Shown: positions 1 to 64,000 of the stretch, one piece after another
Layout of the letters: the number at the start of each line of letters is the position of its first letter
How positions within the stretch are numbered: the first letter of the stretch is position 1
Assembly: GCA_013815385.1 (NCBI GenBank)
Contig: JACDGL010000007.1
Span: 124,001-188,000, forward strand
Direction of reading: 5' to 3'
DNA from: Taibaiella sp.
GTDB taxonomy: Bacteria > Bacteroidota > Bacteroidia > Chitinophagales > Chitinophagaceae
Length of the DNA: 64,000 nt
Position numbers and translations under genes: made by a program
The notes under the pieces: model-generated
Databases searched by the model: none
What the model was told of the DNA's origin: nothing
What the model saw: only the letters and a program-made list of their open reading frames with translations

Positions 1-1
1 C

Positions 2-133
2 GTAGCTTATGAGTTAAGCGGCAATACAGAAGAAGCAAAGAAAGCCTACAAACGTATAAAGACGGAATATCCTCAAAGCTATGAGGCACGTGATATTGAT
101 AAATATCTTGCACGCCTCGGCGAACTGGAATAA
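2..133 (+). CDS. C-terminal end of a TPR-type protein (partial)
   Basis: The window opens inside a gene; the last 43 codons are visible and end in TAA. The residues (EEAKKAYKRIKTEYPQS, then a short helical tail) read like the final helix pair of a tetratricopeptide repeat. TPR proteins are scaffolds for protein-protein contacts. In many Bacteroidota a TPR protein lies directly upstream of ribH, as here, which supports the reading. Everything N-terminal is outside the window, so domain number, signal peptide and full length cannot be judged. Confidence 0.6.
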   Translation, partial: VAYELSGNTEEAKKAYKRIKTEYPQSYEARDIDKYLARLGELE

Positions 134-177
134 ATATTTAAGGGTAGTTGTTATCTTCCCATAGCATACATATATCA

Positions 178-214
178 GATCCCCTTTTTACCTTTGGGCA
201 AAAGGGGATTTTTT
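178..214 (+). terminator. Rho-independent terminator after the TPR gene
   Basis: An 8-bp stem (CCCCTTTT / AAAAGGGG, extendable by two pairs to ATCCCC...GGGGAT) with an 11-nt loop is followed by a run of six T. It ends 9 bp before the ribH start, so ribH probably has its own promoter within or just before this segment, or is reached by read-through. Confidence 0.75.
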
Positions 215-222
215 AATTCTAT

Positions 223-732
223 ATGGCACAATCACAGCACAGCACTTCGTTGTTAGATACAAAGCATCTTACCAGCCTTACACTGCCTCGCTTAGCCATT
301 GTATATACCGAATGGAATGACCGGATAGTACGCGAGCTTGTAAATGGCTGCGAATCTGTTGTGCACGGCTTCAATGGCAGGTTTGTAGATAAAGTGGCAG
401 TGCCGGGTTGCTTTGAATTACCCTTTGGTTGCAAGCAGTTATGGGATCACTATCAAAAGACGGAAGAATATCCTGAGGCTATCATTGCCTTTGGCGCAGT
501 GATAAAGGGCGGCACCCCGCACTTTGACTATGTATGCAAGGCAGTAACAGAAGGTATTGTACAGCTCAATCTTATGTTACCTGTGCCGGTAATATTTGGT
601 GTGCTCACGCTTGATAATGAAGAACAGGCCTGGGAGCGTCTTGGTGGTGCTCACGGGCATAAAGGAGAAGAAGCGGCTATCAGTGCGTTAAAAATGATAT
701 TTAATAGCCGCAAACTAAAAGACGGTTCCTAG
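223..732 (+). CDS. ribH: 6,7-dimethyl-8-ribityllumazine synthase
   Basis: Catalyses the penultimate step of riboflavin synthesis, joining 5-amino-6-ribitylaminouracil with 3,4-dihydroxy-2-butanone 4-phosphate in the cytoplasm. The 169-residue length is normal. Visible family motifs are the N-terminal EWN substrate loop, PGCFELP, then GAVIKGGTPHFDYV with the catalytic-region histidine, FGVLT, and GHKGEEAA near the C-terminus. The common RxG after the FGVLT segment appears here as RLGG. The ATG is the first in frame after the upstream terminator. No other riboflavin gene is nearby, as is usual in this phylum, where rib genes are scattered. Confidence 0.95.
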   Translation: MAQSQHSTSLLDTKHLTSLTLPRLAIVYTEWNDRIVRELVNGCESVVHGFNGRFVDKVAVPGCFELPFGCKQLWDHYQKTEEYPEAIIAFGAVIKGGTPHFDYVCKAVTEGIVQLNLMLPVPVIFGVLTLDNEEQAWERLGGAHGHKGEEAAISALKMIFNSRKLKDGS

Positions 733-798
733 GTATCCGGTTCTTAACAACTGATTTATAATTCTTTTGGCTTTTGAATTTTTACTTTTGAATTTCTA

Positions 799-1518
799 AT
801 GAACGTACAGCTTTTCATTCCTTGTTTTGTAGACCAGCTATATCCGGAAACGGGTATGAATATGGTGAAGATCCTTGAGAAATTAGGATGCAATGTCACT
901 TACAACCAGAAACAAACCTGCTGCGGCCAGCCGGCCTTCAATGCAGGGTATTGGGAAGAAGCGAAATCTGTAGCTGATAAATTCCTTAACGATTTTGATA
1001 ACGAAGGGTATATAGTAGGCCCCAGTGGCTCCTGTACAGGGTATGTACGCAATTATTACGAACGCATGTTCGATAACAGCGCGGAGCATAACCTTAGTAA
1101 TAAGGTGCGTGGAAAAATGTTTGAGTTCACAGAGTTTCTTACAGAGGTCTTAAAGGTACAGGACCTTGGTGCCCGCCTTGATGGGAAGGCCACCTATCAC
1201 GATGCCTGTGGCGCCCTGCGCGAATGTGGTATTAAACAAGGACCGCGCACTCTGCTACAGCATGTAAAGGGCCTCGAAATGGTAGAAATGAAAGAATGTG
1301 AAACTTGCTGCGGGTTTGGCGGCACATTTGCCGTAAAGTATGAGCCTATATCTATCGGTATGGCACAGACAAAGGTGCAGAGTGCATTAGATACCGGCGC
1401 TAAGTATATGATATCTACAGACGTTTCCTGTATGATGCACATACAGGGTTATATTGATAAGAACAACCTTCCTATGCAAACCCTGCATATTGCAGATGTA
1501 TTGGCCAGTGGCTGGTAA
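799..1518 (+). CDS. (Fe-S)-binding protein of the LutA/YkgE family
   Basis: A 239-residue protein with two CCG-type cysteine-rich domains: the first contains QTCCGQP and GPSGSC, the second HDACGALREC and ETCCGFGG. This is the layout of LutA (YkgE), one of three subunits of the LutABC lactate oxidation system, and of glycolate oxidase or heterodisulfide reductase subunits that bind an Fe-S cluster. LutB and LutC are not adjacent, so the substrate cannot be inferred from context. The gene follows ribH by 66 bp on the same strand and converges with the next gene, leaving only 7 bp between stops. Confidence 0.85.
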   Translation: MNVQLFIPCFVDQLYPETGMNMVKILEKLGCNVTYNQKQTCCGQPAFNAGYWEEAKSVADKFLNDFDNEGYIVGPSGSCTGYVRNYYERMFDNSAEHNLSNKVRGKMFEFTEFLTEVLKVQDLGARLDGKATYHDACGALRECGIKQGPRTLLQHVKGLEMVEMKECETCCGFGGTFAVKYEPISIGMAQTKVQSALDTGAKYMISTDVSCMMHIQGYIDKNNLPMQTLHIADVLASGW

Positions 1519-1525
1519 TAGTAAC

Positions 1526-2122
1526 TTATAAATATTTCTTTACGATTATCGCCGGTTGCTTTACGGTCTGCATCCAGTTGCGCGCCATATTTTCCAGTTG
1601 TGCTATAGCATCATCCCCGCCCAGGTCATGGCAATTGTTCAGTTCCATATCCCTTGCCAGCAGCTTTACTATTTCCTTTGCTTTTCTACTCTCCCCTGCT
1701 ACATACATATCATTCGTATGCGCTCCTGCGTCAAAAAGTGGATGGTGGTAACCTGTATTATTGTAGCATTTCACTACGTGCATAGAGCCGGTTATAGCTT
1801 TTATGGCATTCACTGTATTTATAGTGCTTCCCTGTTCTGTTAGTACCGCTGTGGCATCTATTATTACTTTCCTGCGCACATCATCCAGCAGGTAGGCAGC
1901 TTCCCGCACTTCTTCAGCTTCTGTAGCCAGTATTATTATATCTGCTACATCAGCCGCATGGGCTATAGTAGCCAGGTGTATGTTCGTAAATTCATCCAGT
2001 ATATATTCACTTACCGGGTCATTGTCCCGTACTGTTGCCAGAAATATTTCGTGTTCAGCAAGGGCCAGTGCCTGCGCCAGTACTTCACTTACCTTCCCTG
2101 CCCCTACTATGGCAATGTTCAT
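1526..2122 (-). CDS. Rossmann-fold NAD(P)-binding oxidoreductase (F420-dependent NADP reductase-like)
   Basis: A 198-residue protein starting MNIAIVGAGK, a beta-strand followed by a glycine-rich dinucleotide loop, then alternating strands and helices typical of the coenzyme F420-dependent NADP oxidoreductase family. The loop reads GAGKVS rather than GxGxxG/A, so the third glycine is replaced by serine. An in-frame ATG eight codons upstream is possible; I prefer this one because the Rossmann strand begins at once. The physiological substrate is unknown. In Bacteroidota such small enzymes are usually annotated only as NAD(P)-binding. F420 use is a family name, not something the sequence shows. 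Confidence 0.75.
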   Translation of the reverse strand: MNIAIVGAGKVSEVLAQALALAEHEIFLATVRDNDPVSEYILDEFTNIHLATIAHAADVADIIILATEAEEVREAAYLLDDVRRKVIIDATAVLTEQGSTINTVNAIKAITGSMHVVKCYNNTGYHHPLFDAGAHTNDMYVAGESRKAKEIVKLLARDMELNNCHDLGGDDAIAQLENMARNWMQTVKQPAIIVKKYL

Positions 2123-2146
2123 TAATGCAAATGTCTTGTAGCCCAT

Positions 2147-2423
2147 ATAGCTATACAGTTTTAAACGAAAAATAAATGGTGGCTACGGGATTACGAGATA
2201 AGATACAAAGCAATTGCTTTGCAAATGTTTTATGGGGGGAGGGGTAAGTCTCCTAAAAGTCAAACATTTTTATCACATTGCCAATCAATTATTACAACAC
2301 CACCAGTGCAAAATTCTTACCCGATATTTAATAACTCATTAATATATTGACGCTCAAAATACATACGCATAAGTTATTTATATACTGTAAAAATAAATTA
2401 TCCCATTTGTGGATAACTATTCT
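2147..2423. other. Intergenic region, no gene seen
   Basis: AT-rich spacer between two minus-strand genes. The only structure I see is a perfect 16-bp palindrome (CAAAGCAATTGCTTTG) at 2208-2223, about 90 bp upstream of the oxidoreductase start, a possible operator. Short frames here lack protein-like composition. Confidence 0.5.
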
Positions 2424-2454
2424 AAAAAAAGAGGGTTGGCCATAGCCAACCCTC
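2424..2454 (-). terminator. Rho-independent terminator of osmC
   Basis: A 10-bp perfect stem (GAGGGTTGGC / GCCAACCCTC, loop of four) is followed on the minus strand by seven T. It lies 28 bp beyond the osmC stop codon. Confidence 0.85.
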
Positions 2455-2481
2455 TACAAAAATGTAAATCTGATTTCTTCC

Positions 2482-2892
2482 TTATGCCAATGTGGCGTTT
2501 AGGGTTATCTCACAATTATACGCTTTCGATACCGGGCAGTTTGCTTTCGCATCCTTTGCGCATTCTTCAAATTTTTCAGCAGTTATGCCTGGCACTTTGC
2601 CACGCACTGTCAGCTCGCTTTTGGTTATGCTGCCGTTATCCAGTGTTATCTCACACTTGGTTTCCAACTCCTCAGGGGTAAAGCCTGCTTCCCCCAGCAC
2701 AAAAGATAATTTCATTGTAAAGCAGCCTGCGTGCGCTGCAGCCATCAGTTCTTCCGGGTTGGTACCTGTACCTTCGGCAAAGCGGCTGTTAAATGAATAT
2801 TGTGTCTTGTTAAGGGTAGTGCTTTGTGTGGTAAGGCTTCCGTTACCTTCTTTTCCGGTGCCATTCCATAAGGCTGTTGCATTGCGTTTCAT
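2482..2892 (-). CDS. OsmC family peroxiredoxin
   Basis: A 136-residue OsmC/Ohr-superfamily protein that reduces organic hydroperoxides with a cysteine pair. The first reactive cysteine is in AAHAGCFTM (about residue 57) and the second in KANCPVSKA (about residue 119), the expected positions. The N-terminus (MKRNATALWNGTGKEG) resembles the OsmC subgroup more than Ohr. It is a single-gene unit with its own terminator. Such genes are normally induced by stress; no operator is obvious upstream. Confidence 0.9.
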   Translation of the reverse strand: MKRNATALWNGTGKEGNGSLTTQSTTLNKTQYSFNSRFAEGTGTNPEELMAAAHAGCFTMKLSFVLGEAGFTPEELETKCEITLDNGSITKSELTVRGKVPGITAEKFEECAKDAKANCPVSKAYNCEITLNATLA

Positions 2893-3169
2893 ATGTTTTC
2901 TGTTTATTAATGTGTTGGCAGTTATTTAAGGCTGCTAAGGTAGTAATAAAAAGACCCCATACCGAGCCAGGGGCATTTGTAAATATTATGTATAGATTAC
3001 TTATTGGGATAAGTGGGATAAGCGCATAAAATTATCGGGTATAATGGGGCTATTATTCACCATCTTGCCACAGTATCCATTAGTTAATATCCTCAAGCAC
3101 AGCACCTTACCTTCACCAACGTGCTGGCATAGATTTGTAAGTAGATAAGTAGCATAAAACCTATTTATT

Positions 3170-3538
3170 ATGAACGGAACAATGAGCGATATTGAAGTGA
3201 TGGAATTTGTTAAAAAATCCTTCCCCGAATTTTATGCAGACTTCCAGGATACTGATGCTAACAACTATATATATTCCCTCATGCAGAGCCTGTATCTTTT
3301 TACGCAGGATCGTATAGAGGCTGAGGACTATAAAATAGTAAGAAAAGCATTGCAGACGGTAGAAACCATATACCGGATGGGCGATAAGGATGTAAGGAAT
3401 GCTATAGATAGTGTATTTATTTCTTCCTATGCCCACTATCTCCGCGAGATGCCCCAATTGAAGACTATGGTGCTTAGTATGACGCCAATTCCGGTATATA
3501 ATTTATACATCAATCATATACTGCACAGAGCCGCATAA
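3170..3538 (+). CDS. Hypothetical helical protein, 122 aa
   Basis: I do not recognise this protein. It is largely helical, without signal peptide, membrane segment or metal motif. It begins MNGTMSDIEVMEFV and contains YKIVRKALQTVETIYRMGDK, giving the look of a compact alpha-helical domain. It stands alone with a good terminator behind it, so it is probably a monocistronic gene. Codon use and composition look normal for the neighbourhood, which supports real coding. Confidence 0.7.
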   Translation: MNGTMSDIEVMEFVKKSFPEFYADFQDTDANNYIYSLMQSLYLFTQDRIEAEDYKIVRKALQTVETIYRMGDKDVRNAIDSVFISSYAHYLREMPQLKTMVLSMTPIPVYNLYINHILHRAA

Positions 3539-3558
3539 ATTTTGACAATACTTGACTT

Positions 3559-3600
3559 GGCATTCCATAACATATTATTGTTACGGGATGCTTTTTCTTT
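3559..3600 (+). terminator. Rho-independent terminator
   Basis: A 12-bp stem (GCATTCCATAAC with GTTACGGGATGC, one mismatch and one G-T pair) around an 8-nt loop, followed by a T-rich run. It closes the preceding hypothetical gene. Confidence 0.75.
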
Positions 3601-3627
3601 ACATTGCTAAAATTCTTATTTTTGGCA

Positions 3628-4122
3628 GTGCCTTCTCACATAAGATCGTTTGGTAAGCACACCCTTTTATACGGGGTGTCACTTGCTGCGCTATTATTTC
3701 TTATCAACTGGCTGCAGATTCGTTATCTGTTCATAGATCATGCAATGGATATTTATATCGGTGGCATTGCTATAATATTTACTGCCTTAGGCATATGGCT
3801 GGCATTAAAACTGGCCACACCGCGTAAGGAAACTATTATTGTCGAAAAGGAAGTTTACCTCCCTACCCCTCCGGCGCCGCTACCGGCTAATGCCCATTTT
3901 GTACTCAACGAAAAATTATTAGAAAAGTTCCGCATCAGCACCCGCGAGTTGCAGGTTTTGCAGTTGATGGCTACCGGTCTCTCCAACCAGGAGATCGCTA
4001 CGCATTTATTTATTTCCCTCAATACTATCAAAACCCACTCCTCCAGCCTGTTCATGAAGATGGAGGTAAAACGCAGGACGCAGGCCATCGATAAGGCAAG
4101 GAAACTCGGCCTCATTCCCTGA
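3628..4122 (+). CDS. Membrane-anchored LuxR-type transcriptional regulator
   Basis: The N-terminal half has two hydrophobic helices (around LLYGVSLAALLFLINW and IYIGGIAIIFTALGIWLA), then a Pro-rich linker, then a C-terminal GerE/LuxR helix-turn-helix from ISTRELQVLQLMATGLSNQE onward. It presumably binds DNA from the inner membrane. No ATG is available. A TTG at 3604 sits only 3 bp beyond the terminator, so I prefer the GTG at 3628, which yields a protein starting with PSHIRSFGK. It precedes a DUF4199 membrane protein, a common pairing in this family of bacteria, and probably regulates or partners it. Confidence 0.8.
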   Translation: MPSHIRSFGKHTLLYGVSLAALLFLINWLQIRYLFIDHAMDIYIGGIAIIFTALGIWLALKLATPRKETIIVEKEVYLPTPPAPLPANAHFVLNEKLLEKFRISTRELQVLQLMATGLSNQEIATHLFISLNTIKTHSSSLFMKMEVKRRTQAIDKARKLGLIP

Positions 4123-4232
4123 AGGTTAACCTGAAAGGATGAAAATCCGGGTATTTTTTAGAAATCACCCTAAAGTATGAGTACAGGAAGCAGTATTTTT
4201 TCCACTTTTGCCTCATAAATAACAAAAAACTC

Positions 4233-4706
4233 ATGAGAAAGATAGCGATCATCTGGGGCCTCATTTCAGGCGCCATTGTTTCCAGTATGATGGCCATCAG
4301 TGCTGCCCATTGCGCCGGCAATCCTGATTACAAAAACAGTGAATATGTAGGGTTTGCCTCTATGACCCTGGCATTTTCACTCATCTATGTAGGCATCCGC
4401 GTATTCCGCGATAGGTACAATGGCGGTATCATATCCTTCGGCAAAGCCTTCAGGTTAGGTATGTATATTGCCCTTATAGCTTCCACAATGTATGTATTGG
4501 TTTGGGCTATAGAATACAATTATGTTTTTCCTGATTTTATGGAAAAGTTTTCCACCCACGCCATCAATGAGTTAAAGGCATCCGGAGCGGCCCAGGCTAA
4601 GATTGATGCAAAAATGAAAGAGATGGCCATGTACCGCAATATGTATAAAAACCCTGTTTTATTCACTCTGCTTACCTATGCGGAGATCCTCCCGCTCGGC
4701 CTGTAG
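4233..4706 (+). CDS. DUF4199 membrane protein, C-terminus lost by a frameshift
   Basis: DUF4199 proteins are small inner-membrane proteins of unknown function with four predicted helices. Here three are in frame: residues 4-25, 40-60 and 72-95. The family normally ends with a fourth helix and a basic tail. That end is present in the DNA but in another frame: from 4703 the codons read VVSLICALILKRKARK and stop at 4766-4768. The annotated frame stops at TAG 4704-4706, right where the helix should continue. One missing base near 4700 explains this. Either a real mutation or an assembly error. Confidence 0.8.
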   Translation: MRKIAIIWGLISGAIVSSMMAISAAHCAGNPDYKNSEYVGFASMTLAFSLIYVGIRVFRDRYNGGIISFGKAFRLGMYIALIASTMYVLVWAIEYNYVFPDFMEKFSTHAINELKASGAAQAKIDAKMKEMAMYRNMYKNPVLFTLLTYAEILPLGL

Positions 4707-4814
4707 TATCCCTTATATGTGCCTTGATCCTTAAGAGAAAAGCCAGAAAAGTATCATCGGCCCAGTAGCGATGCTGGTTCGCGGGGGTATTTTATGGCAT
4801 ATAATTTGATATTT

Positions 4815-5051
4815 ATGAAATATATGAATAAAGCACTACTACTGCCCGTTTTAGCATTGCTCATGCTTGTCATCTCTTCCTGCTACAAGCCCGACTACAC
4901 ATGCCAATGCCTTACAAAAGATAGTATGGGAAGAGACAGTGGTAAAAACTACCATCTTGGAGTTATGTCCCAGGCAAACGCTACGAGTCAATGTAATGCC
5001 ATTAAAGATGAATACGGCTGGAGTACTTGTGGAACCCAGTATCCAAAATAA
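4815..5051 (+). CDS. Small lipoprotein, 78 aa
   Basis: A signal peptide (MNKALLLPVLALLMLV) ends in a lipobox, ISSC, followed by YKPDYTCQC. The mature part is about 50 residues with four further cysteines, suggesting a small disulphide-stabilised domain outside the inner membrane. Function unknown. Similar tiny cysteine-containing lipoproteins are common in Chitinophagaceae. A second ATG three codons later is an equally good start. Confidence 0.65.
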   Translation: MKYMNKALLLPVLALLMLVISSCYKPDYTCQCLTKDSMGRDSGKNYHLGVMSQANATSQCNAIKDEYGWSTCGTQYPK

Positions 5052-5098
5052 CTACAAATCTCTGAGAGGAACGAAGCAATCTATACATAACAAACAGG

Positions 5099-5220
5099 AC
5101 TCTCCTCCTGTTTTTAGGAGGAGTACCCGAAGGGGGAGGTGGTTAGCTCGCGCAGGAACATACAGCACAAGACTTTACCACCCACGCCGAGCCACCAAAC
5201 AATGTGTATATCTTTATCTG
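5099..5220 (+). repeat. Dispersed non-coding repeat, copy 1 (122 bp)
   Basis: Clearly homologous over its full length to 6608-6729. Shared blocks include TACCCGAAGGGGGAGGTGGT, ACAGCACAAGACTT and AATGTGTATATCTTTAT. The first block contains a hairpin (CTCCTCCTG/AGGAGGAG). Just upstream, near 5065-5086, is a scrap of the REP-like core found in the arrays described below (ACGAAGCAATCT). A short-repeat hotspot rather than a gene. Confidence 0.8.
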
Positions 5221-5319
5221 GGGGATTGTCTACATCTTCCCCCCAAACGACCTTTTTCCAATCGAATACATATAGTTTATTATTTGTGCGTAAAAAGAAC
5301 AAAAAAGAAGATAAAAGAG

Positions 5320-5730
5320 ATGACCTTTGATGAGGCCATGGATAAGATTATGGACGTGAAGAAGGTGATATTAAATATGGAACTTTACATATCATCGGAT
5401 GATTTTACAGAATTTTTCATACCAAGAAAAGTATTATCATACTATAAAACCAAAATTGAAACTAGAAATGTTTTAGTGATACAAGTTGATAGGGGTGTTA
5501 TTGGCCAAAAATTTGGCTTACGAGACTATGATCCCGATATATTTTATCTTGTCAACAGAGTAGATGTAACATTATTTGAACACCTTAATAGATTTCCGAT
5601 TGATGTACATGTTCTAATAATAAAGAAACTTACTACAAATCCAATTATTTCGTTTGATCAATTGCAAAACATCGTTTGGGCTTGCTTATATGATAATGAA
5701 GTTGATGCTATAAATCATAGGAGAGTCTAA
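5320..5730 (+). CDS. Hypothetical protein, 136 aa
   Basis: I do not recognise this protein. It starts MTFDEAMDKIMDVKK and is followed by mixed alpha/beta sequence with no signal peptide or membrane segment. The frame is open upstream for another 150 codons, but that part overlaps the lipoprotein gene in another frame and the dispersed repeat, so it is not coding. The gene is more AT-rich than its surroundings and sits between two repeat clusters, which suggests a transferred or orphan gene. The 3' end is followed at once by repeat DNA. Confidence 0.6.
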   Translation: MTFDEAMDKIMDVKKVILNMELYISSDDFTEFFIPRKVLSYYKTKIETRNVLVIQVDRGVIGQKFGLRDYDPDIFYLVNRVDVTLFEHLNRFPIDVHVLIIKKLTTNPIISFDQLQNIVWACLYDNEVDAINHRRV

Positions 5731-5837
5731 GTTCTAGTCATTTAATTTATACTCTATTTCTAAACTTTCGTCCCTGCCGATTCTCTGCTTCAGGACTCGG
5801 CAGCACGCGCAGGTCAAAGCCCGGCACCACAGTAGTA

Positions 5838-6540
5838 CCTCAGCCCAATCAGGAACCCCGCAGGCAGCAAGCGGTAATCGCTGGCCTGCTGCCCTTTTTT
5901 GTTACTTTTTTGGGCAAGCAAAAAAGTAAAGAACAACACGGGCACATAACATAAACACACAACGTCATTGCGAGGAGGCTTTGCGACGAAGCAACCTCGC
6001 AATAACACAAGAAAAGGCCCGGTGCCACAGCAGCAACCCAGCCCAATCAGGGAACCCCGCAGGCAGCAAGCGGTAATCGCTGGCCTGCTGCCCTTTTTGC
6101 TTACTTTTTGGGCAAGCAAAAAGTAAGGACAACACAGGCACACAACATAAACACACAACGTCATTGCGAGGAGGCTTTGCGACGAAGCAACCTCGCAATA
6201 ACACAAGAAAAGACCCGGCACCACAGCAGCAACCCAGCCAATCAGGGAACCCCACAGGCAGCAAGCGGTAATCGCTGGCCTGCTGCCCTTTTTGCTTACT
6301 TTTTGGGCAAGCAAAAAGTAAGGACAACACGGGCACACAACATAAACACACAACGTCATTGCGAGGAGGCTTTGCGACGAAGCAACCTCGCAATAACACA
6401 AGAAAAGACCCGGCACCACAGCAGCAACCCAGCCCAATCAGGGAACCCCGCAGGCAGCAAGCGGTAATCGCTGGCCTGCTGCCCTTTTTTGGGCAAGCAA
6501 AAAAGCAAAGAACAACACGGGCACATAACATAAACACATA
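5838..6540. repeat. Tandem array of a ~196-bp non-coding repeat, four copies
   Basis: The anchor CAGGCAGCAAGCGGTAATCG occurs at 5861, 6060, 6255 and 6451 (periods 199, 195, 196) with few differences between copies. Each full unit carries two inverted repeats: an 11-bp hairpin CTTACTTTTTG / CAAAAAGTAAG in the better copies, and a REP-like core with arms ATTGCGAGG and CCTCGCAAT about 19 bp apart (5967-6003, 6163-6199, 6358-6394). The fourth unit is cut short and lacks the core. Long open frames appear on both strands only because the repeat has few stops; they are not genes. Confidence 0.9.
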
Positions 6541-6607
6541 CCCCTCCATTGTGAATATCTTTATTTGGAAACCGCCCTGCTACCATAGTATCTTGCCATG
6601 TTGCAAA

Positions 6608-6729
6608 ACACTCCTGCAGTTTTTACGAGGTGTACCCGAAGGGGGAGGTGGTTAACCCGCGCGGGAACAAACAGCACAAGACTTCCCCCGCACGCGGAGC
6701 CCCAAAACAATGTGTATATCTTTATTTGG
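6608..6729 (+). repeat. Dispersed non-coding repeat, copy 2 (122 bp)
   Basis: Partner of 5099-5220, same length and orientation. The short 3' motif ATATCTTTATTTGGAAA recurs on its own at 6554-6570 and in inverted orientation at 11737-11789. It appears to be a small mobile or amplified sequence with no coding capacity. Confidence 0.8.
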
Positions 6730-6779
6730 AAAACCCTCCCTCACAACCGTATCTTACCATCCTATTAAATAGTCAACCC

Positions 6780-7100
6780 TTGATATGACATTACCTACCA
6801 AACTTCCGTTTTACCTATTGATTCCAAACGGAAGTTTGCCCCCCTATCCGCTCCCCTACATAATATGCAAAATATCTTAACGGAAGTTTGCGGAAGTTTC
6901 AACCCACAGAACAGAACTTTGAAACAACACAGTTACCCCGCTCCAGCCGAAATACCCAATGTTACATTATGCGACATTATGTAACATTACTTCAAAACAT
7001 CATAACACAGTACAGTCCGATTTCATAGGCACCTCATCACCCAAAACCTCCCAATAAAAAAGTTTCCAAATGTTACATTCGCTAATAAACCTTACCCCAT
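6780..7100. other. Non-coding segment with clustered inverted and direct repeats upstream of prs
   Basis: No gene is visible between the repeat array and prs. A perfect 13-bp inverted repeat (CAAACTTCCGTTT / AAACGGAAGTTTG, 6799-6811 and 6826-6838) is followed by two direct copies of CGGAAGTTT at 6881-6899. A near-palindrome built from GTTACATTATG and CATTATGTAAC lies at 6961-6985, with TGTTACATT again near 7069. These could be regulator sites, remnants of an element end, or both. Confidence 0.55.
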
Positions 7101-7216
7101 TTCTAACAGTAACATCAACTCCTCATCCATTGGTGATCCATTCAGCAGTATTAGCCAATTAGCATTATGCTATTGCATTTTTATATATTACCTTCGCACT
7201 CCATTTCCCAACCTTC

Positions 7217-8161
7217 ATGCAGTCATCAGTAAAGATATTTTCAGGTACCGGTTCCAAATACCTTGCCGAAAAGATTGCCAAATCATTTGGTAAAAAATTA
7301 GGCAGCGCGGATATTCAAAAATTCAGCGATGGCGAGTTTCAGCCGGTTTTCAACGAATCTATCCGTGGCGACTATGTTTTCCTGGTTCAGGCAACATTTG
7401 CTCCTACTGATAACCTGTTTGAGCTATTAATGATGATCGATGCTGCCCGCAGGGCATCAGCAGGCTATATTACCGCCGTCATCCCTTATTTTGGCTTTGC
7501 TCGGCAAGACCGTAAGGATAAGCCGCGGGTTTCAATAGCATCCAAGTTGGTAGCCAATCTCCTCACTACCGCCGGTGCCGACCGTGTTATTACCATGGAC
7601 CTGCACGCCCCCCAGATACAGGGCTTTTTCGATATCCCGCTCGATCACCTGGATGCATCAGCAATTTTCATCCCATATATTGAAAATCTTAAGATAGAAA
7701 ATCTTATCTTTGCGTCCCCCGACGTAGGTAGTACCAACAGGGTACGTGAAGTTGCCAAGTATTTTGAGGTAGATATGGTTATCTGCGACAAGCAACGCAA
7801 GCGCGCCAATGAGATAGCTGCTATGACGGTGATAGGTGACGTGAGTGGCAAGAATGTAGTGTTGATAGATGATATATGCGATACAGCAGGTACATTATGT
7901 AAATCGGCAGCTATACTGAAAGAACGTGGGGCTTTATCCGTCCGCGCATTCTGTACACACCCGGTATTGAGTGGTAAGGCATATGAAAATATAGAAAATT
8001 CGGAGCTGGAAGAATTAGTGGTTTGTGATACAATACCCCTGCGTGGTACATGCGACAAAATAAAAGTATTGCCTACTTCAGAACTTTTTGCAGTGGCTAT
8101 ACGCAATACGTTCGAGAACAAATCGATAAGTTCTCTTTTCGTACATAGCAAAAGAAAATAG
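7217..8161 (+). CDS. prs: Ribose-phosphate pyrophosphokinase
   Basis: Makes PRPP from ribose 5-phosphate and ATP, feeding purine, pyrimidine, histidine, tryptophan and NAD synthesis. The 314-residue length is typical. Motifs in order: FSDGEFQP, GFARQDRKD (ATP site), DLHAPQIQGFFDIPLDHL, SPDVGSTNR, and the PRPP-binding loop VVLIDDICDTAGTL. The loop reads DDICDTAGT where DDI-I/M/V-DTGGT or DTAGT is usual, within normal variation. A TACCTTCG element at 7189-7196 could be the -7 box. It is followed by rplY, a pairing frequently conserved in bacteria. Confidence 0.97.
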   Translation: MQSSVKIFSGTGSKYLAEKIAKSFGKKLGSADIQKFSDGEFQPVFNESIRGDYVFLVQATFAPTDNLFELLMMIDAARRASAGYITAVIPYFGFARQDRKDKPRVSIASKLVANLLTTAGADRVITMDLHAPQIQGFFDIPLDHLDASAIFIPYIENLKIENLIFASPDVGSTNRVREVAKYFEVDMVICDKQRKRANEIAAMTVIGDVSGKNVVLIDDICDTAGTLCKSAAILKERGALSVRAFCTHPVLSGKAYENIENSELEELVVCDTIPLRGTCDKIKVLPTSELFAVAIRNTFENKSISSLFVHSKRK

Positions 8162-8307
8162 AATGGCATAAGCCTGATAATATTAAAGACTGTTTATACA
8201 AAAAAATCCGCCCGGCACAATGCCGCAACTTCTTTAAAAACAATAAATTTCAGTACGTATGTTAGGTGGATATACGCACGGGCTGGAATAGAAAAACAAA
8301 CACTAAA

Positions 8308-8961
8308 ATGAAAAGTGTAAAGATTGAAGGAAAGACCAGAAGCGAATTGGGCAAAAAAGCAACCCGCCATCTTCGTTCTGAAGAACAAGTGCCTTGCGTA
8401 ATATACGGAGGTAATGAAACGATCCATTTCAGCGCGCCGGTTATCGCCTTCCGCGACCTGGTGTACACACCTGATTTCCAGGTAGCTGAAATAATGGTAA
8501 ATGGTAAAGAATACCGCACCATTATGAAAGACCTCCAGTTTGACGTTGTTACAGACGAACTGAACCACGTTGACTTCATGGAACTGGTAGAAGACCGTAA
8601 AGTAGTAGCAGACCTGCCATTGAAATATACAGGCCTTGCACAAGGTGTAAAAGATGGTGGCAAGCTGGTACTGAAAGTAAAAACACTGAAAGTACGTACC
8701 CTCCCTAAACACCTTACTGAAAACATTGAAGTAAAGGTGGATAACCTGCTCATCGATGAGAACATACGTGTACAGGATGTAAAAGCAGATAACATGGAAA
8801 TACTTAACTCTCCCCGTATTCCTATTGCCTCTGTGGTTACCACACGTGCGCTGCGCCAGGCAGAAACTGATGCTGCCGCCGCACCTGCTGCCGGTAAAGC
8901 TGCACCTGCTGCTGCTGCCAAAGCTGCCGCACCTGCTGCAAAGCCTGCCGCAAAAAAATAA
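8308..8961 (+). CDS. rplY: 50S ribosomal protein L25 (general stress protein Ctc type)
   Basis: Binds 5S rRNA in the large subunit. The 217 residues include the L25 beta-barrel (MKSVKIEGKTRSELGKKATR, VPCVIYGG) and the C-terminal TL5 beta domain, then a ~35-residue tail almost wholly Ala, Pro and Lys, which is typical for Bacteroidota L25. I start at the ATG of MKSVKIEG; the frame stays open 14 codons further up but those residues have no family counterpart. Likely co-transcribed with prs. Confidence 0.95.
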   Translation: MKSVKIEGKTRSELGKKATRHLRSEEQVPCVIYGGNETIHFSAPVIAFRDLVYTPDFQVAEIMVNGKEYRTIMKDLQFDVVTDELNHVDFMELVEDRKVVADLPLKYTGLAQGVKDGGKLVLKVKTLKVRTLPKHLTENIEVKVDNLLIDENIRVQDVKADNMEILNSPRIPIASVVTTRALRQAETDAAAAPAAGKAAPAAAAKAAAPAAKPAAKK

Positions 8962-8983
8962 TTATAAACACTTCTATTATACC

Positions 8984-9016
8984 AGCCCCTGCCTCCAAAA
9001 GCAGGGGCTGTTTATA
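8984..9016 (+). terminator. Rho-independent terminator of prs-rplY
   Basis: A 9-bp perfect GC-rich stem (AGCCCCTGC / GCAGGGGCT) with an 8-nt loop, followed by GTTTATAT. The T-tract is weak but the position 22 bp after the rplY stop is as expected. Confidence 0.75.
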
Positions 9017-9052
9017 TAATCTGATTGGGATCATCATTTTCAAATAAATAGT

Positions 9053-9586
9053 ATGGTAAGGTATGTAGCATTTCTACGAGCAATAAATGTAGGCGGGCAC
9101 AGGATCATAAAGATGGAGGTACTACGCGGTTTGTTTGAGGATATGAAGTTTAAGAATGTGGTTACTTACATACAGAGTGGCAATGTACTGTTTAGCACTA
9201 CCGCTAAAAATGAAAATGCATTAGTACAAAAAATCGAGAAACAAATAGCAAGTACCATTGGTTTTGAAGTAGAGGTATTTATCCGGTCATTAGAAGAAAT
9301 AGAGAAGATAGTGGCCTCTAGTCCATATATAAAACAGGGTGAGGAACAAGATACCGGCACCTATGTAACGCTACTGGCTCACGAAGCCAATAGCACTATG
9401 GCAGCAACACTTACCGCCATGAACAACGACGTAGATGAGGTGCATATAAAGGGCCGCGATATCTATCTGCTACGGTATAGAAACAGAGGGAAAGAAACCC
9501 TGACACATGCTGTAATAGAAAAGAAACTAAAGCAGAAGGGTACAAACCGCAACATGACTACAATGCAAAAGCTACTCTCCCTTTAG
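9053..9586 (+). CDS. DUF1697 family protein
   Basis: The 177-residue sequence matches the DUF1697 pattern from the first residues (YVAFLRAINVGGHR) through YIQSGNVLFST and the C-terminal NRNMTTMQKLL. Function is not established; the fold has two ferredoxin-like halves. The stop overlaps the end of the convergent trmH by 15 bp, so both genes share their terminal region and no dedicated terminator is seen. Confidence 0.88.
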   Translation: MVRYVAFLRAINVGGHRIIKMEVLRGLFEDMKFKNVVTYIQSGNVLFSTTAKNENALVQKIEKQIASTIGFEVEVFIRSLEEIEKIVASSPYIKQGEEQDTGTYVTLLAHEANSTMAATLTAMNNDVDEVHIKGRDIYLLRYRNRGKETLTHAVIEKKLKQKGTNRNMTTMQKLLSL

Positions 9587-10180
9587 TTGCTCTGTTTCTA
9601 TTATCCCCCATTTATTTGCCAGCTTATCAAACTGTTCCGGGGGGAGCATAGGGGTGCCGGTGTAGTGATGTGCTATCTCGCGCTGGCGGTAGGCTTCGTA
9701 GAGGGTGACGGCACATGCTACCGAGATGTTCAGTGATTGTACCATACCTACCTGCGGTATGATAAAATTACCATCGCAGTATTTTAAGCACTCTTCTGTA
9801 ACTCCTGCATGCTCATTGCCAAATACCAGCGCTACCGGTTGCGTTAGGTTAAGCTCGTATAAAGAATGCGCCTGTCCGCCCAGGTGAGTAGCATATATCA
9901 TCATGCCCCGCTTTTTCAATTCGGCAATACATGCTTCTGTATTATCAAAAGTATGTATGGTGAGCCAGTTTGCGGCGCTTGCAGAGCTTTTCTTACCAAA
10001 CTTATTGTGCGGCCTGATAACCGTATTGAGTATAAACAACTCCTGAATGCCTACTGCATCGCAGGTGCGCATTACGGCTGATATATTGTGTGGGTCATGA
10101 ACGTTTTCCATCACCACTGTAAGGTCGGGCTGGCGGTGGTTTAGTACCCGTTTTATTTTTGCCTCGCGTTGTGGGGTCAT
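9572..10180 (-). CDS. trmH: tRNA (guanosine(18)-2'-O)-methyltransferase
   Basis: SpoU-class SAM-dependent methyltransferase that modifies G18 in the tRNA D-loop. The 202 residues align well with E. coli TrmH as I remember it: RQPDLTVVMENVHDPHN at the start (catalytic-region Asn and Arg in NISAVMRT), FGNEHAGVTEE, and the knotted SAM site IIPQVGMVQSLNISVACAV. The start is an ATG 4 bp from the C1 peptidase stop, so the two minus-strand genes likely form an operon. Confidence 0.92.
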   Translation of the reverse strand: MTPQREAKIKRVLNHRQPDLTVVMENVHDPHNISAVMRTCDAVGIQELFILNTVIRPHNKFGKKSSASAANWLTIHTFDNTEACIAELKKRGMMIYATHLGGQAHSLYELNLTQPVALVFGNEHAGVTEECLKYCDGNFIIPQVGMVQSLNISVACAVTLYEAYRQREIAHHYTGTPMLPPEQFDKLANKWGIIETEQLKGE

Positions 10181-10183
10181 CCC

Positions 10184-11365
10184 TTAATCAATATTTAGCT
10201 TTTCCCTTATGCTGCCCGGTATGCCGCCTTTGTGCAGCAGTATAGCAGTGGTCTTGTACAGGACATAAGCCTTACTTACATACAGGTAGCCTTTATAGTC
10301 GTTCTTAATACCCCACGAGTTCTTTACAATGTAATATTCGCGGCCGTTCTGGTCTTTTGCAATACCTACTATATGCATGCCGTGGTCATCAGTAGTGCTG
10401 TAGTCATCGTAGCCCTGCTGGCGCAGCTCCGGAGTGATCTCTTTTTCAGGCATCGGACCATCAAACATTTGTTTGCGGGTGCTATCCTCCATATCATCCC
10501 AGTCTGCTTCAGGCACGTAGGCTACCCCATTCTTCCAGCTGAATGAATGCTCGCTAACATCTGCTGCCCATGCTACTGTATAGCCATTTTTTAAAGCATG
10601 GTCTATTATTTTGGTGAGGTCATGCATTTTTACATTCCATACCATATCATCGCTCCAATTGTCCTGCACCAGGAAACGGGTCTTCGTATAATACGGAGCA
10701 GTAGTAAAGGAGGATAACTCTACATAGTCTTTAGGGTGGATACCGACCACTTCTTTTGCAAACGACTTGGGTGTATATTTTTTACCATTCCACTCAAAAG
10801 TTTCGGGCACCGGGCCCAGGTAGGCATCCAGCACGGCATTGAATGCACGCTTCCAGGCGGTAGATAATTTACCGTTCGGGTTCCTTACTATAGCATCCAG
10901 CATACCTTTCAGCACTGCCTGCAGCTCCCCGAATTTGTTTTTGGCCGTGCCATATTGCAGGCCGGTATATACACTCTGCGGCATAGTGCCATACTTCGCG
11001 TACATGTTTATAACATCGTGGCACTCGCCGCCATCGCCCCATGAAAGGCCACCATGCAACTGCACATAAACATCTGCCTTGTCTTTATATTCACAACGGG
11101 CAGTATATATTTCGGACAGGTCGACTGGCTTTTTGCCCATGCGTATCATTTCGCTCTCCAGGAAAGAATTGGTAGAATAGCTCCAGCAGGTACCCGAGCT
11201 TGCCTGGTTCTTAACACAGGTATTCTCAACATTGATCACATCGGTAAAGTGATACTTCTTATTTGCGCTATCACTTTTGTTGGCATCCAGCTTTTTTACG
11301 AGATCATCCTGTGCTGATGCTACCAATGGCAGGGCAGCAAATAAGAGTATTATCAGTTTTTTCAT
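10184..11365 (-). CDS. Secreted C1 family aminopeptidase (bleomycin hydrolase/PepC type)
   Basis: A cysteine peptidase of papain family C1B. A signal peptide (MKKLIILLFAALPLVASAQ) sends it to the periplasm or outside, unlike cytosolic PepC. The catalytic Cys60 is in QASSGTCWSYST, the His in DDHGMHIVG (about residue 328) and the Asn in KNSWG (about 349), so the triad is complete. Family members trim peptides from the N-terminus and often form hexameric rings. At 393 residues it is somewhat shorter than cytosolic PepC. It probably supplies amino acids from secreted or imported peptides. Confidence 0.92.
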   Translation of the reverse strand: MKKLIILLFAALPLVASAQDDLVKKLDANKSDSANKKYHFTDVINVENTCVKNQASSGTCWSYSTNSFLESEMIRMGKKPVDLSEIYTARCEYKDKADVYVQLHGGLSWGDGGECHDVINMYAKYGTMPQSVYTGLQYGTAKNKFGELQAVLKGMLDAIVRNPNGKLSTAWKRAFNAVLDAYLGPVPETFEWNGKKYTPKSFAKEVVGIHPKDYVELSSFTTAPYYTKTRFLVQDNWSDDMVWNVKMHDLTKIIDHALKNGYTVAWAADVSEHSFSWKNGVAYVPEADWDDMEDSTRKQMFDGPMPEKEITPELRQQGYDDYSTTDDHGMHIVGIAKDQNGREYYIVKNSWGIKNDYKGYLYVSKAYVLYKTTAILLHKGGIPGSIREKLNID

Positions 11366-11913
11366 TATTTGTGTGGACTTTTTTTAAAAATATGGAATGT
11401 GCAAATTACCTAAAAAGTGTTATTTACAGTAGGTTAACCCCTGCCCCTAAAGGGGTGATATTGTCTAAAATTTTATTTGTACCTCCGGGAATTTAGAAAT
11501 TACTGCTGTTCTTAACCTTTTTGTGGATAGTATCTGGTGAAATGGTTTGCTATGTCTATTATTAGCTTTTTAAATATGGTAATTTACTGCCGAAAAAGGT
11601 TAATTCTCCGCCGTTTTACTTCCATTTTGGGTTAATATTACTTCCATTTGGGTTAATAAAAGGTAAGTTTTTTTGATTAGCTGATATGCTAATTAGCTTA
11701 TTAGCTGATGGTTTCAAAGAGCAGGCGCGGTGGTAGGTGTAAGATACGGTTGGCAAAGAGGCTTTTCCAAATAAAGATATTCACATTGAGCAGTAGTTTA
11801 ACTGTTGTTGCATAACTGTGCCATAGCATCATCGTTACAAACGAGGACGAATTGGGTAGGTGACCATAACATAAAAGCCGCTTTATAGCGTTTTTTAAAC
11901 ATTGCAATTTACT
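11366..11913. other. Intergenic region with repeat fragments
   Basis: No gene is supported. It holds a CCCCTAAAGGGG palindrome (11448-11459), two near-identical direct copies of TACTTCCATTTTGGGTTAATA-like sequence at 11616-11660, and the inverted copy of the dispersed repeat listed next. The short frame at 11701-11907 falls inside the repeat. Confidence 0.5.
11737..11789 (-). repeat. Short dispersed repeat motif, inverted copy
   Basis: Reads on the minus strand as AATGTGAATATCTTTATTTG, then GGAAAAG, a spacer, and CAACCGTATCTTAC, matching 6708-6760 block for block. It shows that the 3' part of the 122-bp repeat moves or duplicates on its own. Confidence 0.7.
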
Positions 11914-12138
11914 TTAGCAGGGGTCTACTCGCCAATGCGCTGGCTGTGACCTATCTTGTAAATGACGTTGTCTTGCCACATGCACAGGACGATAACCTCG
12001 ATTACAAGCTGATGTTTTTGCCTCATCTTGAGTAGAATACCTTCCTGTTTCTTCACCATTAACTACAATAACATAATGTGATGTTGGCTCATGCTCACTG
12101 GTTGCATGTGGTCTGTGTTCAATAAAAGCTGCTGGCAT
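11914..12138 (-). CDS. DUF2188-like small protein, 74 aa
   Basis: The sequence HYVIVVNGEETGRYSTQDEA, then GYRPVHVARQRHLQDRS and HWRVDPC, follows the DUF2188 pattern (Tyr-Val strand, TQ-EA helix, VHV strand, HWR-D end). DUF2188 proteins are often near defence or phage genes but have no assigned function. I start at MPAAFIEH; an in-frame ATG 12 codons upstream is possible. It is the left edge of an AT-rich insert and is transcribed away from the TIR operon. Confidence 0.6.
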   Translation of the reverse strand: MPAAFIEHRPHATSEHEPTSHYVIVVNGEETGRYSTQDEAKTSACNRGYRPVHVARQRHLQDRSQPAHWRVDPC

Positions 12139-12219
12139 AAAAAAATATTTGGTTAATATGACAATGTATATCAAATTATAAAAAAATCTGTATATTGTTA
12201 CATAAATTTTTTATTTGCT

Positions 12220-12669
12220 ATGAAAATGCAGCCTAATGAAATACTTATAATGAGTTCAGATAGAGGTATTGTAGAGCTATCTAATTTACGTATCGGTAGT
12301 GATTTTAAAGATTTAGGGTATCAGAAATCCGTTGTAATCTATTTAGAAGATATTAGTTCTATTCAGGTTATCAGCAAAAATTATGTAGCATATATCGCAG
12401 TCGCCATATTAGCGGGACTGTATACCTTTTTAGCTTTGAGCCAAAATAGTAATGGTCCAGCACTATTAGGATTTAGCTTAGCGGCAATTATGGTAATAAT
12501 ATGGTGGGTTACTAGAAAACGTATAATTGCCATTTACCCAAATGGGGGGAGACCTTTGGAAATGGAGGCAAATAGGATGAGGTCGGAAGAAATAAAAGAT
12601 TTTATTGAAAAGGTACAGCTTGCAAAAACTCAACGTCTACAGACACTTTATAACATTAACCATAACTAA
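12220..12669 (+). CDS. Membrane protein with PH-like layout, first gene of the TIR operon
   Basis: A 149-residue protein: an N-terminal beta-rich part (residues 5-50), two membrane helices at about 55-74 and 81-97, then RKRIIAIYPNGG and a helical tail. This split arrangement resembles bacterial PH-domain membrane proteins, in which two helices interrupt the beta-barrel; that reading is inference. The stop is 17 bp from the likely start of the next gene. Base composition is clearly more AT-rich than prs or fpg on either side. Confidence 0.65.
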   Translation: MKMQPNEILIMSSDRGIVELSNLRIGSDFKDLGYQKSVVIYLEDISSIQVISKNYVAYIAVAILAGLYTFLALSQNSNGPALLGFSLAAIMVIIWWVTRKRIIAIYPNGGRPLEMEANRMRSEEIKDFIEKVQLAKTQRLQTLYNINHN

Positions 12670-12685
12670 TCAAAATTCAAAAACT

Positions 12686-13153
12686 ATGAATCAAAACTAT
12701 TCAATTACTGTAGAAGACCTTTTTTTTGCTGACATCGAACTAATAGATTTTAGTATGATTAAACTAAAACTGCAAGATGAAGAAGAAGGTGTAGGCTGGA
12801 CAAAAGAAGAATGCAATTCAGCCGAAGAAGAATATAAAAAATTTCTTCTTCTAAAACGCACCTATCCAAAAAAGGAAATTGTACCTCATAAAGAAATTGA
12901 TGTATTCTGGCATCAGCATATTTTAGACACAGCAAAGTATGCTGAAGACTGCGAAAATATTTTTGGATATTTTCTTCATCATTATCCATACTTTGGAATG
13001 AATGGGGAACAAGATAAACAGGATTTAGTCGATGCCTTTGAAGAAACGAAACTTCTATACAAGCGACATTTTCATAAAGATTATATAGGAATGGCGCCAA
13101 AATGCAAGGCACCAAAATGTAGAACAGCTTGTAAACCTATGAAATGCAGATAA
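12686..13153 (+). CDS. GRDP-like protein with Cys-rich tail, second gene of the TIR operon
   Basis: A 155-residue protein with the motif IDVFWHQHILDTAKYAEDC (about residues 71-89) and HHYPYFG, which I recognise from the glycine-rich domain-containing protein-like family (PF07173), known mostly from plants and fungi, with scattered bacterial members. The His-rich core suggests metal binding. The C-terminus is a short Lys/Cys tail (APKCKAPKCRTACKPMKCR) with four cysteines, a further possible metal site. The start is the ATG of MNQNYSITVE, 17 bp after the previous stop; a longer frame overlaps the upstream gene and is less likely. Confidence 0.7.
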   Translation: MNQNYSITVEDLFFADIELIDFSMIKLKLQDEEEGVGWTKEECNSAEEEYKKFLLLKRTYPKKEIVPHKEIDVFWHQHILDTAKYAEDCENIFGYFLHHYPYFGMNGEQDKQDLVDAFEETKLLYKRHFHKDYIGMAPKCKAPKCRTACKPMKCR

Positions 13154-13166
13154 TACAATAAAAAAT

Positions 13167-14042
13167 ATGAAAATATTCATAAGTTGGTCAGGTGAATTAT
13201 CAAAAAGTATAGCAGAAATTTTACGGCAATGGATACCTGGTGTAATTCAAGCGGCTAAACCATATTATTCACCGGATGACATTACTAAAGGCACCAGATG
13301 GAATACAGAAATATCTAAAGAATTAGACGCATCAAAAGTTGGGATAATCTGTTTAACAAAACAGAATTTAGAAAGCCCGTGGATTATGTTTGAGGCTGGT
13401 GCATTATCTAAAAACATAGAGAAATCAAAAGTAGTTCCACTTCTTTTCGGAATTGAGCCATCTGATATTCAAGGTCCTTTAGTACAATTTCAGGCAGCCA
13501 AATTTTCGAAATCTGAAATGAAAAAGGTTATCAAAATGATTAATGCAGAATTAGAGGATAATTCTCTAGCTCCAGATGTTATAGACAACGTTTTTGAAAT
13601 GTGGTGGCCAAAGCTTGAAAGTCAAATAAAAGAAGCAGAAGAAAAAGCTAGAAGCACTAACAATAAAGATGTAAGATCGGAAAGAGACTTATTAGAAGAA
13701 GTACTCACTCTTACCAGAGATTTATCAATAACAAGAAGATTTGAAAAGGGACGCTCTTTAAATCCTCGAATTTTTGAAGATATGATTAATTCTATCGAAA
13801 GGCTTCTAGAAGAAATCCTTAGAAATAATTATACAGATTTGCTAGATTATCTAAAAGACCTTTATCGACCACTAGAGTACTTAATTGAAGAAAGCATGGT
13901 AATAGAGCCGGGTTTTAGAAAAGAATTATATTCTAGATTTAGGAGAGCGAGAATGCAAATGGATGAAGTAAGTTTTCCAGAAAATAGAATTGGAAAAACT
14001 CGGAGATCAAAGTTAGAAGAGGATAGATCTATAAAAGAATAG
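13167..14042 (+). CDS. TIR domain protein, third gene of the operon
   Basis: Residues 1-150 are a TIR_2 domain of a widespread bacterial type: KIFISWSG at the start, SPDDITKGTRWNTEI, GIICLTKQNLESPWI, MFEAGALSK. Glu76 in FEAGAL is at the position of the catalytic glutamate of TIR NADases. Residues 150-291 are helical with a basic C-terminus and match nothing I know; they may be an oligomerisation or sensing domain. Bacterial TIR proteins often deplete NAD+ on phage infection. It follows the previous gene by 14 bp, so the three are probably one transcript. Confidence 0.85.
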   Translation: MKIFISWSGELSKSIAEILRQWIPGVIQAAKPYYSPDDITKGTRWNTEISKELDASKVGIICLTKQNLESPWIMFEAGALSKNIEKSKVVPLLFGIEPSDIQGPLVQFQAAKFSKSEMKKVIKMINAELEDNSLAPDVIDNVFEMWWPKLESQIKEAEEKARSTNNKDVRSERDLLEEVLTLTRDLSITRRFEKGRSLNPRIFEDMINSIERLLEEILRNNYTDLLDYLKDLYRPLEYLIEESMVIEPGFRKELYSRFRRARMQMDEVSFPENRIGKTRRSKLEEDRSIKE

Positions 14043-14051
14043 ATTCTTCAA

Positions 14052-14159
14052 CAATTGCAACTGTCCAATGTATTCTTCAAATGTCCTTGGGTTGAGCCAG
14101 AAGTGCATGTAATACAGATGGAACTTGCAATCGCGCTCACCAACTAATGCCTTATGGAC
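14052..14159 (-). pseudogene. Possible coding remnant directly behind the fpg stop
   Basis: In frame after the fpg stop, the minus strand reads HKALVGERDCKFHLYYMHF and continues WLNPRTFEEYIGQLQLLKN, a protein-like stretch rich in aromatic residues. It has no start and runs into the TIR gene. It could be a scrap of a gene cut when the TIR operon inserted. I cannot name the family, and chance is not excluded. Confidence 0.3.
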
Positions 14160-14939
14160 TCACCTAAATAATTCCTGCTCGTCCGTAAAATAACTTTTGC
14201 GGGAGCTGGCCGTTTTGTTCTGGATGGCTGCGCCGGTGGGGCTGTGGGTCTTATGAGAATTGTGTATGAGCAGGAAGTCGCGCACCTCGCCGCTTATTAT
14301 GTCGGGATTGGTTTCGCGTATCTGCTTTTCCGCATTGGTAAGCACGTGCCTTATAGCGGTGGCCAGGGCATGCACCTGCTTATCGGGTATCTTATTAGCA
14401 ATAGAAAAGGGGTGTATGCCGGCCTTCCACAGTATCTCATCGGCATAGGCATTGCCAATGCCACGGATGATCTGCTGGTTGAGCAGTATGTTCTTCACCG
14501 CGGCCTTAGAACCATCCAGTACCCGCTTTAGAAAAGCGTAGTTCACCTCTTTGGCAAGCGCATCAGGCGTATCGCGCCCGGCGGGATTGAGGGTAGGTGT
14601 TGCCTGGCCCTGGTAGTCTGTAAGCACCAGCCCCGTACCATCGGTAAAGTGCAATGTTATGATAGGATACCTGTGCGTGTTCTTATCTTCAAAAATGTAT
14701 AGCTGGCCGTGCAGCATCAGGTGCAGGGCCAGTACATTGTTATTGCTGAAGGTAAAGTGCAGCTCCTTGCCTACCCGCTCTACTGACTTTATGGCCTTGC
14801 CTTCCAGATGTTCCTTTAGCTCCGCTACGGAAACATTGAGCTTTTTGGCAACAGATACTTCTACCTGCTTCACTTTTTTGCCGTGAAGTATCTTATTAAG
14901 GTTGTAGCTGAAGACCTGTAGGTCGGGCAATTCGGGCAT
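14160..14939 (-). CDS. Fpg/Nei family DNA glycosylase with a zincless finger
   Basis: Base-excision repair enzyme that removes oxidised bases and cuts the strand. The N-terminus is MPELPD, giving the catalytic Pro2 and Glu3. The helix-two-turn-helix segment NQQIIRGIGNAYADEILWKA binds DNA. The last 40 residues should be a CxxC...CxxC zinc finger, but here the cysteines are absent and the finger strands remain (THSPTGAAI ... SSRKSYFTDEQELF), with the Arg that contacts DNA kept in SSRKSYF. This resembles the zincless finger of NEIL1. At 259 residues it is near the usual length. Confidence 0.87.
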   Translation of the reverse strand: MPELPDLQVFSYNLNKILHGKKVKQVEVSVAKKLNVSVAELKEHLEGKAIKSVERVGKELHFTFSNNNVLALHLMLHGQLYIFEDKNTHRYPIITLHFTDGTGLVLTDYQGQATPTLNPAGRDTPDALAKEVNYAFLKRVLDGSKAAVKNILLNQQIIRGIGNAYADEILWKAGIHPFSIANKIPDKQVHALATAIRHVLTNAEKQIRETNPDIISGEVRDFLLIHNSHKTHSPTGAAIQNKTASSRKSYFTDEQELFR

Positions 14940-14997
14940 AAGCTATGATTTATATTGTACGCAGTAAGAAATAAAGATCCTGCCATAAACCTGCGTA

Positions 14998-15321
14998 CTA
15001 GATCAGATCTATTTCGTACAGCATATCCTTTCTATCGCCTTTTACCGCGTAGAGCTTTTGTTTGATGACGGCGAAAGAATCGTATTGCTCCAGTAACTTT
15101 TCGGCCAGCAGCATATCGCGCTCTTCTATGTATAGCTCACTTCGGTCGTCTTCGTCCTCAAGGGAATCGCGGTAAGTGACGTAGGCATGGTTGGCCCGCA
15201 ACTGCTCGTCTATAGCGGCGATCATTTCCTTTAGTAATGCGGAGGATTCGCCCAGACTGAAATCGAACAGCATTTCCATGAGTGTTTCTTCGTCCTTAAA
15301 GGTCTGGTCTTTTATATACAT
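14998..15321 (-). CDS. Hypothetical acidic helical protein, 107 aa
   Basis: I do not recognise this protein. It begins MYIKDQTFKDEETLMEMLFD, is strongly helical and acidic, and has no signal peptide or membrane segment. It lies upstream of fpg on the same strand with a 58-bp gap and may be cotranscribed. Its composition is that of a normal host gene. Confidence 0.65.
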   Translation of the reverse strand: MYIKDQTFKDEETLMEMLFDFSLGESSALLKEMIAAIDEQLRANHAYVTYRDSLEDEDDRSELYIEERDMLLAEKLLEQYDSFAVIKQKLYAVKGDRKDMLYEIDLI

Positions 15322-15384
15322 AGCGGTACAAAGTTAAATAACCTGTTGGATATGACGAGGGACTTTGCTATTTATCCCTCGCGA

Positions 15385-15606
15385 GAGGTACTAGTGGTGT
15401 ATTTGTGCTTCGCGGGATTGCTTCGTCGCAAAGCCTCCTCGCAAGGACGATGCCGGGAAAGCGAAGGGTACCAGTGATGTATTTGTGTATCGCGAGATTG
15501 CTTCGTCGCAAAGCCTCCTCGCAATGACGGCGCGCGAAGGGTAAAAGAAACGAGTGGTGTATTTGTGTTCGCGAGATTGCTTCGTCGCAAAGCTTACTCG
15601 CAACAG
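15385..15606. repeat. 80-bp tandem repeat array (three copies) carrying the REP-like core
   Basis: The anchor AGTGGTGTATTTGTG (one copy AGTGATG...) occurs at 15393, 15473 and 15553, exactly 80 bp apart. Each unit contains ATTGCTTCGTCGCAAAGCCT, the reverse complement of the core in the 5.8-6.5 kb array, followed by CCTCGCAA. The array ends 4 bp before the NRPS stop codon, so it occupies the whole 3' flank of that gene. Frames running through it are not genes. Confidence 0.9.
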
Positions 15607-15609
15607 GCC

Positions 15610-18600
15610 CTATTGCAGCCTGGCAGGTGAACCCTGCCACTTGGTATGCGCGGGTAGCACTTCCCCTTTCATTAACAGGGATAAGCCGTTAAGACTGGAA
15701 TACTGATCCATCTCTGAATTATAGAGCACAACCGCCATAGCACCAATTGTGCAGTTGTCCATAATATGCAGGTAAGACATCTTCATAACGCGGTCTTCGA
15801 AAAGGTGGGTCTGTATGGTGCAGCCAAAATTGAGCGAAACATTGTTCTTCACTTTCACCAGGTCGAACTCGGTAAGCTCGGTGGTCTCCATAAATACCTT
15901 TTTACCAAAGGATGCACCCATGAGCCGGAAGAATACGGGCGCAAACGGTGTACCTAAAAGAAAATTAACCACATAGGGATACGCCATGCTTTCGCATAAA
16001 GAATTCACCAACTCGTTGCGCCATACAAAGGTGCTCCACAAAGGTTTTTGCTTGGGCTTGTACTTGCCTACCAGCAGCCATTTAGCCACCACCGCTATAG
16101 CCACCATAATGAGCGACATATAAATGAACAATACCGTAGCATGCATAATGAGCCAGGGCACCTCGGTATCCTCAAACTTCATAGTAATGAGGTGGTAGAA
16201 CATAAGTATTAACGCGCTGGGTATGGCAAGGGGCAATGTGATACGGAAGAATTCGATAAAGCCACGCAATACGACCATGTGCACCGGCGGAGAGAATGTC
16301 TGCGCTTCTGTAAAGCCTTCCGCTATCTGCCTGCGGGGAAGGAACATAGGGGGTGAGCCCAGCCACGAGGTATTATCTGTTTGCCGCGTACCCTTGTTGG
16401 CCGGTGGTATGGATAGCACGCCTATGAGGGCATTGTTACCCACTTCCTTGCCCGAGATAAGCACCGCACTATTACCTATAAATGTACGCGAGCCTACTTT
16501 GGTGATCTTATAGCGCATGACGCCCCTGCTTACCAACGGCGAGCCGATGCTGACCGAATCGGCCAGGAAGCTGCCGCTGCCTACCTCCAGAAGATCGGTA
16601 GATATCTGGTTGACTGTAGATATCTCTGCACGCTTGCCGATCTTAGCACCCATGAGCCTAAGCCATGAAGGCAGGTAGATAGTAGCATAGATAGAGCGGA
16701 AAGAAAGCAGGGTGATCTGTATGAGATTATCCACAAACCACTTTCGTATATACTTGCCGCTATAGATGCTTATATCCTCTTCTTTGGAACGGCCAACGAT
16801 GGTCCATTTTATGGCTGCTACCAGCAGGCAATAGGTGATAATGTACAGGGCCGTCATAGGGAGGAGGCATATAATAAGACTATTGAAGCCCCAATGGTGC
16901 AGCACCCAGTAACCAATTAATACAAACGGAAAAGAAACAAACAATGGTATCACAAACAGCCCAAGCGCGGCTATGGACTGGCCAAGCGAATACATAAAAT
17001 AGCGAAACCCTGTAACAGCCGCAGGGGTATCTGCTACCACAGTTTCCTTATGGATGAACCGCGCAGGTGAGCCCTGCCAGTATTCGCCCGAGGGTATCTG
17101 CTCACCGGGAGGTATCAGTGATAACTCGCCCAGTACCGCATGATCGTGCATGACCCCGTTGTAGCTGACAAGAGTACGCAGCCCAACCACGCAATCTTTA
17201 CCGATAGTAATACTGCCTATTATCAACTGTCCGTCCTGTACGGTGTAGCCCATGAGGTTGGCTTCTTTTAATACACTGCTGCCATCGCCTATGGTGGTAA
17301 GGTCGAATATGCGGATACGGTCGGTACCGAGATAAACACGCCTGCCGATCTTAGCGCCCATAGCCCTGAAGTAGGCAGCGAGGAAGGGCGTACCCGATAA
17401 CAGAGTAAGGGGTATAGCCTCTATAAACTTCTTTACAAACCAGAAGCGGAAATAGTAAAAACCCCAAAGCTTGTGGCGCCCTGCACGGAACTTGCCGATG
17501 AAGAGCCACTTTACAATAATGGATATGACCATCATAGCAGGTACCATCAGCAATGAGGTAAGCACCACAACCAGGAAAATATCCTGGTAAGAAACTGTAG
17601 GCTCCTCCTTAAAATAATAATAAGGCAGCAGCATGAAGCAGGCGGTAAGCGTATAAAAGAAAATAACGGACACCAATTGCAAAAGAGCAGTAGTGGCAAA
17701 TACAAACATATTGGCCGGCTTTACCTTATGCTTCTGTGTACTTTTGCCGGTGTTATTTGCCTTGTGCTTTTCAATTACCGCATCGGCATGTGCCGCAAAT
17801 TTTTCAAGAACAGGATTTTTATAGATATCTTCTACAGAAAGAGCGGCCATCCCTTCCTGCTTCCGCAACTCAGATACCAGCATGGCTGCCAGTAATGAAT
17901 AACCCCCAAGCTCAAAAAAATCGTCGTATATAGAAACAGGATTAGGGTGAAAATATTTTTCCCAAAGACCGTGTATTATCTTTTCCGTTTCCGTACGCGG
18001 CGGTACCGTATGCGATGAACTGACCACCCGTGCCATATCAGGTTCAGGCAGCTTCTTACGGTCTACCTTACCACTGGCGAGATAAGGAAACTCTTCGAGC
18101 ACCATAAACACAGAAGGCATCATATAGGCTGCGAGCTTGGCGCGCAGGAATTCCTTTACATTTTCTTCATTAAAGCTGCCGGGGGTATCTTCCTTCACAT
18201 AGGCAACCAATCTTTTTGCCTTATTAACGCCTTCCTGCACCTTCATTACAGCCAGGCTAACACCCGTGCACTGCATAATCCGGGCTTCGATCTCTGCCAG
18301 CTCTATACGGAAGCCCCTTATTTTTACCTGTGTATCTATCCTGCCCAGGAATGCTATTTCGCCATCGTTAGTAAGCCTGCCCAGATCGCCACTGCGATAC
18401 ATACATTCGGAATCTACAAAATGTATATTGGGGGGCACCATCACAAATTTTTCCTTATCCAGTTCCGGACGGTTCAGATATCCAGCAGCTACACCACGCC
18501 CTCCTATTAGTATCTCGCCGGGCACGCCTATCGGCACCTGGTTACCATCCGCATCCAGTATGAGCATGGTATAGTTGATAATTGGCTTGCCAATGGTCAC

Positions 18601-20184
18601 TTCTTTAGCAGCATTGAAATCGGAAAAAGATGCTATAACTGTTGCCTCTGTAGGACCATAGCTATTCACGACCCTTAAAGAGGGCGATTGCCAGCGTGCC
18701 AGCACCTCGTGGCTTGCAGCCTCGCCACCGAGTATGAGCAAACGCAACATGGGTATGGGCGGCTGCATCATCGACAGCATTGTGGGTACGGTAGAAAAGA
18801 TGGTTACTTCCTTCTCTACAAGGTATTGGGCAATGGCCTCACCGGAGTGCATGGCCTCATCGGTAGCCACTACCAGCAGCGCACCTGCATAAAAAGCCAG
18901 CCATATTTCCTCTAATGACGCATCGAATGCCACAGAGAAACCCTGTAGTACCCGGTCGTGACTATTCACATTAAAATGCGCACCCTCGGCCTTCACCAGG
19001 TTACTGATATTTCTATGCTTTATCAAAACACCTTTCGGATGCCCGGTGGTGCCTGATGTATAAATGATATAGGCGGTCTTTTCTACAAGATGTTCTTTAT
19101 CGCAAAGATTGGGGTTGGTATCATCAAAAGCATTGGTATCATAATCTGCAGCTTTTATATCTATACACCGGTCAAAAGCTTCTGTGATATCAAATGAGGT
19201 ATCAGTAATGAGCAGCTTTGCGCTGCAATCGCCCATGATATACTTTATCCTGTCTTTAGGAAAGCCAGGGTCGAGTGGTACATAGGCGGCACCGATCTTT
19301 AATATAGCCAGCATAGATATATATACCTCGGCTGAACGGCGCAATAAAATACCCACATTATCGCCAGGGTTCACATTGCGGGCTACCAGAAAACGCGCCA
19401 ACCTGTTCGCTTTTTTATTAATATCTGCGTACGTAGTTATTTTACCATGGGCGAGTATGCAGGGATTTTCAGGATAAGTGGCACAGGTAGTTTCAAATAT
19501 GTGGTTCAGACATTCAGGGAAGGCGATCTTCTCATCAACAGGGCCATTGCTGTAAGCGTTGACCATATGCTGCTCCTCAACAGTCATGTAATCGAAATCC
19601 CTGATCAGTTTCTGGTCTGTATTGATGATGGCATGCAATACATTAAGGAAATGGGTATTGCTTCTTTTAAAAACAGTTGCAAAATCGTGTGTGTCGGCGC
19701 AGTAAAAGGAAACTTCCGTCTTCCCATCAGGCTGCTTATTCAATACCACCCTGCAAATATTGTCTTCACCTTCCTGAAGGTTTATTGTAGCCGTACTTGC
19801 CTGACTATCAAACAGCTGGAGCACCTTTCCTAAACCTTGCATACGTCGCAGACGCTCATCTGTTTGCTTGCACAGATCATAAAAAGTAAGGTCGTTGCCC
19901 AATACCTCCTCTACCTTAACTATGACCCTATTTTCCTTCCCAGATTCAACAGTAAGACCAGCGCTAAAGTCGTACCGGCTTTCATCGTAACGGTAGCGGA
20001 AGTGCAAAAACTTTACAATAGAAAAAAAGACAGAAAGCAAATGGAACTCTTTGCGGCTGCAATAATTATTGAGGGCGCCAAATACTTCAATCCCAATAAC
20101 AGATTGCTTAGGCTCCGCTGCCCTGGGTACCGGAACTGCTGCTGTAACCACTTCCTGATCAACTAAATAGCCTCCATTACTCAT
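15610..20184 (-). CDS. Pls/PosA-type non-ribosomal peptide synthetase (A-PCP-membrane C-terminal domains)
   Basis: A 1,524-residue single-module NRPS with the architecture of epsilon-poly-L-lysine synthetase. Residues 1-215 are an extra N-terminal region. The adenylation domain follows (YIIYTSGTTGHPKG at 372, NSYGPTEA at 508, YRSGDLGR at 597, KIRGFRIELAEIE near 621, ASGKVDRKKLP near 703). The carrier site is ELGGYSLL with Ser763. Then come paired membrane helices (near 825-895, 1060-1130 and again near 1290-1360) alternating with three left-handed beta-helix, hexapeptide-like domains (for example MGAKIGRRVYLG). Known relatives polymerise one amino acid through isopeptide bonds at the membrane. 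Substrate unknown. Confidence 0.88.
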   Translation of the reverse strand: MSNGGYLVDQEVVTAAVPVPRAAEPKQSVIGIEVFGALNNYCSRKEFHLLSVFFSIVKFLHFRYRYDESRYDFSAGLTVESGKENRVIVKVEEVLGNDLTFYDLCKQTDERLRRMQGLGKVLQLFDSQASTATINLQEGEDNICRVVLNKQPDGKTEVSFYCADTHDFATVFKRSNTHFLNVLHAIINTDQKLIRDFDYMTVEEQHMVNAYSNGPVDEKIAFPECLNHIFETTCATYPENPCILAHGKITTYADINKKANRLARFLVARNVNPGDNVGILLRRSAEVYISMLAILKIGAAYVPLDPGFPKDRIKYIMGDCSAKLLITDTSFDITEAFDRCIDIKAADYDTNAFDDTNPNLCDKEHLVEKTAYIIYTSGTTGHPKGVLIKHRNISNLVKAEGAHFNVNSHDRVLQGFSVAFDASLEEIWLAFYAGALLVVATDEAMHSGEAIAQYLVEKEVTIFSTVPTMLSMMQPPIPMLRLLILGGEAASHEVLARWQSPSLRVVNSYGPTEATVIASFSDFNAAKEVTIGKPIINYTMLILDADGNQVPIGVPGEILIGGRGVAAGYLNRPELDKEKFVMVPPNIHFVDSECMYRSGDLGRLTNDGEIAFLGRIDTQVKIRGFRIELAEIEARIMQCTGVSLAVMKVQEGVNKAKRLVAYVKEDTPGSFNEENVKEFLRAKLAAYMMPSVFMVLEEFPYLASGKVDRKKLPEPDMARVVSSSHTVPPRTETEKIIHGLWEKYFHPNPVSIYDDFFELGGYSLLAAMLVSELRKQEGMAALSVEDIYKNPVLEKFAAHADAVIEKHKANNTGKSTQKHKVKPANMFVFATTALLQLVSVIFFYTLTACFMLLPYYYFKEEPTVSYQDIFLVVVLTSLLMVPAMMVISIIVKWLFIGKFRAGRHKLWGFYYFRFWFVKKFIEAIPLTLLSGTPFLAAYFRAMGAKIGRRVYLGTDRIRIFDLTTIGDGSSVLKEANLMGYTVQDGQLIIGSITIGKDCVVGLRTLVSYNGVMHDHAVLGELSLIPPGEQIPSGEYWQGSPARFIHKETVVADTPAAVTGFRYFMYSLGQSIAALGLFVIPLFVSFPFVLIGYWVLHHWGFNSLIICLLPMTALYIITYCLLVAAIKWTIVGRSKEEDISIYSGKYIRKWFVDNLIQITLLSFRSIYATIYLPSWLRLMGAKIGKRAEISTVNQISTDLLEVGSGSFLADSVSIGSPLVSRGVMRYKITKVGSRTFIGNSAVLISGKEVGNNALIGVLSIPPANKGTRQTDNTSWLGSPPMFLPRRQIAEGFTEAQTFSPPVHMVVLRGFIEFFRITLPLAIPSALILMFYHLITMKFEDTEVPWLIMHATVLFIYMSLIMVAIAVVAKWLLVGKYKPKQKPLWSTFVWRNELVNSLCESMAYPYVVNFLLGTPFAPVFFRLMGASFGKKVFMETTELTEFDLVKVKNNVSLNFGCTIQTHLFEDRVMKMSYLHIMDNCTIGAMAVVLYNSEMDQYSSLNGLSLLMKGEVLPAHTKWQGSPARLQ

Positions 20185-20340
20185 ATTGCCGGCTGATATG
20201 GTATATTTTGTTCTTATACTGAATGCTCATTAAAAGAAGGTTTAATAAACTTGTACCATCAGCTAAAATAAAGGCATTCTGTTACATTAGTTGATTTTTT
20301 TTCTGATATTGCAACCCCAATTACAAATGAGTAACTGTAT

Positions 20341-20703
20341 ATGCTGCTGAATGACTTTTATGATATAGAGAATGAGCAAAAAACGGATGACAGCTATTCA
20401 TGCAAGATCAGCTTTAATGCTGCCCATGATATTTTTAAAGGGCACTTCCCCACCCAACCTGTAGTGCCGGGGGTATGCATGATAGAAATAGTGAAAGAGC
20501 TGCTGCAAAGAAGGCTTAATAAAGTACTGGTACTAGAAAATATAAGCACAGCGAAATTTCTGCAACTGCTGGTGCCAGGCATAGATCCACAGATAACGAT
20601 AGCATGGAAAGAAGTTGCCGATAAATATAGCGTGAACGCGGTGTATAAAAATAACGAAACTGCCGTTTGTAAAATAGCCGGTAATTATAAGACCACTGCT
20701 TAA
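20341..20703 (+). CDS. FabZ-like (3R)-hydroxyacyl-ACP dehydratase homologue
   Basis: A 120-residue single hot-dog domain. HDIFKGHFPTQPVVPGVCMIE carries the FabZ active-site His35 and Glu49 in the right spacing. It is shorter than housekeeping FabZ (about 145) and less hydrophobic. It is transcribed away from the NRPS gene across a 156-bp gap, so the two may share control. Small FabZ-like proteins of this kind occur in aryl polyene and flexirubin clusters, but no other such gene is present here. Its last 4 bp overlap kdsC on the other strand. Confidence 0.75.
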   Translation: MLLNDFYDIENEQKTDDSYSCKISFNAAHDIFKGHFPTQPVVPGVCMIEIVKELLQRRLNKVLVLENISTAKFLQLLVPGIDPQITIAWKEVADKYSVNAVYKNNETAVCKIAGNYKTTA

Positions 20704-21209
20704 GCTGGGATATCCCAGTGCCCATTCAGCTTCAATACTTTTTCTATTACATCTCTTACACATCCCCTGCCACCATCATATGGGGAAATGTATTTTGACA
20801 ACTGTCTTATTTCGGCAACCGCGTCATTAGGGCAGCATGGAAGCCCACACTCTTTCATCACTTCATAATCGGGTATATCATCGCCCATATAAAGGATGTC
20901 CTTTTGTTCTATACCGAAAGTATTGAGCAACTGGCGCAGCAACACTTTTTTGTTGTCTACGTTTATGTGCACATTCATTACACCCAGGCTTTCCATACGT
21001 TTGCGTACCGCAACCGAATTACCACCCGATATCACAATCAAGTTGTAGCCCTTTTTTACGGCAAGTTGTATGGCATAGCCGTCTTTTATGTTCATCTGCC
21101 GAATACTGTGCCCGTCTTCGGTGAGAAAAAGGGAGCCATCGGTAAGTACGCCATCCACATCAAAAACCATGGTACGGATGGGTGCAAATAATTCCAGCAG
21201 ATTATCCAT
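20700..21209 (-). CDS. kdsC: 3-deoxy-D-manno-octulosonate 8-phosphate phosphatase (KdsC)
   Basis: HAD-family C0 phosphatase that releases phosphate from KDO-8-P, on the path to lipid A core sugar. Visible motifs: FDVDGVLTDG with the nucleophile Asp17 and Asp19, NIKDGYAIQLAVK, VISGG (motif II), and GDDIPD (motif IV). The C-terminal GGRGCVRDVIE is typical of KdsC and helps form the tetramer active site. At 169 residues it is full length. It heads a minus-strand series of compactly spaced genes. Confidence 0.93.
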   Translation of the reverse strand: MDNLLELFAPIRTMVFDVDGVLTDGSLFLTEDGHSIRQMNIKDGYAIQLAVKKGYNLIVISGGNSVAVRKRMESLGVMNVHINVDNKKVLLRQLLNTFGIEQKDILYMGDDIPDYEVMKECGLPCCPNDAVAEIRQLSKYISPYDGGRGCVRDVIEKVLKLNGHWDIPA

Positions 21210-21215
21210 AAAGTA

Positions 21216-21455
21216 TTAGTTTTGATTGTCTCTCCACTCGTACACCCAACTCGATTGTATCATCTCCAGGTGGCCTTCATTAGACTCCTCCCGCGTACCG
21301 GCAAAATTAGGTATCTGCAATACCCACTCCAGCAGGTCTGTGAAACGTAAACGGTATATTTTGCTTTCACCGAATTCGTCCCCAAAACGCTCATACAGCT
21401 TTAGCGCTATGTCTTCGTAATCTTTCCAATGAATAGGCGGTTCAAAATGTTCCAT
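21216..21455 (-). CDS. iscX: IscX-family Fe-S assembly protein
   Basis: Small acidic protein (79 aa) of the IscX/YfhJ family: HWKDYEDIALKLYERF, then RLRFTDLLEWVLQIPNF and ESNEGHLEMIQSSWV. In E. coli IscX binds IscS and iron and modulates cluster assembly. It follows the ferredoxin gene by 38 bp, the same fdx-iscX order as in the isc operon, although no IscS, IscU or HscAB is here. The start at MEHFEPPIHW fits the family; a longer in-frame start adds ten residues. Confidence 0.85.
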   Translation of the reverse strand: MEHFEPPIHWKDYEDIALKLYERFGDEFGESKIYRLRFTDLLEWVLQIPNFAGTREESNEGHLEMIQSSWVYEWRDNQN

Positions 21456-21493
21456 TGAGATATATCTGTAAGTAGTGTTTGTCAAATTATTAA

Positions 21494-21829
21494 TTATTCA
21501 CCATGTATCTGCGACTGATCGGGGATTGTAACTTCTATATCCCCACTACCCTCTTCCAGTATACACTGGCATCCTAAACGTGAATTCAGCTTTGGGTTAC
21601 GTGCGCGGTCTATAAAATCTTCTTCCCTGTCGGTAATATCAGGTACATATATTTCCCCTTTCTCGAGATATATATGGCATGTGCTGCACGCGCAGACCAT
21701 ACCACAATTATGGTGCAATTCTATATTGTTTTCCAGCGCCACTTCTAATATGCTGATGCCGGCAGGAGCATTCTCTATAACAACAGGTTCCAGTCCCTTT
21801 TGCTCAAACTTAAAATTTATCTTATACAT
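21494..21829 (-). CDS. fdx: [2Fe-2S] ferredoxin, ISC/adrenodoxin type
   Basis: The 111-residue protein carries HNCGMVCACSTCHIYLEKG with three cluster cysteines and SRLGCQC with the fourth, the adrenodoxin-type spacing. The C-terminus keeps the acidic loop that docks partners. It serves as electron donor in Fe-S cluster assembly. Here it is paired with iscX, which suggests that this role is kept even though Bacteroidota mainly use the SUF system. Confidence 0.93.
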   Translation of the reverse strand: MYKINFKFEQKGLEPVVIENAPAGISILEVALENNIELHHNCGMVCACSTCHIYLEKGEIYVPDITDREEDFIDRARNPKLNSRLGCQCILEEGSGDIEVTIPDQSQIHGE

Positions 21830-21873
21830 TGAAAAACCGATGAGATTTCGGGCAAAGGTAATGTATCAGTGTT

Positions 21874-22647
21874 TTATTTATTGCTGTTGTACATCTTTTC
21901 TATAGATGTGCTTATAGCCTGGTACACTGCGGCCCACTCGGGGTTTGCTTTCAATAGATTCAGGTGCCTATTAATAGTTAGCATATCGCCCCGACGTGCA
22001 GGTCCGGTCTGCACCTCCATTGGTGAGTGGACAGCCATACGGTCGAATGTCTGCTGCAGGATGGGCTGTAACATGGTAAACGGGAGCCCCTGGGCCTTGC
22101 ACACCTGCTCGCCTATAGCCATAAGATGATTGATGAAATTATTGCTCATTACGGCAGTAAGGTGCAGCCAGTGGCGCTGATCTGCCTTTGCCTCAAACTT
22201 CATATCAGTAAATGCATTCATTATTTCTGATACATGGTAGCGTGCCTTATCTGAAGATGCCTCCCAGGCGCAGGGTATATTGCGGTGCAGGGGTATATCG
22301 GCTTTAAGAATGGAATATACCGGCCACATAACTGCCCTATCGGGCGCGGAGGCAGCCGTTGCCTCTATATCTATTGAACCAGCAGTGTGTATCAATACTG
22401 AATTTTCTAGCGATATATGGCTGGCAAGTGACTCAATAGCATGGTCGGATACGGCCAGAATACACACATCGGCATTGTCTTTTACATCGGATATAGCCCC
22501 GCAGCTACCGGCATACACTTCTTTGGCAAGACCTGTAACCGCCCGTGCATTACGACTATAGATACCGGCACACTTATATCCTGCTGCCTTTAGCCGGCGG
22601 GCAAGGAACCACGCCATATTACCAGTGCCAATTATATTATAGGTCAT
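21874..22647 (-). CDS. Rossmann-like/DUF2520 protein
   Basis: A 257-residue NAD(P)-binding protein. The N-terminus NIIGTGNMAWFLARRL is a Rossmann loop, followed by a 6-phosphogluconate dehydrogenase-like helical domain (DUF2520) with HWLHLTAVMSNNFINHLM and GPARRGD. The family resembles ketopantoate reductase and pyrroline carboxylate reductase folds, but its substrate is unknown. It lies 7 bp from the preceding plsC gene on the same strand, so the two are co-transcribed. Confidence 0.87.
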   Translation of the reverse strand: MTYNIIGTGNMAWFLARRLKAAGYKCAGIYSRNARAVTGLAKEVYAGSCGAISDVKDNADVCILAVSDHAIESLASHISLENSVLIHTAGSIDIEATAASAPDRAVMWPVYSILKADIPLHRNIPCAWEASSDKARYHVSEIMNAFTDMKFEAKADQRHWLHLTAVMSNNFINHLMAIGEQVCKAQGLPFTMLQPILQQTFDRMAVHSPMEVQTGPARRGDMLTINRHLNLLKANPEWAAVYQAISTSIEKMYNSNK

Positions 22648-22653
22648 CGAACT

Positions 22654-23403
22654 TTATTTTACTAAATGCGATACATAATATTCCTTCATTACCTGGTACA
22701 CCTGGTTTTTCAGGGTGGTAGCGTCATTGATTGTCAGGCCGGTTGTTTCTATAGGCGCCAGAAAATGTATGTGCACTACAGAAGGGCGTGATATAGCAGT
22801 GCTACCCGCAGGTAATATCTTAGCTGTATTAAAAATGATGCCCGGAATAACAGGTTTCTGTGCCTTGATAGCAGTGATAAATGCCCCATCAAAAAATGGC
22901 TGTATAGGCTGGTCTGTTTTGTTGCGGGTACCTTCCGGGTAAAGGCACAGGTGTATCCCTTTATCCAGTGTATCCTGCATTTTTGCAAAGCTTTCCCTGC
23001 GACTACCTTCTTTTTTTCGGTCAACAAGAATGGAGCCTGCTTTATATATAAGGCCAAAAAGCGGCACGCGGGCCATCTCTACCTTTGCGAGTGTTTTGTT
23101 GGGCCCTGGTATCCATGGGGAAGACACAGGCACATCGGCAAATGAGTTATGATTGATGACGACTATATAATTCCGGCCTTTCTTAAAGTGGTGTTTCCCC
23201 TTCCTGATAACCGGGCAAAATATCAGCGGCATGTACACACCCATCCAAATACGGAAAACGGGATGTAACGCACGGGAACGCTTTGGCTCCGGTAACAAAG
23301 AAATAATCCAGATGGGTAGGAGCACAATGAGCATGGTAATGATGAACATTACCAATGCATAAGAAAGGAATAGTATAGAAAAGAGTTTCCTGATCGTTTT
23401 CAT
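22654..23403 (-). CDS. plsC: 1-acyl-sn-glycerol-3-phosphate acyltransferase
   Basis: Adds the second acyl chain to make phosphatidic acid at the inner membrane. The 249-residue protein has an N-terminal membrane helix (residues 10-38), the catalytic NHNSFAD (His85, Asp90), and the phosphate-binding LYPEGTRN near residue 154. PlsC-family proteins can also acylate other lipids, so the exact acceptor is not certain. It lies between ung and the DUF2520 gene in a compact minus-strand run. Confidence 0.9.
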   Translation of the reverse strand: MKTIRKLFSILFLSYALVMFIITMLIVLLPIWIISLLPEPKRSRALHPVFRIWMGVYMPLIFCPVIRKGKHHFKKGRNYIVVINHNSFADVPVSSPWIPGPNKTLAKVEMARVPLFGLIYKAGSILVDRKKEGSRRESFAKMQDTLDKGIHLCLYPEGTRNKTDQPIQPFFDGAFITAIKAQKPVIPGIIFNTAKILPAGSTAISRPSVVHIHFLAPIETTGLTINDATTLKNQVYQVMKEYYVSHLVK

Positions 23404-23418
23404 GATGGGGGGTTATTT

Positions 23419-24087
23419 CTACAGCGACCAGTCAATAGGTTTAATGCCTTGTTCCTTCAGCCAATTATTTGTTTTGCTGAAATGGCGGCAGCCGAAAAAT
23501 CCATTATAGGCAGATAAGGGGGATGGATGTGCCGCTTTGAGTATAGAGTGTTTGTGCTTATCTATCAATTCTTCCTTACCCTGAGCAAACTTTCCCCATA
23601 GAAGAAAAACAACGTTCTCCTTTTCATCAGAGATCTTTTTAATAACTGCATCGGTAAAATGGTGCCATCCTATCTTACTGTGAGTCATTGGCTGGTGAGC
23701 TTCTACCGTTAATGCAGCATTGAGTAGCAAAACACCCTGGTGCGCCCATTTTTCCAGATTGCTGTGTGTAATTGCAATGCCGAGGTCTTCCTGTATCTCT
23801 TTAAGAATATTAACCAATGAAGGTGGGGCTGCTATACCATCGGGAACTGAAAAAGATAGCCCATGTGCCTGCCCGGGATTATGATACGGATCCTGCCCGA
23901 TTATTACCACCTTAACTTTATGGAACGGCGTACAGGTAAATGCATTGAATATAAGCTTGCCCGGTGGATAAATGACCTTACCTGCCTTTTTCTCCACTTT
24001 TAGAAAATGGACTATCTCCCCAAAGTATGGTTTTTTAAATTCATCGGCCAGCACTTCCTTCCAGCTATGTTCTATATCGACATCCAT
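23419..24087 (-). CDS. ung: Uracil-DNA glycosylase, family 1
   Basis: Removes uracil from DNA. The 222-residue protein has the water-activating motif GQDPYH (Asp66), the uracil-binding segment FNAFTCTPF region, LLLNAALTV, and the DNA-intercalating HPSPLSAYNGFFG near the end. I start at MDVDIEHSWKEVL because the 20 residues upstream have no family match and overlap the neighbouring gene's stop region; the preceding gene ends 10 bp before it. Confidence 0.95.
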   Translation of the reverse strand: MDVDIEHSWKEVLADEFKKPYFGEIVHFLKVEKKAGKVIYPPGKLIFNAFTCTPFHKVKVVIIGQDPYHNPGQAHGLSFSVPDGIAAPPSLVNILKEIQEDLGIAITHSNLEKWAHQGVLLLNAALTVEAHQPMTHSKIGWHHFTDAVIKKISDEKENVVFLLWGKFAQGKEELIDKHKHSILKAAHPSPLSAYNGFFGCRHFSKTNNWLKEQGIKPIDWSL

Positions 24088-24097
24088 GGCAGGCTTC

Positions 24098-24613
24098 TTA
24101 CTTTTTATTCTGTGGCTTATTCTGCTGCATAATTGTGAAGCTGCCACAAATATTTCTGTTCTTTTGTTTCTGGGTCAGCATTACGAGGTACACATCCGTC
24201 TTTTCAGGGATAAAGGTGTAGATAATGTAATTGCTGGAAACATTTTGCGGAATAGGTGTAGTAGACTTATTAACTATTCTCTTATCATTGCCATCAAACA
24301 ACTCCAGTTTTACTTTCGAAGACTCCCTGCCGCCAATAAACAGCAACTGGTACATTTGCCCCTTATTTAGCTGTACGGCTACCGGGAAAGGCTCCTGTGA
24401 TGCCATATTGATCATGGCATCTCTGTAGGGCACCATATCCTGCTTAATGAATGTTCTTTTCAGATCCTCGGCCTGCATTTTTATATCGCGGTCTATGCAG
24501 CCTACCGCTGCGGTAGCCTGGCCTTGTTGCTTAGGGGTAGCAATAGTTTCTTCCTGCGCAAAAGCACCCGAGAAAGAAAAAACGGAAATAGTAACAGCCA
24601 GTATCAGCTTCAT
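24098..24613 (-). CDS. Secreted hypothetical protein, 171 aa
   Basis: A signal peptide (MKLILAVTISVFSFSGAFAQ) is followed by about 150 residues of beta-rich sequence with two lone cysteines. KGQMYQLLFIGGRESSKVKL and YIIYTFIPEKTDVYLVM look like a beta-sandwich of the kind that binds a ligand or partner outside the cell. I do not recognise a family. A longer frame upstream runs into the FAH gene and lacks a signal peptide, so the start at MKLILAV is preferred. Confidence 0.7.
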   Translation of the reverse strand: MKLILAVTISVFSFSGAFAQEETIATPKQQGQATAAVGCIDRDIKMQAEDLKRTFIKQDMVPYRDAMINMASQEPFPVAVQLNKGQMYQLLFIGGRESSKVKLELFDGNDKRIVNKSTTPIPQNVSSNYIIYTFIPEKTDVYLVMLTQKQKNRNICGSFTIMQQNKPQNKK

Positions 24614-24659
24614 GCCTTTTATTTTATAGAGACGAAGATAAAAGAAAGGTGGAGTAAAT

Positions 24660-25271
24660 TTACCTGATCTCCACATTAAGCACCTTATTGCCCTGCAGGT
24701 ATCCTTCCAGTTGGTCATGTACAGTTACAGGGCCTACGCCCGCCGGGGTACCTGTATAGATAAGATCGCCTATGTTCAATGTAAAGAACCTGGATACATA
24801 AGCTATTATCTTATCTATACTGAACAGCATGTTCTTTGTATTTCCATCCTGCACTATCGTATCATTCAACTTTAGCTGGAAAGAAAGATCATTGACATTG
24901 GTACCTTCATTAACCGGAATAAATGACCCAACTGCTGCCGAACCATCGAATGCTTTGGCTATCTCCCACGGCAGGCCTTTCTTTTTCTGTTGTTCCTGCA
25001 GGTCGCGAGCAGTAAAATCCAGCCCAACACTTACTTCATTATAATATTTATGGGCAAACCGCTCATTTATATACTTCCCATTCTTAGATAGCTTCACGAC
25101 TACTTCGCACTCGTAGTGCAGGTCGTCAGTAAACTCGGGGTAATACAAAGGTTTATCGGGCAGGAGCAAAGCATTTTTTGGCTTCATAAAAATAACCGGC
25201 TCCTTAGGCACCTCATTATTCAATTCTTTAGCGTGTTCGCTGTAATTTCGGCCGATACAGATTATTTTCAT
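24660..25271 (-). CDS. Fumarylacetoacetate hydrolase family protein (YcgM/FAHD1-like)
   Basis: Short FAH-superfamily enzyme of 203 residues, similar in size to FAHD1/YcgM acylpyruvate hydrolases. It starts MKIICIGRNYSEHAKEL; VIFMKPKNALL and the metal-binding set YECEVVVKL (two Glu) with GLDFTARDLQ (Asp) are clear. IYTGTPAGVGPV closes the active site. The likely activity is cleavage of acylpyruvates or decarboxylation of oxaloacetate with Mg2+. The 16-bp gap to the divergent thioesterase gene means their promoters overlap. Confidence 0.88.
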   Translation of the reverse strand: MKIICIGRNYSEHAKELNNEVPKEPVIFMKPKNALLLPDKPLYYPEFTDDLHYECEVVVKLSKNGKYINERFAHKYYNEVSVGLDFTARDLQEQQKKKGLPWEIAKAFDGSAAVGSFIPVNEGTNVNDLSFQLKLNDTIVQDGNTKNMLFSIDKIIAYVSRFFTLNIGDLIYTGTPAGVGPVTVHDQLEGYLQGNKVLNVEIR

Positions 25272-25287
25272 AGAAAGCGGATTAAGA

Positions 25288-25731
25288 ATGGCGCGTGTAA
25301 AAATAAAATTTCCTGATGATAAACCCTTGTACCATTGCACAATACCTGTGCGGATAGGTGATATCAACTACGGCGGGCATGCAGGCAATGATTCGCTGCT
25401 ATCGATAATACATGAAGCCAGGGTACAGATGCTGGCCCACTGGGGATGGACCGAACTGGACGCAGGCGGCAACAGCCTGATAATGGCCGACGTAATGATC
25501 GCCTACCGTGGAGAGGCATTTTACGGTGAGGTACTGCATGTGACCCTATTTGCAGATGAAGTAACCACGCAGTCTTTTGACCTATTGTATAAAATAACTA
25601 CTAGTAAGGATGGCCAACCCAGGGAGATATTGCATGCGAAGACGGGAATGGTATGCTTTGATTACCAGACCAGAAAGATAGCGGGAATGGAACATCAATT
25701 GCGTGAAAGATTAAATAACGCAACGGCTTAA
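25288..25731 (+). CDS. Acyl-CoA thioesterase, 4HBT hot-dog family
   Basis: A 147-residue hot-dog protein with RIGDINYGGHAGNDSLLSII, the 4-hydroxybenzoyl-CoA thioesterase-type active-site region (Asp, Gly-His, Asn). It hydrolyses an acyl-CoA or acyl-ACP; chain specificity cannot be read. It is divergent from the FAH gene and stands alone on the plus strand. Confidence 0.85.
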   Translation: MARVKIKFPDDKPLYHCTIPVRIGDINYGGHAGNDSLLSIIHEARVQMLAHWGWTELDAGGNSLIMADVMIAYRGEAFYGEVLHVTLFADEVTTQSFDLLYKITTSKDGQPREILHAKTGMVCFDYQTRKIAGMEHQLRERLNNATA

Positions 25732-25738
25732 ATATAAT

Positions 25739-25769
25739 AATGAAGCGCTGCTCTATAACAGCGCTCCAT
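25739..25769. terminator. Inverted repeat between convergent genes, probable bidirectional terminator
   Basis: Arms AGCGCTG / CAGCGCT with an 8-nt loop, extended by AATG/CATT after one mismatch. No strong T-tract on either side, so termination is probable but not certain. Confidence 0.55.
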
Positions 25770-25788
25770 TACAGAAGATCATTAAAAA

Positions 25789-26052
25789 CTAATTAAGGAT
25801 GATCATTTCGGGTTTGCTGATGACACCTGCCTGCTGCATGGTTTGCTGCAGATCGGGATCGCTCATCATCTTATCAATTGCAGATGTATCTGCAACTTCC
25901 CAAATCATATAGGCCATCCCGGGGTCATCGTGGCGCTGACCTACGAATATTTCTTTCATACCTGCATTTTCTCTTCTTGCCTTATCAGAATCGTAACCCT
26001 GTTTCCAGGTATTGTAGTCTGTAACCTTGTGGTTTAAAATAACTGTAGCCAT
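25789..26052 (-). CDS. Small dimeric alpha-beta barrel-like protein, 87 aa
   Basis: The pattern ATVILNHKVTDYNTWKQGYD, a helix, then MAYMIWEVADTSAIDKM and PEMIILN fits a single ferredoxin-like domain of the antibiotic biosynthesis monooxygenase (ABM)/Dabb type. Such proteins act on diverse small molecules or have no known activity. No catalytic residues are evident. It is a single-gene unit. Confidence 0.6.
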   Translation of the reverse strand: MATVILNHKVTDYNTWKQGYDSDKARRENAGMKEIFVGQRHDDPGMAYMIWEVADTSAIDKMMSDPDLQQTMQQAGVISKPEMIILN

Positions 26053-26132
26053 AGTTTTTTTTAATTGTGAGAAAACAAAGTACAGAATATTTTACATTGT
26101 TACTATTAAGAACATGTTACCAGAAAAAATCT

Positions 26133-26891
26133 TTAAATACCTGGATCGATATATTCATTTAACATCAGTAAATTATTCAACGCATCGCCCATTGTATTGT
26201 TGAAATAAGCATATACTGTTTTACCCTGCTTCATCCATTTTTTTATGCTCACTGCATACTGTTGCAACACATCGTGCGTGTAGCTGCCACGATAACCCTT
26301 TTCGGGGCCGTGAAAACGCAGATATATAAAACTTGCCTTACCAGCATCATGCATATCCCAAGTACCCCCTGCCAGATCGTGCTGCACTATACCTGCCTTA
26401 TATTCTGCCAGTACATTAAATACTTCCTCACAATTCCAATAGGCATTGCGAAACTCCACGGCTACCTTCCACGCATTACGGGTATTTAACTTTTGCATCT
26501 GTCCTAACAGACGGTTCACTTCACCCAAATTACGGAATGAGAATGACGGAGGAAACTGTATTAGCAGGCAACCTTTTTTATCCCCTATCCTATCCACTGC
26601 CTGAAAGAACTTATGCAGGTAGGCCGCATCGTAAATAAACCCTTTGGCGTGGGTTATATCTCTTGACAGCTTGAACGTGAACCTGAAATCATCCGGTACA
26701 CTTAACCCCCATTTTTCCACCGTGGCCGGCTGAGGGATCTTGTAAAAGGAGCTATTGATCTCTACAGAATTAAACAAGGATGCATAATATGCTAGCCGCG
26801 ATTTATCCTGATACTCGGCGGGGAAAGTGTACTTAGGCCCGGGTAGTACCAGGTTGCTTGTGCCTGAATAAAATTTTCCTTTAGGTTTCAT
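26133..26891 (-). CDS. DUF72 domain-containing protein
   Basis: A 252-residue TIM-barrel-like protein of the YecE/DUF72 family: FYSGTSNLVLPGPKYTFPAE, NSVEINSSFYKIP, FKLSRDITHAKG, and a late WDMHDAG and YLRFHGP. The family is widespread, without an assigned reaction; a nuclease or sugar-related role has been suggested. Length matches. Alone on the minus strand between ABM-like and DUF3224 genes. Confidence 0.9.
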   Translation of the reverse strand: MKPKGKFYSGTSNLVLPGPKYTFPAEYQDKSRLAYYASLFNSVEINSSFYKIPQPATVEKWGLSVPDDFRFTFKLSRDITHAKGFIYDAAYLHKFFQAVDRIGDKKGCLLIQFPPSFSFRNLGEVNRLLGQMQKLNTRNAWKVAVEFRNAYWNCEEVFNVLAEYKAGIVQHDLAGGTWDMHDAGKASFIYLRFHGPEKGYRGSYTHDVLQQYAVSIKKWMKQGKTVYAYFNNTMGDALNNLLMLNEYIDPGI

Positions 26892-26930
26892 AGAGGTACC
26901 TATGGTACATTATCATTCCACAGCAGAACA

Positions 26931-27329
26931 CTATTCTGTGTCGGGGAGGTCATATTCAAGATCATACCGGTGCTTGCCTTCTGCCCTGATGATAATGAGC
27001 TTGCCGCTGATACCTGTCAATTCATCGGTACCAGAGTCAGGGACCACCTGTATATTGAGCGTTCCTTCCCCTTTGTTCATTGTGGCGCTATGCTGCAACA
27101 CAAAGCTGCCACGTCTGCCATGCAGTACGCCTTCTACCCTTTCTATGGCTACATAACCTGCTGAATTAGTTACTGCCGTACCAGTGCTAAGCATCTGTCC
27201 CTGGCTAGTGCCGGTAAGGTCTCCATTAAATTCCTTATCAATCGTCATACGCCCGAAAAGGGGAATGGTGCGTTCGTCTGTTTGGGGGAGGATCTTTACT
27301 GTAAATTCTCCTGTTGCGTGTGTGGACAT
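26931..27329 (-). CDS. DUF3224 domain-containing protein
   Basis: A 132-residue beta-barrel protein of the DUF3224 family (allene oxide cyclase-like barrel): ATGEFTVKILPQTDE, GRMTIDKEFNGDLTGTSQG, RRGSFVLQHS, VVPDSGTDELTGISG. Function unknown. Start chosen at MSTHATGEF, where the family begins; the upstream extension has no similarity. Confidence 0.87.
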   Translation of the reverse strand: MSTHATGEFTVKILPQTDERTIPLFGRMTIDKEFNGDLTGTSQGQMLSTGTAVTNSAGYVAIERVEGVLHGRRGSFVLQHSATMNKGEGTLNIQVVPDSGTDELTGISGKLIIIRAEGKHRYDLEYDLPDTE

Positions 27330-27552
27330 GGTGGTATTTTTTTTTAATTCTGGTCGTATTCCCATACTTTGGCTTAGACCAAAAGTACCAAAGCGGGGGA
27401 GGAATAGCAAACTCAATAGTGTATATTGGAAGTTATCCGGGACCGCAGTACTGCTCGTCTGTTACTTTTTCCATGCAGAATAAAAGACTTTAAACCTAAC
27501 CCTTGTTATTTCCATAGCTGAGATTTTTAGACATTAAATAATCACCATGCTA

Positions 27553-28080
27553 TCATTTCCTTATCCGGATAACCTTTACAAAACGGGCCATGTAGCGGTC
27601 ATTGAGTTTTGTGATGATGACTGCATTCTCTTTGCCTGAAGATGCATGTATAAAGCTGATGCCCGAAGTATCGTGCGCTACAATGAGGCCCATATGACCA
27701 ACCGTACGGATATTGCTATTGGTACCTGTAAACAGAATAAGGTCTCCGGGGAGGGCATCAGCAAGCGGTACAGGAGTACCTTCATTTGTAAAGTCTACAG
27801 AAGACCGGGGTACATCCATATTAAAATGATGGAACACATAGTTAATGAACCCGGAGCAATCAAACCCGGCAGACGGTATGGTGCAACCAAATTTATAAGG
27901 TGTACCTATAAGTGTTTTGGCAAACACTACCACCTGTGCAGCCAGCACCGAATCTGTAGGCACTACCGGATGAACAAAAACTAGCGGTAGGCGGGGAGTA
28001 TCAACGATGGTGGGCGGCAGCCGCACGGGGGTGGGCCTACACGAGACAAACAATAGCAAGATAAGATAGCTGTAACGCAT
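27553..28080 (-). CDS. NlpC/P60 (C40) peptidoglycan endopeptidase, lipoprotein
   Basis: Cuts the gamma-D-glutamyl-diamino acid bond in cell-wall stem peptides. An N-terminal lipobox (LLFVSC, Cys14) anchors it to a membrane, then a Pro-rich linker leads to the catalytic domain: Cys75 in GFDCSGF, His129 in VGHMGLI, His145 in IHASSG. The triad is complete. At 175 residues it is a minimal single-domain enzyme without SH3 domain. Confidence 0.9.
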   Translation of the reverse strand: MRYSYLILLLFVSCRPTPVRLPPTIVDTPRLPLVFVHPVVPTDSVLAAQVVVFAKTLIGTPYKFGCTIPSAGFDCSGFINYVFHHFNMDVPRSSVDFTNEGTPVPLADALPGDLILFTGTNSNIRTVGHMGLIVAHDTSGISFIHASSGKENAVIITKLNDRYMARFVKVIRIRK

Positions 28081-28244
28081 ACCCTAAAGTAAACAAAATC
28101 GGTCCACCCCGCCCATATAGGGCGGAGATTTGTAAATACCGATAGCAGAACCCGTCGCAATTATGTAATGTTTGCACAGAATTGTGTAAGGATGCAGCAG
28201 CGCAATGAGCCTACCTTTAGGCAGTTAACCAAAAAAGTATAAGA

Positions 28245-28850
28245 ATGAGAAAGTTTATAATGCTGAGCTGTTTGCTGATAGCCGTGCTGAGCAATACCAG
28301 TCATGCCCAAATGAATAATGGCAACAATATAATGACGCAACCACTGTGGGGACCTGTGGGCTATGACTATGTAGAATATTATTACCTACCTGATATTGAT
28401 GCCTACTACAATGTACCTGGCGCTCAATATGTGTACCTGGATAAAAAGCACTGGGTAATTGTAAAGGACCTACCCCTGCGATATAAGAACTTTAATTTTT
28501 ACGGCGCGCACAAAGTGGTGATGAACGAGCCAAAACCCTATATGAATTACCGTGCAAATAAGGTGAAATATGCACAGTACCGCGGCCAGCACGACCAGAT
28601 AGACATACGCGAAAGCCACGACCAGAAATACCTGGCCAAGGCAGACCATCCTGAACATGGCAAATGGGTATCGCCCCAAGATATGCAGGACCAGCAGAAC
28701 AGGCAAAATGAACAAAACAGGGTGACGGCACAAAACAAGCAGGACTCACTAAACAGGGTAAACCTGACCAATGCAGAGAATCAGCATAATGCGCAGGATA
28801 TGCAAAACAGGCAGCAGCTGCAAAACAACGAGAATAGCCACAAACATTAA
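28245..28850 (+). CDS. Secreted protein with Asn/Gln-rich tail, 201 aa
   Basis: A signal peptide (MRKFIMLSCLLIAVLSNTSHAQ) precedes a tyrosine-rich region (DYVEYYYLPDIDAYYNVPGA) with the WVIVKDLPLRYKNF segment also seen in other Bacteroidota periplasmic proteins. The last 60 residues are highly charged, rich in Gln and Asn and probably disordered. Function unknown. A strong terminator follows within 20 bp. Confidence 0.7.
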   Translation: MRKFIMLSCLLIAVLSNTSHAQMNNGNNIMTQPLWGPVGYDYVEYYYLPDIDAYYNVPGAQYVYLDKKHWVIVKDLPLRYKNFNFYGAHKVVMNEPKPYMNYRANKVKYAQYRGQHDQIDIRESHDQKYLAKADHPEHGKWVSPQDMQDQQNRQNEQNRVTAQNKQDSLNRVNLTNAENQHNAQDMQNRQQLQNNENSHKH

Positions 28851-28870
28851 AACAACATTTTACTTTAGTG

Positions 28871-28898
28871 AAAAGCCGCTGTAATAGCGGCTTTTTTG
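28871..28898 (+). terminator. Rho-independent terminator
   Basis: AAAAGCCGCT / AGCGGCTTTT stem with a 5-nt loop and six T. It serves the secreted protein upstream and, as a stem, may also work for the convergent reductase. Confidence 0.9.
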
Positions 28899-28912
28899 TT
28901 TTAGTTCTTTTC

Positions 28913-29470
28913 TTATTGTTTCACATAATGAAGCGCTATACAGCCTGAACTGAATACCTTAGACGCTACAAGTTTTAACTGTTGCTTTTCAGGCAGATTG
29001 ATGCCCTTTAATAACCGCGTTCCTTCACCTGCTACTATGGGATGAACAACAAAACGGTACTCATCTATCAGGTCCAGCTCTATCAATTGTGATGGGAGGT
29101 GCACCCCACCGGTGAGCATATATTTACCGGGTTGCTGTTTTAGCTTCAGTATCTCGTTTTTAAGATCGGTATTAATGATAGTCGTTTTGCTATCGTCCAC
29201 CTTGCCTAAGGTGTGTGAAAAAACTACTTTGCTGGTGGAATCGAACACCTGCGCAAAATCGTTAAGGGCTTTGTTAGGGGCAGAATGGTTGCGGGCCATG
29301 TCGGGCCAAAAGGGGACCATCAGTTCATAGGTCTTACGGCCGTAAACGAGCAGGCCAGCATCGCGTATCAATTCGGTGAAGTAGTTGTGCACTTCTTCAT
29401 CGGGATTGCCTACAGTATGGTCGCAGCAGCCGTCTAAGGTTATGTTGGTGGAGAATATGAGGTTTCTCGT
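28913..29470 (-). CDS. Dihydrofolate reductase family (RibD C-terminal-like), no normal start codon
   Basis: A 185-residue reductase domain: LIFSTNITLDGCCDH at the N-terminus, LLVYGRKTYELMVPFWPD, YMLTGGVHLPSQLIE, HPIVAGEGTRLLKG. The family reduces pteridine-like or other substrates with NADPH. The expected N-terminus (RNLIFSTNITLDG) is intact, but the codon where relatives have ATG is ACG (minus strand 29470-29468). The only upstream in-frame codons before a TAA at 29488-29486 are non-ATG. A GTG at 29392 would drop the first strand and most of the cofactor site, so it is unlikely to give a working enzyme. Confidence 0.75.
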   Translation of the reverse strand, partial: TRNLIFSTNITLDGCCDHTVGNPDEEVHNYFTELIRDAGLLVYGRKTYELMVPFWPDMARNHSAPNKALNDFAQVFDSTSKVVFSHTLGKVDDSKTTIINTDLKNEILKLKQQPGKYMLTGGVHLPSQLIELDLIDEYRFVVHPIVAGEGTRLLKGINLPEKQQLKLVASKVFSSGCIALHYVKQ

Positions 29471-29487
29471 AGGTTGTTTTTGAATTT

Positions 29488-29598
29488 AAACTTGCACTAA
29501 TATACTCGTATTACTTCTACTTTTGGCTTGATCCATCCAGATTGCTTAAAACTAAGAAAAACGAAATCAGATGAGGATGGAGGAATAAAAGAATAGAG
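29488..29598. other. Spacer upstream of the reductase
   Basis: Short AT-rich spacer holding the reductase leader; no gene is seen. Confidence 0.4.
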
Positions 29599-29601
29599 TT
29601 C

Positions 29602-29697
29602 TCAAAACAACGGCAACTGCCCGTTCTTTATCCGCCTGAAATCTTTGGTGTTCCATTCCATCTCCGTTTGGTTGAGGCCATAGCGCTTGCAGTATAG
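29602..29697 (-). pseudogene. Duplicated 3' end of the radical SAM gene
   Basis: The segment 29599-29694 matches 33065-33160 with 4 differences in 96 bp and no indel. It encodes the last 30 codons and stop of the radical SAM protein (ending KNGQLPLF). All four differences are synonymous (Pro, Arg, Asp, Asn codons). There is no start and nothing upstream of the fragment, so it is not a gene. It marks the far edge of the SPFH module. Confidence 0.9.
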
Positions 29698-29752
29698 TGC
29701 ATAGAGTTTTTACTCACCAAACTAAAAAGCGCTTACGCATTCTTATATACCA

Positions 29753-30475
29753 CTATTTTTTCTGAAACATATTTACCAGTAGGCACAGGGCAAAAAACAA
29801 TATTACCCCAATCAGTATTTTCATTCCTTTCGACATTCCTTTTTTCGAAGGTGCCTGCTGCACAGGTACGCTCTGCTGCAGCATACCTGCGGGCATCTGC
29901 GCCATCTTATTATATGCATTCATTCCATGCATGCTCATTCCGGAATTAACAGACTTGTTAGGTATCGCCTCATCAGCATGTGTAACAGGCTTACCATTTA
30001 CAAAAGTTTTAGTTTGCGTATTGGCATGGGTTACAACTTCTTCATGGACATTCGCTTTAGAACCAGTCTCACCGCTTTTATTGCTGGTGTCATCATCCTG
30101 GTCATCATCTTCAAAGTCATCATTATCGTCGTCATTATCACCACTCCCTATATCATTATCCTCAGCCGATGCAGTTTGTCCGTTTGTGAGCGTGTTGCTT
30201 TTTGTGGTCTTATTAGTTTGGGTATTGGTAACCGTATGAGTAACGGTATTTGTGGTTTTTACATTTGGGTCGTTAGCATCAAAAGCCGGCATGTGCTTCA
30301 TCGTATTGCCAATCTGCGCTTGCATTTCTGAGAATTGCTTTTCAAAATTTGCAAAACCGGCAGCGAGGTCATTGCTATCATTGTTGCCACTGTTGTTATC
30401 ATCTGGCGTATTTTTTTGCATATCGGATATCTGTTGCTGGGCTTTATCAAAAAAGTCGTTAGTGTTATCGCTCAT
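29753..30475 (-). CDS. Tail-anchored acidic low-complexity membrane protein
   Basis: A 240-residue protein without signal peptide. The N-terminal 180 residues are Asn-, Asp- and Thr-rich and probably disordered, including an almost pure Asp/Glu stretch around residue 115-128. The sole membrane helix is at the very C-terminus (KILIGVILFFALCLLVNMF) followed by QKK, so it is a C-tail-anchored protein facing the cytoplasm. It is the last gene of the SPFH/Tim44-like module, 33 bp after its neighbour. Function unknown; probably a membrane adaptor of the complex. Confidence 0.75.
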   Translation of the reverse strand: MSDNTNDFFDKAQQQISDMQKNTPDDNNSGNNDSNDLAAGFANFEKQFSEMQAQIGNTMKHMPAFDANDPNVKTTNTVTHTVTNTQTNKTTKSNTLTNGQTASAEDNDIGSGDNDDDNDDFEDDDQDDDTSNKSGETGSKANVHEEVVTHANTQTKTFVNGKPVTHADEAIPNKSVNSGMSMHGMNAYNKMAQMPAGMLQQSVPVQQAPSKKGMSKGMKILIGVILFFALCLLVNMFQKK

Positions 30476-30508
30476 AGCTTGCTGTTTTTTTGGTATGAAA
30501 TAAAGCGT

Positions 30509-31909
30509 TTAAATATCAAATTTTACAAGTACCCAGTTAACATCTTTATTAAGCACCGGGGCACCGCAGTATTCGCATACATCGGTAGTGGTATCCTTGT
30601 ACGGCGCGCCGCACGAACTGCACTCGAAGCTAAACACGGTTTCTTTATCACTGATCTTGAACCGCGTAGCACGTGCCAGGTACAAGGTACAATCGCTGGT
30701 GACCATCTGTGCATCCAGCAGGCGCATCTGCCCCGTGCCATCTATCCTGCGATAGGTGACGGTGAGGCCAAATTCCATTATGGTAATATCGCTTCCTGCT
30801 GTATAATTGTTCAACGTTACGTCATTAAGGAACAGCCGGTCGAACAGTACCGGACCCTGTGCCTGCCTCATCAGCATTATTTCTTCCACAACATGCGCGT
30901 CTGCAAAACGGCTTAGGTGTATGGGGTCGGCACCGCTTAGCACATTCATCACCTGCATAAATATATTAGAAGCTATATCCTCCACGCATTGCACCGCAAA
31001 GAAAGGATCGTTCTGCAGCGATGTTACCAGGTCGCGGTAGTCTGGTTCATTTTCATCATAGTCTTCGCCTTGGGTTATTTCGCTCAGTATCCAGTCGTAG
31101 GTGGCATTGTTGGTAAGGGTATTGCAATTACTACAACGGCTTATCTCGCCCATCTTTGTTTCGAAGAGCGCGCCGCAATTAGGGCAGTTGGCATTATCGT
31201 ACAGGTTTTTTTCCTGTTCGCTGCCTATGCGTTTTATAAATGTCCAGTACTCTGCCGCTGTATCATCTTTATATTTCTCATCCAGTTGGGGCAATGTGGC
31301 GCTGGTAAACGAGTCATCCATAATAAAACCGATAGCCACATCCGCTATCTCGTAATTGCCCGATATCCCCAGCCGCGCTACTTTTATATTCTTTATCCTG
31401 ATGTTGCTCAGTATGTTTTTTTGCTTCAGGGCATTCATCATTTTTATCTGCAGTGTCAGGCGCTGGTACATGCCGTCGCTAAGCCATTTGCGCACCTGCT
31501 TCAGGTCCTGGATTTGCCAGGCATTTTGTATGGCAAGAAAGGCGGCAGCTATTTTTTCAGGATCTAATCCCGGCGGGAATGGGAACTGTTCTGCCGGCAT
31601 TGCATCTGCTATTTCCTGTTCCATAGCTTTGCGTCTATTCTTTCGGCGGGAAACAATAATGAACGGACTTGCAATAACTAATGTAATAACCAGTACGGCT
31701 AACGCGCCGCCCGGCCCCATACCTCCACCACCAGAGCTGCTGCTACTATAGTGACCATAGCTACTACTACTGCTATAATGACTTGAGGAATGCGAACCAC
31801 TGCTGCTATGGCCGCCGGCACCGCCCACTCTTGCGGTGGCAGACGGTGCAGCACAACTGCTTAGTGCCAATACTATAATGAAACACTTCAACCTAAATTT
31901 TCCAGACAT
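30509..31909 (-). CDS. Tim44-like membrane protein with zinc ribbons
   Basis: A 466-residue protein. An N-terminal lipobox-like signal (VLALSSC) or membrane helix is followed by a Gly/Ser/His-rich stretch, a strong helix (LAVLVITLVIASPFIIV, near 70-86), then a Tim44-like domain (from AAFLAIQNAWQIQDLKQVRK). Two zinc ribbons follow: CPNCG...CSNC near 240 and CSSCG...CEYCG near 440. Tim44-like domains bind membranes and partners. It sits 4 bp downstream of the SPFH gene. The set recalls the Bacillus subtilis ydjGHI membrane-stress genes; that parallel is inference. Confidence 0.8.
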   Translation of the reverse strand: MSGKFRLKCFIIVLALSSCAAPSATARVGGAGGHSSSGSHSSSHYSSSSSYGHYSSSSSGGGGMGPGGALAVLVITLVIASPFIIVSRRKNRRKAMEQEIADAMPAEQFPFPPGLDPEKIAAAFLAIQNAWQIQDLKQVRKWLSDGMYQRLTLQIKMMNALKQKNILSNIRIKNIKVARLGISGNYEIADVAIGFIMDDSFTSATLPQLDEKYKDDTAAEYWTFIKRIGSEQEKNLYDNANCPNCGALFETKMGEISRCSNCNTLTNNATYDWILSEITQGEDYDENEPDYRDLVTSLQNDPFFAVQCVEDIASNIFMQVMNVLSGADPIHLSRFADAHVVEEIMLMRQAQGPVLFDRLFLNDVTLNNYTAGSDITIMEFGLTVTYRRIDGTGQMRLLDAQMVTSDCTLYLARATRFKISDKETVFSFECSSCGAPYKDTTTDVCEYCGAPVLNKDVNWVLVKFDI

Positions 31910-31913
31910 GCTG

Positions 31914-32999
31914 TTATTGTATAGGGGGTGGAACGTTATTGAAATGATCTGCCAATTCGGCCACCGTTTCCGCTTTGCCCCATGCTGCCATACCTGCTTT
32001 CCACACCAAGGTTTCCCGCACTATGGTACCAGCCTGCATCATCTGCTGTATCTGTCCGGCATCATAGGGGCCGTTTTGCTTCCCATCAGCGGCGGTGAAG
32101 TATTGCGTCAGCGGGGGTGGCATGGTTGCCTGTTCCTGCTGCTTTTGGTTTGCCTGGTTAAAAGCGTTCGAAAGGATATTACCATAGCCTAACCCAACGC
32201 CAATACCGATGCTGGCACCCGTCATTCCGGGGTTAGCAGCAGCAGTTTCTATGCTGTTAGCAACTTTCCACTGGGTATATTTCTGTATATCAATGGTGTT
32301 GATACGCGAGTATTCGAATATCTCTTTCTTCAGATCGTCCGGCAGTGATACATTCTCTACCACAAACTTCTTTATCTGCAACCCATACTCCGTAAAGTCT
32401 GTGACCAATTTATCCTGTATAATAGACGAAAGTGCATCTGTGCTGCCGGCCAGCTTATCTATCGGCAGATTGCCCGACGTAGCCGCACTGGTAAAATGCG
32501 AAACAATTATGCTTCTTATCTGTGCACCTATTTCGTCAGTTGTGTACTCGCGGGCTACCCCGGCCACTTCCTGCAAAAATTTTCCGGCATCCGCTACTTT
32601 GAAAGCGTAGGTGCCAAATGCGCGAAACTCAATAAGGCCAAATCGCGCGTCAGATATAGTGATGGAATTTTTAGTCCCCCACTTCTGATCTATGGCCTGT
32701 CGGGTGCTTACAAAAAAAACTTCCGATCTGAAGGGGCTGTCAAATCCATATTGCCAGCCTAACAGCTTACTTAGTATCGGCATGTTCTGGGTGTGTAGCG
32801 TGTACATCCCTGGCTGGAATACATCTGCTATCTGCCCTTTATTAAGGAATACCGCCTGCTGCCCTTCTCTTACGGTCAGTTTGGCGCCCATCTTTATCTC
32901 ATTATCAGTGGGGAACTTCCATACTAACAAGTTAGGATCCTGTTCAGGCCATTCTACAATATCAATAAGCTCATGGCGTAGCTTTTCAAAAAGTCCCAT
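31914..32999 (-). CDS. SPFH domain protein with C-terminal GYF_2 domain
   Basis: A 361-residue protein. Residues 1-270 are an SPFH domain of the YdjI/virion-core type: MGLFEKLRHELIDIVEW, LLVWKFPTDNEIKMGAKLTV, FRAFGTYAFKVADAGKFLQ, YSRINTIDIQKY. A short Gly-rich linker follows, then a GYF_2 (DUF4339) domain (QYFTAADGKQNGPYDAGQIQ ... LVWKAGMAAW), a proline-peptide-binding fold. YdjI-like proteins assemble on membranes with PspA in Bacillus. I start at MGLFEKL; the longer frame would enter the radical SAM gene. First gene of a three-gene operon. Confidence 0.88.
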   Translation of the reverse strand: MGLFEKLRHELIDIVEWPEQDPNLLVWKFPTDNEIKMGAKLTVREGQQAVFLNKGQIADVFQPGMYTLHTQNMPILSKLLGWQYGFDSPFRSEVFFVSTRQAIDQKWGTKNSITISDARFGLIEFRAFGTYAFKVADAGKFLQEVAGVAREYTTDEIGAQIRSIIVSHFTSAATSGNLPIDKLAGSTDALSSIIQDKLVTDFTEYGLQIKKFVVENVSLPDDLKKEIFEYSRINTIDIQKYTQWKVANSIETAAANPGMTGASIGIGVGLGYGNILSNAFNQANQKQQEQATMPPPLTQYFTAADGKQNGPYDAGQIQQMMQAGTIVRETLVWKAGMAAWGKAETVAELADHFNNVPPPIQ

Positions 33000-33067
33000 A
33001 GGTATAAAGTTGAGATTAAATTTAATGTTCCATTTCAGATTATGAAAATTTTCCAGATTAATTTTTC

Positions 33068-34141
33068 TCAAAACAAAGGCAACTGCCCGTTCTTTATCCT
33101 CCTGAAGTCTTTGGTGTTCCATTCCATCTCCGTTTGATTGAGGCCATAGCGCTTGCAGTACAGGTGAAACTGGTCGCGTATCAGCTCGGCAAATTTGCCA
33201 TCGCCCACTATACGATTGCCAAAGCGGCTATCGTTCACCTGGCCATCGTGGCAGGCGCTTATCTGGTTCCATACTTTTTCGGCACGGTCGGGGAAGGCCT
33301 TGTGCAGCCAATCGTGGAAGATGGGGCCTATGGCGCCATTGAGCCGTACCACCGTGTAGCCCGCCCACCGCGCACCGGCCTCTGATGCGGCCTTGAGCAC
33401 TGCAGGCATGTGCATATCATTGAGCCCCGGTATCAGTGGGGCATTCATGATGCCGGTGGGCACACCAGCCTTCGATAGTGTCTCCACCACCTTGAGCCGC
33501 GAACGGTAGGAGGCGGTACGCGGCTCCAGCACACGGCGCAGGTCTTCATCGAGCGAGGTAATGGAGGAGAACACACGCACCAGGTTGAATTTATTGAGCT
33601 CCTGTATCACGTCTATATCGCGCAGCACCAGAGCATTCTTAGATAGGATGCTAACGGGGTTGCGGTACTCGAGGCATATCTCCAGCAGCTTGCGGGTTAT
33701 GCGCATCTTGCGCTCTATGGGCTGGTAGCAATCAGTATTGCCCGAAAGGGAAATAACGGCAGGCTCCCAGTTCTTGTTCTCAAAAAATTTCTTCAGCAAC
33801 TGGGGCGCGTTCTTCTTTACTATTATTCGGCTCTCGAAATCTACACCCGCACTGTAGCCCCAATACTCGTGCGAGTTTCGGGCATAGCAGTAGATGCACC
33901 CATGCTCGCAACCCTGGTAGGGATTGGCAGAGTACATCATGCCCACATCAGGGCTCGTAACGGTATTCACTAGGGACTTGCTCTCGTCGTATATATATTC
34001 TGTCTTGCGCTCTTCCTGCTCCCAATCGTCTATGGCCTCTACATGCTCCTGCACATACTGCCCCTTCAGGAAACGGTTCTTGGGATTGAACTGTGCACCC
34101 CTGCCCTTCTCAAATCTATCGTTCGCCTTTTGGTTGATCAT
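33068..34141 (-). CDS. PA0069 family radical SAM protein
   Basis: A 357-residue radical SAM enzyme related to spore photoproduct lyase. The 4Fe-4S motif is CEHGCIYCYAR near residue 78, preceded by SANPYQG. The SAM-binding strand GNTDCYQPIE and the C-terminal GRY-like KRYGLNQTEMEW are typical. The reaction is unknown; a nucleic-acid repair role has been proposed from kinship. It lies 21 bp downstream of the Y-family polymerase, likely in the same transcript, which favours a DNA-repair role. Confidence 0.9.
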   Translation of the reverse strand: MINQKANDRFEKGRGAQFNPKNRFLKGQYVQEHVEAIDDWEQEERKTEYIYDESKSLVNTVTSPDVGMMYSANPYQGCEHGCIYCYARNSHEYWGYSAGVDFESRIIVKKNAPQLLKKFFENKNWEPAVISLSGNTDCYQPIERKMRITRKLLEICLEYRNPVSILSKNALVLRDIDVIQELNKFNLVRVFSSITSLDEDLRRVLEPRTASYRSRLKVVETLSKAGVPTGIMNAPLIPGLNDMHMPAVLKAASEAGARWAGYTVVRLNGAIGPIFHDWLHKAFPDRAEKVWNQISACHDGQVNDSRFGNRIVGDGKFAELIRDQFHLYCKRYGLNQTEMEWNTKDFRRIKNGQLPLF

Positions 34142-34162
34142 TGGTCATTTTTGATTTATGAT

Positions 34163-35632
34163 TTATTCATCTTCTTCCAGCAGGTATTTATTCACAAGGT
34201 CTCCGTTGACCCCTACCATGTCTTTTACAGAGCCGAAGCCAATGGCATCTTTCATCACGCCATCTTCTACCAGCTCAGCGCCTTTGCGTACTATGTTCTT
34301 ACTGTACTTGTCCTTTATATCGTACATCGCCTTGCGCAGTACATCATGGCGCATGCGGTTATCAAAAAGGCTGTACTGCATACAGTTCCCCTTCATAAAA
34401 TCTTGTACGCCTACCCCTATCATCTGTACATTGCTGTTAAAGAGATGGGCGATGTTGTGGCCCTGCTCGTAGCTGTGCATTTGGTTAAGGATGTGGCGGC
34501 GTATCTCTATGGCATCCTGCATAGCGTGGGGCAGGCCTATCTTCACATCCCACGATGTGCCATTGCGATACCTTATAAAACACCACGCCTCGCGGCAAAA
34601 AACACTCTGCTTTACCATGCGCTGCTCCAGCCGCGTGCACAGGGCTACCAGCAATGACTCCATGGTCTGCAATGACTCCCGCTGCGGGCGCGACACCGTG
34701 CGCTGCGCACTCATGGTGCGGTTCTCCCCGCTATACAGGTCTACCTCGCCAAAGTTGAGGCGGGCATGCCAGTAGTTACCCACCACGCCACCAAATGCCT
34801 TGCGCAGCAGCGCAGCAGAAGCGTGGCGCATCTCCAGGGGTGTTTTAATGCCCACGGTGGTAAGGCGGTGCGCATTGCGCGTGGCTATGCCAGGCAGGTC
34901 GGTAAGCTGCAGGCGTTGCAGATAGCTATCTATATTATCAGGGGTCACGCGTATCAGGCCGTCGGGCTTCTGCAGCTCCGTGCCCAGCTTGGCCAGGAAG
35001 GAATTGGGGGCTATGCCTATGCTGCATTTCAGGTAGTCGTACCGGGCGGTTATATCATCCTTTATCTGCCGGCCCAGGGCCATAGGGTCTTTATACACCC
35101 AGCGGTACGAGGTCAGGTTCATCAAAGCCTCGTCAATACTTTTGGCTATCACATCATCGCAATACTTGCGCAGTACGCCTATGATAAAGATGTGTATGGC
35201 ACGATACACAGCAGGGTGCGTGGTGATGGGGATGATGTGTGGACAATACTGGCGGCACTCCATAAGGCGCATGCCTGTCTTCACGCCAAATTTCTTTGCC
35301 TCCCCCGATGGCGCTATCACCGCGGCATTAGGACTATCGTAGGTAACCACACCTATGGGCTTGCCGCGCAATTCGGGGTGCATCTGCTGCTCGCAGCTGG
35401 CAAAGAAGCTGTTCATGTCAATATACATGACAAGGCGCTCACTGTCCTTTGCAATATCGTTCTGGCGGTAGCCGGGTTTCTTATGCTCCTGCGCTGTTAT
35501 TTCCTTTTGCTCCTGCGCCTTCCTTAACTGCTCCAGGTGGCCTGCTACTTCCCATTGCTCCAGCTCATCGGCCTTCTCCCCCTGCTGCGGCAATGCCTGG
35601 CCTTTAAAAAGGTGGGGATTGTATTCAGACAT
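34163..35632 (-). CDS. Y-family DNA polymerase with N-terminal extension
   Basis: A 489-residue translesion polymerase of the DinB/UmuC group. Catalytic motifs: YIDMNSFFASCEQQ (first Asp), SIDEALMNLT (second Asp and Glu). The Phe-Leu usual after SIDEA is here Leu-Met. The finger/palm continues SIGIAPNSFLAKLGTELQKP, then the helix-hairpin-helix LTDLPGIATRNAHRL and little-finger domain, and a 60-residue C-terminal tail. The 65-residue N-terminal extension before the first catalytic Asp is unusual. I start at MSEYNPHLFKG. A palindromic operator lies just upstream. The next gene is the radical SAM protein. Confidence 0.88.
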   Translation of the reverse strand: MSEYNPHLFKGQALPQQGEKADELEQWEVAGHLEQLRKAQEQKEITAQEHKKPGYRQNDIAKDSERLVMYIDMNSFFASCEQQMHPELRGKPIGVVTYDSPNAAVIAPSGEAKKFGVKTGMRLMECRQYCPHIIPITTHPAVYRAIHIFIIGVLRKYCDDVIAKSIDEALMNLTSYRWVYKDPMALGRQIKDDITARYDYLKCSIGIAPNSFLAKLGTELQKPDGLIRVTPDNIDSYLQRLQLTDLPGIATRNAHRLTTVGIKTPLEMRHASAALLRKAFGGVVGNYWHARLNFGEVDLYSGENRTMSAQRTVSRPQRESLQTMESLLVALCTRLEQRMVKQSVFCREAWCFIRYRNGTSWDVKIGLPHAMQDAIEIRRHILNQMHSYEQGHNIAHLFNSNVQMIGVGVQDFMKGNCMQYSLFDNRMRHDVLRKAMYDIKDKYSKNIVRKGAELVEDGVMKDAIGFGSVKDMVGVNGDLVNKYLLEEDE

Positions 35633-35670
35633 ATTTGCCCTGCAGCCGGTCATGACAGCAAGGTAGTAAA

Positions 35671-35687
35671 TGCCAATTAAATTGGCA
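35671..35687. promoter_or_regulatory. Perfect palindrome upstream of the polymerase, candidate operator
   Basis: TGCCAATTAAATTGGCA: 8-bp perfect arms around a single base, 39 bp upstream of the polymerase start codon. A second ATTGG half-site lies at 35705-35709. Position and symmetry fit a homodimeric repressor, such as a LexA- or S24-type SOS regulator, controlling the polymerase and radical SAM genes. Binding is not shown. Confidence 0.6.
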
Positions 35688-35725
35688 ACTTATTTGACAA
35701 TAAAATTGGAATTATTTTACTAAGC

Positions 35726-36895
35726 TTAGAGTTTGACAAACTTCTTGGTTCCAATTCCGTTCATTTCAATAAAATAAACACCTTTAGGAAATGCGCTCAC
35801 ATCTATTACATTACTGCCTATCCTCAATTGGCCCGATTTCATATTCTCACCCAGTACATTTGAAATAACATAGATGGTGGGCTCATTTATCTCTCCAATG
35901 TTAAGGTCATTGGTAGCGGGGTTCGGGTATAGCGTGTAACCAGTAGAGATAGCAGCAGTGGCCACACTAGTAGGAATACCAATAATGTTTTCTACAACGT
36001 TGGTCATCACAACAGGGTTATAATCAAAGAATACACCTGCGTGGTTGTCTATCTTAGTACCGAAAGGTAATCCCGACTTTGTGGCGACACTAAAGATGAA
36101 TGCCCTGCTGCAATTCTGCGGATGGCGCGCACTGTCTAATAGATTGATAGCAGGAAAATCAAACTTCAGAATGTTGTGTCCATTGTTTTTCAACTTGGCT
36201 ACATTCATGTTAGCAGACGTCATAATAAGGCGAAAAGAATTCACATCCACATTATCAGACAAAGTATCCATAACATAAACATTGTAAGTAGTGTCGTTAC
36301 CTACATTAGTGAAGTTAATAGTGTATTGTAAGACTGTGCCGGCTTTTATAATGCCTGAAGGATTAACCTCCATTTCATTAGGGTCGCAACCGCCCCGTAC
36401 AGTATCGTTACGGATCTGTATATTATTGCTGGAGTCATCATCACCCACTTTGGGATAGACTGTACAATAAGAATGAGCCCGATAACCTACCGCTGGCCCC
36501 GTTGGATAACTGGACCAGATAGCATAATACAAATCAACAGGTTTTGCGTCAGAAGATGCCAATTTTCTTACATTCCATGTAATTGTAGAATCTGAATAGG
36601 ATACTGGGGTAGGATTTACATCCAGCCATCCACCTCTGTTTACATTGTAATGCTTATCGTAATGCAGCGTAACTGTAGCATCTTGAGGGATGCAATCCAG
36701 ATTGCTGACATAAATATCACCCCATTGGTCACTAACTCCTGTAACAGGTACTATTGCTTTGACAGCAAGATTATATGCTGAAGCGGAAGAACCGCATCTA
36801 AAACCGATAGATTGCAGATTGCTACTGTAAGCAGATGTCATAAGCGTATCCGTAAAAATACCTGTAGAAGGACATGTTGGATGCATGGTTGCCAT
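35726..36895 (-). CDS. T9SS sorting-domain protein, 3' part of a frameshifted gene
   Basis: Continuation of the NHL-repeat protein that starts at 38433. This part has Ig-like or CARDB-like domains (GTVLQYTINFTNVGNDTTYN), then a C-terminal type A T9SS sorting domain (GYTLYPNPATNDLNI ... FPKGVYFIEM ... KKFVKL). It has no signal peptide of its own. The upstream frame ends in TAA at 36907-36909 and this frame starts within 12 bp. Restoring one A in the AAAG run at the junction joins them in frame. The first ATG is only formal. Confidence 0.8.
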   Translation of the reverse strand: MATMHPTCPSTGIFTDTLMTSAYSSNLQSIGFRCGSSASAYNLAVKAIVPVTGVSDQWGDIYVSNLDCIPQDATVTLHYDKHYNVNRGGWLDVNPTPVSYSDSTITWNVRKLASSDAKPVDLYYAIWSSYPTGPAVGYRAHSYCTVYPKVGDDDSSNNIQIRNDTVRGGCDPNEMEVNPSGIIKAGTVLQYTINFTNVGNDTTYNVYVMDTLSDNVDVNSFRLIMTSANMNVAKLKNNGHNILKFDFPAINLLDSARHPQNCSRAFIFSVATKSGLPFGTKIDNHAGVFFDYNPVVMTNVVENIIGIPTSVATAAISTGYTLYPNPATNDLNIGEINEPTIYVISNVLGENMKSGQLRIGSNVIDVSAFPKGVYFIEMNGIGTKKFVKL

Positions 36896-36906
36896 AGCGG
36901 AAGAAA

Positions 36907-38433
36907 TTACTTTGAAGTGTAAACATCTCCCGGCTTACCGTAGGCAGTGTAATAAAAACCGCTGGTAGACGAAAGCGTATCTATCGGCACATGATTGGAA
37001 TCTACCTCTGTCAACACAGGACTTGAAAGATGCGAATCTCCATTATCAAAAACGCAGTTGGCATTTGCATCGGTATAATATTGTACTGATAATGTATTGC
37101 ACAACTTATATTCAAAAGAAAACGTAGTAGAGTCTATAAGTGTCACACCATTTCTCACTGCTGTGCGGATGGTATAGGTACCCGGATTGGCATAACTGTG
37201 AGTAAATGATGCATATCCAGTTTGTCCAAATGTATTGGATAAACCAGAGGAGGCTACGCTACCGCCCGCATAATAAAAATATACCGTGTAAGATGGATTG
37301 TATGTTTTGGTGACCACACTAAACTGCGCGCCGCCACACATCTTGTTGATAAATATACCAAAGCTATCCGCTAGATGAGTATCAGACATATATGCACCTG
37401 CAATCTTCCTTATACAGGAATTACCCGCATCAGCTATATAAATATTTCCTAAGAAATCACTTGCAACATCGTATACTGAATTCAATTTCGCAGATGTTGC
37501 ATATCCCCCATCTCCTGAATAGCCAGTTGTAAAATTTCCAGCTACCGTCCCTAATATACCTTTATCGGTAACTATTGCCACAACATTGCTTGCTCTCTCC
37601 GCTATATAAACATTACCTGCAGCATCTGTAGTCAAACCGCATGGATCAGAAATATTAGCGCCAACAGCAGATCCCCCTACGCCACTTGACCCTCTAATAC
37701 CATTCCCAGCAAATGTTGTGATAATACCAAATTTGTCGACCTTACGAACATAATTACAAGCATTACAACTGATATAAAAGTTACCTGAGTGATCAGCTGC
37801 GATTCCCCATACACCATCAGTTGCATAAGAATAATAATTTAATTCTGCAGAAGTTGCAGGCCCACCATCGCCACTATATCCTGCCACTCCAGTACCGGCA
37901 TATGTAGAAATAGTGCCAGTATTATCTACTTTCCTAATAACATAATCAACTTGGTCTGCAATAAAAATATTTCCAGAATCATCTATACAAACATTGTTGC
38001 AGTTAAGACGGGCAGATCTAGCATTGCCGCCATCTCCAGTATAACCAGTACCTAAACTATGATTTCCTGCTACTGTAGATATTATCCCTGAAAGATTTAC
38101 CTTTCTTACCACTCCATCACCTGCATCTGCGATGTACATATTTCCTGATGCATCAAAAGCAATATGAGTAGCATTGTTTAACTTAGCTAGAATTGCCAGG
38201 CTTCCGTCTCCATAGGATGTACTACCACCTGCAACGATAGTTTTTGCTCCTCCCGAGTCTATTTTGTAAACATAGGACCCTGCGGCAGTATAGACATTCC
38301 CTTGATGGTCTACCGCTATATTGTTCGTAATAATGTTTGCAAATGTTGTAATAGTACCTACTTGCGCAAATACTACTCGAGGCTGAAATAGTAGTAATGT
38401 TGCTGACAATATAAAAAGGGTAAGAGCTTTCAT
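36907..38433 (-). CDS. Secreted NHL-repeat protein, 5' part of a frameshifted gene
   Basis: A signal peptide (MKALTLFILSATLLLFQP...FAQ) leads into about five NHL beta-propeller repeats, each with NVYIAD- or NIYIADAGNS-type blades and GDGG turns (GYSGDGG, GTGYTGDGG). Then come Ig-like modules and the pattern DANANCVFDNGD, typical of T9SS cargo. The frame stops at DVYTSK; the rest of the protein is encoded by 35726-36895. Joined, the product is about 900 residues, exported by the Sec and type IX systems to the cell surface. Likely an adhesin or binding protein. Confidence 0.85.
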   Translation of the reverse strand: MKALTLFILSATLLLFQPRVVFAQVGTITTFANIITNNIAVDHQGNVYTAAGSYVYKIDSGGAKTIVAGGSTSYGDGSLAILAKLNNATHIAFDASGNMYIADAGDGVVRKVNLSGIISTVAGNHSLGTGYTGDGGNARSARLNCNNVCIDDSGNIFIADQVDYVIRKVDNTGTISTYAGTGVAGYSGDGGPATSAELNYYSYATDGVWGIAADHSGNFYISCNACNYVRKVDKFGIITTFAGNGIRGSSGVGGSAVGANISDPCGLTTDAAGNVYIAERASNVVAIVTDKGILGTVAGNFTTGYSGDGGYATSAKLNSVYDVASDFLGNIYIADAGNSCIRKIAGAYMSDTHLADSFGIFINKMCGGAQFSVVTKTYNPSYTVYFYYAGGSVASSGLSNTFGQTGYASFTHSYANPGTYTIRTAVRNGVTLIDSTTFSFEYKLCNTLSVQYYTDANANCVFDNGDSHLSSPVLTEVDSNHVPIDTLSSTSGFYYTAYGKPGDVYTSK

Positions 38434-38716
38434 AAGGCATTGGGTATTTATTGTTACAAATAGGATATAAGTAAATATAATTCATTTGTTAATATTTATC
38501 AAACTATGTGAACAATATATTACTATGAGAGTTTTCCGGGAGTAATTACCAATGTGAATATTTTTCTGTCTAATTATCGCCTGTTACCGACTATGAGTAT
38601 GGCTACCGGCAAGGCACCTTCAAACATCCACACGGGCATGTATGGCTGGTGCAGAAAAAGATTTGATAGTTTGGCTTTAACCTACTTCAAGCATTTTATC
38701 AAAATCATTGCAAAAC

Positions 38717-38744
38717 AAAAACGCACCGTGCGGTGCGTTTTCCA
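38717..38744. terminator. Bidirectional terminator behind pruA
   Basis: AAAACGCACCG / CGGTGCGTTTT stem with a 2-nt loop; A-run on one side and T-run on the other. It ends pruA transcription on the minus strand. Confidence 0.85.
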
Positions 38745-38758
38745 TTATATCTCAATAA

Positions 38759-40390
38759 CTATTCCGCATGAAACGGATACCGGAAATCCGTTGCAGGTAC
38801 ATAAGTTTCTTTAATAGTGCGCACACTAAGCCAGCGGTAAAGGTTGAGGATAGAGCCTGCCTTATCGTTAGTGCCTGATGCACGCGCGCCGCCAAATGGC
38901 TGCTGCCCTACTACTGCGCCGGTGGGCTTATCGTTTATATAGAAGTTGCCCGCACTGTTTACCAGCTTTCGGGTCATCTTGTCTATGGCATACCTGTCTT
39001 GCGCAAATATGGCGCCAGTCAGGGCGTAGGGCGATGTTTCGTCCAGTACATCCAGCGTTTCTTCCCACTTGTTTTCATCATATACATATATGGTGAGCAC
39101 AGGGCCAAAAAGCTCATCGCACATGGTCACATACTTGGGGTCGGTAGTTTCTATTATAGTGGGGTCTATATAGTAGCCGTGGGTCTTATCGTAGCCGCCG
39201 CCGCATATTATCTTAGCCTTGCCATCGCTATGCTTTACGCCATCCAGGTATTTGGCCAGGCTATTGAATGATTTTTCGTCGATTACCGCATTGATGAAAT
39301 TGCTGAAATCGTCCACTATACCCATCTTCATGGTATCTACCTCCACGCACAGCTTTTCTTTTATCTCTGCCGCAAGGTTCGATGGCAGGTAGGCACGGCT
39401 GGCCGCGGAACACTTCTGGCCCTGGTACTCGAAAGCGCCACGGGCAAGGCCTGCAACCACAGCATCTACATGCGCCGTTGGATGTACAAATACGAAATCC
39501 TTACCGCCTGTTTCGCCGACTATGCGGGGGTAACTCTTGTAGCGTGCTATATTCTCGCCTATGCTCTTCCACATGCTCTGGAATACGCCGGTAGAACCTG
39601 TGAAGTGGATACCTGCAAAGTCTTTGTGCGCGTAGCATAGCTCACCCACCATAGCACCGGGAGGATACACGAGGTTGATAACACCGGCGGGCAGCCCGGC
39701 CTCTATCAGTATTTCCATAAACACGCTGGCGCTGTATATCTGCGTATTGGCAGGCTTCCATACTACTACGTTGCCGCACATGGCAGGCGCGGTAGGTAGG
39801 TTGCCCCCTATAGCCGAAAAGTTGAACGGGGTAACGGCCAGTACAAACCCCTCGAGTGGGCGGTACTCCATGCGGTTATCGAAACCCAGCGGGGATATAG
39901 GCTGTTGCGCATATATCTGACTAAGGAAGTGAACATTGAAACGGAGAAAGTCTATCAGTTCGCATGCGCTGTCTATCTCGGCCTGATAGGCATTCTTGCT
40001 CTGCCCCAGCATAGTAGCCGCATTCATTTTGAAACGGTACTTAGTGGCCAGCAACTCGGCGGCCTTCATAAAGATAGATGCACGGTGTTCCCAGCTTGTA
40101 GCGGCCCATTCCTTATGCGCTGCCAGTGCAGCATCTATGGCCTGGTGCACATGCGTAGCATTGCCTGCATGAAAATGGCCTAAAAGGTGGTTAGTCTCGT
40201 GCGGGGGACGTATCTCTTTTTTATCACCGCTACGTACTTCTTTACCGCCAATATACATGGGTATATCGCGCATTTCATTCTTCAGGGCGGCGAGGGCTTT
40301 TTTCAGCGCTTTACGCTCAGGAGTATGGGGGGCGTAGCTTAAAACAGGTTCGTTCTTAGGTTCTTTAAAAAAGAAATATCCGTTAGGCAT
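38759..40390 (-). CDS. pruA: L-glutamate gamma-semialdehyde dehydrogenase (P5C dehydrogenase)
   Basis: Oxidises glutamate semialdehyde to glutamate with NAD+, the second step of proline breakdown. The 543-residue length and N-terminal extension (KEPKNEPVLSYAPHTPERKAL) match the group of single-domain enzymes (RocA/PruA of animals and Bacteroidota). The catalytic Cys is in GQKCSAASRAY and the general-base Glu in GETGGKDF. VTPFNFSAIGGN and KPTGAVVGQQPFGGARASGT are aldehyde dehydrogenase hallmarks. PutA (proline dehydrogenase) is not in the window. Confidence 0.95.
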   Translation of the reverse strand: MPNGYFFFKEPKNEPVLSYAPHTPERKALKKALAALKNEMRDIPMYIGGKEVRSGDKKEIRPPHETNHLLGHFHAGNATHVHQAIDAALAAHKEWAATSWEHRASIFMKAAELLATKYRFKMNAATMLGQSKNAYQAEIDSACELIDFLRFNVHFLSQIYAQQPISPLGFDNRMEYRPLEGFVLAVTPFNFSAIGGNLPTAPAMCGNVVVWKPANTQIYSASVFMEILIEAGLPAGVINLVYPPGAMVGELCYAHKDFAGIHFTGSTGVFQSMWKSIGENIARYKSYPRIVGETGGKDFVFVHPTAHVDAVVAGLARGAFEYQGQKCSAASRAYLPSNLAAEIKEKLCVEVDTMKMGIVDDFSNFINAVIDEKSFNSLAKYLDGVKHSDGKAKIICGGGYDKTHGYYIDPTIIETTDPKYVTMCDELFGPVLTIYVYDENKWEETLDVLDETSPYALTGAIFAQDRYAIDKMTRKLVNSAGNFYINDKPTGAVVGQQPFGGARASGTNDKAGSILNLYRWLSVRTIKETYVPATDFRYPFHAE

Positions 40391-40435
40391 GTAGCTATTT
40401 ATGAATTAAAAAATGATGATCTGTTATTGAGGATG

Positions 40436-40443
40436 CAAAGGTA
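40436..40443 (-). promoter_or_regulatory. Bacteroidota-type -7 element upstream of pruA
   Basis: On the minus strand TACCTTTG matches the TAnnTTTG -7 consensus of the phylum. It lies 46 bp from the pruA ATG. A clear TTTG -33 box at the expected 19-21 bp is not seen, so support is partial. Confidence 0.5.
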
Positions 40444-40576
40444 GAGAATTTGGCGGAGCCGTGCATTTCTATACTCTATACAAGTATATGAAGAGGTGAT
40501 CTTAAAAAGTGCCTGGTGTAAGTTTAGAATACTTTCATAATTTAGCCGCCCGATCCAACTACTTTTAGTACTCCAT

Positions 40577-41038
40577 ATGTCCATGAATCCCAATGTGCCG
40601 CTTTTTATAGTTACTGATGACAGTAAATTCAAGAAGATATCATCAATAAACGGCGATGGCTTTGAACTGAAGCTCAGAAAACACTATTACTACAAGGGTA
40701 ATACAGTACAATGCTACGAATTTGGCATAATGACCGATGGGAAGGATGGAGGCATCTTTATAGCGCGCGTAACAAAAAAGTTCAGTGATGTGAACGAAGA
40801 AGGCCATGCGGGGATAGAGCTGACCAGGGATAACTATGGCGAGCAGCTGCCATCAAGGATCACGAAGGCAATGATACCATTATTCAAAGCGCATGGATTA
40901 AAGTCCCTGATGTTTACCTGCGACGAGGATAAGAATGCCATACAGGAAGCCTGTAAAGAATTGGGCGCTGAATACATGGATACTATAGCTGTAGGTCCCG
41001 TACGGCCCCGTAAAATGCGGTTCAAACTGGCGATATAA
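40577..41038 (+). CDS. GNAT-like hypothetical protein, 153 aa
   Basis: Residues 80-150 have the shape of the acetyl-CoA domain of GNAT acetyltransferases: the segment HAGIELTRDNYGEQLPSRIT, then an amphipathic helix and DKNAIQEACKELGAEYM, which mimics the usual N-A-x-x-x-Y/E-K-x-G-F motif. The R/Q-x-x-G-x-G/A signature is not clear, so activity is uncertain. It is an isolated plus-strand gene with a good terminator. Confidence 0.6.
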   Translation: MSMNPNVPLFIVTDDSKFKKISSINGDGFELKLRKHYYYKGNTVQCYEFGIMTDGKDGGIFIARVTKKFSDVNEEGHAGIELTRDNYGEQLPSRITKAMIPLFKAHGLKSLMFTCDEDKNAIQEACKELGAEYMDTIAVGPVRPRKMRFKLAI

Positions 41039-41042
41039 ACTA

Positions 41043-41074
41043 TTTAAAAGGCCTCCATCAGGAGACCTTTTAAA
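41043..41074. terminator. Bidirectional terminator between convergent genes
   Basis: TTTAAAAGGCCTCC / GGAGACCTTTTAAA, a long stem with a 4-nt loop and one mismatch. It separates the GNAT-like gene from the T9SS protein on the other strand. Confidence 0.8.
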
Positions 41075-41086
41075 ATAAGACTCTGA

Positions 41087-41830
41087 TTAATTTCTAATGA
41101 CCAGTGTACCTGTTTTGTATTTTACCCCTGAACTATTCGATAGGGTATAAATACATGTACCATCAGGAAACCCTGCCAGCGATATGGTCTTTTGCATACC
41201 TACAACCCGCTGTGATGTAAGGATTCGCCCATCCAGGGTATAAATAGATAGTAGATCATCCATAGCTTCCTGCGACTGAATAGTTAACTGCGAAGAAGCA
41301 GGGTTGGGGTATACGCTAACTGACGCCTCATTGCTTACCGGGCTAATACCGGATGAGTGCCTTGGCGCTCTGAAATTGACCTTGATACAATTGGTATTGT
41401 TGGTAGTATCCGGATCGGACTCATGCGCCATAAACACTTTTACACAGTAATCTGCATTATTTACATCAGTAGTAACTGTCCAGGTCAAAGGGAATCCAAA
41501 TTCATAATAATCCCCGGGCGGTACATCTGTTGTAAGTAAAACAAGCCCTTGTAATTTGCGGTTTCCATTAACACTTAACTCCACCACCACACTATCTGAA
41601 TTTTTAAGGGTATCTGTGCTGTAATTATATAACTGAGACACTGTATAAACTGTTTCGCCGCTATCAATATTAGCGCCAGGGGCGGGTGAGATAAGTATCA
41701 CAGCAATGTTCTTTTGCGCAAAGGCGGCTGAGGTAATGAGCAGATACAATAATGACAATAAAAATGTGCGTTTAAAAATGCGATGCAGAGTTTTTGGAGC
41801 ATAGCAGGAGAAAGTAGCATTCTGAAGCAT
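41087..41830 (-). CDS. Small T9SS cargo protein
   Basis: A 247-residue secreted protein. The signal peptide (RTFLLSLLYLLITSAAFAQ) follows an unusually long basic N-terminus. It has one Ig/CARDB-like domain (about residues 45-155), then a type A sorting domain from VSVYPNPASSQLTI to the final VIRN. Exported by Sec then the type IX system. Role unknown, possibly a surface adhesion or sensing protein. A start at MLQNATF is used; another in-frame ATG lies 13 codons upstream. Confidence 0.75.
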   Translation of the reverse strand: MLQNATFSCYAPKTLHRIFKRTFLLSLLYLLITSAAFAQKNIAVILISPAPGANIDSGETVYTVSQLYNYSTDTLKNSDSVVVELSVNGNRKLQGLVLLTTDVPPGDYYEFGFPLTWTVTTDVNNADYCVKVFMAHESDPDTTNNTNCIKVNFRAPRHSSGISPVSNEASVSVYPNPASSQLTIQSQEAMDDLLSIYTLDGRILTSQRVVGMQKTISLAGFPDGTCIYTLSNSSGVKYKTGTLVIRN

Positions 41831-42027
41831 AAAATGATGTTTAGGATAAGAGACATCATTTCTACACATAATGTTAGATGCATATTGGAATATCCCCCAA
41901 GAACTCCCCCCAACTTGTTAAAAAATATTTCTAAGAGGCCATGCAGCTTATTCAGAAGGATTGAGCGGATGGAGGCACAGTTTTAGCCATGTGGGGAAGT
42001 CTCACCAAAGAATTATTGCAGCACATC

Positions 42028-42522
42028 CTACTCTTTACTTTTTGATTCGATTATTGTTGCTATTTGTCTTTGATAACCTAATAACAACAGTCCGATAAGT
42101 ATCTTACTTCCATTTGTAATCATACCGGAATTACTATTAGCAGGTAAAATCTGAAGATAACGATAAGTACTTATATAAGCAAAACCCGAATTAAAAAACC
42201 CCGGAATCGAATTCAATAGCAATGTAGCACCGCAAACTATTACAGAAATACGCAATACGACTTTTAGGCTGACATTAATATCCAGCTTATCACTCTCAAA
42301 GCCTTCTGCTAATTTTAATATTTTGACGATAAGGCTGCTCTTAAAAATCAACACATAAACAACCAATATGTACAAAAGCATGCCTAAGAGCAATACAAGA
42401 CTAATGTCCTGATAGCTACCGTATCCTGCTGCAAAAAAAATAAATAACTGTGTTATAAATTCTAAGAGCAAATACAGCCCTATCACCTTTAAGATAATAT
42501 TGAATAAGCTTTTGGGTGTCAT
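42028..42522 (-). CDS. Hypothetical polytopic membrane protein, 164 aa
   Basis: Four hydrophobic helices (about residues 8-32, 38-60, 88-108 and 138-150) joined by short loops; no known signature. Composition is AT-rich and hydrophobic. I do not recognise a family. It lies alone on the minus strand between the T9SS protein and a small plus-strand gene. Confidence 0.65.
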   Translation of the reverse strand: MTPKSLFNIILKVIGLYLLLEFITQLFIFFAAGYGSYQDISLVLLLGMLLYILVVYVLIFKSSLIVKILKLAEGFESDKLDINVSLKVVLRISVIVCGATLLLNSIPGFFNSGFAYISTYRYLQILPANSNSGMITNGSKILIGLLLLGYQRQIATIIESKSKE

Positions 42523-42595
42523 AATTATTATAATGCAACCGCTAAAATATCATTAAAAATACTAAAGGCACAATTTTTAAGCCTGCTCTATTGTT

Positions 42596-42817
42596 ATGAG
42601 CCAGGCATTTGTAAAAGAAAGTGAGGAACAGTGGCTGCACGAGGTGGCCCCTACTATGAACGCGCTGATAGTGTACCTGAGCAGGGAAAACAATGGCATA
42701 CGTGTGTACGAAAAGAATAATTACCTGCACCCAAAAACAGGCATACTGGTACATACCATGAGCAACGGCATGAACTATGGGATAGATAAGGATGGCAAAT
42801 GGGAGATCGTTGACTAA
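42596..42817 (+). CDS. Small conserved-type hypothetical protein, 73 aa
   Basis: A short protein with well-ordered composition: SEEQWLHEVAPTMNALIVYL, then GIRVYEKNNYLHPKTGILVH and YGIDKDGKWEIVD. Balanced charge and codon use suggest a real gene. No family recognised, no signal or membrane segment. The stop is 2 bp from the end of the helicase gene on the other strand. Confidence 0.6.
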   Translation: MSQAFVKESEEQWLHEVAPTMNALIVYLSRENNGIRVYEKNNYLHPKTGILVHTMSNGMNYGIDKDGKWEIVD

Positions 42818-42819
42818 CC

Positions 42820-44142
42820 CTATTTAGCTACATCTATCTTTACTTTCTTACCCTTTATTTTTTCGGTCTTTATCAGTTGCAGGGTATGGGTGGCTTTTAC
42901 TTTGCGTATAGCTACAAATGAGAAGAAGTCCTTTACATCTATAAGGCCTATATCTTCCTTCTTCAGCTCGCCCTTGTGCGAGAGAAAGCCCACTATATCT
43001 ACTTTATTTACCTTATCCTTTTTACCGGCAGCAATGAATAAGGTTGTCCACTTTGGCTTTTCGGGGATAATTGATTCTTCAGGCAGCTCTATTTCTTGCA
43101 CTTCCTCGGTGATGTAGGGTGGCAAATGCTCTTCGGGAGATAATATAAGTATAGCAGTACCGCTTGCATCCATTCGGGCAGTACGCCCATTGCGGTGGGT
43201 AAAGGAATCTTCGGTAAGCGGCAGATGGTAATGTACTATGTAGCGAATGTTGGGTATATCCAGTCCGCGGGCAGCAAGGTCGGTGGTGACAAGGACATTT
43301 ACCGTACCATTCCTGAATTTACAAAGGGCACTATCGCGCTCCTGTTGCTCCATGCCACCATGATAAAATTCATTGAGGATACTCTTTTTGGTAAGGTCTT
43401 CACTGGTGCGCTCTACCGACTCGCGGTGGTTGCAGAAGATAATGGTAGACCTATTGCCAAGATAGCACACCAGGCGGAAAAGCGTTTCCAGCTTGTCCTT
43501 ATCGGGCGAGGCAACTATTTTTATTGCAAGCTGGTTTTCCTCTGTTCCGGAAATATAATTGAGCTTTAGCGGGGCTGTAAGGCCAATGTAATCGGGTAAC
43601 TCAGGCGCATCGGTAGCCGAGGTAAGTATACGCTTGGTAAGTGCAGGCAAAGACTTAATGATAAACTCCACCTCTTCATGAAAACCAAGCTCCAGCGATT
43701 TATCAAACTCATCGAGCACTAATGTTTTAATAGCACCTACTGTTATATTGCCGCGGCGTATATGGTCAGAAAGCCTGCCGGGCGTGCCTACTATCACGGC
43801 GGGTGGCTGTATCAGGTTATTCTCCTCAATTTCCCTTTTATGGCCGCCGTAGCAGCTGCTTATCTTAAGGCCGGTGCCCATTTGCCTGAATACCTGCTCT
43901 ATCTGCTGTGCCAGCTCGCGCGATGGCACTACTATCAGCGCCTGCGTTTCTTTATTGGCGGCATCCAGCAGTTGCAGCACAGGCAGCAGGAAAGCCAGTG
44001 TTTTGCCGGAGCCGGTATCGGACAGCAATATCACATCCCCATTGCTTTCATTTGCCTCTACAGAGGCGATCTGCATAGCATTCAGGGCATCAATATTAAG
44101 GTTAGCAAGTATATTATCGAGCGAGTAGTTTTTGTTCTGCAT
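42820..44142 (-). CDS. DEAD-box RNA helicase (DEFD variant) with DbpA-like RNA-binding domain
   Basis: ATP-dependent RNA helicase of 440 residues. Motifs: Q-motif (ALNAMQIASVEA), I (SDTGSGKT, 41-48), II (LDEFD), III (SAT), IV-VI through ATDLAARGLDIP and HRNGRTARMD. Motif II is DEFD rather than DEAD. Residues 365-440 form a DbpA-type RNA recognition domain (TTLFIAAGKKDKVNKVDIVG), which in DbpA targets 23S rRNA helix 92. Ribosome assembly is therefore the probable role. I start at MQNKNYSLDN; 53 further upstream codons are open but not family-like. Confidence 0.88.
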   Translation of the reverse strand: MQNKNYSLDNILANLNIDALNAMQIASVEANESNGDVILLSDTGSGKTLAFLLPVLQLLDAANKETQALIVVPSRELAQQIEQVFRQMGTGLKISSCYGGHKREIEENNLIQPPAVIVGTPGRLSDHIRRGNITVGAIKTLVLDEFDKSLELGFHEEVEFIIKSLPALTKRILTSATDAPELPDYIGLTAPLKLNYISGTEENQLAIKIVASPDKDKLETLFRLVCYLGNRSTIIFCNHRESVERTSEDLTKKSILNEFYHGGMEQQERDSALCKFRNGTVNVLVTTDLAARGLDIPNIRYIVHYHLPLTEDSFTHRNGRTARMDASGTAILILSPEEHLPPYITEEVQEIELPEESIIPEKPKWTTLFIAAGKKDKVNKVDIVGFLSHKGELKKEDIGLIDVKDFFSFVAIRKVKATHTLQLIKTEKIKGKKVKIDVAK

Positions 44143-44266
44143 TGCTGCAAAAGTAGGCTTTGGGAATTTAATAGGTATTTGCCTGCAAAACAGGGCGAGT
44201 AACAGGAAATATATTGAACAGATTAACACTATAGGTAAAGGGACCAAAAGAGAAAGGGTTCCAGTT

Positions 44267-44338
44267 GTCTGAAACCCTTTTGTTATTCTGTGGAAGCACA
44301 CGGGTTCGAACCGCGGACCCTCTGCTTGTAAGGCAGAT
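44267..44338. other. Left attachment-site-like repeat (3' part of tRNA-Val)
   Basis: A 72-bp stretch identical to 62112-62183. It contains the 3' 48 bp of tRNA-Val (half the anticodon arm, variable loop, T arm, acceptor strand) and 24 bp of downstream sequence. The match ends abruptly at 44338, within the anticodon stem, so this is a fragment and not a tRNA gene. It is best read as one end (attL or attR) of an element integrated in the tRNA gene. Confidence 0.85.
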
Positions 44339-44476
44339 TTTTAATGGATTATCCTGTATCATTGTGTACTCAAAACCATTACCTATAAGCACATACGGGA
44401 TTTAATTAGATCATACCGAGGCATTTAAAATCATATTTTATGTGCAAATTATGTGCAAACCTTATTACCTTTAATC

Positions 44477-44563
44477 ATGAATACAAGTATTGGAATTTCG
44501 TTAGACATGCGCCGAAAGAAAAAGGATGGGACGTTTCCTCTTGTTTTACGTATTGGTCATTGA
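44477..44563 (+). pseudogene. Truncated tyrosine recombinase (integrase) N-terminus
   Basis: Reads MNTSIGISLDMRRKKKDGTF then PLVLRIGH followed by TGA. This is the start of the arm-binding domain common in Bacteroidota integrases. After the TGA the frame continues IESITIYVLEGKRA for a few codons, then decays. No catalytic domain remains. It lies 139 bp inside the left repeat, where an integrase gene is expected for a tRNA-integrated element. Confidence 0.75.
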
Positions 44564-45147
44564 ATTGAATCGATTACTATTTATGTATTAGAAGGTAAAA
44601 GAGCCTTCAGCCACCTAGCAAAAAGTGATTGAAACATTTCGTTTTAATCACTGTGCCGCGAGACTCCTGCGAGAGCGAACGAGGTGCTGTATTGATAAGC
44701 CTGTCAGGGCGCAATACAGCAACCTCCTTAGGCAAGTGTATGGCGTGTGTTTTTGGCATTTCAAAAACTATGACAAACAACGCGCCGAGTGAGCAGCGCA
44801 GGCGAGCACAAACGAGACAGCCGATGGACTGTAAAATGAGTAAATGAATGAAGCGAATACTTGTTGCAAAATGAAATGCACTTATTTTACAGGACAGAAA
44901 AGGCTGTAATGAAACTGACGAATGAAATGCAGAAAATGTGCCAAGCCGCAAAGCGTCCGCAGGACAAATATCTCTTGCACTTTCCTCTGACTATTTTATA
45001 GCGCAAGGGATGTTTGGGTTGGCGCATCTTTCTGCTGAATGAGGAAGTTGAATGCCTATTTACCTTTTACCTAAGGCTGGAACGTAAAGTCACAAAGAAT
45101 TTTGCTTTTTATCAATCACCATACATGGAACAAATATATTGATATAA
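44564..45147. other. Decayed mobile-element DNA with a hairpin
   Basis: No convincing gene. Its base composition is higher in GC than the following island genes. A hairpin with 14-15 bp arms (GAGGTGCTGTATTG with CAATACAGCAACCTC, one bulge) lies at 44690-44734. It could be a transfer origin or recombination site of the lost element; this is a guess from structure. Confidence 0.45.
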
Positions 45148-46101
45148 TTATTCTACAACAGGCGTAATTTTGACAAACGAAGAGTAATGGAATTTGGCCT
45201 TTGGACGAATAGATAACTGAGCTGGGTAATAAAATGCCACCATATTTAATAACATCATTATTGCTGCAAAATAAGGTAGCTGGAGAAACAATGCAATCCC
45301 TAAGTGCATACTGCAAGTCAGGTACAGCCACAGCTTTTTTGTCTTATTATAATTAATGAAAAATACATAAAGCACTTCAATAACTACAGTAGCAATACCC
45401 GACACAACATAAACCATATGTGGCACATGCAAAAAAAACGCAGCAACATTGGGACGGTTCACGGCTTTGTATACTGACACACCATTCCACCAATTTATAC
45501 CCGCTGCTTTAGAAACACCACTCACAAGGTATACTATACATAAATGTATTTGTAGCGCCCTTATATAAGGAGTATGATTTACAGGTTTATATTTAAACAA
45601 CAATTTGTCCAGAGAGAATTCTCTGCCAACAGGAAAAATGATACAATAAAAAAGCAGCATAGTGATAAAATAATCTACACCATAGGTAAACAGGAAACCG
45701 CTATTCACAAAAGCCAGATGTAATAGCCAGCATAGTATAGCGCTAGTCCGCGTGAACAAACCTGCAACAAAAAATAAAAGGCAACCTATATATATACTGC
45801 CCAATAAGTGAAGCGATGCAATCTCATCCATTTTAAAATGAACCATTAATAGATTTACTATCTTATCAGACGATATAAGATTTACCGCCAACTGCACATT
45901 TGCTATATCCTGCTTTACAATACCATTTTTACTCAGCAACCCCATTAAGTCAGGGAACAAGTGTATAAATTGCAGGCACATGATCATACCCAAGCCTATT
46001 CTCAATACAAACAATGGAGAAGCCAAACACGTTGCTGCAAAAAAGTATTGGCAAACAGCAGCGTTAAATTTTCGAAATATATTCTTTACTTGAGAATACA
46101 T
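45148..46101 (-). CDS. HTTM (SdpB-like) membrane protein, module A
   Basis: A 317-residue polytopic protein with seven or eight helices, of the HTTM/SdpB family, related in fold to vitamin K-dependent gamma-carboxylase. Hallmarks: FVLRIGLGMIMCLQFIHLFP, FVAGLFTRTSAILCW, and ALQIHLCIVYLVSGVSKAAG then INWWNGVSVY. In Bacillus subtilis SdpB works with SdpA to mature the SDP toxin from SdpC. It has a clear paralogue at 52610-53551 (same HLCI-Y--SG, NWWNG and HL-IALF motifs). Its start overlaps the end of the SdpA-like gene by 38 bp, so translation is coupled. Confidence 0.78.
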   Translation of the reverse strand: MYSQVKNIFRKFNAAVCQYFFAATCLASPLFVLRIGLGMIMCLQFIHLFPDLMGLLSKNGIVKQDIANVQLAVNLISSDKIVNLLMVHFKMDEIASLHLLGSIYIGCLLFFVAGLFTRTSAILCWLLHLAFVNSGFLFTYGVDYFITMLLFYCIIFPVGREFSLDKLLFKYKPVNHTPYIRALQIHLCIVYLVSGVSKAAGINWWNGVSVYKAVNRPNVAAFFLHVPHMVYVVSGIATVVIEVLYVFFINYNKTKKLWLYLTCSMHLGIALFLQLPYFAAIMMLLNMVAFYYPAQLSIRPKAKFHYSSFVKITPVVE

Positions 46102-46642
46102 AATGGCCTAATTTTAAATAGTGAGGGTGGATATTTGCTTTTACTTTTTTAACAGGCAAATCATAGATCAACAAATCCGCAACGACATTTTTGCATCTCG
46201 GGTCCTTATCCATGGTCCAGATAACGATCGACTTAAGGATTAGGTTCATATACCTGTTATACACAGAATCATGATTATCAATTTTATTTAAAAAAATGTC
46301 AAGTGCTTTATTATAACGTATATTGGCATCTTTAGAATAAAATTTCGGAGGTTCAATAGCTATTACATTACCCTTATCATCTATTTTTGTTAGCATCAAT
46401 ACCACCTGGCTTGAAACATTGGGGGCATAAAACCCATACCCCATACCGGTGCCTGTATATTGTGAATAAAAAGTAAATACGCCCGAAAGAAAAGGGATAT
46501 TATTCAATACGTTTAATGCACGTCCATTACTCTTATTATTATATAAATATTTAGTAATTACATGCTCTTCTATAATAATGTTATTATAAATAATAACAGA
46601 AAAATGGATTAATATAAACGCGAGAAAAAATATTCTTTTCAT
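46064..46642 (-). CDS. SdpA-like membrane protein, module A
   Basis: A 192-residue protein with one N-terminal membrane helix (IFFLAFILIHFSVIIYNN) and the rest presumably periplasmic. The segment FYSQYTGTGMGYGFYAPNV corresponds to YARYTGADCGYGFFAPNV in the module B protein. This aromatic GYGF/Y-AP-V patch is comparable to the GWxFF segment of SdpA proteins, so I call it SdpA-like; that comparison is from memory. It follows the exported protein and precedes the HTTM gene. Likely partner of the HTTM protein in processing or export. Confidence 0.6.
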   Translation of the reverse strand: MKRIFFLAFILIHFSVIIYNNIIIEEHVITKYLYNNKSNGRALNVLNNIPFLSGVFTFYSQYTGTGMGYGFYAPNVSSQVVLMLTKIDDKGNVIAIEPPKFYSKDANIRYNKALDIFLNKIDNHDSVYNRYMNLILKSIVIWTMDKDPRCKNVVADLLIYDLPVKKVKANIHPHYLKLGHYVFSSKEYISKI

Positions 46643-46683
46643 AACACAAGTTTTAATTGAGAAACTAAGGCTTGGTTATGTTA

Positions 46684-47124
46684 CTATTCGTATTTAGCAA
46701 GGATAGGCGCAAGGCTCGCTGCAATATCAGAACTAACAGTAGAATTTTGAATTGTAGCAGACACTACTTCATCAGCACCTATAGTACCCACAAATGATAC
46801 GTAGCCGGAAAAAGAATTGGCATTAGACAAGTCAGACCCATAATCAACATCCAACTTCGACAAACCTGTTGCGCTGGCGGCATTATAAATAGTCTTTAGA
46901 TTACTGGCATTTTGGTACACCAGATATCCTGCGTTCGTGCCATGGCTCGTCAATATATCCAGGATAGCGGTACGGTCTGCACTCGATATATTTGCTGTGC
47001 TCGGAATGATCGCAGTTCCGTCAGCAAGGTATATGACCTTACTGGCAGTTGGAGGTGCTGGTGCAAATGACCATAGAGTAATACATAAGATCACAAATAG
47101 TGGGGTAAAAATTACTTTTTTCAT
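46684..47124 (-). CDS. Exported small protein, candidate toxin or signal precursor A
   Basis: A 146-residue protein. The signal peptide MKKVIFTPLFVILCITLWS is followed by FAPAP, the same pentamer as in module B. The mature region is neutral to acidic, rich in Ser, Ala, Thr and Ile, and has no cysteine. The end, SLAPILAKYE, recalls the end of precursor B (YLAILEKYSNPQ). The gene is first in module A, followed after 41 bp by the SdpA-like gene. By position and size it is the counterpart of SdpC; processing is not known. Confidence 0.6.
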   Translation of the reverse strand: MKKVIFTPLFVILCITLWSFAPAPPTASKVIYLADGTAIIPSTANISSADRTAILDILTSHGTNAGYLVYQNASNLKTIYNAASATGLSKLDVDYGSDLSNANSFSGYVSFVGTIGADEVVSATIQNSTVSSDIAASLAPILAKYE

Positions 47125-47319
47125 CTTCAGTGGTTTTTAAAAGTGAGAATTAGTTTCATTTAATTCATGTTTGTCTATCCATGTAATGTCTGGATAATTC
47201 AACAATATGTTATTAGTGTAGGGCACGCTGTTTTATGCTTGTACCAATACCCCCTTTATTGCAAGAATTTAAAGACGAGAAATGAATATTAGTTCTATAA
47301 TATTGTCCCATACTATTAT

Positions 47320-47712
47320 TTAGTTTAAATCAAATGTGACTATATATCTGGTTTTTTCATATACAGCAGGGTACTTACCCGCTTTAATCACTAAAGGTTT
47401 ATGGCTACCTAGTAATTGGCTGATGTCTTCAGGAAAACTAAATGATTCATCCTGGGAAAAAACGCCCACCATCAAATCAGAAAGTAATGCCTCTGGCATA
47501 TTGCGCACCTCGCTATCTGGAATAGACAGCTTCAATACTGATTTGTCCTGCAAAAATTCCCACGAACCTACTATAGCCTCTATCGGTGGCGCTTTAGTTT
47601 TATTTGTCGAATCAACCTCACCCATATAAGGTCCATATAAGGTGGCTTGTACCATGGCAGGCGAGCCCATAGTGAGTAAGATGCAAACGATGAAAGTAAA
47701 TGTAATTTTCAT
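47320..47712 (-). CDS. Small secreted protein, 130 aa
   Basis: A signal peptide (MKITFTFIVCILLTMGSPAMVQA) and a 107-residue mature domain with GSWEFLQDKSVLKLSIP, SHKPLVIKAGKYPAVYEK and a C-terminal beta strand IVTFDLN. No family recognised. It lies upstream of precursor A on the same strand with a 195-bp gap, so it may have its own promoter. A role as immunity or accessory factor is possible only by position. Confidence 0.55.
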   Translation of the reverse strand: MKITFTFIVCILLTMGSPAMVQATLYGPYMGEVDSTNKTKAPPIEAIVGSWEFLQDKSVLKLSIPDSEVRNMPEALLSDLMVGVFSQDESFSFPEDISQLLGSHKPLVIKAGKYPAVYEKTRYIVTFDLN

Positions 47713-47749
47713 AAATAAATTTTTATTTCTTGAAAATGGGGAGTATTAA

Positions 47750-48289
47750 TTAAAAGTGGTTATTGATATAAAATCCTATTGAAATTTGGTTTGCTAAGTA
47801 AAAATATTTTTGTATTCTGTTATCATAATTTGCCTGCACTCTCCACGTTAACCTCATGTGTTTAAGAAAAATAAAATGAAACGCATTATTCAGACTTACG
47901 GTCCAGCGCTTTGTACTTCCTAAAGAATCCTTGTCAGCAAATACTACCCCGTTTAACTCCCAACCAACGTTTTTTTTGTATACAGCTACAGGCGGTGCAT
48001 TTACTTGAAAATTAATACCATAGTCATCAATTTTATGATCGCCATGTTTTATACCATATAGCTTTTTCGCCTTGCGTTCAGTAAAGATCTCCTCATTCTT
48101 TATCTTAGTAGTTTTTCCCCCTACCACACCAAGATCAACCGTACAGCTCTTATAGAGCCCAAGAGGTTTTTCACCCTTTTCGATTTTATTATACTGGCTT
48201 TGACTAATCCCCAGCTTTGACGCCATATACTCTTGTGTGCGACGGCGTTCAGAGCGGAGTTCTCGTAAAACAGTTGTAATGTTTTTCAT
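47750..48289 (-). CDS. XRE-type helix-turn-helix joined to an unrelated C-terminal part
   Basis: Residues 1-42 are an XRE/Cro HTH (VLRELRSERRRTQEYMASKL, GISQSQYNKIEKGEK). From about residue 44 the sequence changes to a beta-rich segment ending LANQISIGFYINNHF, which looks more like the end of an outer-membrane beta-barrel than a regulator. No signal peptide is present. A gene fusion by internal deletion would explain it; a real two-domain regulator cannot be excluded. Start region is divergent from the histidine kinase gene, 223 bp away. Confidence 0.55.
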   Translation of the reverse strand: MKNITTVLRELRSERRRTQEYMASKLGISQSQYNKIEKGEKPLGLYKSCTVDLGVVGGKTTKIKNEEIFTERKAKKLYGIKHGDHKIDDYGINFQVNAPPVAVYKKNVGWELNGVVFADKDSLGSTKRWTVSLNNAFHFIFLKHMRLTWRVQANYDNRIQKYFYLANQISIGFYINNHF

Positions 48290-48461
48290 AATAATTAGTT
48301 TTTTTGATTGATAAATATTCTATTACATATTCCCTTTCAAATTCTTAAGTAAAGAAAAACATATAAAAAAATGTTGGCAATTTTATTAGACGTAATAGAT
48401 ATAAACATCGACATACACCATAAGTAGAATCCGGGAGTATGTTCGTCTAAGATTATCGTAA

Positions 48462-48485
48462 TTTGGTCGATATTAATTGACCAAA
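48462..48485. promoter_or_regulatory. Inverted repeat upstream of the LytS gene, candidate operator
   Basis: TTTGGTC and GACCAAA, 7-bp perfect arms 10 bp apart, centred about 40 bp before the kinase start and inside the divergent spacer with the XRE gene. It could bind the XRE protein or the LytTR regulator. Confidence 0.45.
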
Positions 48486-48512
48486 AACAGTAAATACAGC
48501 ATATTGCCTGTT

Positions 48513-49604
48513 ATGCAAATAAATACAAAACTGAAAGACATCTCCACGCTGCTTGCCAGTAGGCTGGTACGAAATATAATCTTCTGGGTGTATGCAATAT
48601 ACCAGGTACTGCGCCAAAAAAGCATCGGCTACAGTTATTCCTCAGGGATATATTATCTCCTCATTTTTATCACAATATCATGGCTTGCCACCTTCTCATA
48701 TATAAACAACCTCATACTACTCCCCAAGTATCTCTTTAAGAATAAAAAAAATAGTTATGCCATCTGCATCATTTGCCTTACCATTTTTTTTGCAAGTATC
48801 CATGCCGTATTTCTAAAAACCATACTATTATATTATCCACAGATAAAAATATTCCAGATCAGCTATATCACTTCACCCCTTTCGTCTAAGTGGTCAGCAC
48901 TAGAGATATTAAAAGACATACTGCAATTTACCATCATATACTCATTTTGGGCACTCATCTTTACTATGGCGGGTTACATGTCTCATTACAATAAACAAGA
49001 GAAGATCATCAAAGAGGCCGAAAAAAAACAGATCGAAACAGAGTTGAATTTCTTAAAAAGCCAGATCAATCCGCACTTCCTATTTAATAATCTGAATAAT
49101 ATATATGCACTCGCAGTAAAAAACTCTGAAAAGACACCCGAAATAATTTTAAAACTCGCATCCTTACTTAGATATCTATTATACGAATCAAATGTCAAAG
49201 TCATTTCATTCGAAAAAGAAAAAGAGATCATGCAAGCTTATATAGATCTGGAATTATTAAGATTAAATTCCGTTGAAAATTTGAATTTTTCAATATTCGC
49301 CGATAAGGCATACAATTTACCGCCATTGCTTTGGCTCCCCATACTTGAAAACATCTTTAAACATGGGATGCGCTTTATATCAAACCAGTATTATGTTGAT
49401 TACCGGTTCACTATCTGCGACAACATCATATCCATCTATTCAAAGAATTATTTTAAAGAATTAAATAGCAATAATAAAGCAATAGGAGGCATTGGCCTCA
49501 CAAATCTCAACAAAAGATTAGAGCTACTTTATCCCGACAATTATACAGCGAACAAAAACATTAAGGATAATTACTATATTGTGGAGGTAAAAATCCAGCT
49601 ATAG
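48513..49604 (+). CDS. LytS/YehU-type sensor histidine kinase
   Basis: A 363-residue kinase. Four membrane helices fill residues 20-155 (for example IIFWVYAIYQVL, GIYYLLIFITISWLATF). There is no extracellular sensor domain beyond the loops. A short coiled coil leads to the His_kinase domain: LKSQINPHFLFNNLNNIYAL with the phospho-accepting His188, N-box WLPILENIFKHG, and GGIGLTNLNKRL. I start at the ATG of MQINTKLKD; a TTG 12 codons upstream is open. It lies 5 bp from the response regulator gene and probably senses a membrane signal or peptide. Confidence 0.88.
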   Translation: MQINTKLKDISTLLASRLVRNIIFWVYAIYQVLRQKSIGYSYSSGIYYLLIFITISWLATFSYINNLILLPKYLFKNKKNSYAICIICLTIFFASIHAVFLKTILLYYPQIKIFQISYITSPLSSKWSALEILKDILQFTIIYSFWALIFTMAGYMSHYNKQEKIIKEAEKKQIETELNFLKSQINPHFLFNNLNNIYALAVKNSEKTPEIILKLASLLRYLLYESNVKVISFEKEKEIMQAYIDLELLRLNSVENLNFSIFADKAYNLPPLLWLPILENIFKHGMRFISNQYYVDYRFTICDNIISIYSKNYFKELNSNNKAIGGIGLTNLNKRLELLYPDNYTANKNIKDNYYIVEVKIQL

Positions 49605-49609
49605 TAGCT

Positions 49610-50356
49610 ATGCAAACTACCAAAATATTAATCGTTGATGATGAACCATTGGCGCAGGAACTACTGGAGAGTTATATACTTAAAATTTCCGGCCTAGAAA
49701 TAGTTGCAAAATGCAAAGACGCACTCGAAGCATTTGGAGTGCTTAGCAGAAACACGGTAGATATAATGCTGCTAGATATTAATATGCCCGAAATAAATGG
49801 CATAGATTTTTTAAAAACAATAAAAAACCCACCCTACGTCATTTTTGCCACTGCGTATTCCGAATATGCTGTAGAAAGCTATGAATACAATGCAATGGAT
49901 TACCTGTTAAAACCCATATCATTCGAACGATTTTTAAAAGCCATCAATAAATCACAACAAATCATTCAAGCATCAAAAAAAGAATTATTAATAACTAATG
50001 CCCGCAGCTCACATGATGGAATAACACTAGGTGAAAATATAATGTTTGTAAAATCAGACGGTATACTTATTAAAATTGATCTCACGAATTTATGGTTCGT
50101 AGAGGGGCTTAAAGACTATATCCAATTGTGGACTGATACCGGAAAAGTCATTGTCCATAGCACTATGAAAAATATAGAAGACCATTTCTCCCACATACCT
50201 TATTTAATACGTGTACATAAATCATATATAGTCAACATAAAATTTATCTCAACGGTGGATGGGAATATCATCAGGATAAAGGGACAAATGATTACCATTG
50301 GTAATACCTACAAAGATGATATTCAAAAAATGTTTGACAACAACAAATTATTATGA
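49610..50356 (+). CDS. LytTR-family response regulator
   Basis: A 248-residue regulator. Receiver domain: LIVDDEPLAQELLESYI and MLLDINMPEINGIDFLK with phospho-acceptor Asp56, then FATAYSEYAVESYEYNAMDY and LLKPISFERFLKA. The LytTR DNA-binding domain starts near residue 145 (IMFVKSDGILIKIDL) and contains STMKNIEDHF and IRVHKSYIVN. It is co-transcribed with the kinase. Regulators of this class often control bacteriocin and peptide-signal genes in other phyla, fitting its place between the two Sdp-like modules. Confidence 0.92.
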   Translation: MQTTKILIVDDEPLAQELLESYILKISGLEIVAKCKDALEAFGVLSRNTVDIMLLDINMPEINGIDFLKTIKNPPYVIFATAYSEYAVESYEYNAMDYLLKPISFERFLKAINKSQQIIQASKKELLITNARSSHDGITLGENIMFVKSDGILIKIDLTNLWFVEGLKDYIQLWTDTGKVIVHSTMKNIEDHFSHIPYLIRVHKSYIVNIKFISTVDGNIIRIKGQMITIGNTYKDDIQKMFDNNKLL

Positions 50357-50392
50357 AATATAACTAGATACCCGAAGTAACAATTAACGAAC

Positions 50393-51808
50393 TTATTTTT
50401 TCAACGCAGTCAGTTCTTGTCCACCCTGATATAATATTAATTTCACCACTTTCCCTTTTGCGTCTTTTACAAATTCAAACTCGGCCCTATCCTGCTTCGA
50501 AATAAACCAATTGTTACTGACAGGTAAAATAACTCCTTGAGGCTGACCAGTACCTTGGGTATAAATTTTTCCATCATCAACTGTCACCATAAGCGTAAAC
50601 CCAGGAAACAAGGAATATTCCCCTGCGTAAGAATGAAGAATTTCATCATTTACGTTAACAATAGGCTTTGCAAAACGTTGTGAATACTCAGGCGTTTTTT
50701 CAATGATAGAACGCAAAATTTTGGTCATAGCAGTCGAAGTGGTATTAGAATTTTTAGTATTCAGCATTAAAATAAATGCCAGGTCCTTTGCTTTGTCAAA
50801 AACCATTAAACTGGAATATCCATAAGTATCTCCACGCATTACATAAACATCATCATGGTATAGCTTTGTGATATGCCACCCCATGGCGACATTGACAGGA
50901 CTACCAAGCTGAAGGGCATTATTAGTAGCATATACTTTATGAGTCATTTCAATAGCCTTACTAAATTGAGACCTTTGCCCCAATTGATATCTTAAAAATT
51001 GAAGCATGTCAGTAACATTTGATTTGATAGCACCCGCCGCAGCCAAACCTGAGAATACACCATAAGGCATTCTATTCTCGCCTTCATACCCTTTTGACAT
51101 ATGGATACCGGTAGAATCAAGCTTACAACTTGTATGATTTAACTTCATAGGTATAAACAACTCCCTCTCCATAAGCTCATCATAACTTGTATGATGTAGG
51201 CCCGACAAAACATAACCTAATAAACCAAATGCAGTATTTGAATATGCATATTGACCATGATTATCTAAATGTTCTGTTTTTGATAATAAAGACATCAAAT
51301 AACTACTATCTGCATAATACAATGGATAAGTGGAATCGATCTTATTCAGTTCTACCAAAGATGCTGAATCGTGCAAACTAGGCAGACCCGAAGTATAAGT
51401 TGCAAGGTCCATCACCTTTACTTTTTTTTGTATCGCCTTATTTACAGCAAAATAATCATCTATATATGAATTAGGATTTACCTTTCCTTTCACAATTTCA
51501 TTAGCTAATAGTAGTGCTGTAAATACCTTTGTATTGGATCCAATTTCAAAAATAGTTGAGGTGTCAATCCGGTTTTTTTTATCCTTATCCGCATAGCCAT
51601 AAGAAAAATAATAATTGGAGCCTTTATAATAAACACCCACACTTGCACCAATTATACTAATCATTTTATCAAAACCCTTTCGCCCATAGAATAGAGAATC
51701 TATGGCTCCAGTAGCTATTTGCTCGTTTGTAAATTGGGGAAGAAATTGAGCTTGAACAGAACAGAAGCTAAACAACAAAAAAAAGAAGAAAAAAAATGAT
51801 TTTTTCAT
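50393..51808 (-). CDS. Secreted serine hydrolase (class C beta-lactamase-like)
   Basis: A 471-residue protein. After a strongly hydrophobic signal peptide (FFFFFFLLFSFCSVQA) comes a beta-lactamase/transpeptidase-like domain with SNTK (Ser91, Lys94), YAYSN (Tyr189) and a late HIT-KL segment in place of KTG. The last 100 residues form a lipocalin-like DUF3471-type tail. These enzymes include D-aminopeptidases and esterases rather than true beta-lactamases. It converges on the two-component system (36-bp gap) and may process peptides, but the context link is inference. Confidence 0.87.
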   Translation of the reverse strand: MKKSFFFFFFLLFSFCSVQAQFLPQFTNEQIATGAIDSLFYGRKGFDKMISIIGASVGVYYKGSNYYFSYGYADKDKKNRIDTSTIFEIGSNTKVFTALLLANEIVKGKVNPNSYIDDYFAVNKAIQKKVKVMDLATYTSGLPSLHDSASLVELNKIDSTYPLYYADSSYLMSLLSKTEHLDNHGQYAYSNTAFGLLGYVLSGLHHTSYDELMERELFIPMKLNHTSCKLDSTGIHMSKGYEGENRMPYGVFSGLAAAGAIKSNVTDMLQFLRYQLGQRSQFSKAIEMTHKVYATNNALQLGSPVNVAMGWHITKLYHDDVYVMRGDTYGYSSLMVFDKAKDLAFILMLNTKNSNTTSTAMTKILRSIIEKTPEYSQRFAKPIVNVNDEILHSYAGEYSLFPGFTLMVTVDDGKIYTQGTGQPQGVILPVSNNWFISKQDRAEFEFVKDAKGKVVKLILYQGGQELTALKK

Positions 51809-52260
51809 AAATAGGTTTGAGTACAAAAAGAGGCATAATTTGATCAAATATTTATTTTTTTCGACAAACTATCATAATATATCGACGAAAAAATCGGTTT
51901 TAATTCGGTGAGTAAATCACAACCTTAAGTCTTAGAAGTAGAAATATAATTTTAATGTGCGATCTAAATATTGCACAACGATAATTTAATTGTTAACAAA
52001 AGGTTTGATACTCTTTAATTGTTTGTTTTGGGTAATATAAGCAGGAACATTAAATAGTATCATTACGATTGCGAAAGTAAACAAACTTAAAATAAAAGCT
52101 ATAATTGATGTTATTAACATAATCAAGTATTGTCATACTATTTCATCCTGTCTTATTAAGCTAAACTCTTACTATGTAATAATTTTGTTGTAAATAATGA
52201 CACTTAAATGAATAATACAAACAATAAAATCGCCTATTGTAGGAAATATATCCAGCGGTA
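51809..52260. other. AT-rich intergenic region; one small ORF inside
   Basis: Outside the small ORF listed next, no gene is supported. An AT-rich inverted repeat (ATTTTTTTCG / CGAAAAAAT, 51854-51894) lies just upstream of the serine hydrolase start. Confidence 0.4.
51986..52120 (-). CDS. 44-residue membrane protein
   Basis: Too short for routine calling. It reads MLITSIIAFILSLFTFAIVM, then ILFNVPAYITQNKQLKSIKP and FVNN: one clean membrane helix and a basic tail. The ATG is in frame with a natural TAA, and the strand is that of module B, 140 bp downstream of the DCC gene. Tiny membrane proteins of this type often serve as immunity proteins or regulators next to peptide toxins. No ribosome-binding site is evident, as usual for the phylum. 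Confidence 0.4.
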   Translation of the reverse strand: MLITSIIAFILSLFTFAIVMILFNVPAYITQNKQLKSIKPFVNN

Positions 52261-52626
52261 TTATTCAATAATTTTTAGCTTTTTCAAAATTTTGCTGATT
52301 GAATACCTGTTCTTTGCAACAAAATCATATATACAATCAGTAAAAGTCACGGGCAGCTTGCCAAAAAAAGAAAGGTATTTATAGTTAGACCTAGCCCTTG
52401 AGAATATTGCAAAAACTGCTTTTGATTTATTCATTACCTTTTCGGGAGTAATGCAATAAATAGTATTCAGGTTTACAAAATTTACATTTCTTTTTTTTAA
52501 TATATTTCTTGCTTCTTTAGTTCTAAGGTCATATAAAAGCACCTCATTATCTCTAAGATCAAAAGAAGGAATTCTCAATATAAATGCGCTACAAAAATCA
52601 CATTTACTGTCATATAATATTTGCAT
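52261..52626 (-). CDS. DCC-family thiol-disulphide oxidoreductase, module B
   Basis: A 121-residue protein of the DCC (DUF393) family: YDSKCDFC near the N-terminus is the redox Cys-x-x-Cys motif (DxxCxxC), followed by FILRIPSFDLRDNEV and a C-terminal YDFVAKNRYSI. The family has a thioredoxin-like fold. It overlaps the end of the HTTM gene by 17 bp and is therefore translated with module B. Cytosolic location is expected because no signal peptide is seen. Module A has no equivalent. Confidence 0.8.
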   Translation of the reverse strand: MQILYDSKCDFCSAFILRIPSFDLRDNEVLLYDLRTKEARNILKKRNVNFVNLNTIYCITPEKVMNKSKAVFAIFSRARSNYKYLSFFGKLPVTFTDCIYDFVAKNRYSISKILKKLKIIE

Positions 52627-53551
52627 ATACCAGCTCATTTACTTTAGATTCAGAATATGGAATTTTGATTTTCATATACGGGATATAAAAAGCAGAAACA
52701 CTAAGTATTATCATGAATGTGGAGAAGAGAAACAGGCCTATAAATAATGCAATAGACAAGTGTAATCCGACAACCAGTATCAACCAAATAGGTCTCGTTT
52801 TTTTTATATTTATAAATAAGGGGTATAACATTTCGGTAATAATAGTTCCCCATCCTATTATAAGGAATATCGGAGTGTGAGATAGAAAATCGATATTAAT
52901 AATGTTGGGGCAAAACGATAAATGTATAGACTTCCATATGCTTTCGCCATTCCACCAATTAAAACCAATAAGTTTTAAAAGGCCGCTGAAAAAGTAGGCT
53001 ATGCAAAGATGTATTTGTAGCACTCTCAGGCACAGTACAACAGCTATGGGGTCAGGCTTCTTGTATTTCCCTCTCCTTGTGCGTATAAATGAATCAATTG
53101 ACAAATACCTACCCACTGGGAAAACCACGCAATAAAACAATGCGATCGTACAAAAGAAATCCACCCCGTAAGCAAAAAAATCTATTGATGAAATAAATGT
53201 TAGGTGGAAAAACGCAGCAACTATCGCCATCGGTCTTGTAAAAAAGCCAGCTACCAGGCATAACAATGCAACAATATACATTATGCAGAAATAATTAACT
53301 GCAAAAGATACATCTAGGTATTTGAGGGAAAGGTTATTTAATGTGTTTATGGTTGGAAATATGCCACCAACATGTACATCAACAATGTCTGGTACTACAT
53401 ACGCATTACCACCAATAAAATTGTTGATGTCAGGAATAATTGCAATAAACTGCAATAAACAAAAGGCACTGACGGTAATCCTAAAAAACACTAGCCAATC
53501 AGTATTGCCAGTATTTGAAAAAAAAACGTACTTACTTAATATCTTTTTCAT
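52610..53551 (-). CDS. HTTM (SdpB-like) membrane protein, module B
   Basis: A 313-residue polytopic protein, paralogous to 45148-46101 along its full length: WLVFFRITVSAFCLLQFIAI, LVAGFFTRPMAIVAAFFH, VDFFCTIALFYCVVFPVGR, VLQIHLCIAYFFSGLLKLIG then FNWWNGESIW, and HLSIALFIGLF. Same helix layout as SdpB. I start at MKKILSKYVFF, 10 bp after the SdpA-like gene, which gives the same length as module A; a longer frame overlaps that gene. Its sequence identity to module A appears low to moderate, so the two sets are old duplicates or separate arrivals. Confidence 0.78.
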   Translation of the reverse strand: MKKILSKYVFFSNTGNTDWLVFFRITVSAFCLLQFIAIIPDINNFIGGNAYVVPDIVDVHVGGIFPTINTLNNLSLKYLDVSFAVNYFCIMYIVALLCLVAGFFTRPMAIVAAFFHLTFISSIDFFAYGVDFFCTIALFYCVVFPVGRYLSIDSFIRTRRGKYKKPDPIAVVLCLRVLQIHLCIAYFFSGLLKLIGFNWWNGESIWKSIHLSFCPNIINIDFLSHTPIFLIIGWGTIITEMLYPLFINIKKTRPIWLILVVGLHLSIALFIGLFLFSTFMIILSVSAFYIPYMKIKIPYSESKVNELVYANII

Positions 53552-53561
53552 GCAAATATAT

Positions 53562-54185
53562 TTAAATGGAAAATCTATTTTGTTTAAGCGGAATGTAACT
53601 ACCCTTTGTATCATGAGGGCCGTATTTTTTTAAATTAGGAAACTCATACATGAAAAGTTTTATAGTAATCGTATCAGTACAAAAATTATCCACAATTACC
53701 TTTGCAGCAATGTTCTTCATAACTAGGTCATAATATTTATCATTTAGATCATCAATATTTTTATAAACCTGGTTTTTATGTTTTATCTCTGCAGTATCTG
53801 TATTTATGCTTGACTTATTAACCGTATGTGAGATAAAATTTGAAATAAGTGATGAAAATCTAACCTTCCCCTCATAGGTACTGAATTTGGGAATAATATT
53901 TTTATTCTTATATACAAAACTCATTGCACCGCTTGAGAGCACATTAGGTGCAAAAAAGCCATATCCGCAATCAGCACCCGTATATCTAGCATAATACATA
54001 CACGGAGTTAGATATATAAATTTACTTGTTACCGTGCAAAATGAGTTAAGGTCTTTATTTATTTTGTTGGCAGATTTATCTACCTGGTAAAAATCGAAAT
54101 AAGATAAAATAGTTCGGTCAATAGAATTTACAACCATGAATGACAAATGAAAAAAAGCTAACAATATAATTATGATGTACTTCAT
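53562..54185 (-). CDS. SdpA-like membrane protein, module B
   Basis: A 207-residue protein with one N-terminal helix (YIIIILLAFFHLSFMVVN). It carries YARYTGADCGYGFFAPNV, matching the module A paralogue, and the same closing pattern IKLFMYEFPN (LLIYDLPV in A). Overall similarity is low, so this motif is probably functional. Four cysteines are present (in SFCTV, TPCMY, ADCGY, NFCTD) against one in module A, in line with a more redox-dependent module. Confidence 0.6.
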   Translation of the reverse strand: MKYIIIILLAFFHLSFMVVNSIDRTILSYFDFYQVDKSANKINKDLNSFCTVTSKFIYLTPCMYYARYTGADCGYGFFAPNVLSSGAMSFVYKNKNIIPKFSTYEGKVRFSSLISNFISHTVNKSSINTDTAEIKHKNQVYKNIDDLNDKYYDLVMKNIAAKVIVDNFCTDTITIKLFMYEFPNLKKYGPHDTKGSYIPLKQNRFSI

Positions 54186-54252
54186 ATATATATATTTACT
54201 AATTTAATTAAAGAAGGAAGGAGTATAATAGAATACCCCTTCCTTGTTCATA

Positions 54253-54648
54253 TTATTGTGGATTGCTGTATTTTTCCAATATAGCTAAATACTGGTTAAT
54301 GCTTGGATTAGGACTTACAGCACTAGCATCATCCCATTTAAACTGGCGATACATTGCTGTGAAGATATAGACCCATAATTCATTAACACATCCACCTTTC
54401 GCAGATGCAGTCGGTATCATTTCTACCTTTGTCTGTCCGCTCCCAGCTGGTAGATTGTATATCTGACCAATAAGTTGTCCTGCAAGCTGGTAATCGGCTG
54501 GACTCATTACTTGTTGGCTTGTAGATTGATCATTTATAATATAATCACCACACTGGGTTTTTATTATGGAACCGCCGGCTGGTGCAGGCGCAAATGAGAA
54601 CAGTCCTAATGAAAGTACTGTAAGCGAAGCGAAAATAATTTTTTTCAT
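54253..54648 (-). CDS. Exported small protein, candidate toxin or signal precursor B
   Basis: A 131-residue protein with signal peptide MKKIIFASLTVLSLGLFS and then FAPAP as in precursor A. The mature part has exactly two cysteines, Cys33 (TQCGDY) and Cys87 (GGCVNEL), suitable for one disulphide, and a hydrophobic, aromatic stretch NELWVYIFTAMYRQFKW that could insert in a membrane. SDP itself is a short, membrane-active peptide with one disulphide. It is first in module B. Confidence 0.62.
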   Translation of the reverse strand: MKKIIFASLTVLSLGLFSFAPAPAGGSIIKTQCGDYIINDQSTSQQVMSPADYQLAGQLIGQIYNLPAGSGQTKVEMIPTASAKGGCVNELWVYIFTAMYRQFKWDDASAVSPNPSINQYLAILEKYSNPQ

Positions 54649-54939
54649 TTTTTTAAGTTTTAATAGTTATAAAATTGTTTTGTGAAAATTGTTTTTCTTT
54701 GCTTTTCTGTTTTTCTGGCGGCCGCCTTAATTTCAGATTTGCAATACAAACGTACAATGTTGTAATGCCCTATACATCTCGTTTTCGTAATATTTATTCC
54801 AAGCTTTTGAAATAATCATTCCCTGCAAGAATAAGTGTATTATTACTTACTCCAAGTGTTCATGTTCAACCTATTAAAAAATTCAACCAAATTACAATCT
54901 TGCGTAAGTTTTTAAAAAAGAGTAAAAGAATTGAAAACT

Positions 54940-55908
54940 ATGGAAAGCAAGATCATTCATCGCGAACTCAGAAAAGATAACGCCTGCCTTAACTGTGGAA
55001 ACAAAGTAGAACATAGGTATTGTAGTTATTGCGGACAGGAAAATATTCATCCAAATGAAAGCGCAGTGCACCTGTTGATGCACCTGCACAACCATACAGA
55101 GCACTACCAGTTTTCATTATTCTCCACCTTAAAAAAACTATTGTTTAGTCCTGGCTTTCTTACAAAAGAGTATATATCAGGTAAACGGAAAAAATACACA
55201 CACCCCATACGTATCTACCTCGTCGTATCATTTATCTATTTCTTCCTCATCTTAGGCATACTTGACAAACCTGCTATAGCACGCTACTCACCCAGCAACC
55301 CCGCAAGTCAAATTATTTACATCCCTGCAAAAGCTTTTGGATTATGGGATTTTGAGATAGGCCTGCCAAAATACAATTCAGTACATGAATACGACTCAAT
55401 TCAAAACACTCTAAGCAATGCAGACAGGGACGAGGGGCTGTTAAGATATTATAAACGTCGTTCAGCAAAGATTTACGAAGATTACAATCCTCAAAAAGCG
55501 ACAGAAATATTTACAGAAAAAGTAGGTCAAACCATACCAAAAGCCATCTTTATATTAATTCCGATTCTTAGTTTTTGGATATGGCTCTTTTACAATAAAA
55601 AGAAATACGTTTATTCCAATCACCTCATCTTCAGCCTTCATTTCAATTCCTTCATTTTCATCGTTATCATAATCACCACACTTATTAACCTGCCATTACA
55701 GTACATACATGGCACCGCAATTCAAATCTATATTTGGATAGCATCTTTGATGGTAATATTGGGCTATTTCATTGCAGCACTATATTACACATACAAGGAG
55801 GCACTATGGGTTAATATCATTAAAGGCACAATAATTATGATAGTCTACTTGATATTTACGCTCATTACAGGCATCGCATTTTTCGTCTATCCTTTTTTAA
55901 CAATTTAA
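54940..55908 (+). CDS. DUF3667 membrane protein
   Basis: A 322-residue protein. A zinc ribbon opens it (ACLNCGNKVEHRYCSYCGQE), followed by LFSTLKKLLFSPGFLTKEYI and GKRKKYTHPIRIYLVVSFIY, hallmarks of DUF3667, and five membrane helices. Function unknown. It is divergent from precursor B with a 291-bp gap. Proteins of this type occur beside many exported-peptide genes, so a protective role is conceivable but not shown. I start at the ATG of MESKIIH; the frame opens three codons earlier with TTG. Confidence 0.82.
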   Translation: MESKIIHRELRKDNACLNCGNKVEHRYCSYCGQENIHPNESAVHLLMHLHNHTEHYQFSLFSTLKKLLFSPGFLTKEYISGKRKKYTHPIRIYLVVSFIYFFLILGILDKPAIARYSPSNPASQIIYIPAKAFGLWDFEIGLPKYNSVHEYDSIQNTLSNADRDEGLLRYYKRRSAKIYEDYNPQKATEIFTEKVGQTIPKAIFILIPILSFWIWLFYNKKKYVYSNHLIFSLHFNSFIFIVIIITTLINLPLQYIHGTAIQIYIWIASLMVILGYFIAALYYTYKEALWVNIIKGTIIMIVYLIFTLITGIAFFVYPFLTI

Positions 55909-56078
55909 AACCGCAAATATTCAGTTAGCTGTTTTTATAACACTATGGTTATTTATCAGCTATACACAGCATACCTTCGCTGTGGCACGTGTACAAGACA
56001 GGCAATCTGAGAGGGTAATCCATCGAGGTAACTGATTGTTATCTCTATTTATTATCCTAAATACGTAAATTGATAGTA

Positions 56079-58766
56079 TCAGAAGCCATTTTTCATGCTG
56101 TAAGTAAATGTTAGTATAAAATATCTTTTAAGTGAATTTGTATAAGTGTTTGATACATATATGTCTGCCACTGTATGCTGTATGTTGCTGTTTTTTTTCA
56201 ATATGTCATACACTGTTAGTCGGAGGTCTCCCTGTTGTTTACTGAATATTTTTTTACCTATGCTTATATTCCATAAAAGGAAGGTAGGATCATACCCGGC
56301 CGGCAATCCTGAATTGTATTGGTAGTTCAGTTGTGTATTAAAAATAACACCTTTCCAAAAGATGCAGTTCAGTACAGCCGTATTAGAGCTGTTAAAGTAG
56401 GTGTTGCGCAGGCCTGCATTCAATGTGTTGTCTGCAAAATTAACATTGACTCCGGATGATATATTAAAGTCTATCTGTTCACTTATATTGCTGCTCAGCC
56501 CTACATTTAGCCCACAGGTTTTATTATCGGTATGGTTCACCATATTGTTTATCACAGCAGGCAGCTTAGACTCGCTTCCATTCAGGCTCAGGTTCAGATT
56601 GCTCTTCAGCTTCTTTAGCAGTATGCCATAGCTGATGTACAATCTTATATTGTGCGATCCGTTTATATTGGTAGGCATTGTAAGTTGTGATCCCTTAGGT
56701 AACAATATACCCCGCTCCAGCAGCGTATCCTGTATCGCTATTACGGTATTGTTCGCGATCATATTTTGTGTCAGGGATCCTGTCAGGGTTGCAGAAAAAT
56801 TGGTGAAGGCCTTTGCATTTACTGCGCTGTAGCGCAGGGTCATGTTATGCATATACGCTTGCTTCAGGTAAGGGTTGCCCGTGCTCAGTTGCAGGGGGTT
56901 TGTATTATTGATCACGTTTTGCAATTGCTGGGCAGTAGGCGATATAGTATTAGTGCTGTAGTTAAGTCGTATGTACTTTCGCTCAGTAAAGCGGTATTGC
57001 AGCGAGGCAACAGGCAGTATACTGGGGTAAGTGGTATTCAGCCTTAATGCATAAGGCAGTGTTTGGTTATAGTAGATGTCTGTTGCCTGGTAATATACCC
57101 CTGCCGAAAATTGCCATGTCTTTGAGTGGTATTGGTAGCTGCCACCTGCTTTTTTTAACAGGTTTCTTCCGTTAAAGGTATTAGATAGTAATGTATCCAG
57201 CAGCACAGCGCCCGATGCGTCCGGATAGCTAAAAGCGTTTTGTTGCCCTGTCATCGACTGGTCGGTTACTGCATATTGCAGCAGCAGCATTCCATTTTTC
57301 CTTATTGGTTCTGTATAGGTCACATTACCTGATACATTCCATGTATTCCTTAAGTTGCTTACATTTTGGTTAAGGGTATTGTCTAGGGCGGTATCATGGT
57401 AATACACATTCTGGGCATACAGGCGGGTATTGCCGTCGTTATGGTTGTTAACAGTATTAATGCTCACCGATAGGGCCCTTCCTTTTTTCATGAATTTGTG
57501 CCGATACAAAAAGTTGGCGGCTAAATTATATCCCAGTGCATTAGGGCTGTTGTTATTGGCTGTTTTATTCAGGGTGTCCAGTTGTAGGGTATATCCCACC
57601 GCCTGTGTATTACCATAGTTCTTTTGCAAGCTTAGTTGCGGGTCAATTACGATGCTGTTCATCGTATCTATATTCCAGGTCAGCCTTAGAGCAAAGCGGT
57701 GGTTCGCCGTATTGTTGGTATTGGCGCTGGTTTCGTTATACACCTGGCCGCTGTCCTGTGCTATCACATATTGTCGCCTCGTATCCCGCGTTACGGCATT
57801 ATAGCTCTGGTTGTATGCATAGCTGCCTGTTACCTCTATCTTGCTGCTCCATTTGTCAGTATAGTTAATCCCTATGGATTGGGTATTCGATACACCACCC
57901 CCAGCGGGCGATAAGCCCACCAGGTTCTGTTCCGAAAAGTTCTGGATATTTACATTGTTTGTTTGCGAAGTAACTGTTATACGTCTGTCACCCGCAAATT
58001 TGTTAATGCTTTCACCTGCCAGGTATCTATCATCCCCGCCATAGCCGGCATATATTTTCCCGAAGGTGCCATTGCGCCTGTCTGGCCTGGTTATTATATT
58101 GATGGTCTTTTTGGTAGGCCCTTCATTAAATCCGGTAAACTGCTCCTGGTCGCTTTTCTCGTTATATACCTGCACCTTGGCTATTACATCTGCTGGCAGT
58201 TCTTTCAGTGCGGCATATGGGTCGCTGCCAAAGAAGGGTTTACCATCTATTAATACCTTTACCACTTCTTCCCCTTGCGCCTTTACGCTTTTGCCGGTTA
58301 CATCTATACCAGGCATTTTTTTTACAAGGTCGGCGGCATCGGCATCGGGGTTGGTTTTGTAGGCGCCGGCATTGTATTCGGTTGTATCGTCTTTCTGGGT
58401 TACTGCCAGTATTTTTTCTATTATCGTTACTTCGTTCAGGGTATTGCCGCTGGCCTGTAATTGTATAATTCCCAGGTCCTTATTGCCTTCCAACTCTATA
58501 ATACTTTTATAAGTGGTAAAGCCTAAAAAGCTAATGCGCACCTGGTACTTGCCGGTAGGGAGGGTACCGATTATAAAGTGTCCGCCTGTATCGGTAGTGG
58601 TACCGGTCTTTATACTGTCACTGGTGTTGGTTATCACTACCAGTGCCCCAGGTATAGAGCTATTGGTTTTTTGTTCTTTGACGATACCATTTATTGTATA
58701 TCCATGGCTATACATAGCTACTGGCAGCAGGGAAAGGAAGAATACAAGATTGTATTTGAGTGGCAT
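56079..58766 (-). CDS. TonB-dependent outer-membrane beta-barrel protein
   Basis: An 895-residue receptor of the outer-membrane beta-barrel_3 group. Signal peptide (VFFLSLLPVAMYSHG), carboxypeptidase-regulatory-like domain (residues 22-110), plug domain (LVKKMPGIDVTGKSVKAQGE, VKVLIDGKPFFGSDP), and a beta-barrel ending in TFTYSMKNGF with a terminal Phe. Substrate unknown; no SusD partner is present. Such receptors import large ligands, or in this group often act in surface organisation. It faces the DUF3667 gene convergently. Confidence 0.92.
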   Translation of the reverse strand: MPLKYNLVFFLSLLPVAMYSHGYTINGIVKEQKTNSSIPGALVVITNTSDSIKTGTTTDTGGHFIIGTLPTGKYQVRISFLGFTTYKSIIELEGNKDLGIIQLQASGNTLNEVTIIEKILAVTQKDDTTEYNAGAYKTNPDADAADLVKKMPGIDVTGKSVKAQGEEVVKVLIDGKPFFGSDPYAALKELPADVIAKVQVYNEKSDQEQFTGFNEGPTKKTINIITRPDRRNGTFGKIYAGYGGDDRYLAGESINKFAGDRRITVTSQTNNVNIQNFSEQNLVGLSPAGGGVSNTQSIGINYTDKWSSKIEVTGSYAYNQSYNAVTRDTRRQYVIAQDSGQVYNETSANTNNTANHRFALRLTWNIDTMNSIVIDPQLSLQKNYGNTQAVGYTLQLDTLNKTANNNSPNALGYNLAANFLYRHKFMKKGRALSVSINTVNNHNDGNTRLYAQNVYYHDTALDNTLNQNVSNLRNTWNVSGNVTYTEPIRKNGMLLLQYAVTDQSMTGQQNAFSYPDASGAVLLDTLLSNTFNGRNLLKKAGGSYQYHSKTWQFSAGVYYQATDIYYNQTLPYALRLNTTYPSILPVASLQYRFTERKYIRLNYSTNTISPTAQQLQNVINNTNPLQLSTGNPYLKQAYMHNMTLRYSAVNAKAFTNFSATLTGSLTQNMIANNTVIAIQDTLLERGILLPKGSQLTMPTNINGSHNIRLYISYGILLKKLKSNLNLSLNGSESKLPAVINNMVNHTDNKTCGLNVGLSSNISEQIDFNISSGVNVNFADNTLNAGLRNTYFNSSNTAVLNCIFWKGVIFNTQLNYQYNSGLPAGYDPTFLLWNISIGKKIFSKQQGDLRLTVYDILKKNSNIQHTVADIYVSNTYTNSLKRYFILTFTYSMKNGF

Positions 58767-58838
58767 TTGTATTAAATATACAAAACAAAAAAAAGGATGG
58801 CTATTGAGACATCCCTCATGTAATCAATTAAGGCAGGT

Positions 58839-59123
58839 TTAATTAACATATAGATCCCAACTATTGTCAAATGTTGCTTGTGACGCTATGCAGTCACAAG
58901 CAGTTAAAGTACCAGTATCAGGAAAATATGTCAAAGGGAAGACCCCACAGGGTTCTATTGTTGTGCATATACCAGAGTATGATTGTGATGCCCAGCACAC
59001 TTCAGCCGCAATTAGTGTTGTTCCACCATCAGGGGGAATATATGAACCGGTGGAATAAGCTCCTACTGTTAGTGCTGCCACAGTACAATTAATGGATCTT
59101 ATCGTTATCGCATGAATACACAC
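58839..59123 (-). CDS. Possible small Cys-rich protein, 94 aa
   Basis: An open frame starting with GTG inside the end of the next lipoprotein gene (35-bp overlap). It encodes NCTVAALTVGAYSTGSYIPP, TTLIAAEVCWASQSYSGIC and LTACDCIASQ: seven cysteines and a non-charged, Gly/Thr/Ser-rich composition. No signal peptide and no family known. It could be a secreted-peptide precursor, a fragment of a larger surface protein, or chance. Note the unusual paucity of charged residues. Confidence 0.35.
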   Translation of the reverse strand: MCIHAITIRSINCTVAALTVGAYSTGSYIPPDGGTTLIAAEVCWASQSYSGICTTIEPCGVFPLTYFPDTGTLTACDCIASQATFDNSWDLYVN

Positions 59124-59661
59124 TTACTTTCTGTATGCTTGGACAGCACATAGGGTCACTATCCGCAAATTCCATCGTAGTCACACTGAGATTGTTGTTG
59201 CTTATAGTTACACTGGAAACTCTACCCGGTAGCTGTTTCTCATGTACCAGCCGCAGCTTGCCATTCTCATTTTTATACAACCCCAGGCATTGAAAATTGA
59301 ACTTTGCGCCGGGGTTATGACCTGTCGCATAGGCTACTCCATCCATGAGGCCGTCATGGTTATAGTCTAGTAGAAAGACTTTTTGCACTTTAGGATGCGG
59401 CAGGCTTTCGTGGTTTCTTTCTATTGAATAGTCTTTTCGTATAAAGGATGTAATATCTTCCTTTCCTTCCTCCTTTTTGATCGGTTGCGGGGACGCCGCT
59501 GGTGCTGGAGTACGCTGCACTTGCGCCTCTGCAATAGTTAGCGCTTTCTCTCGTACGGTTAAATCATTTTCTTTTTTTGCAAGCTCGGCGCTCTTAGTAT
59601 TGTCTGTGCAGGATATTGCGCAAATACTTAGTGCGACAATAATAGTGGATGTAATACGCAT
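59089..59661 (-). CDS. Lipoprotein with coiled coil, 190 aa
   Basis: Lipobox LSICAISC (Cys18) followed by a short coiled coil (AELAKKENDLTVREKALTIA), a Pro/Ala linker and a beta-rich C-terminal domain (VFLLDYNHDGLMDGVAYATG) that resembles FG-GAP or EF-hand calcium loops. Anchored to the outer or inner membrane. Function unknown. Confidence 0.65.
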   Translation of the reverse strand: MRITSTIIVALSICAISCTDNTKSAELAKKENDLTVREKALTIAEAQVQRTPAPAASPQPIKKEEGKEDITSFIRKDYSIERNHESLPHPKVQKVFLLDYNHDGLMDGVAYATGHNPGAKFNFQCLGLYKNENGKLRLVHEKQLPGRVSSVTISNNNLSVTTMEFADSDPMCCPSIQKVSVYSCDNDKIH

Positions 59662-59711
59662 GGTAATTAGTTTTTAAATAATGTCAATAACAGCCATTTC
59701 ATACATGTAGT

Positions 59712-60215
59712 TTATAGGTTAGCAGTCGCATTTGCAGCCATTTTCTTATTCTGCCCATTGACGGCTACCACTGCCCAGATAATGCAGGCAATCCATACGA
59801 AGATGAGCCCGAAGCCTAACGTAACAAAGCCAATAATTACGCCCATAATTACCATTGCTATCCCTCCTCCAACACTACTGTATAGAAGCCCGAGCGGGCC
59901 GAATAGAAAGGTAAGAATGAAAGCCAGGCCTGCGCTTTTCTGTTTGCTGATGACCACAACGGTTTGCTGTGGTGCTTGTGTTTGCTGTTCCATTGTCTTA
60001 AATGTGTTTTTAAGAAATTTCTTATATGGTATTAAGTAATTTTTGAAATACAACTTAATGACTGTGTCTTCATATATTTCGGTTAATTCTTCATGTTTCT
60101 CATGAAATTTTTTTTGAAATTCTTCCTCTGATAGCTTCAGCTTAATTCTTAAATTGTTTACTGTGGATTCGAAAATATCATCTACCCCCTCGTATATTAA
60201 CCCTTTGAACTGCAT
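59712..60215 (-). CDS. Small membrane protein with helical N-terminal extension
   Basis: A 167-residue protein. The last 93 residues from MEQQTQAPQQ have two or three membrane helices (SAGLAFILTFLFGPLGLLYS, IAMVIMGVIIGFVTLGFGLI) of the TM2/YqaE-like type. The first 74 residues are charged and helical (KLSEEEFQKKFHEKHEELTE) and look coding, so I keep the long form. If translation starts at the internal ATG (59993) the product would be 93 residues. Role unknown. Confidence 0.6.
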   Translation of the reverse strand: MQFKGLIYEGVDDIFESTVNNLRIKLKLSEEEFQKKFHEKHEELTEIYEDTVIKLYFKNYLIPYKKFLKNTFKTMEQQTQAPQQTVVVISKQKSAGLAFILTFLFGPLGLLYSSVGGGIAMVIMGVIIGFVTLGFGLIFVWIACIIWAVVAVNGQNKKMAANATANL

Positions 60216-60307
60216 CTAAGTGTTTTTTAACAAGGTAACGAAAGCCCTAATACAGAAAATGTTTGACCTAATAAAAAAGCCGCTCTATCGAAACGGATGT
60301 AATCTAT

Positions 60308-60365
60308 GGCCAGACGGGAATTGAACCCGTACACCCATTACTGCATACAGAATTTTAAATCTTAT
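60308..60365. other. tRNA 3'-end-like fragment, second att-like scar
   Basis: On the minus strand it reads ...GTACGGGTTCAATTCCCGT, then CTGGCCAT: a T arm (ACGGG TTCAATT CCCGT) and acceptor strand without the rest of a tRNA. Similar but not identical to 61886-61935. Flanked by two copies of TGTTTGACC followed by an AATAAAAA-GCC segment near 60260 and 60395. Tied to an earlier integration, by analogy with the tRNA-Val fragment. The tRNA identity is unresolved. Confidence 0.5.
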
Positions 60366-60420
60366 AAGTAATCAAGGAAATTTACTAGGCCTTTAAATGT
60401 TTGACCTATGTTTGACCCAA

Positions 60421-60456
60421 TAAAAAGCCTTTCGAGGTTTTTACCGAAAGGCTTGA
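60421..60456 (-). terminator. Rho-independent terminator
   Basis: AAGCCTTTCG / CGAAAGGCTT stem, 10-nt loop, then TTTTTA on the minus strand. It lies 114 bp beyond the SLATT-like gene and may end the HNH/SLATT-like transcript. Confidence 0.75.
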
Positions 60457-60569
60457 TTTGCTGGTGGTGTGGGATGGAATTTCCCGCGACAAAATGATTT
60501 TCAGTCCTTTCTATAACATAAGTTGTAGTATTGTTGTAGTAAATAAAATAGCCGACCTTATGCGATCTG

Positions 60570-60773
60570 CTATATAGTACCTAATAATCCAGTTGCCGAC
60601 AAGATTTTCGCTATAAATGTATTGAAATCGAACATTGCAACAACGTCCAACACAGCACACAGCCATATGGTATAAGAAACGGATTCCCTTCTAATATCAC
60701 AGGCTTTAAAATGCTCTTTCGCTGAATAAAGCGTTTCTTCACCTAATTTTCTCAACAATTCATTTTCTTTCAT
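60570..60773 (-). CDS. Short SLATT-like membrane protein, 67 aa
   Basis: EETLYSAKEHFKACDIRRES followed by the hydrophobic VSYTIWLCAVLDVVAMF resembles the N-terminal part of SLATT domains, two-helix membrane effectors in bacterial defence systems. Only about 67 residues are present, so it is either a truncated remnant or a minimal version. The call rests on pattern memory. It lies 59 bp after the HNH gene on the same strand. Confidence 0.45.
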   Translation of the reverse strand: MKENELLRKLGEETLYSAKEHFKACDIRRESVSYTIWLCAVLDVVAMFDFNTFIAKILSATGLLGTI

Positions 60774-60832
60774 AATTATTTCTTAATTGGGTGATAGCCC
60801 ATGTGCTTTGCAGAATTCTCCAGGTATCAATT

Positions 60833-61693
60833 TTAATAGCTATTAGGTTTAACATTTGTATAGGTTACGCTGAAATTTCCGCTTTGAAACTTACATTCTG
60901 AATAGCAGAGTGATCTATTTTCGCTCTGATACTCTAAAAGAAACTCCATTCCATCTAAGTTACTTGGAAATGGTGGTTCCATCATTGGTAATGAATCTTT
61001 TCCGGTTCCCTCAAAACGGATTTCCAATTCTGCCGAGGAAGTGATATCAGCCAGCGGAGCAATATTATTTATTTTCGGGATAGCAGTAAGTTTAGTGAAA
61101 AATGGTGTATTCGGCTTATTTACAATTTTCAAATTGTACAGAGGCACAGATGAATTATTGTATATTTTGAAGTTGTATCTCCAAGAGATTTGAAAAATTC
61201 GCATGACATCAAATTCATGCAAAGGGCGACCTCCATTTTGTACCATAAGTTGTCTATTGAGAGGACTGTACCCCGTTTGCCATCTTGATCCGGAAACCCA
61301 AATAAGATCAGGTTCGGCATACGGTTTTACATTTGCGGCTACAGGTATATTCGCCGCTATTGCCTGTTGAGCTTGTAGTTCTGCAGAACTTTTCCATTGT
61401 TGAAGGACACCAACTGTGTATTTCGGCTCATCAGAATCAATAAGCTTTGCGCAATTCTGGCAAAGCCATAATCCATTGTCAGAATCTGATCTTTGTGCTG
61501 AACTTAACACTGGATTATATCGTTTCCCTCCTATTGCAGCTGCGGTGATATGAGCTCCTACTCCAATATTCACGGTTTCGTTTTTACTTTGTCCTGGCCC
61601 CAAAGTATTCTTTTTACAATCTGGATTAGAGCAAATACACCCAACGCGTGCAGCCAAAATTTTCTTAGTAGCAGCAGAAAAGTCGTCTCGCAT
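60833..61693 (-). CDS. HNH-like nuclease protein with C-terminal beta-sandwich
   Basis: Residues 1-110: LAARVGCICSNPDCKKNTLG, GVGAHITAAAIGGKRYNP, LWLCQNCAKLID and YTVGVLQQWK. This is the treble-clef HNH-type module found as the effector or accessory domain in many bacterial conflict systems; the zinc Cys pairs (CSNPDC, CQNC) and the His of AHI are present. Residues 130-286 are beta-rich, probably an Ig-like sensor. It lies near the right end of the island, with the SLATT-like gene, forming a candidate defence pair. Confidence 0.75.
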   Translation of the reverse strand: MRDDFSAATKKILAARVGCICSNPDCKKNTLGPGQSKNETVNIGVGAHITAAAIGGKRYNPVLSSAQRSDSDNGLWLCQNCAKLIDSDEPKYTVGVLQQWKSSAELQAQQAIAANIPVAANVKPYAEPDLIWVSGSRWQTGYSPLNRQLMVQNGGRPLHEFDVMRIFQISWRYNFKIYNNSSVPLYNLKIVNKPNTPFFTKLTAIPKINNIAPLADITSSAELEIRFEGTGKDSLPMMEPPFPSNLDGMEFLLEYQSENRSLCYSECKFQSGNFSVTYTNVKPNSY

Positions 61694-62084
61694 GTGTTGA
61701 TTTTTGCCTAAAGATATGTGTCATCAATAATGAGCGCCTAAAAGCTTTGCAGTTTCTTATTTCAATAGTTAACGTTTAGCTTTATAGAAACTTTATCAAA
61801 TTGAAAGAAATAAATCAAAAAATAGACAATAAGGATTTCATGGAAATAAAAAAGAAAAGGAGGAAATAATTCCAACCTTTCCTTTATGGTGCCATAGACG
61901 GGAGAACCCGTACACGCATTACCGCATACAGGATATTAGAGTTATTAAACGATTAGTATTACAAAATGTTTATAAATTACCTAATACTTATAACACCTAA
62001 TTAAGATTTAAAAATAAATCCATTAGGCTGGGTTGATACAAACAATTCCCTGTAAAGAGAGATATTTATATATGAATTATGTGA
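61694..62084. other. AT-rich right end of the island, with an att-like scar
   Basis: No gene is supported. The segment holds the upstream region of the HNH gene and the tRNA-like fragment listed next. Confidence 0.4.
61886..61935. other. tRNA 3'-end-like fragment, third att-like scar
   Basis: On the minus strand: TGTATGCGGTAATGCGTGTA then CGGGTTCTCCCGTCTATGGC. It shares most positions with the fragment at 60308-60365 but its T loop has lost three bases, so it is more decayed. Two related fragments 1.6 kb apart suggest an earlier element that enclosed the HNH and SLATT-like genes. Confidence 0.5.
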
Positions 62085-62126
62085 AAATAAAAAAGGGTTT
62101 CAAACTTATTAGTCTGAAACCCTTTT
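62085..62126 (-). terminator. Terminator of tRNA-Val
   Basis: A 12-bp perfect stem (AAAAGGGTTTCA / TGAAACCCTTTT, 12-nt loop) with a T run on the minus strand, starting 10 bp beyond the tRNA 3' end. An imperfect version stands beside the left repeat (44255-44281). Confidence 0.85.
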
Positions 62127-62135
62127 GTTATTCTG

Positions 62136-62210
62136 TGGAAGCACACGGGTTCGAACCGCGGACCCTCTGCTTGTAAGGCAGATGCTCTGAACCAGCTGAG
62201 CTATGCTTCC
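62136..62210 (-). tRNA. tRNA-Val (anticodon TAC)
   Basis: A 75-nt cloverleaf. Acceptor GGAAGCA/TGCTTCC, D arm GCTC...GAGC, anticodon stem TCTGC/GCAGA around CTTACAA (anticodon TAC, reads GUA and other valine codons), T arm CGCGG TTCGAAC CCGTG, discriminator A. The CCA end is not encoded. Its 3' part and downstream sequence are repeated at 44267-44338, making this the intact end of an integrated island. Confidence 0.95.
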
Positions 62211-62291
62211 ATCTGTTTTAAAATGGATTGCAAAGATAAGGGCGAATTTGATTTTGCCAAATACTTTTTCAAAGAAATTGTTTTTTCATAT

Positions 62292-63590
62292 TTATGCCTG
62301 GTACTGCTTCACAAAAGCAGCGGCAGCCTGCAATGTAGCTTGCACATCGGCCTCACTAACGGCCGTGCTTATGAACCACGTTTCGTAAGCAGACGGTGGT
62401 AAATAAATACCCGCCTGAAGCATGGCATGAAAGAATTTATTGAATAAAGTATTATCGGCCGAGGCCGCATCAGCAAAATTAGTAACGGGCTTACTGCTGA
62501 AATGCAGGCTGATCATAGACCCTACCCTGTTTATGACGTACGGAATACCGGAGGGGGCAAATACCTTATCCAGCTCCTGGTGCAGCTTTTGGGTAGTGTC
62601 AGTGAGCTTTGTATAGATAGATGGATCGTCTTTCAAAGTTTTGAGCATAGTGTAGCCTGCTATCATAGCTATGGGATTACCGCTAAGGGTACCTGCCTGG
62701 TATACATTGCCAAGTGGCGCTATGTGCTGCATTATCTCTCTGCGTCCGCCAAATGCACCTACCGGCAGACCACCACCTATTACCTTGCCATAGGTAACCA
62801 GATCGGCCCTGATACCGAGCAATTCCTGCGCGCCACCGGCCGCCAAACGAAAACCGGTCATCACCTCATCAAAAATGAAGACGATCCCTTCACGGTCACA
62901 TACAGACCTTAAGCCTTCTAAAAAGCCTTTTGATGGCGGTATGCAACCCATATTGCCGGCCACCGGCTCTATAATAATAGCTGCTACTTGGTCTTTATTA
63001 TTTCTTACTAATGTCTCTATGGCTTCCAGGTCATTGTAAGGCGCGGTAAGGGTATCATCCGATACGCTAGCTGGCACACCGGGAACCGTTTGTATATTAA
63101 AAGTAGCCAGGCCACTGCCCGCCTTTACCAAAAATGCATCGGCATGGCCGTGATAGCAACCTTCGAACTTAATGATCTTATTACGGCCGGTATAGCCCCG
63201 CGCCAGGCGTACAGCGCTCATACAAGCCTCTGTGCCGCTGCTTACCATCCGCACCATATCTACACCGGGCGCCATGCTGCATATCAGCTCGGCCATCTCT
63301 ATTTCCAGCTCGGTAGGCGCACCGTATGATGTAGAAAGCTTTGCGCGGTCGCATATGGCATTTACCACCGGCTCATAGGCGTGGCCCAGTATCATAGGCC
63401 CCCAGGAGTTGATATAATCTATATATTTATTTCCATCTGCATCATAGAGGTAAGCGCCCTTTGCTTCCTTAATAAATATGGGCGACCCGCCCACGCTTTT
63501 AAAAGCACGTACAGGTGAATTGACCCCGCCGGGTATAGACTGCTGCGCCCGGGCAAATAATGTGTTGCTGTTAGTTTGTGAGATAGACAT
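62292..63590 (-). CDS. hemL: Glutamate-1-semialdehyde 2,1-aminomutase
   Basis: PLP enzyme that makes 5-aminolevulinate in the C5 pathway to haem. The 432-residue protein has the class III aminotransferase pattern: [50 protein letters not shown], and the PLP-lysine segment [18 protein letters not shown] start at [12 protein letters not shown]; 12 codons upstream are open but not family-like. Normal chromosomal gene just outside the island. Confidence 0.95.
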
Positions 63591-63623
63591 GTGGAGCTGT
63601 AATGTACAATACTGATTTGCGTG

Positions 63624-63631
63624 CAAAAGTA
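63624..63631 (-). promoter_or_regulatory. Bacteroidota-type -7 element upstream of hemL
   Basis: TACTTTTG on the minus strand fits TAnnTTTG, 34 bp from the hemL ATG. The -33 box is not obvious. Confidence 0.5.
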
Positions 63632-63687
63632 ATATTTCGCAGCTACACCAATGTCATTTAGTTATCAGTAATCGTACGATACAAAAG

Positions 63688-64000
63688 CTATCCACCCAAA
63701 TTCTTAATGCACTTTTTCATATCTATACCTTTACCCAAAACGCCTTTGAAGATATCGCCCTTCTTCTCTATACGTTTGATGGTATTTTCAATATTGAATT
63801 GCGCAGGATGCATACCGTGCTTTACCTCTTTCCACTCAAGCGGCGTAGAGACCGGGGCGCCGGGCTTAGGGCGCAGGCTGTAAACAGCGCTTAATGTCTG
63901 GCCCCTTCTGTTCTGAAGATAATCTACATAGATATGGTCTTTCTGCCTTTTGCTTAATGAGCGCTCCAGGGTGGTAATATCAGGCAGTTGCTCAGAGGCT
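63688..64000 (-). CDS. ligD: DNA ligase D, polymerase-domain C-terminus (partial)
   Basis: The last 103 codons are visible. YVDYLQNRRGQTLSAVYSLR, PGAPVSTPLEWKEV and HPAQFNIENTIKRI are characteristic of the primase-polymerase domain of LigD, used in bacterial non-homologous end joining with Ku. Whether ligase and nuclease domains precede this end cannot be seen. Because the protein ends with the polymerase domain, the order ligase-nuclease-polymerase is likely, as in many Bacteroidota. Stop TAG at 63690-63688. Confidence 0.88.
   Translation of the reverse strand, partial: ASEQLPDITTLERSLSKRQKDHIYVDYLQNRRGQTLSAVYSLRPKPGAPVSTPLEWKEVKHGMHPAQFNIENTIKRIEKKGDIFKGVLGKGIDMKKCIKNLGG

Follow-up and report, generated by a model that had tools for sequence, protein, structure and literature searches.

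This locus raises the question of why the 3' end of a radical SAM gene occurs twice, once within an intact gene and once on its own, on either side of genes for an SPFH and a Tim44-domain protein. The window, that is, the whole stretch of 64,000 nucleotides that was analysed, belongs to a genome of Taibaiella sp. (G000), and positions given without a contig or locus name are those of the window. On the minus strand, the gene order is polY, rSAM, SPFH with GYF_2, Tim44, an ORF without family, the rSAM stub and a RibD_C-type reductase. The features of the locus are as follows.

34163..35653, minus strand: Y-family DNA polymerase (polY), partner of rSAM; IMS Pfam domain; adjoins rSAM in 28 of 30 genomes, this one included
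33068..34141, minus strand: intact PA0069-family radical SAM gene (rSAM); NF033668 488.1 bits against a cut-off of 360; Radical_SAM Pfam domain
31914..32999, minus strand: SPFH (Band_7_1) protein with a C-terminal GYF_2; domain search using the longer ORF 31914-33122
30509..31909, minus strand: Tim44-domain protein with zinc-ribbon matches below cut-off; domain search; adjoins SPFH in 5 of 12 SPFH loci
29753..30475, minus strand: ORF without family, acidic as judged by eye; no relative in the searched rSAM and SPFH loci
29599..29697, minus strand: rSAM stub, the 31 terminal codons of a second gene with its stop and a further 3 bp; 94/99 identical to 33065-33163
28913..29470, minus strand: RibD_C-type reductase; domain search
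26931..27416, minus strand: gene that we take to be YceI-like; 3' of SPFH-Tim44 in G085 and G166 too

A partial copy beside an intact radical SAM gene

The intact rSAM gene scored above the curated cut-off of NF033668 and was assigned to the PA0069 family. Its end and the stub form a direct repeat (29599-29697 and 33065-33163) with 94 of 99 identical positions and no indels, the copies lying about 3.4-3.5 kb apart in direct orientation. The initial annotation had described ends of 96 bp, 96% identical without indels and with all four differences synonymous. Both observations were borne out: 29599-29694 and 33065-33160 differ at four positions, and the match extends to 99 bp with a fifth difference (29695/33161), which is likewise synonymous. 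Read in the rSAM frame, four of the five changes affect a third position and one a first position (Arg), and the 31 codons of both ends encode an identical protein sequence. The left copy matched the genome's own intact gene with an E value of 1e-39 (blastn against the fetched loci), which argues against chance, and the full rSAM protein gave two matches in its own genome at E up to 1, namely the intact gene and the stub.

One edge of the repeat lies 3 bp beyond the rSAM stop and the other is abrupt, at 29697/29698. The latter, the edge of the stub, is sharp and non-homologous, and delimits a partial rSAM copy beside an intact one. The stub is probably without present function, and we read the locus as a real, small and local scar, ordinary for gene exchange, rather than as a new type of element. 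No Rfam match was found in 28800-34200. Next to the stub, the reductase (28913-29487) shows ACG at the start position, closely preceded by a stop, where two relatives (L158 and L159) carry ATG; the gene may not be expressed, or translation may begin from an internal GTG (29392).

Selection on the two copies and their relatives

Comparison of the two rSAM copies gave a dN of 0 and a dS of 0.36. The rSAM tail is only modestly conserved between genera, the best outside match reaching 75 of 96 bases among the relatives compared, and its last 31 codons showed dN values of 0.09-0.21 against six near relatives. With kappa of 1-4 and omega of 0.05-0.3, the analytic probability of five synonymous changes out of five was 0.001-0.010 for a copy decaying since the split versus 0.015-0.51 for two functional copies. 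Forward simulations of the rSAM ends were conditioned on five differences and performed with omega of 0.07, 0.15 and 0.25. Under decay throughout, none of the runs remained without amino-acid change (0/139, 0/119 and 0/135, respectively), whereas 38%, 13% and 4% did so when both copies were functional; when decay of the stub was confined to the last quarter or half, the proportion was at most 4%. These data, which comprise only five changes, support the existence of two rSAM genes that were both functional for most of their separate history, until recently. The proposal that the ends diverged as functional genes and not as a decaying duplicate was therefore upheld, the simulations rejecting decay throughout and fitting two functional copies. 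All five changes being synonymous, the pattern is not the one of a decaying duplicate, in which changes are unconstrained by the frame, nor was the same duplicate with non-synonymous changes found in all relatives.

The nearest named rSAM genes came from metagenome records of Bacteroidetes, Sphingobacteriales, Taibaiella and Flavipsychrobacter, and the two copies of the window are far closer to each other than to any relative. The strain that best matches 29599-29694, which the initial annotation had suggested to look for, was sought with a mixed outcome: G116 (79.8% over 94 bp, versus 78.7% for the right copy) and L062 (82.3 versus 77.2%) are nearer to the left copy, but G033 is nearer to the right one (86.5 versus 81.1%), and no single donor stands out. 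No second genome of the genus of this Taibaiella sp. was found.

The two window copies pair in the nucleotide tree of rSAM (the pair itself carrying no printed support), followed by G116 with a support of 100; an import from a distant lineage was disfavoured on account of this pairing. The genome of the window stands with G154 (0.961) and then G116 (0.946) in the rpoB tree, and with G085 (0.926) in the tree of a gene that we take to be trxB-like (trxB). A quick protein tree of rSAM placed the window copy with G033, and a quick tree of polY also departed from the rpoB placement. The histories of rSAM, polY, trxB and rpoB are not clean and the tree placement is not firm. At the five differing sites, G116 is like the stub at three and like the intact gene at two, and G154 is like the intact gene at four and like the stub at none; over all outgroup cells polarity was mixed (85 stub-like, 77 intact-like and 33 neither).

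Neighbourhoods of the SPFH-Tim44 and polY-rSAM pairs

Of the 394 genomes of the family, 55 (own genome included) had an SPFH match with an E value of 1e-40 or less. The orthologs of G166, G085, G240, G169 and G226 share 61-66% identity and are each adjoined by a Tim44 gene, a partner present in five of the 12 SPFH loci. Of 51 named rSAM loci, which had flanks of at most 10 kb, in many cases less, and were often cut by contig ends, none contained SPFH or Tim44 close to rSAM; rSAM was likewise missing from all 12 SPFH loci (many cut by contig ends). In G085 and G166, which belong to one genus, the YceI-like gene lies 3' of SPFH-Tim44 in the same orientation, as in the window; in six others of the 32 relatives searched, it lies elsewhere. 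This neighbour common to the window, G085 and G166 suggests, from the gene order of one genus, that the module rather than rSAM may have kept its old company. GC3 values were 0.52 for Tim44, 0.51 for SPFH, 0.67 for polY and 0.69 for rSAM, the last two being the highest among the window ORFs of at least 200 aa, with a mean of 0.45 for 56 long ORFs drawn from the window and from two further stretches of this genome. The SPFH-Tim44 pair is of ordinary composition, and almost all relatives likewise have an rSAM with more GC than the surrounding DNA. The prediction that some relatives would have the reductase directly beside rSAM was not supported, no ortholog being found there in the 51 named rSAM loci; reductase paralogs (30%) occur near polY in L102 and about 5 kb from rSAM in G116.

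By analogy, the SPFH and Tim44 proteins may have a role at the membrane. In B. subtilis, the SPFH protein YdjI has been reported to be required, with YdjG and YdjH, for PspA to reach the membrane (PMC8581546). In the pspA-ydjGHI operon of this species, the SPFH gene adjoins genes for other stress proteins (PMC8581546). Band_7_1 and Tim44 were found among the three ORFs between the repeats, and PspA was not; the likeness is one of analogy. A literature search returned no paper joining Tim44 with SPFH and phage shock or with Band 7 and zinc ribbon, and none linking partial gene duplication with islands.

The distance between polY and rSAM is 7-372 bp in the 28 genomes out of 30 in which they adjoin; in G371, one of the two exceptions, the contig starts 267 bases before rSAM. 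The order of neighbouring genes is scrambled between genera. Among the fetched loci, rSAM lies head-on to the trxB-like gene at 0.4-5 kb in ten other genomes (G033, G394, G114, G298, G218, L081, L103, G305, G266 and G258). The two genes are within 2 kb of each other in only 7 of the 29 genomes with a trxB match and are separated by about 15 kb in G116, and in the remaining ones, own genome included, rSAM is farther off or on another contig. In the genome of the window, trxB is carried by contig C23, of which the segments 25043-34792 and 50986-57998 are collinear with both flanks of the polY-rSAM pair of G116; the interval between them contains other genes and neither polY nor rSAM. The pair has probably left this site, and rSAM can therefore not simply be called resident at the SPFH locus. 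Inspection of the 29 trxB loci with flanks of about 1.5 kb revealed no rSAM stub, which led us to drop the idea that a vacated trxB locus is regularly marked by a stub; 24 of these loci have no rSAM, an intact rSAM lying just outside in two of the 24.

A comparable stub was found in a second genome (G020), which has an intact rSAM on contig C25 and a 57-codon in-frame stub on contig C20 (L031:9174-9344). The latter differs from the genome's own rSAM at 17 of 171 sites, 12 of them synonymous and 5 non-synonymous (dN 0.037, dS 0.52), and lies 3' of, and facing, two genes that are presumably HGD and HPPD. In L059 and L081, these genes form part of a block HGD-HPPD-F6-F3-trxB (F6 and F3 being gene cluster labels), the trxB end of which is head-on to rSAM. 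Since the G020 stub is found at HGD/HPPD of this block, it may mark an older place of the polY-rSAM pair; trxB and the intact pair are both on contigs other than that of the stub. Beside the stub, visual inspection showed a direct repeat of some 21 nt that is degenerate (L031:9420-9640). When 22 genomes, a subset of those with two rSAM matches, were re-examined, the second matches corresponded to remote relatives (30-41%), fragments of split genes, a pair of copies with equal scores in G261 and the stubs of G000 and G020, and an intact, moderately diverged rSAM pair was present in none of them.

Origin of the arrangement

We hold with moderate confidence that the stub is the remaining 3' end of another rSAM gene of the PA0069 family, which worked until recently and belonged to the same lineage or to one closely related to it, and that it came to lie here when two lineages of this kind recombined their DNA. 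The direct observations are the repeat and its reading frame, differences that are all synonymous, a sharp edge, the lack of the pair at the locus collinear with that of G116 and the comparable stub of the second genome. To explain them, DNA of two closely related lineages, each with a working rSAM, would have met at the locus. Most economically, a single event would have combined a homologous exchange within polY-rSAM at one end with, at the other end, illegitimate end-joining at codon 326/327 of the other rSAM copy, and its product would be polY-rSAM-SPFH-Tim44-ORF-[rSAM stub]-reductase. The lateral step is inferred, and so are the recombination type and the identity of the resident copy; the module may have arrived with the incoming DNA, or the polY-rSAM pair may have moved to a module that was already resident. 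In xenologous gene displacement, a relative's copy replaces a gene and the old copy erodes. The locus would resemble this process if a relative's copy had taken the place of an older, eroding one. One homologous and one illegitimate end, as in homology-facilitated illegitimate recombination (see PMC3240628), can yield an intact gene, new neighbours and a partial copy, as here; for this locus, such a process is suggested by the anatomy. Several points speak against the preferred explanation. Neither parent arrangement was seen, rSAM-SPFH and rSAM-reductase adjacency being absent from the 51 rSAM and 12 SPFH loci; the trxB side is not universal (7/29 within 2 kb), and an extra move is needed because the window stub is not at a trxB locus; finally, the argument is carried by only five differences.

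The initial annotation had proposed an import of the SPFH/Tim44 module, which would have arrived from a related strain together with an rSAM flank of its own and been joined next to the rSAM already resident. One event would then account for both rSAM ends, and the patchy presence of the module (SPFH match in 55/394 genomes, Tim44 partner in 5/12 SPFH loci) is consistent with an import. The meeting of two working genes is retained from this model, but its resident rSAM is weakened by the displacement of polY-rSAM itself, missing from the locus collinear with that of G116, and by the YceI-like gene that accompanies the module in G085 and G166 as in the window. Moreover, the highest GC3 is that of polY and rSAM and not that of Tim44 and SPFH, although rSAM is GC-rich in nearly all relatives, and the donor order was found in 0/51 rSAM and 0/12 SPFH loci. 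This model thus seems possible but rather doubtful to us; the meeting of two lineages that we prefer overlaps with it and makes no claim of a resident intact rSAM.

If two rSAM paralogs had long been functional on either side of the module and one had recently been truncated, without lateral transfer, the outcome would look identical, and would fit both the synonymous-only divergence and the single place of the copies in the rSAM tree; the lack of any intact, moderately diverged pair in the 22 re-examined genomes makes this history improbable. The direct orientation of the copies, 3.5 kb apart, would also be expected from an ordinary tandem duplication of the rSAM 3' end decaying from its origin, an explanation that is hardly credible with 0/393 conditioned decay simulations free of amino-acid change and the low analytic P (0.001-0.010). 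Even less probable is an integrative element targeting and restoring the rSAM 3' end: the cargo is indeed flanked by a repeated gene 3' end, but none of the three main ORFs between the repeats (SPFH, Tim44 and the family-less ORF) is an integrase, 29480-29760 gave no match in plasmid or phage collections at the sensitivity used, and neither the rSAM tail nor SPFH had a confirmed relative in viral contigs.

The all-synonymous stub would be a readable record of two working gene versions meeting in one chromosome. It points to turnover of the conserved polY-rSAM pair, testable across a family with many genomes, and the interest of the locus is limited to that of a possible marker of this turnover. 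As a tentative and rather unlikely generalization, polY-rSAM might be a nomadic repair gene pair of the family, keeping its internal order and re-acquired repeatedly from close relatives at new sites, the older copy being lost save for in-frame 3' stubs from which its replacement could be read and dated.

Other repeats were noted in the window. A similarity of 54 nt (14015-14066 and 29569-29622, 78%, E 0.002-0.003) spans, at one place, the end of a gene for a TIR protein (13167-14042; PADLOC TIR-TM, E 5e-80) and, at the other, the border of the rSAM stub. Its score was reached by 0/500 shuffles; when the stretch near 14 kb was compared with the end of the intact rSAM, the score was reached by 27/500 shuffles with one scoring and by 0/500 with the other. 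With a profile of rSAM tails, 14046-14159 was not among the matches at an E value of 10 or less, the 38 residues of this stretch matched relatives only weakly (E 0.02-0.09), and the relatives of the TIR protein were all distant, in 10/394 genomes, own included; from these searches, a cassette of TIR gene and rSAM 3' end was dropped as weak. The similarity is possibly due to chance. Tandem repeats of about 195 bp were seen at 5816-6538 and 15381-15603, with inverted copies of a repeat of about 42 nt common to both. An exact 72-nt repeat (44267-44338 and 62112-62183) comprises tRNA-Val gene sequence (3' part of 62135-62210) with the adjoining flank, and the two copies bound about 18 kb of mostly low-GC DNA, which resembles a genomic island at a tRNA gene.
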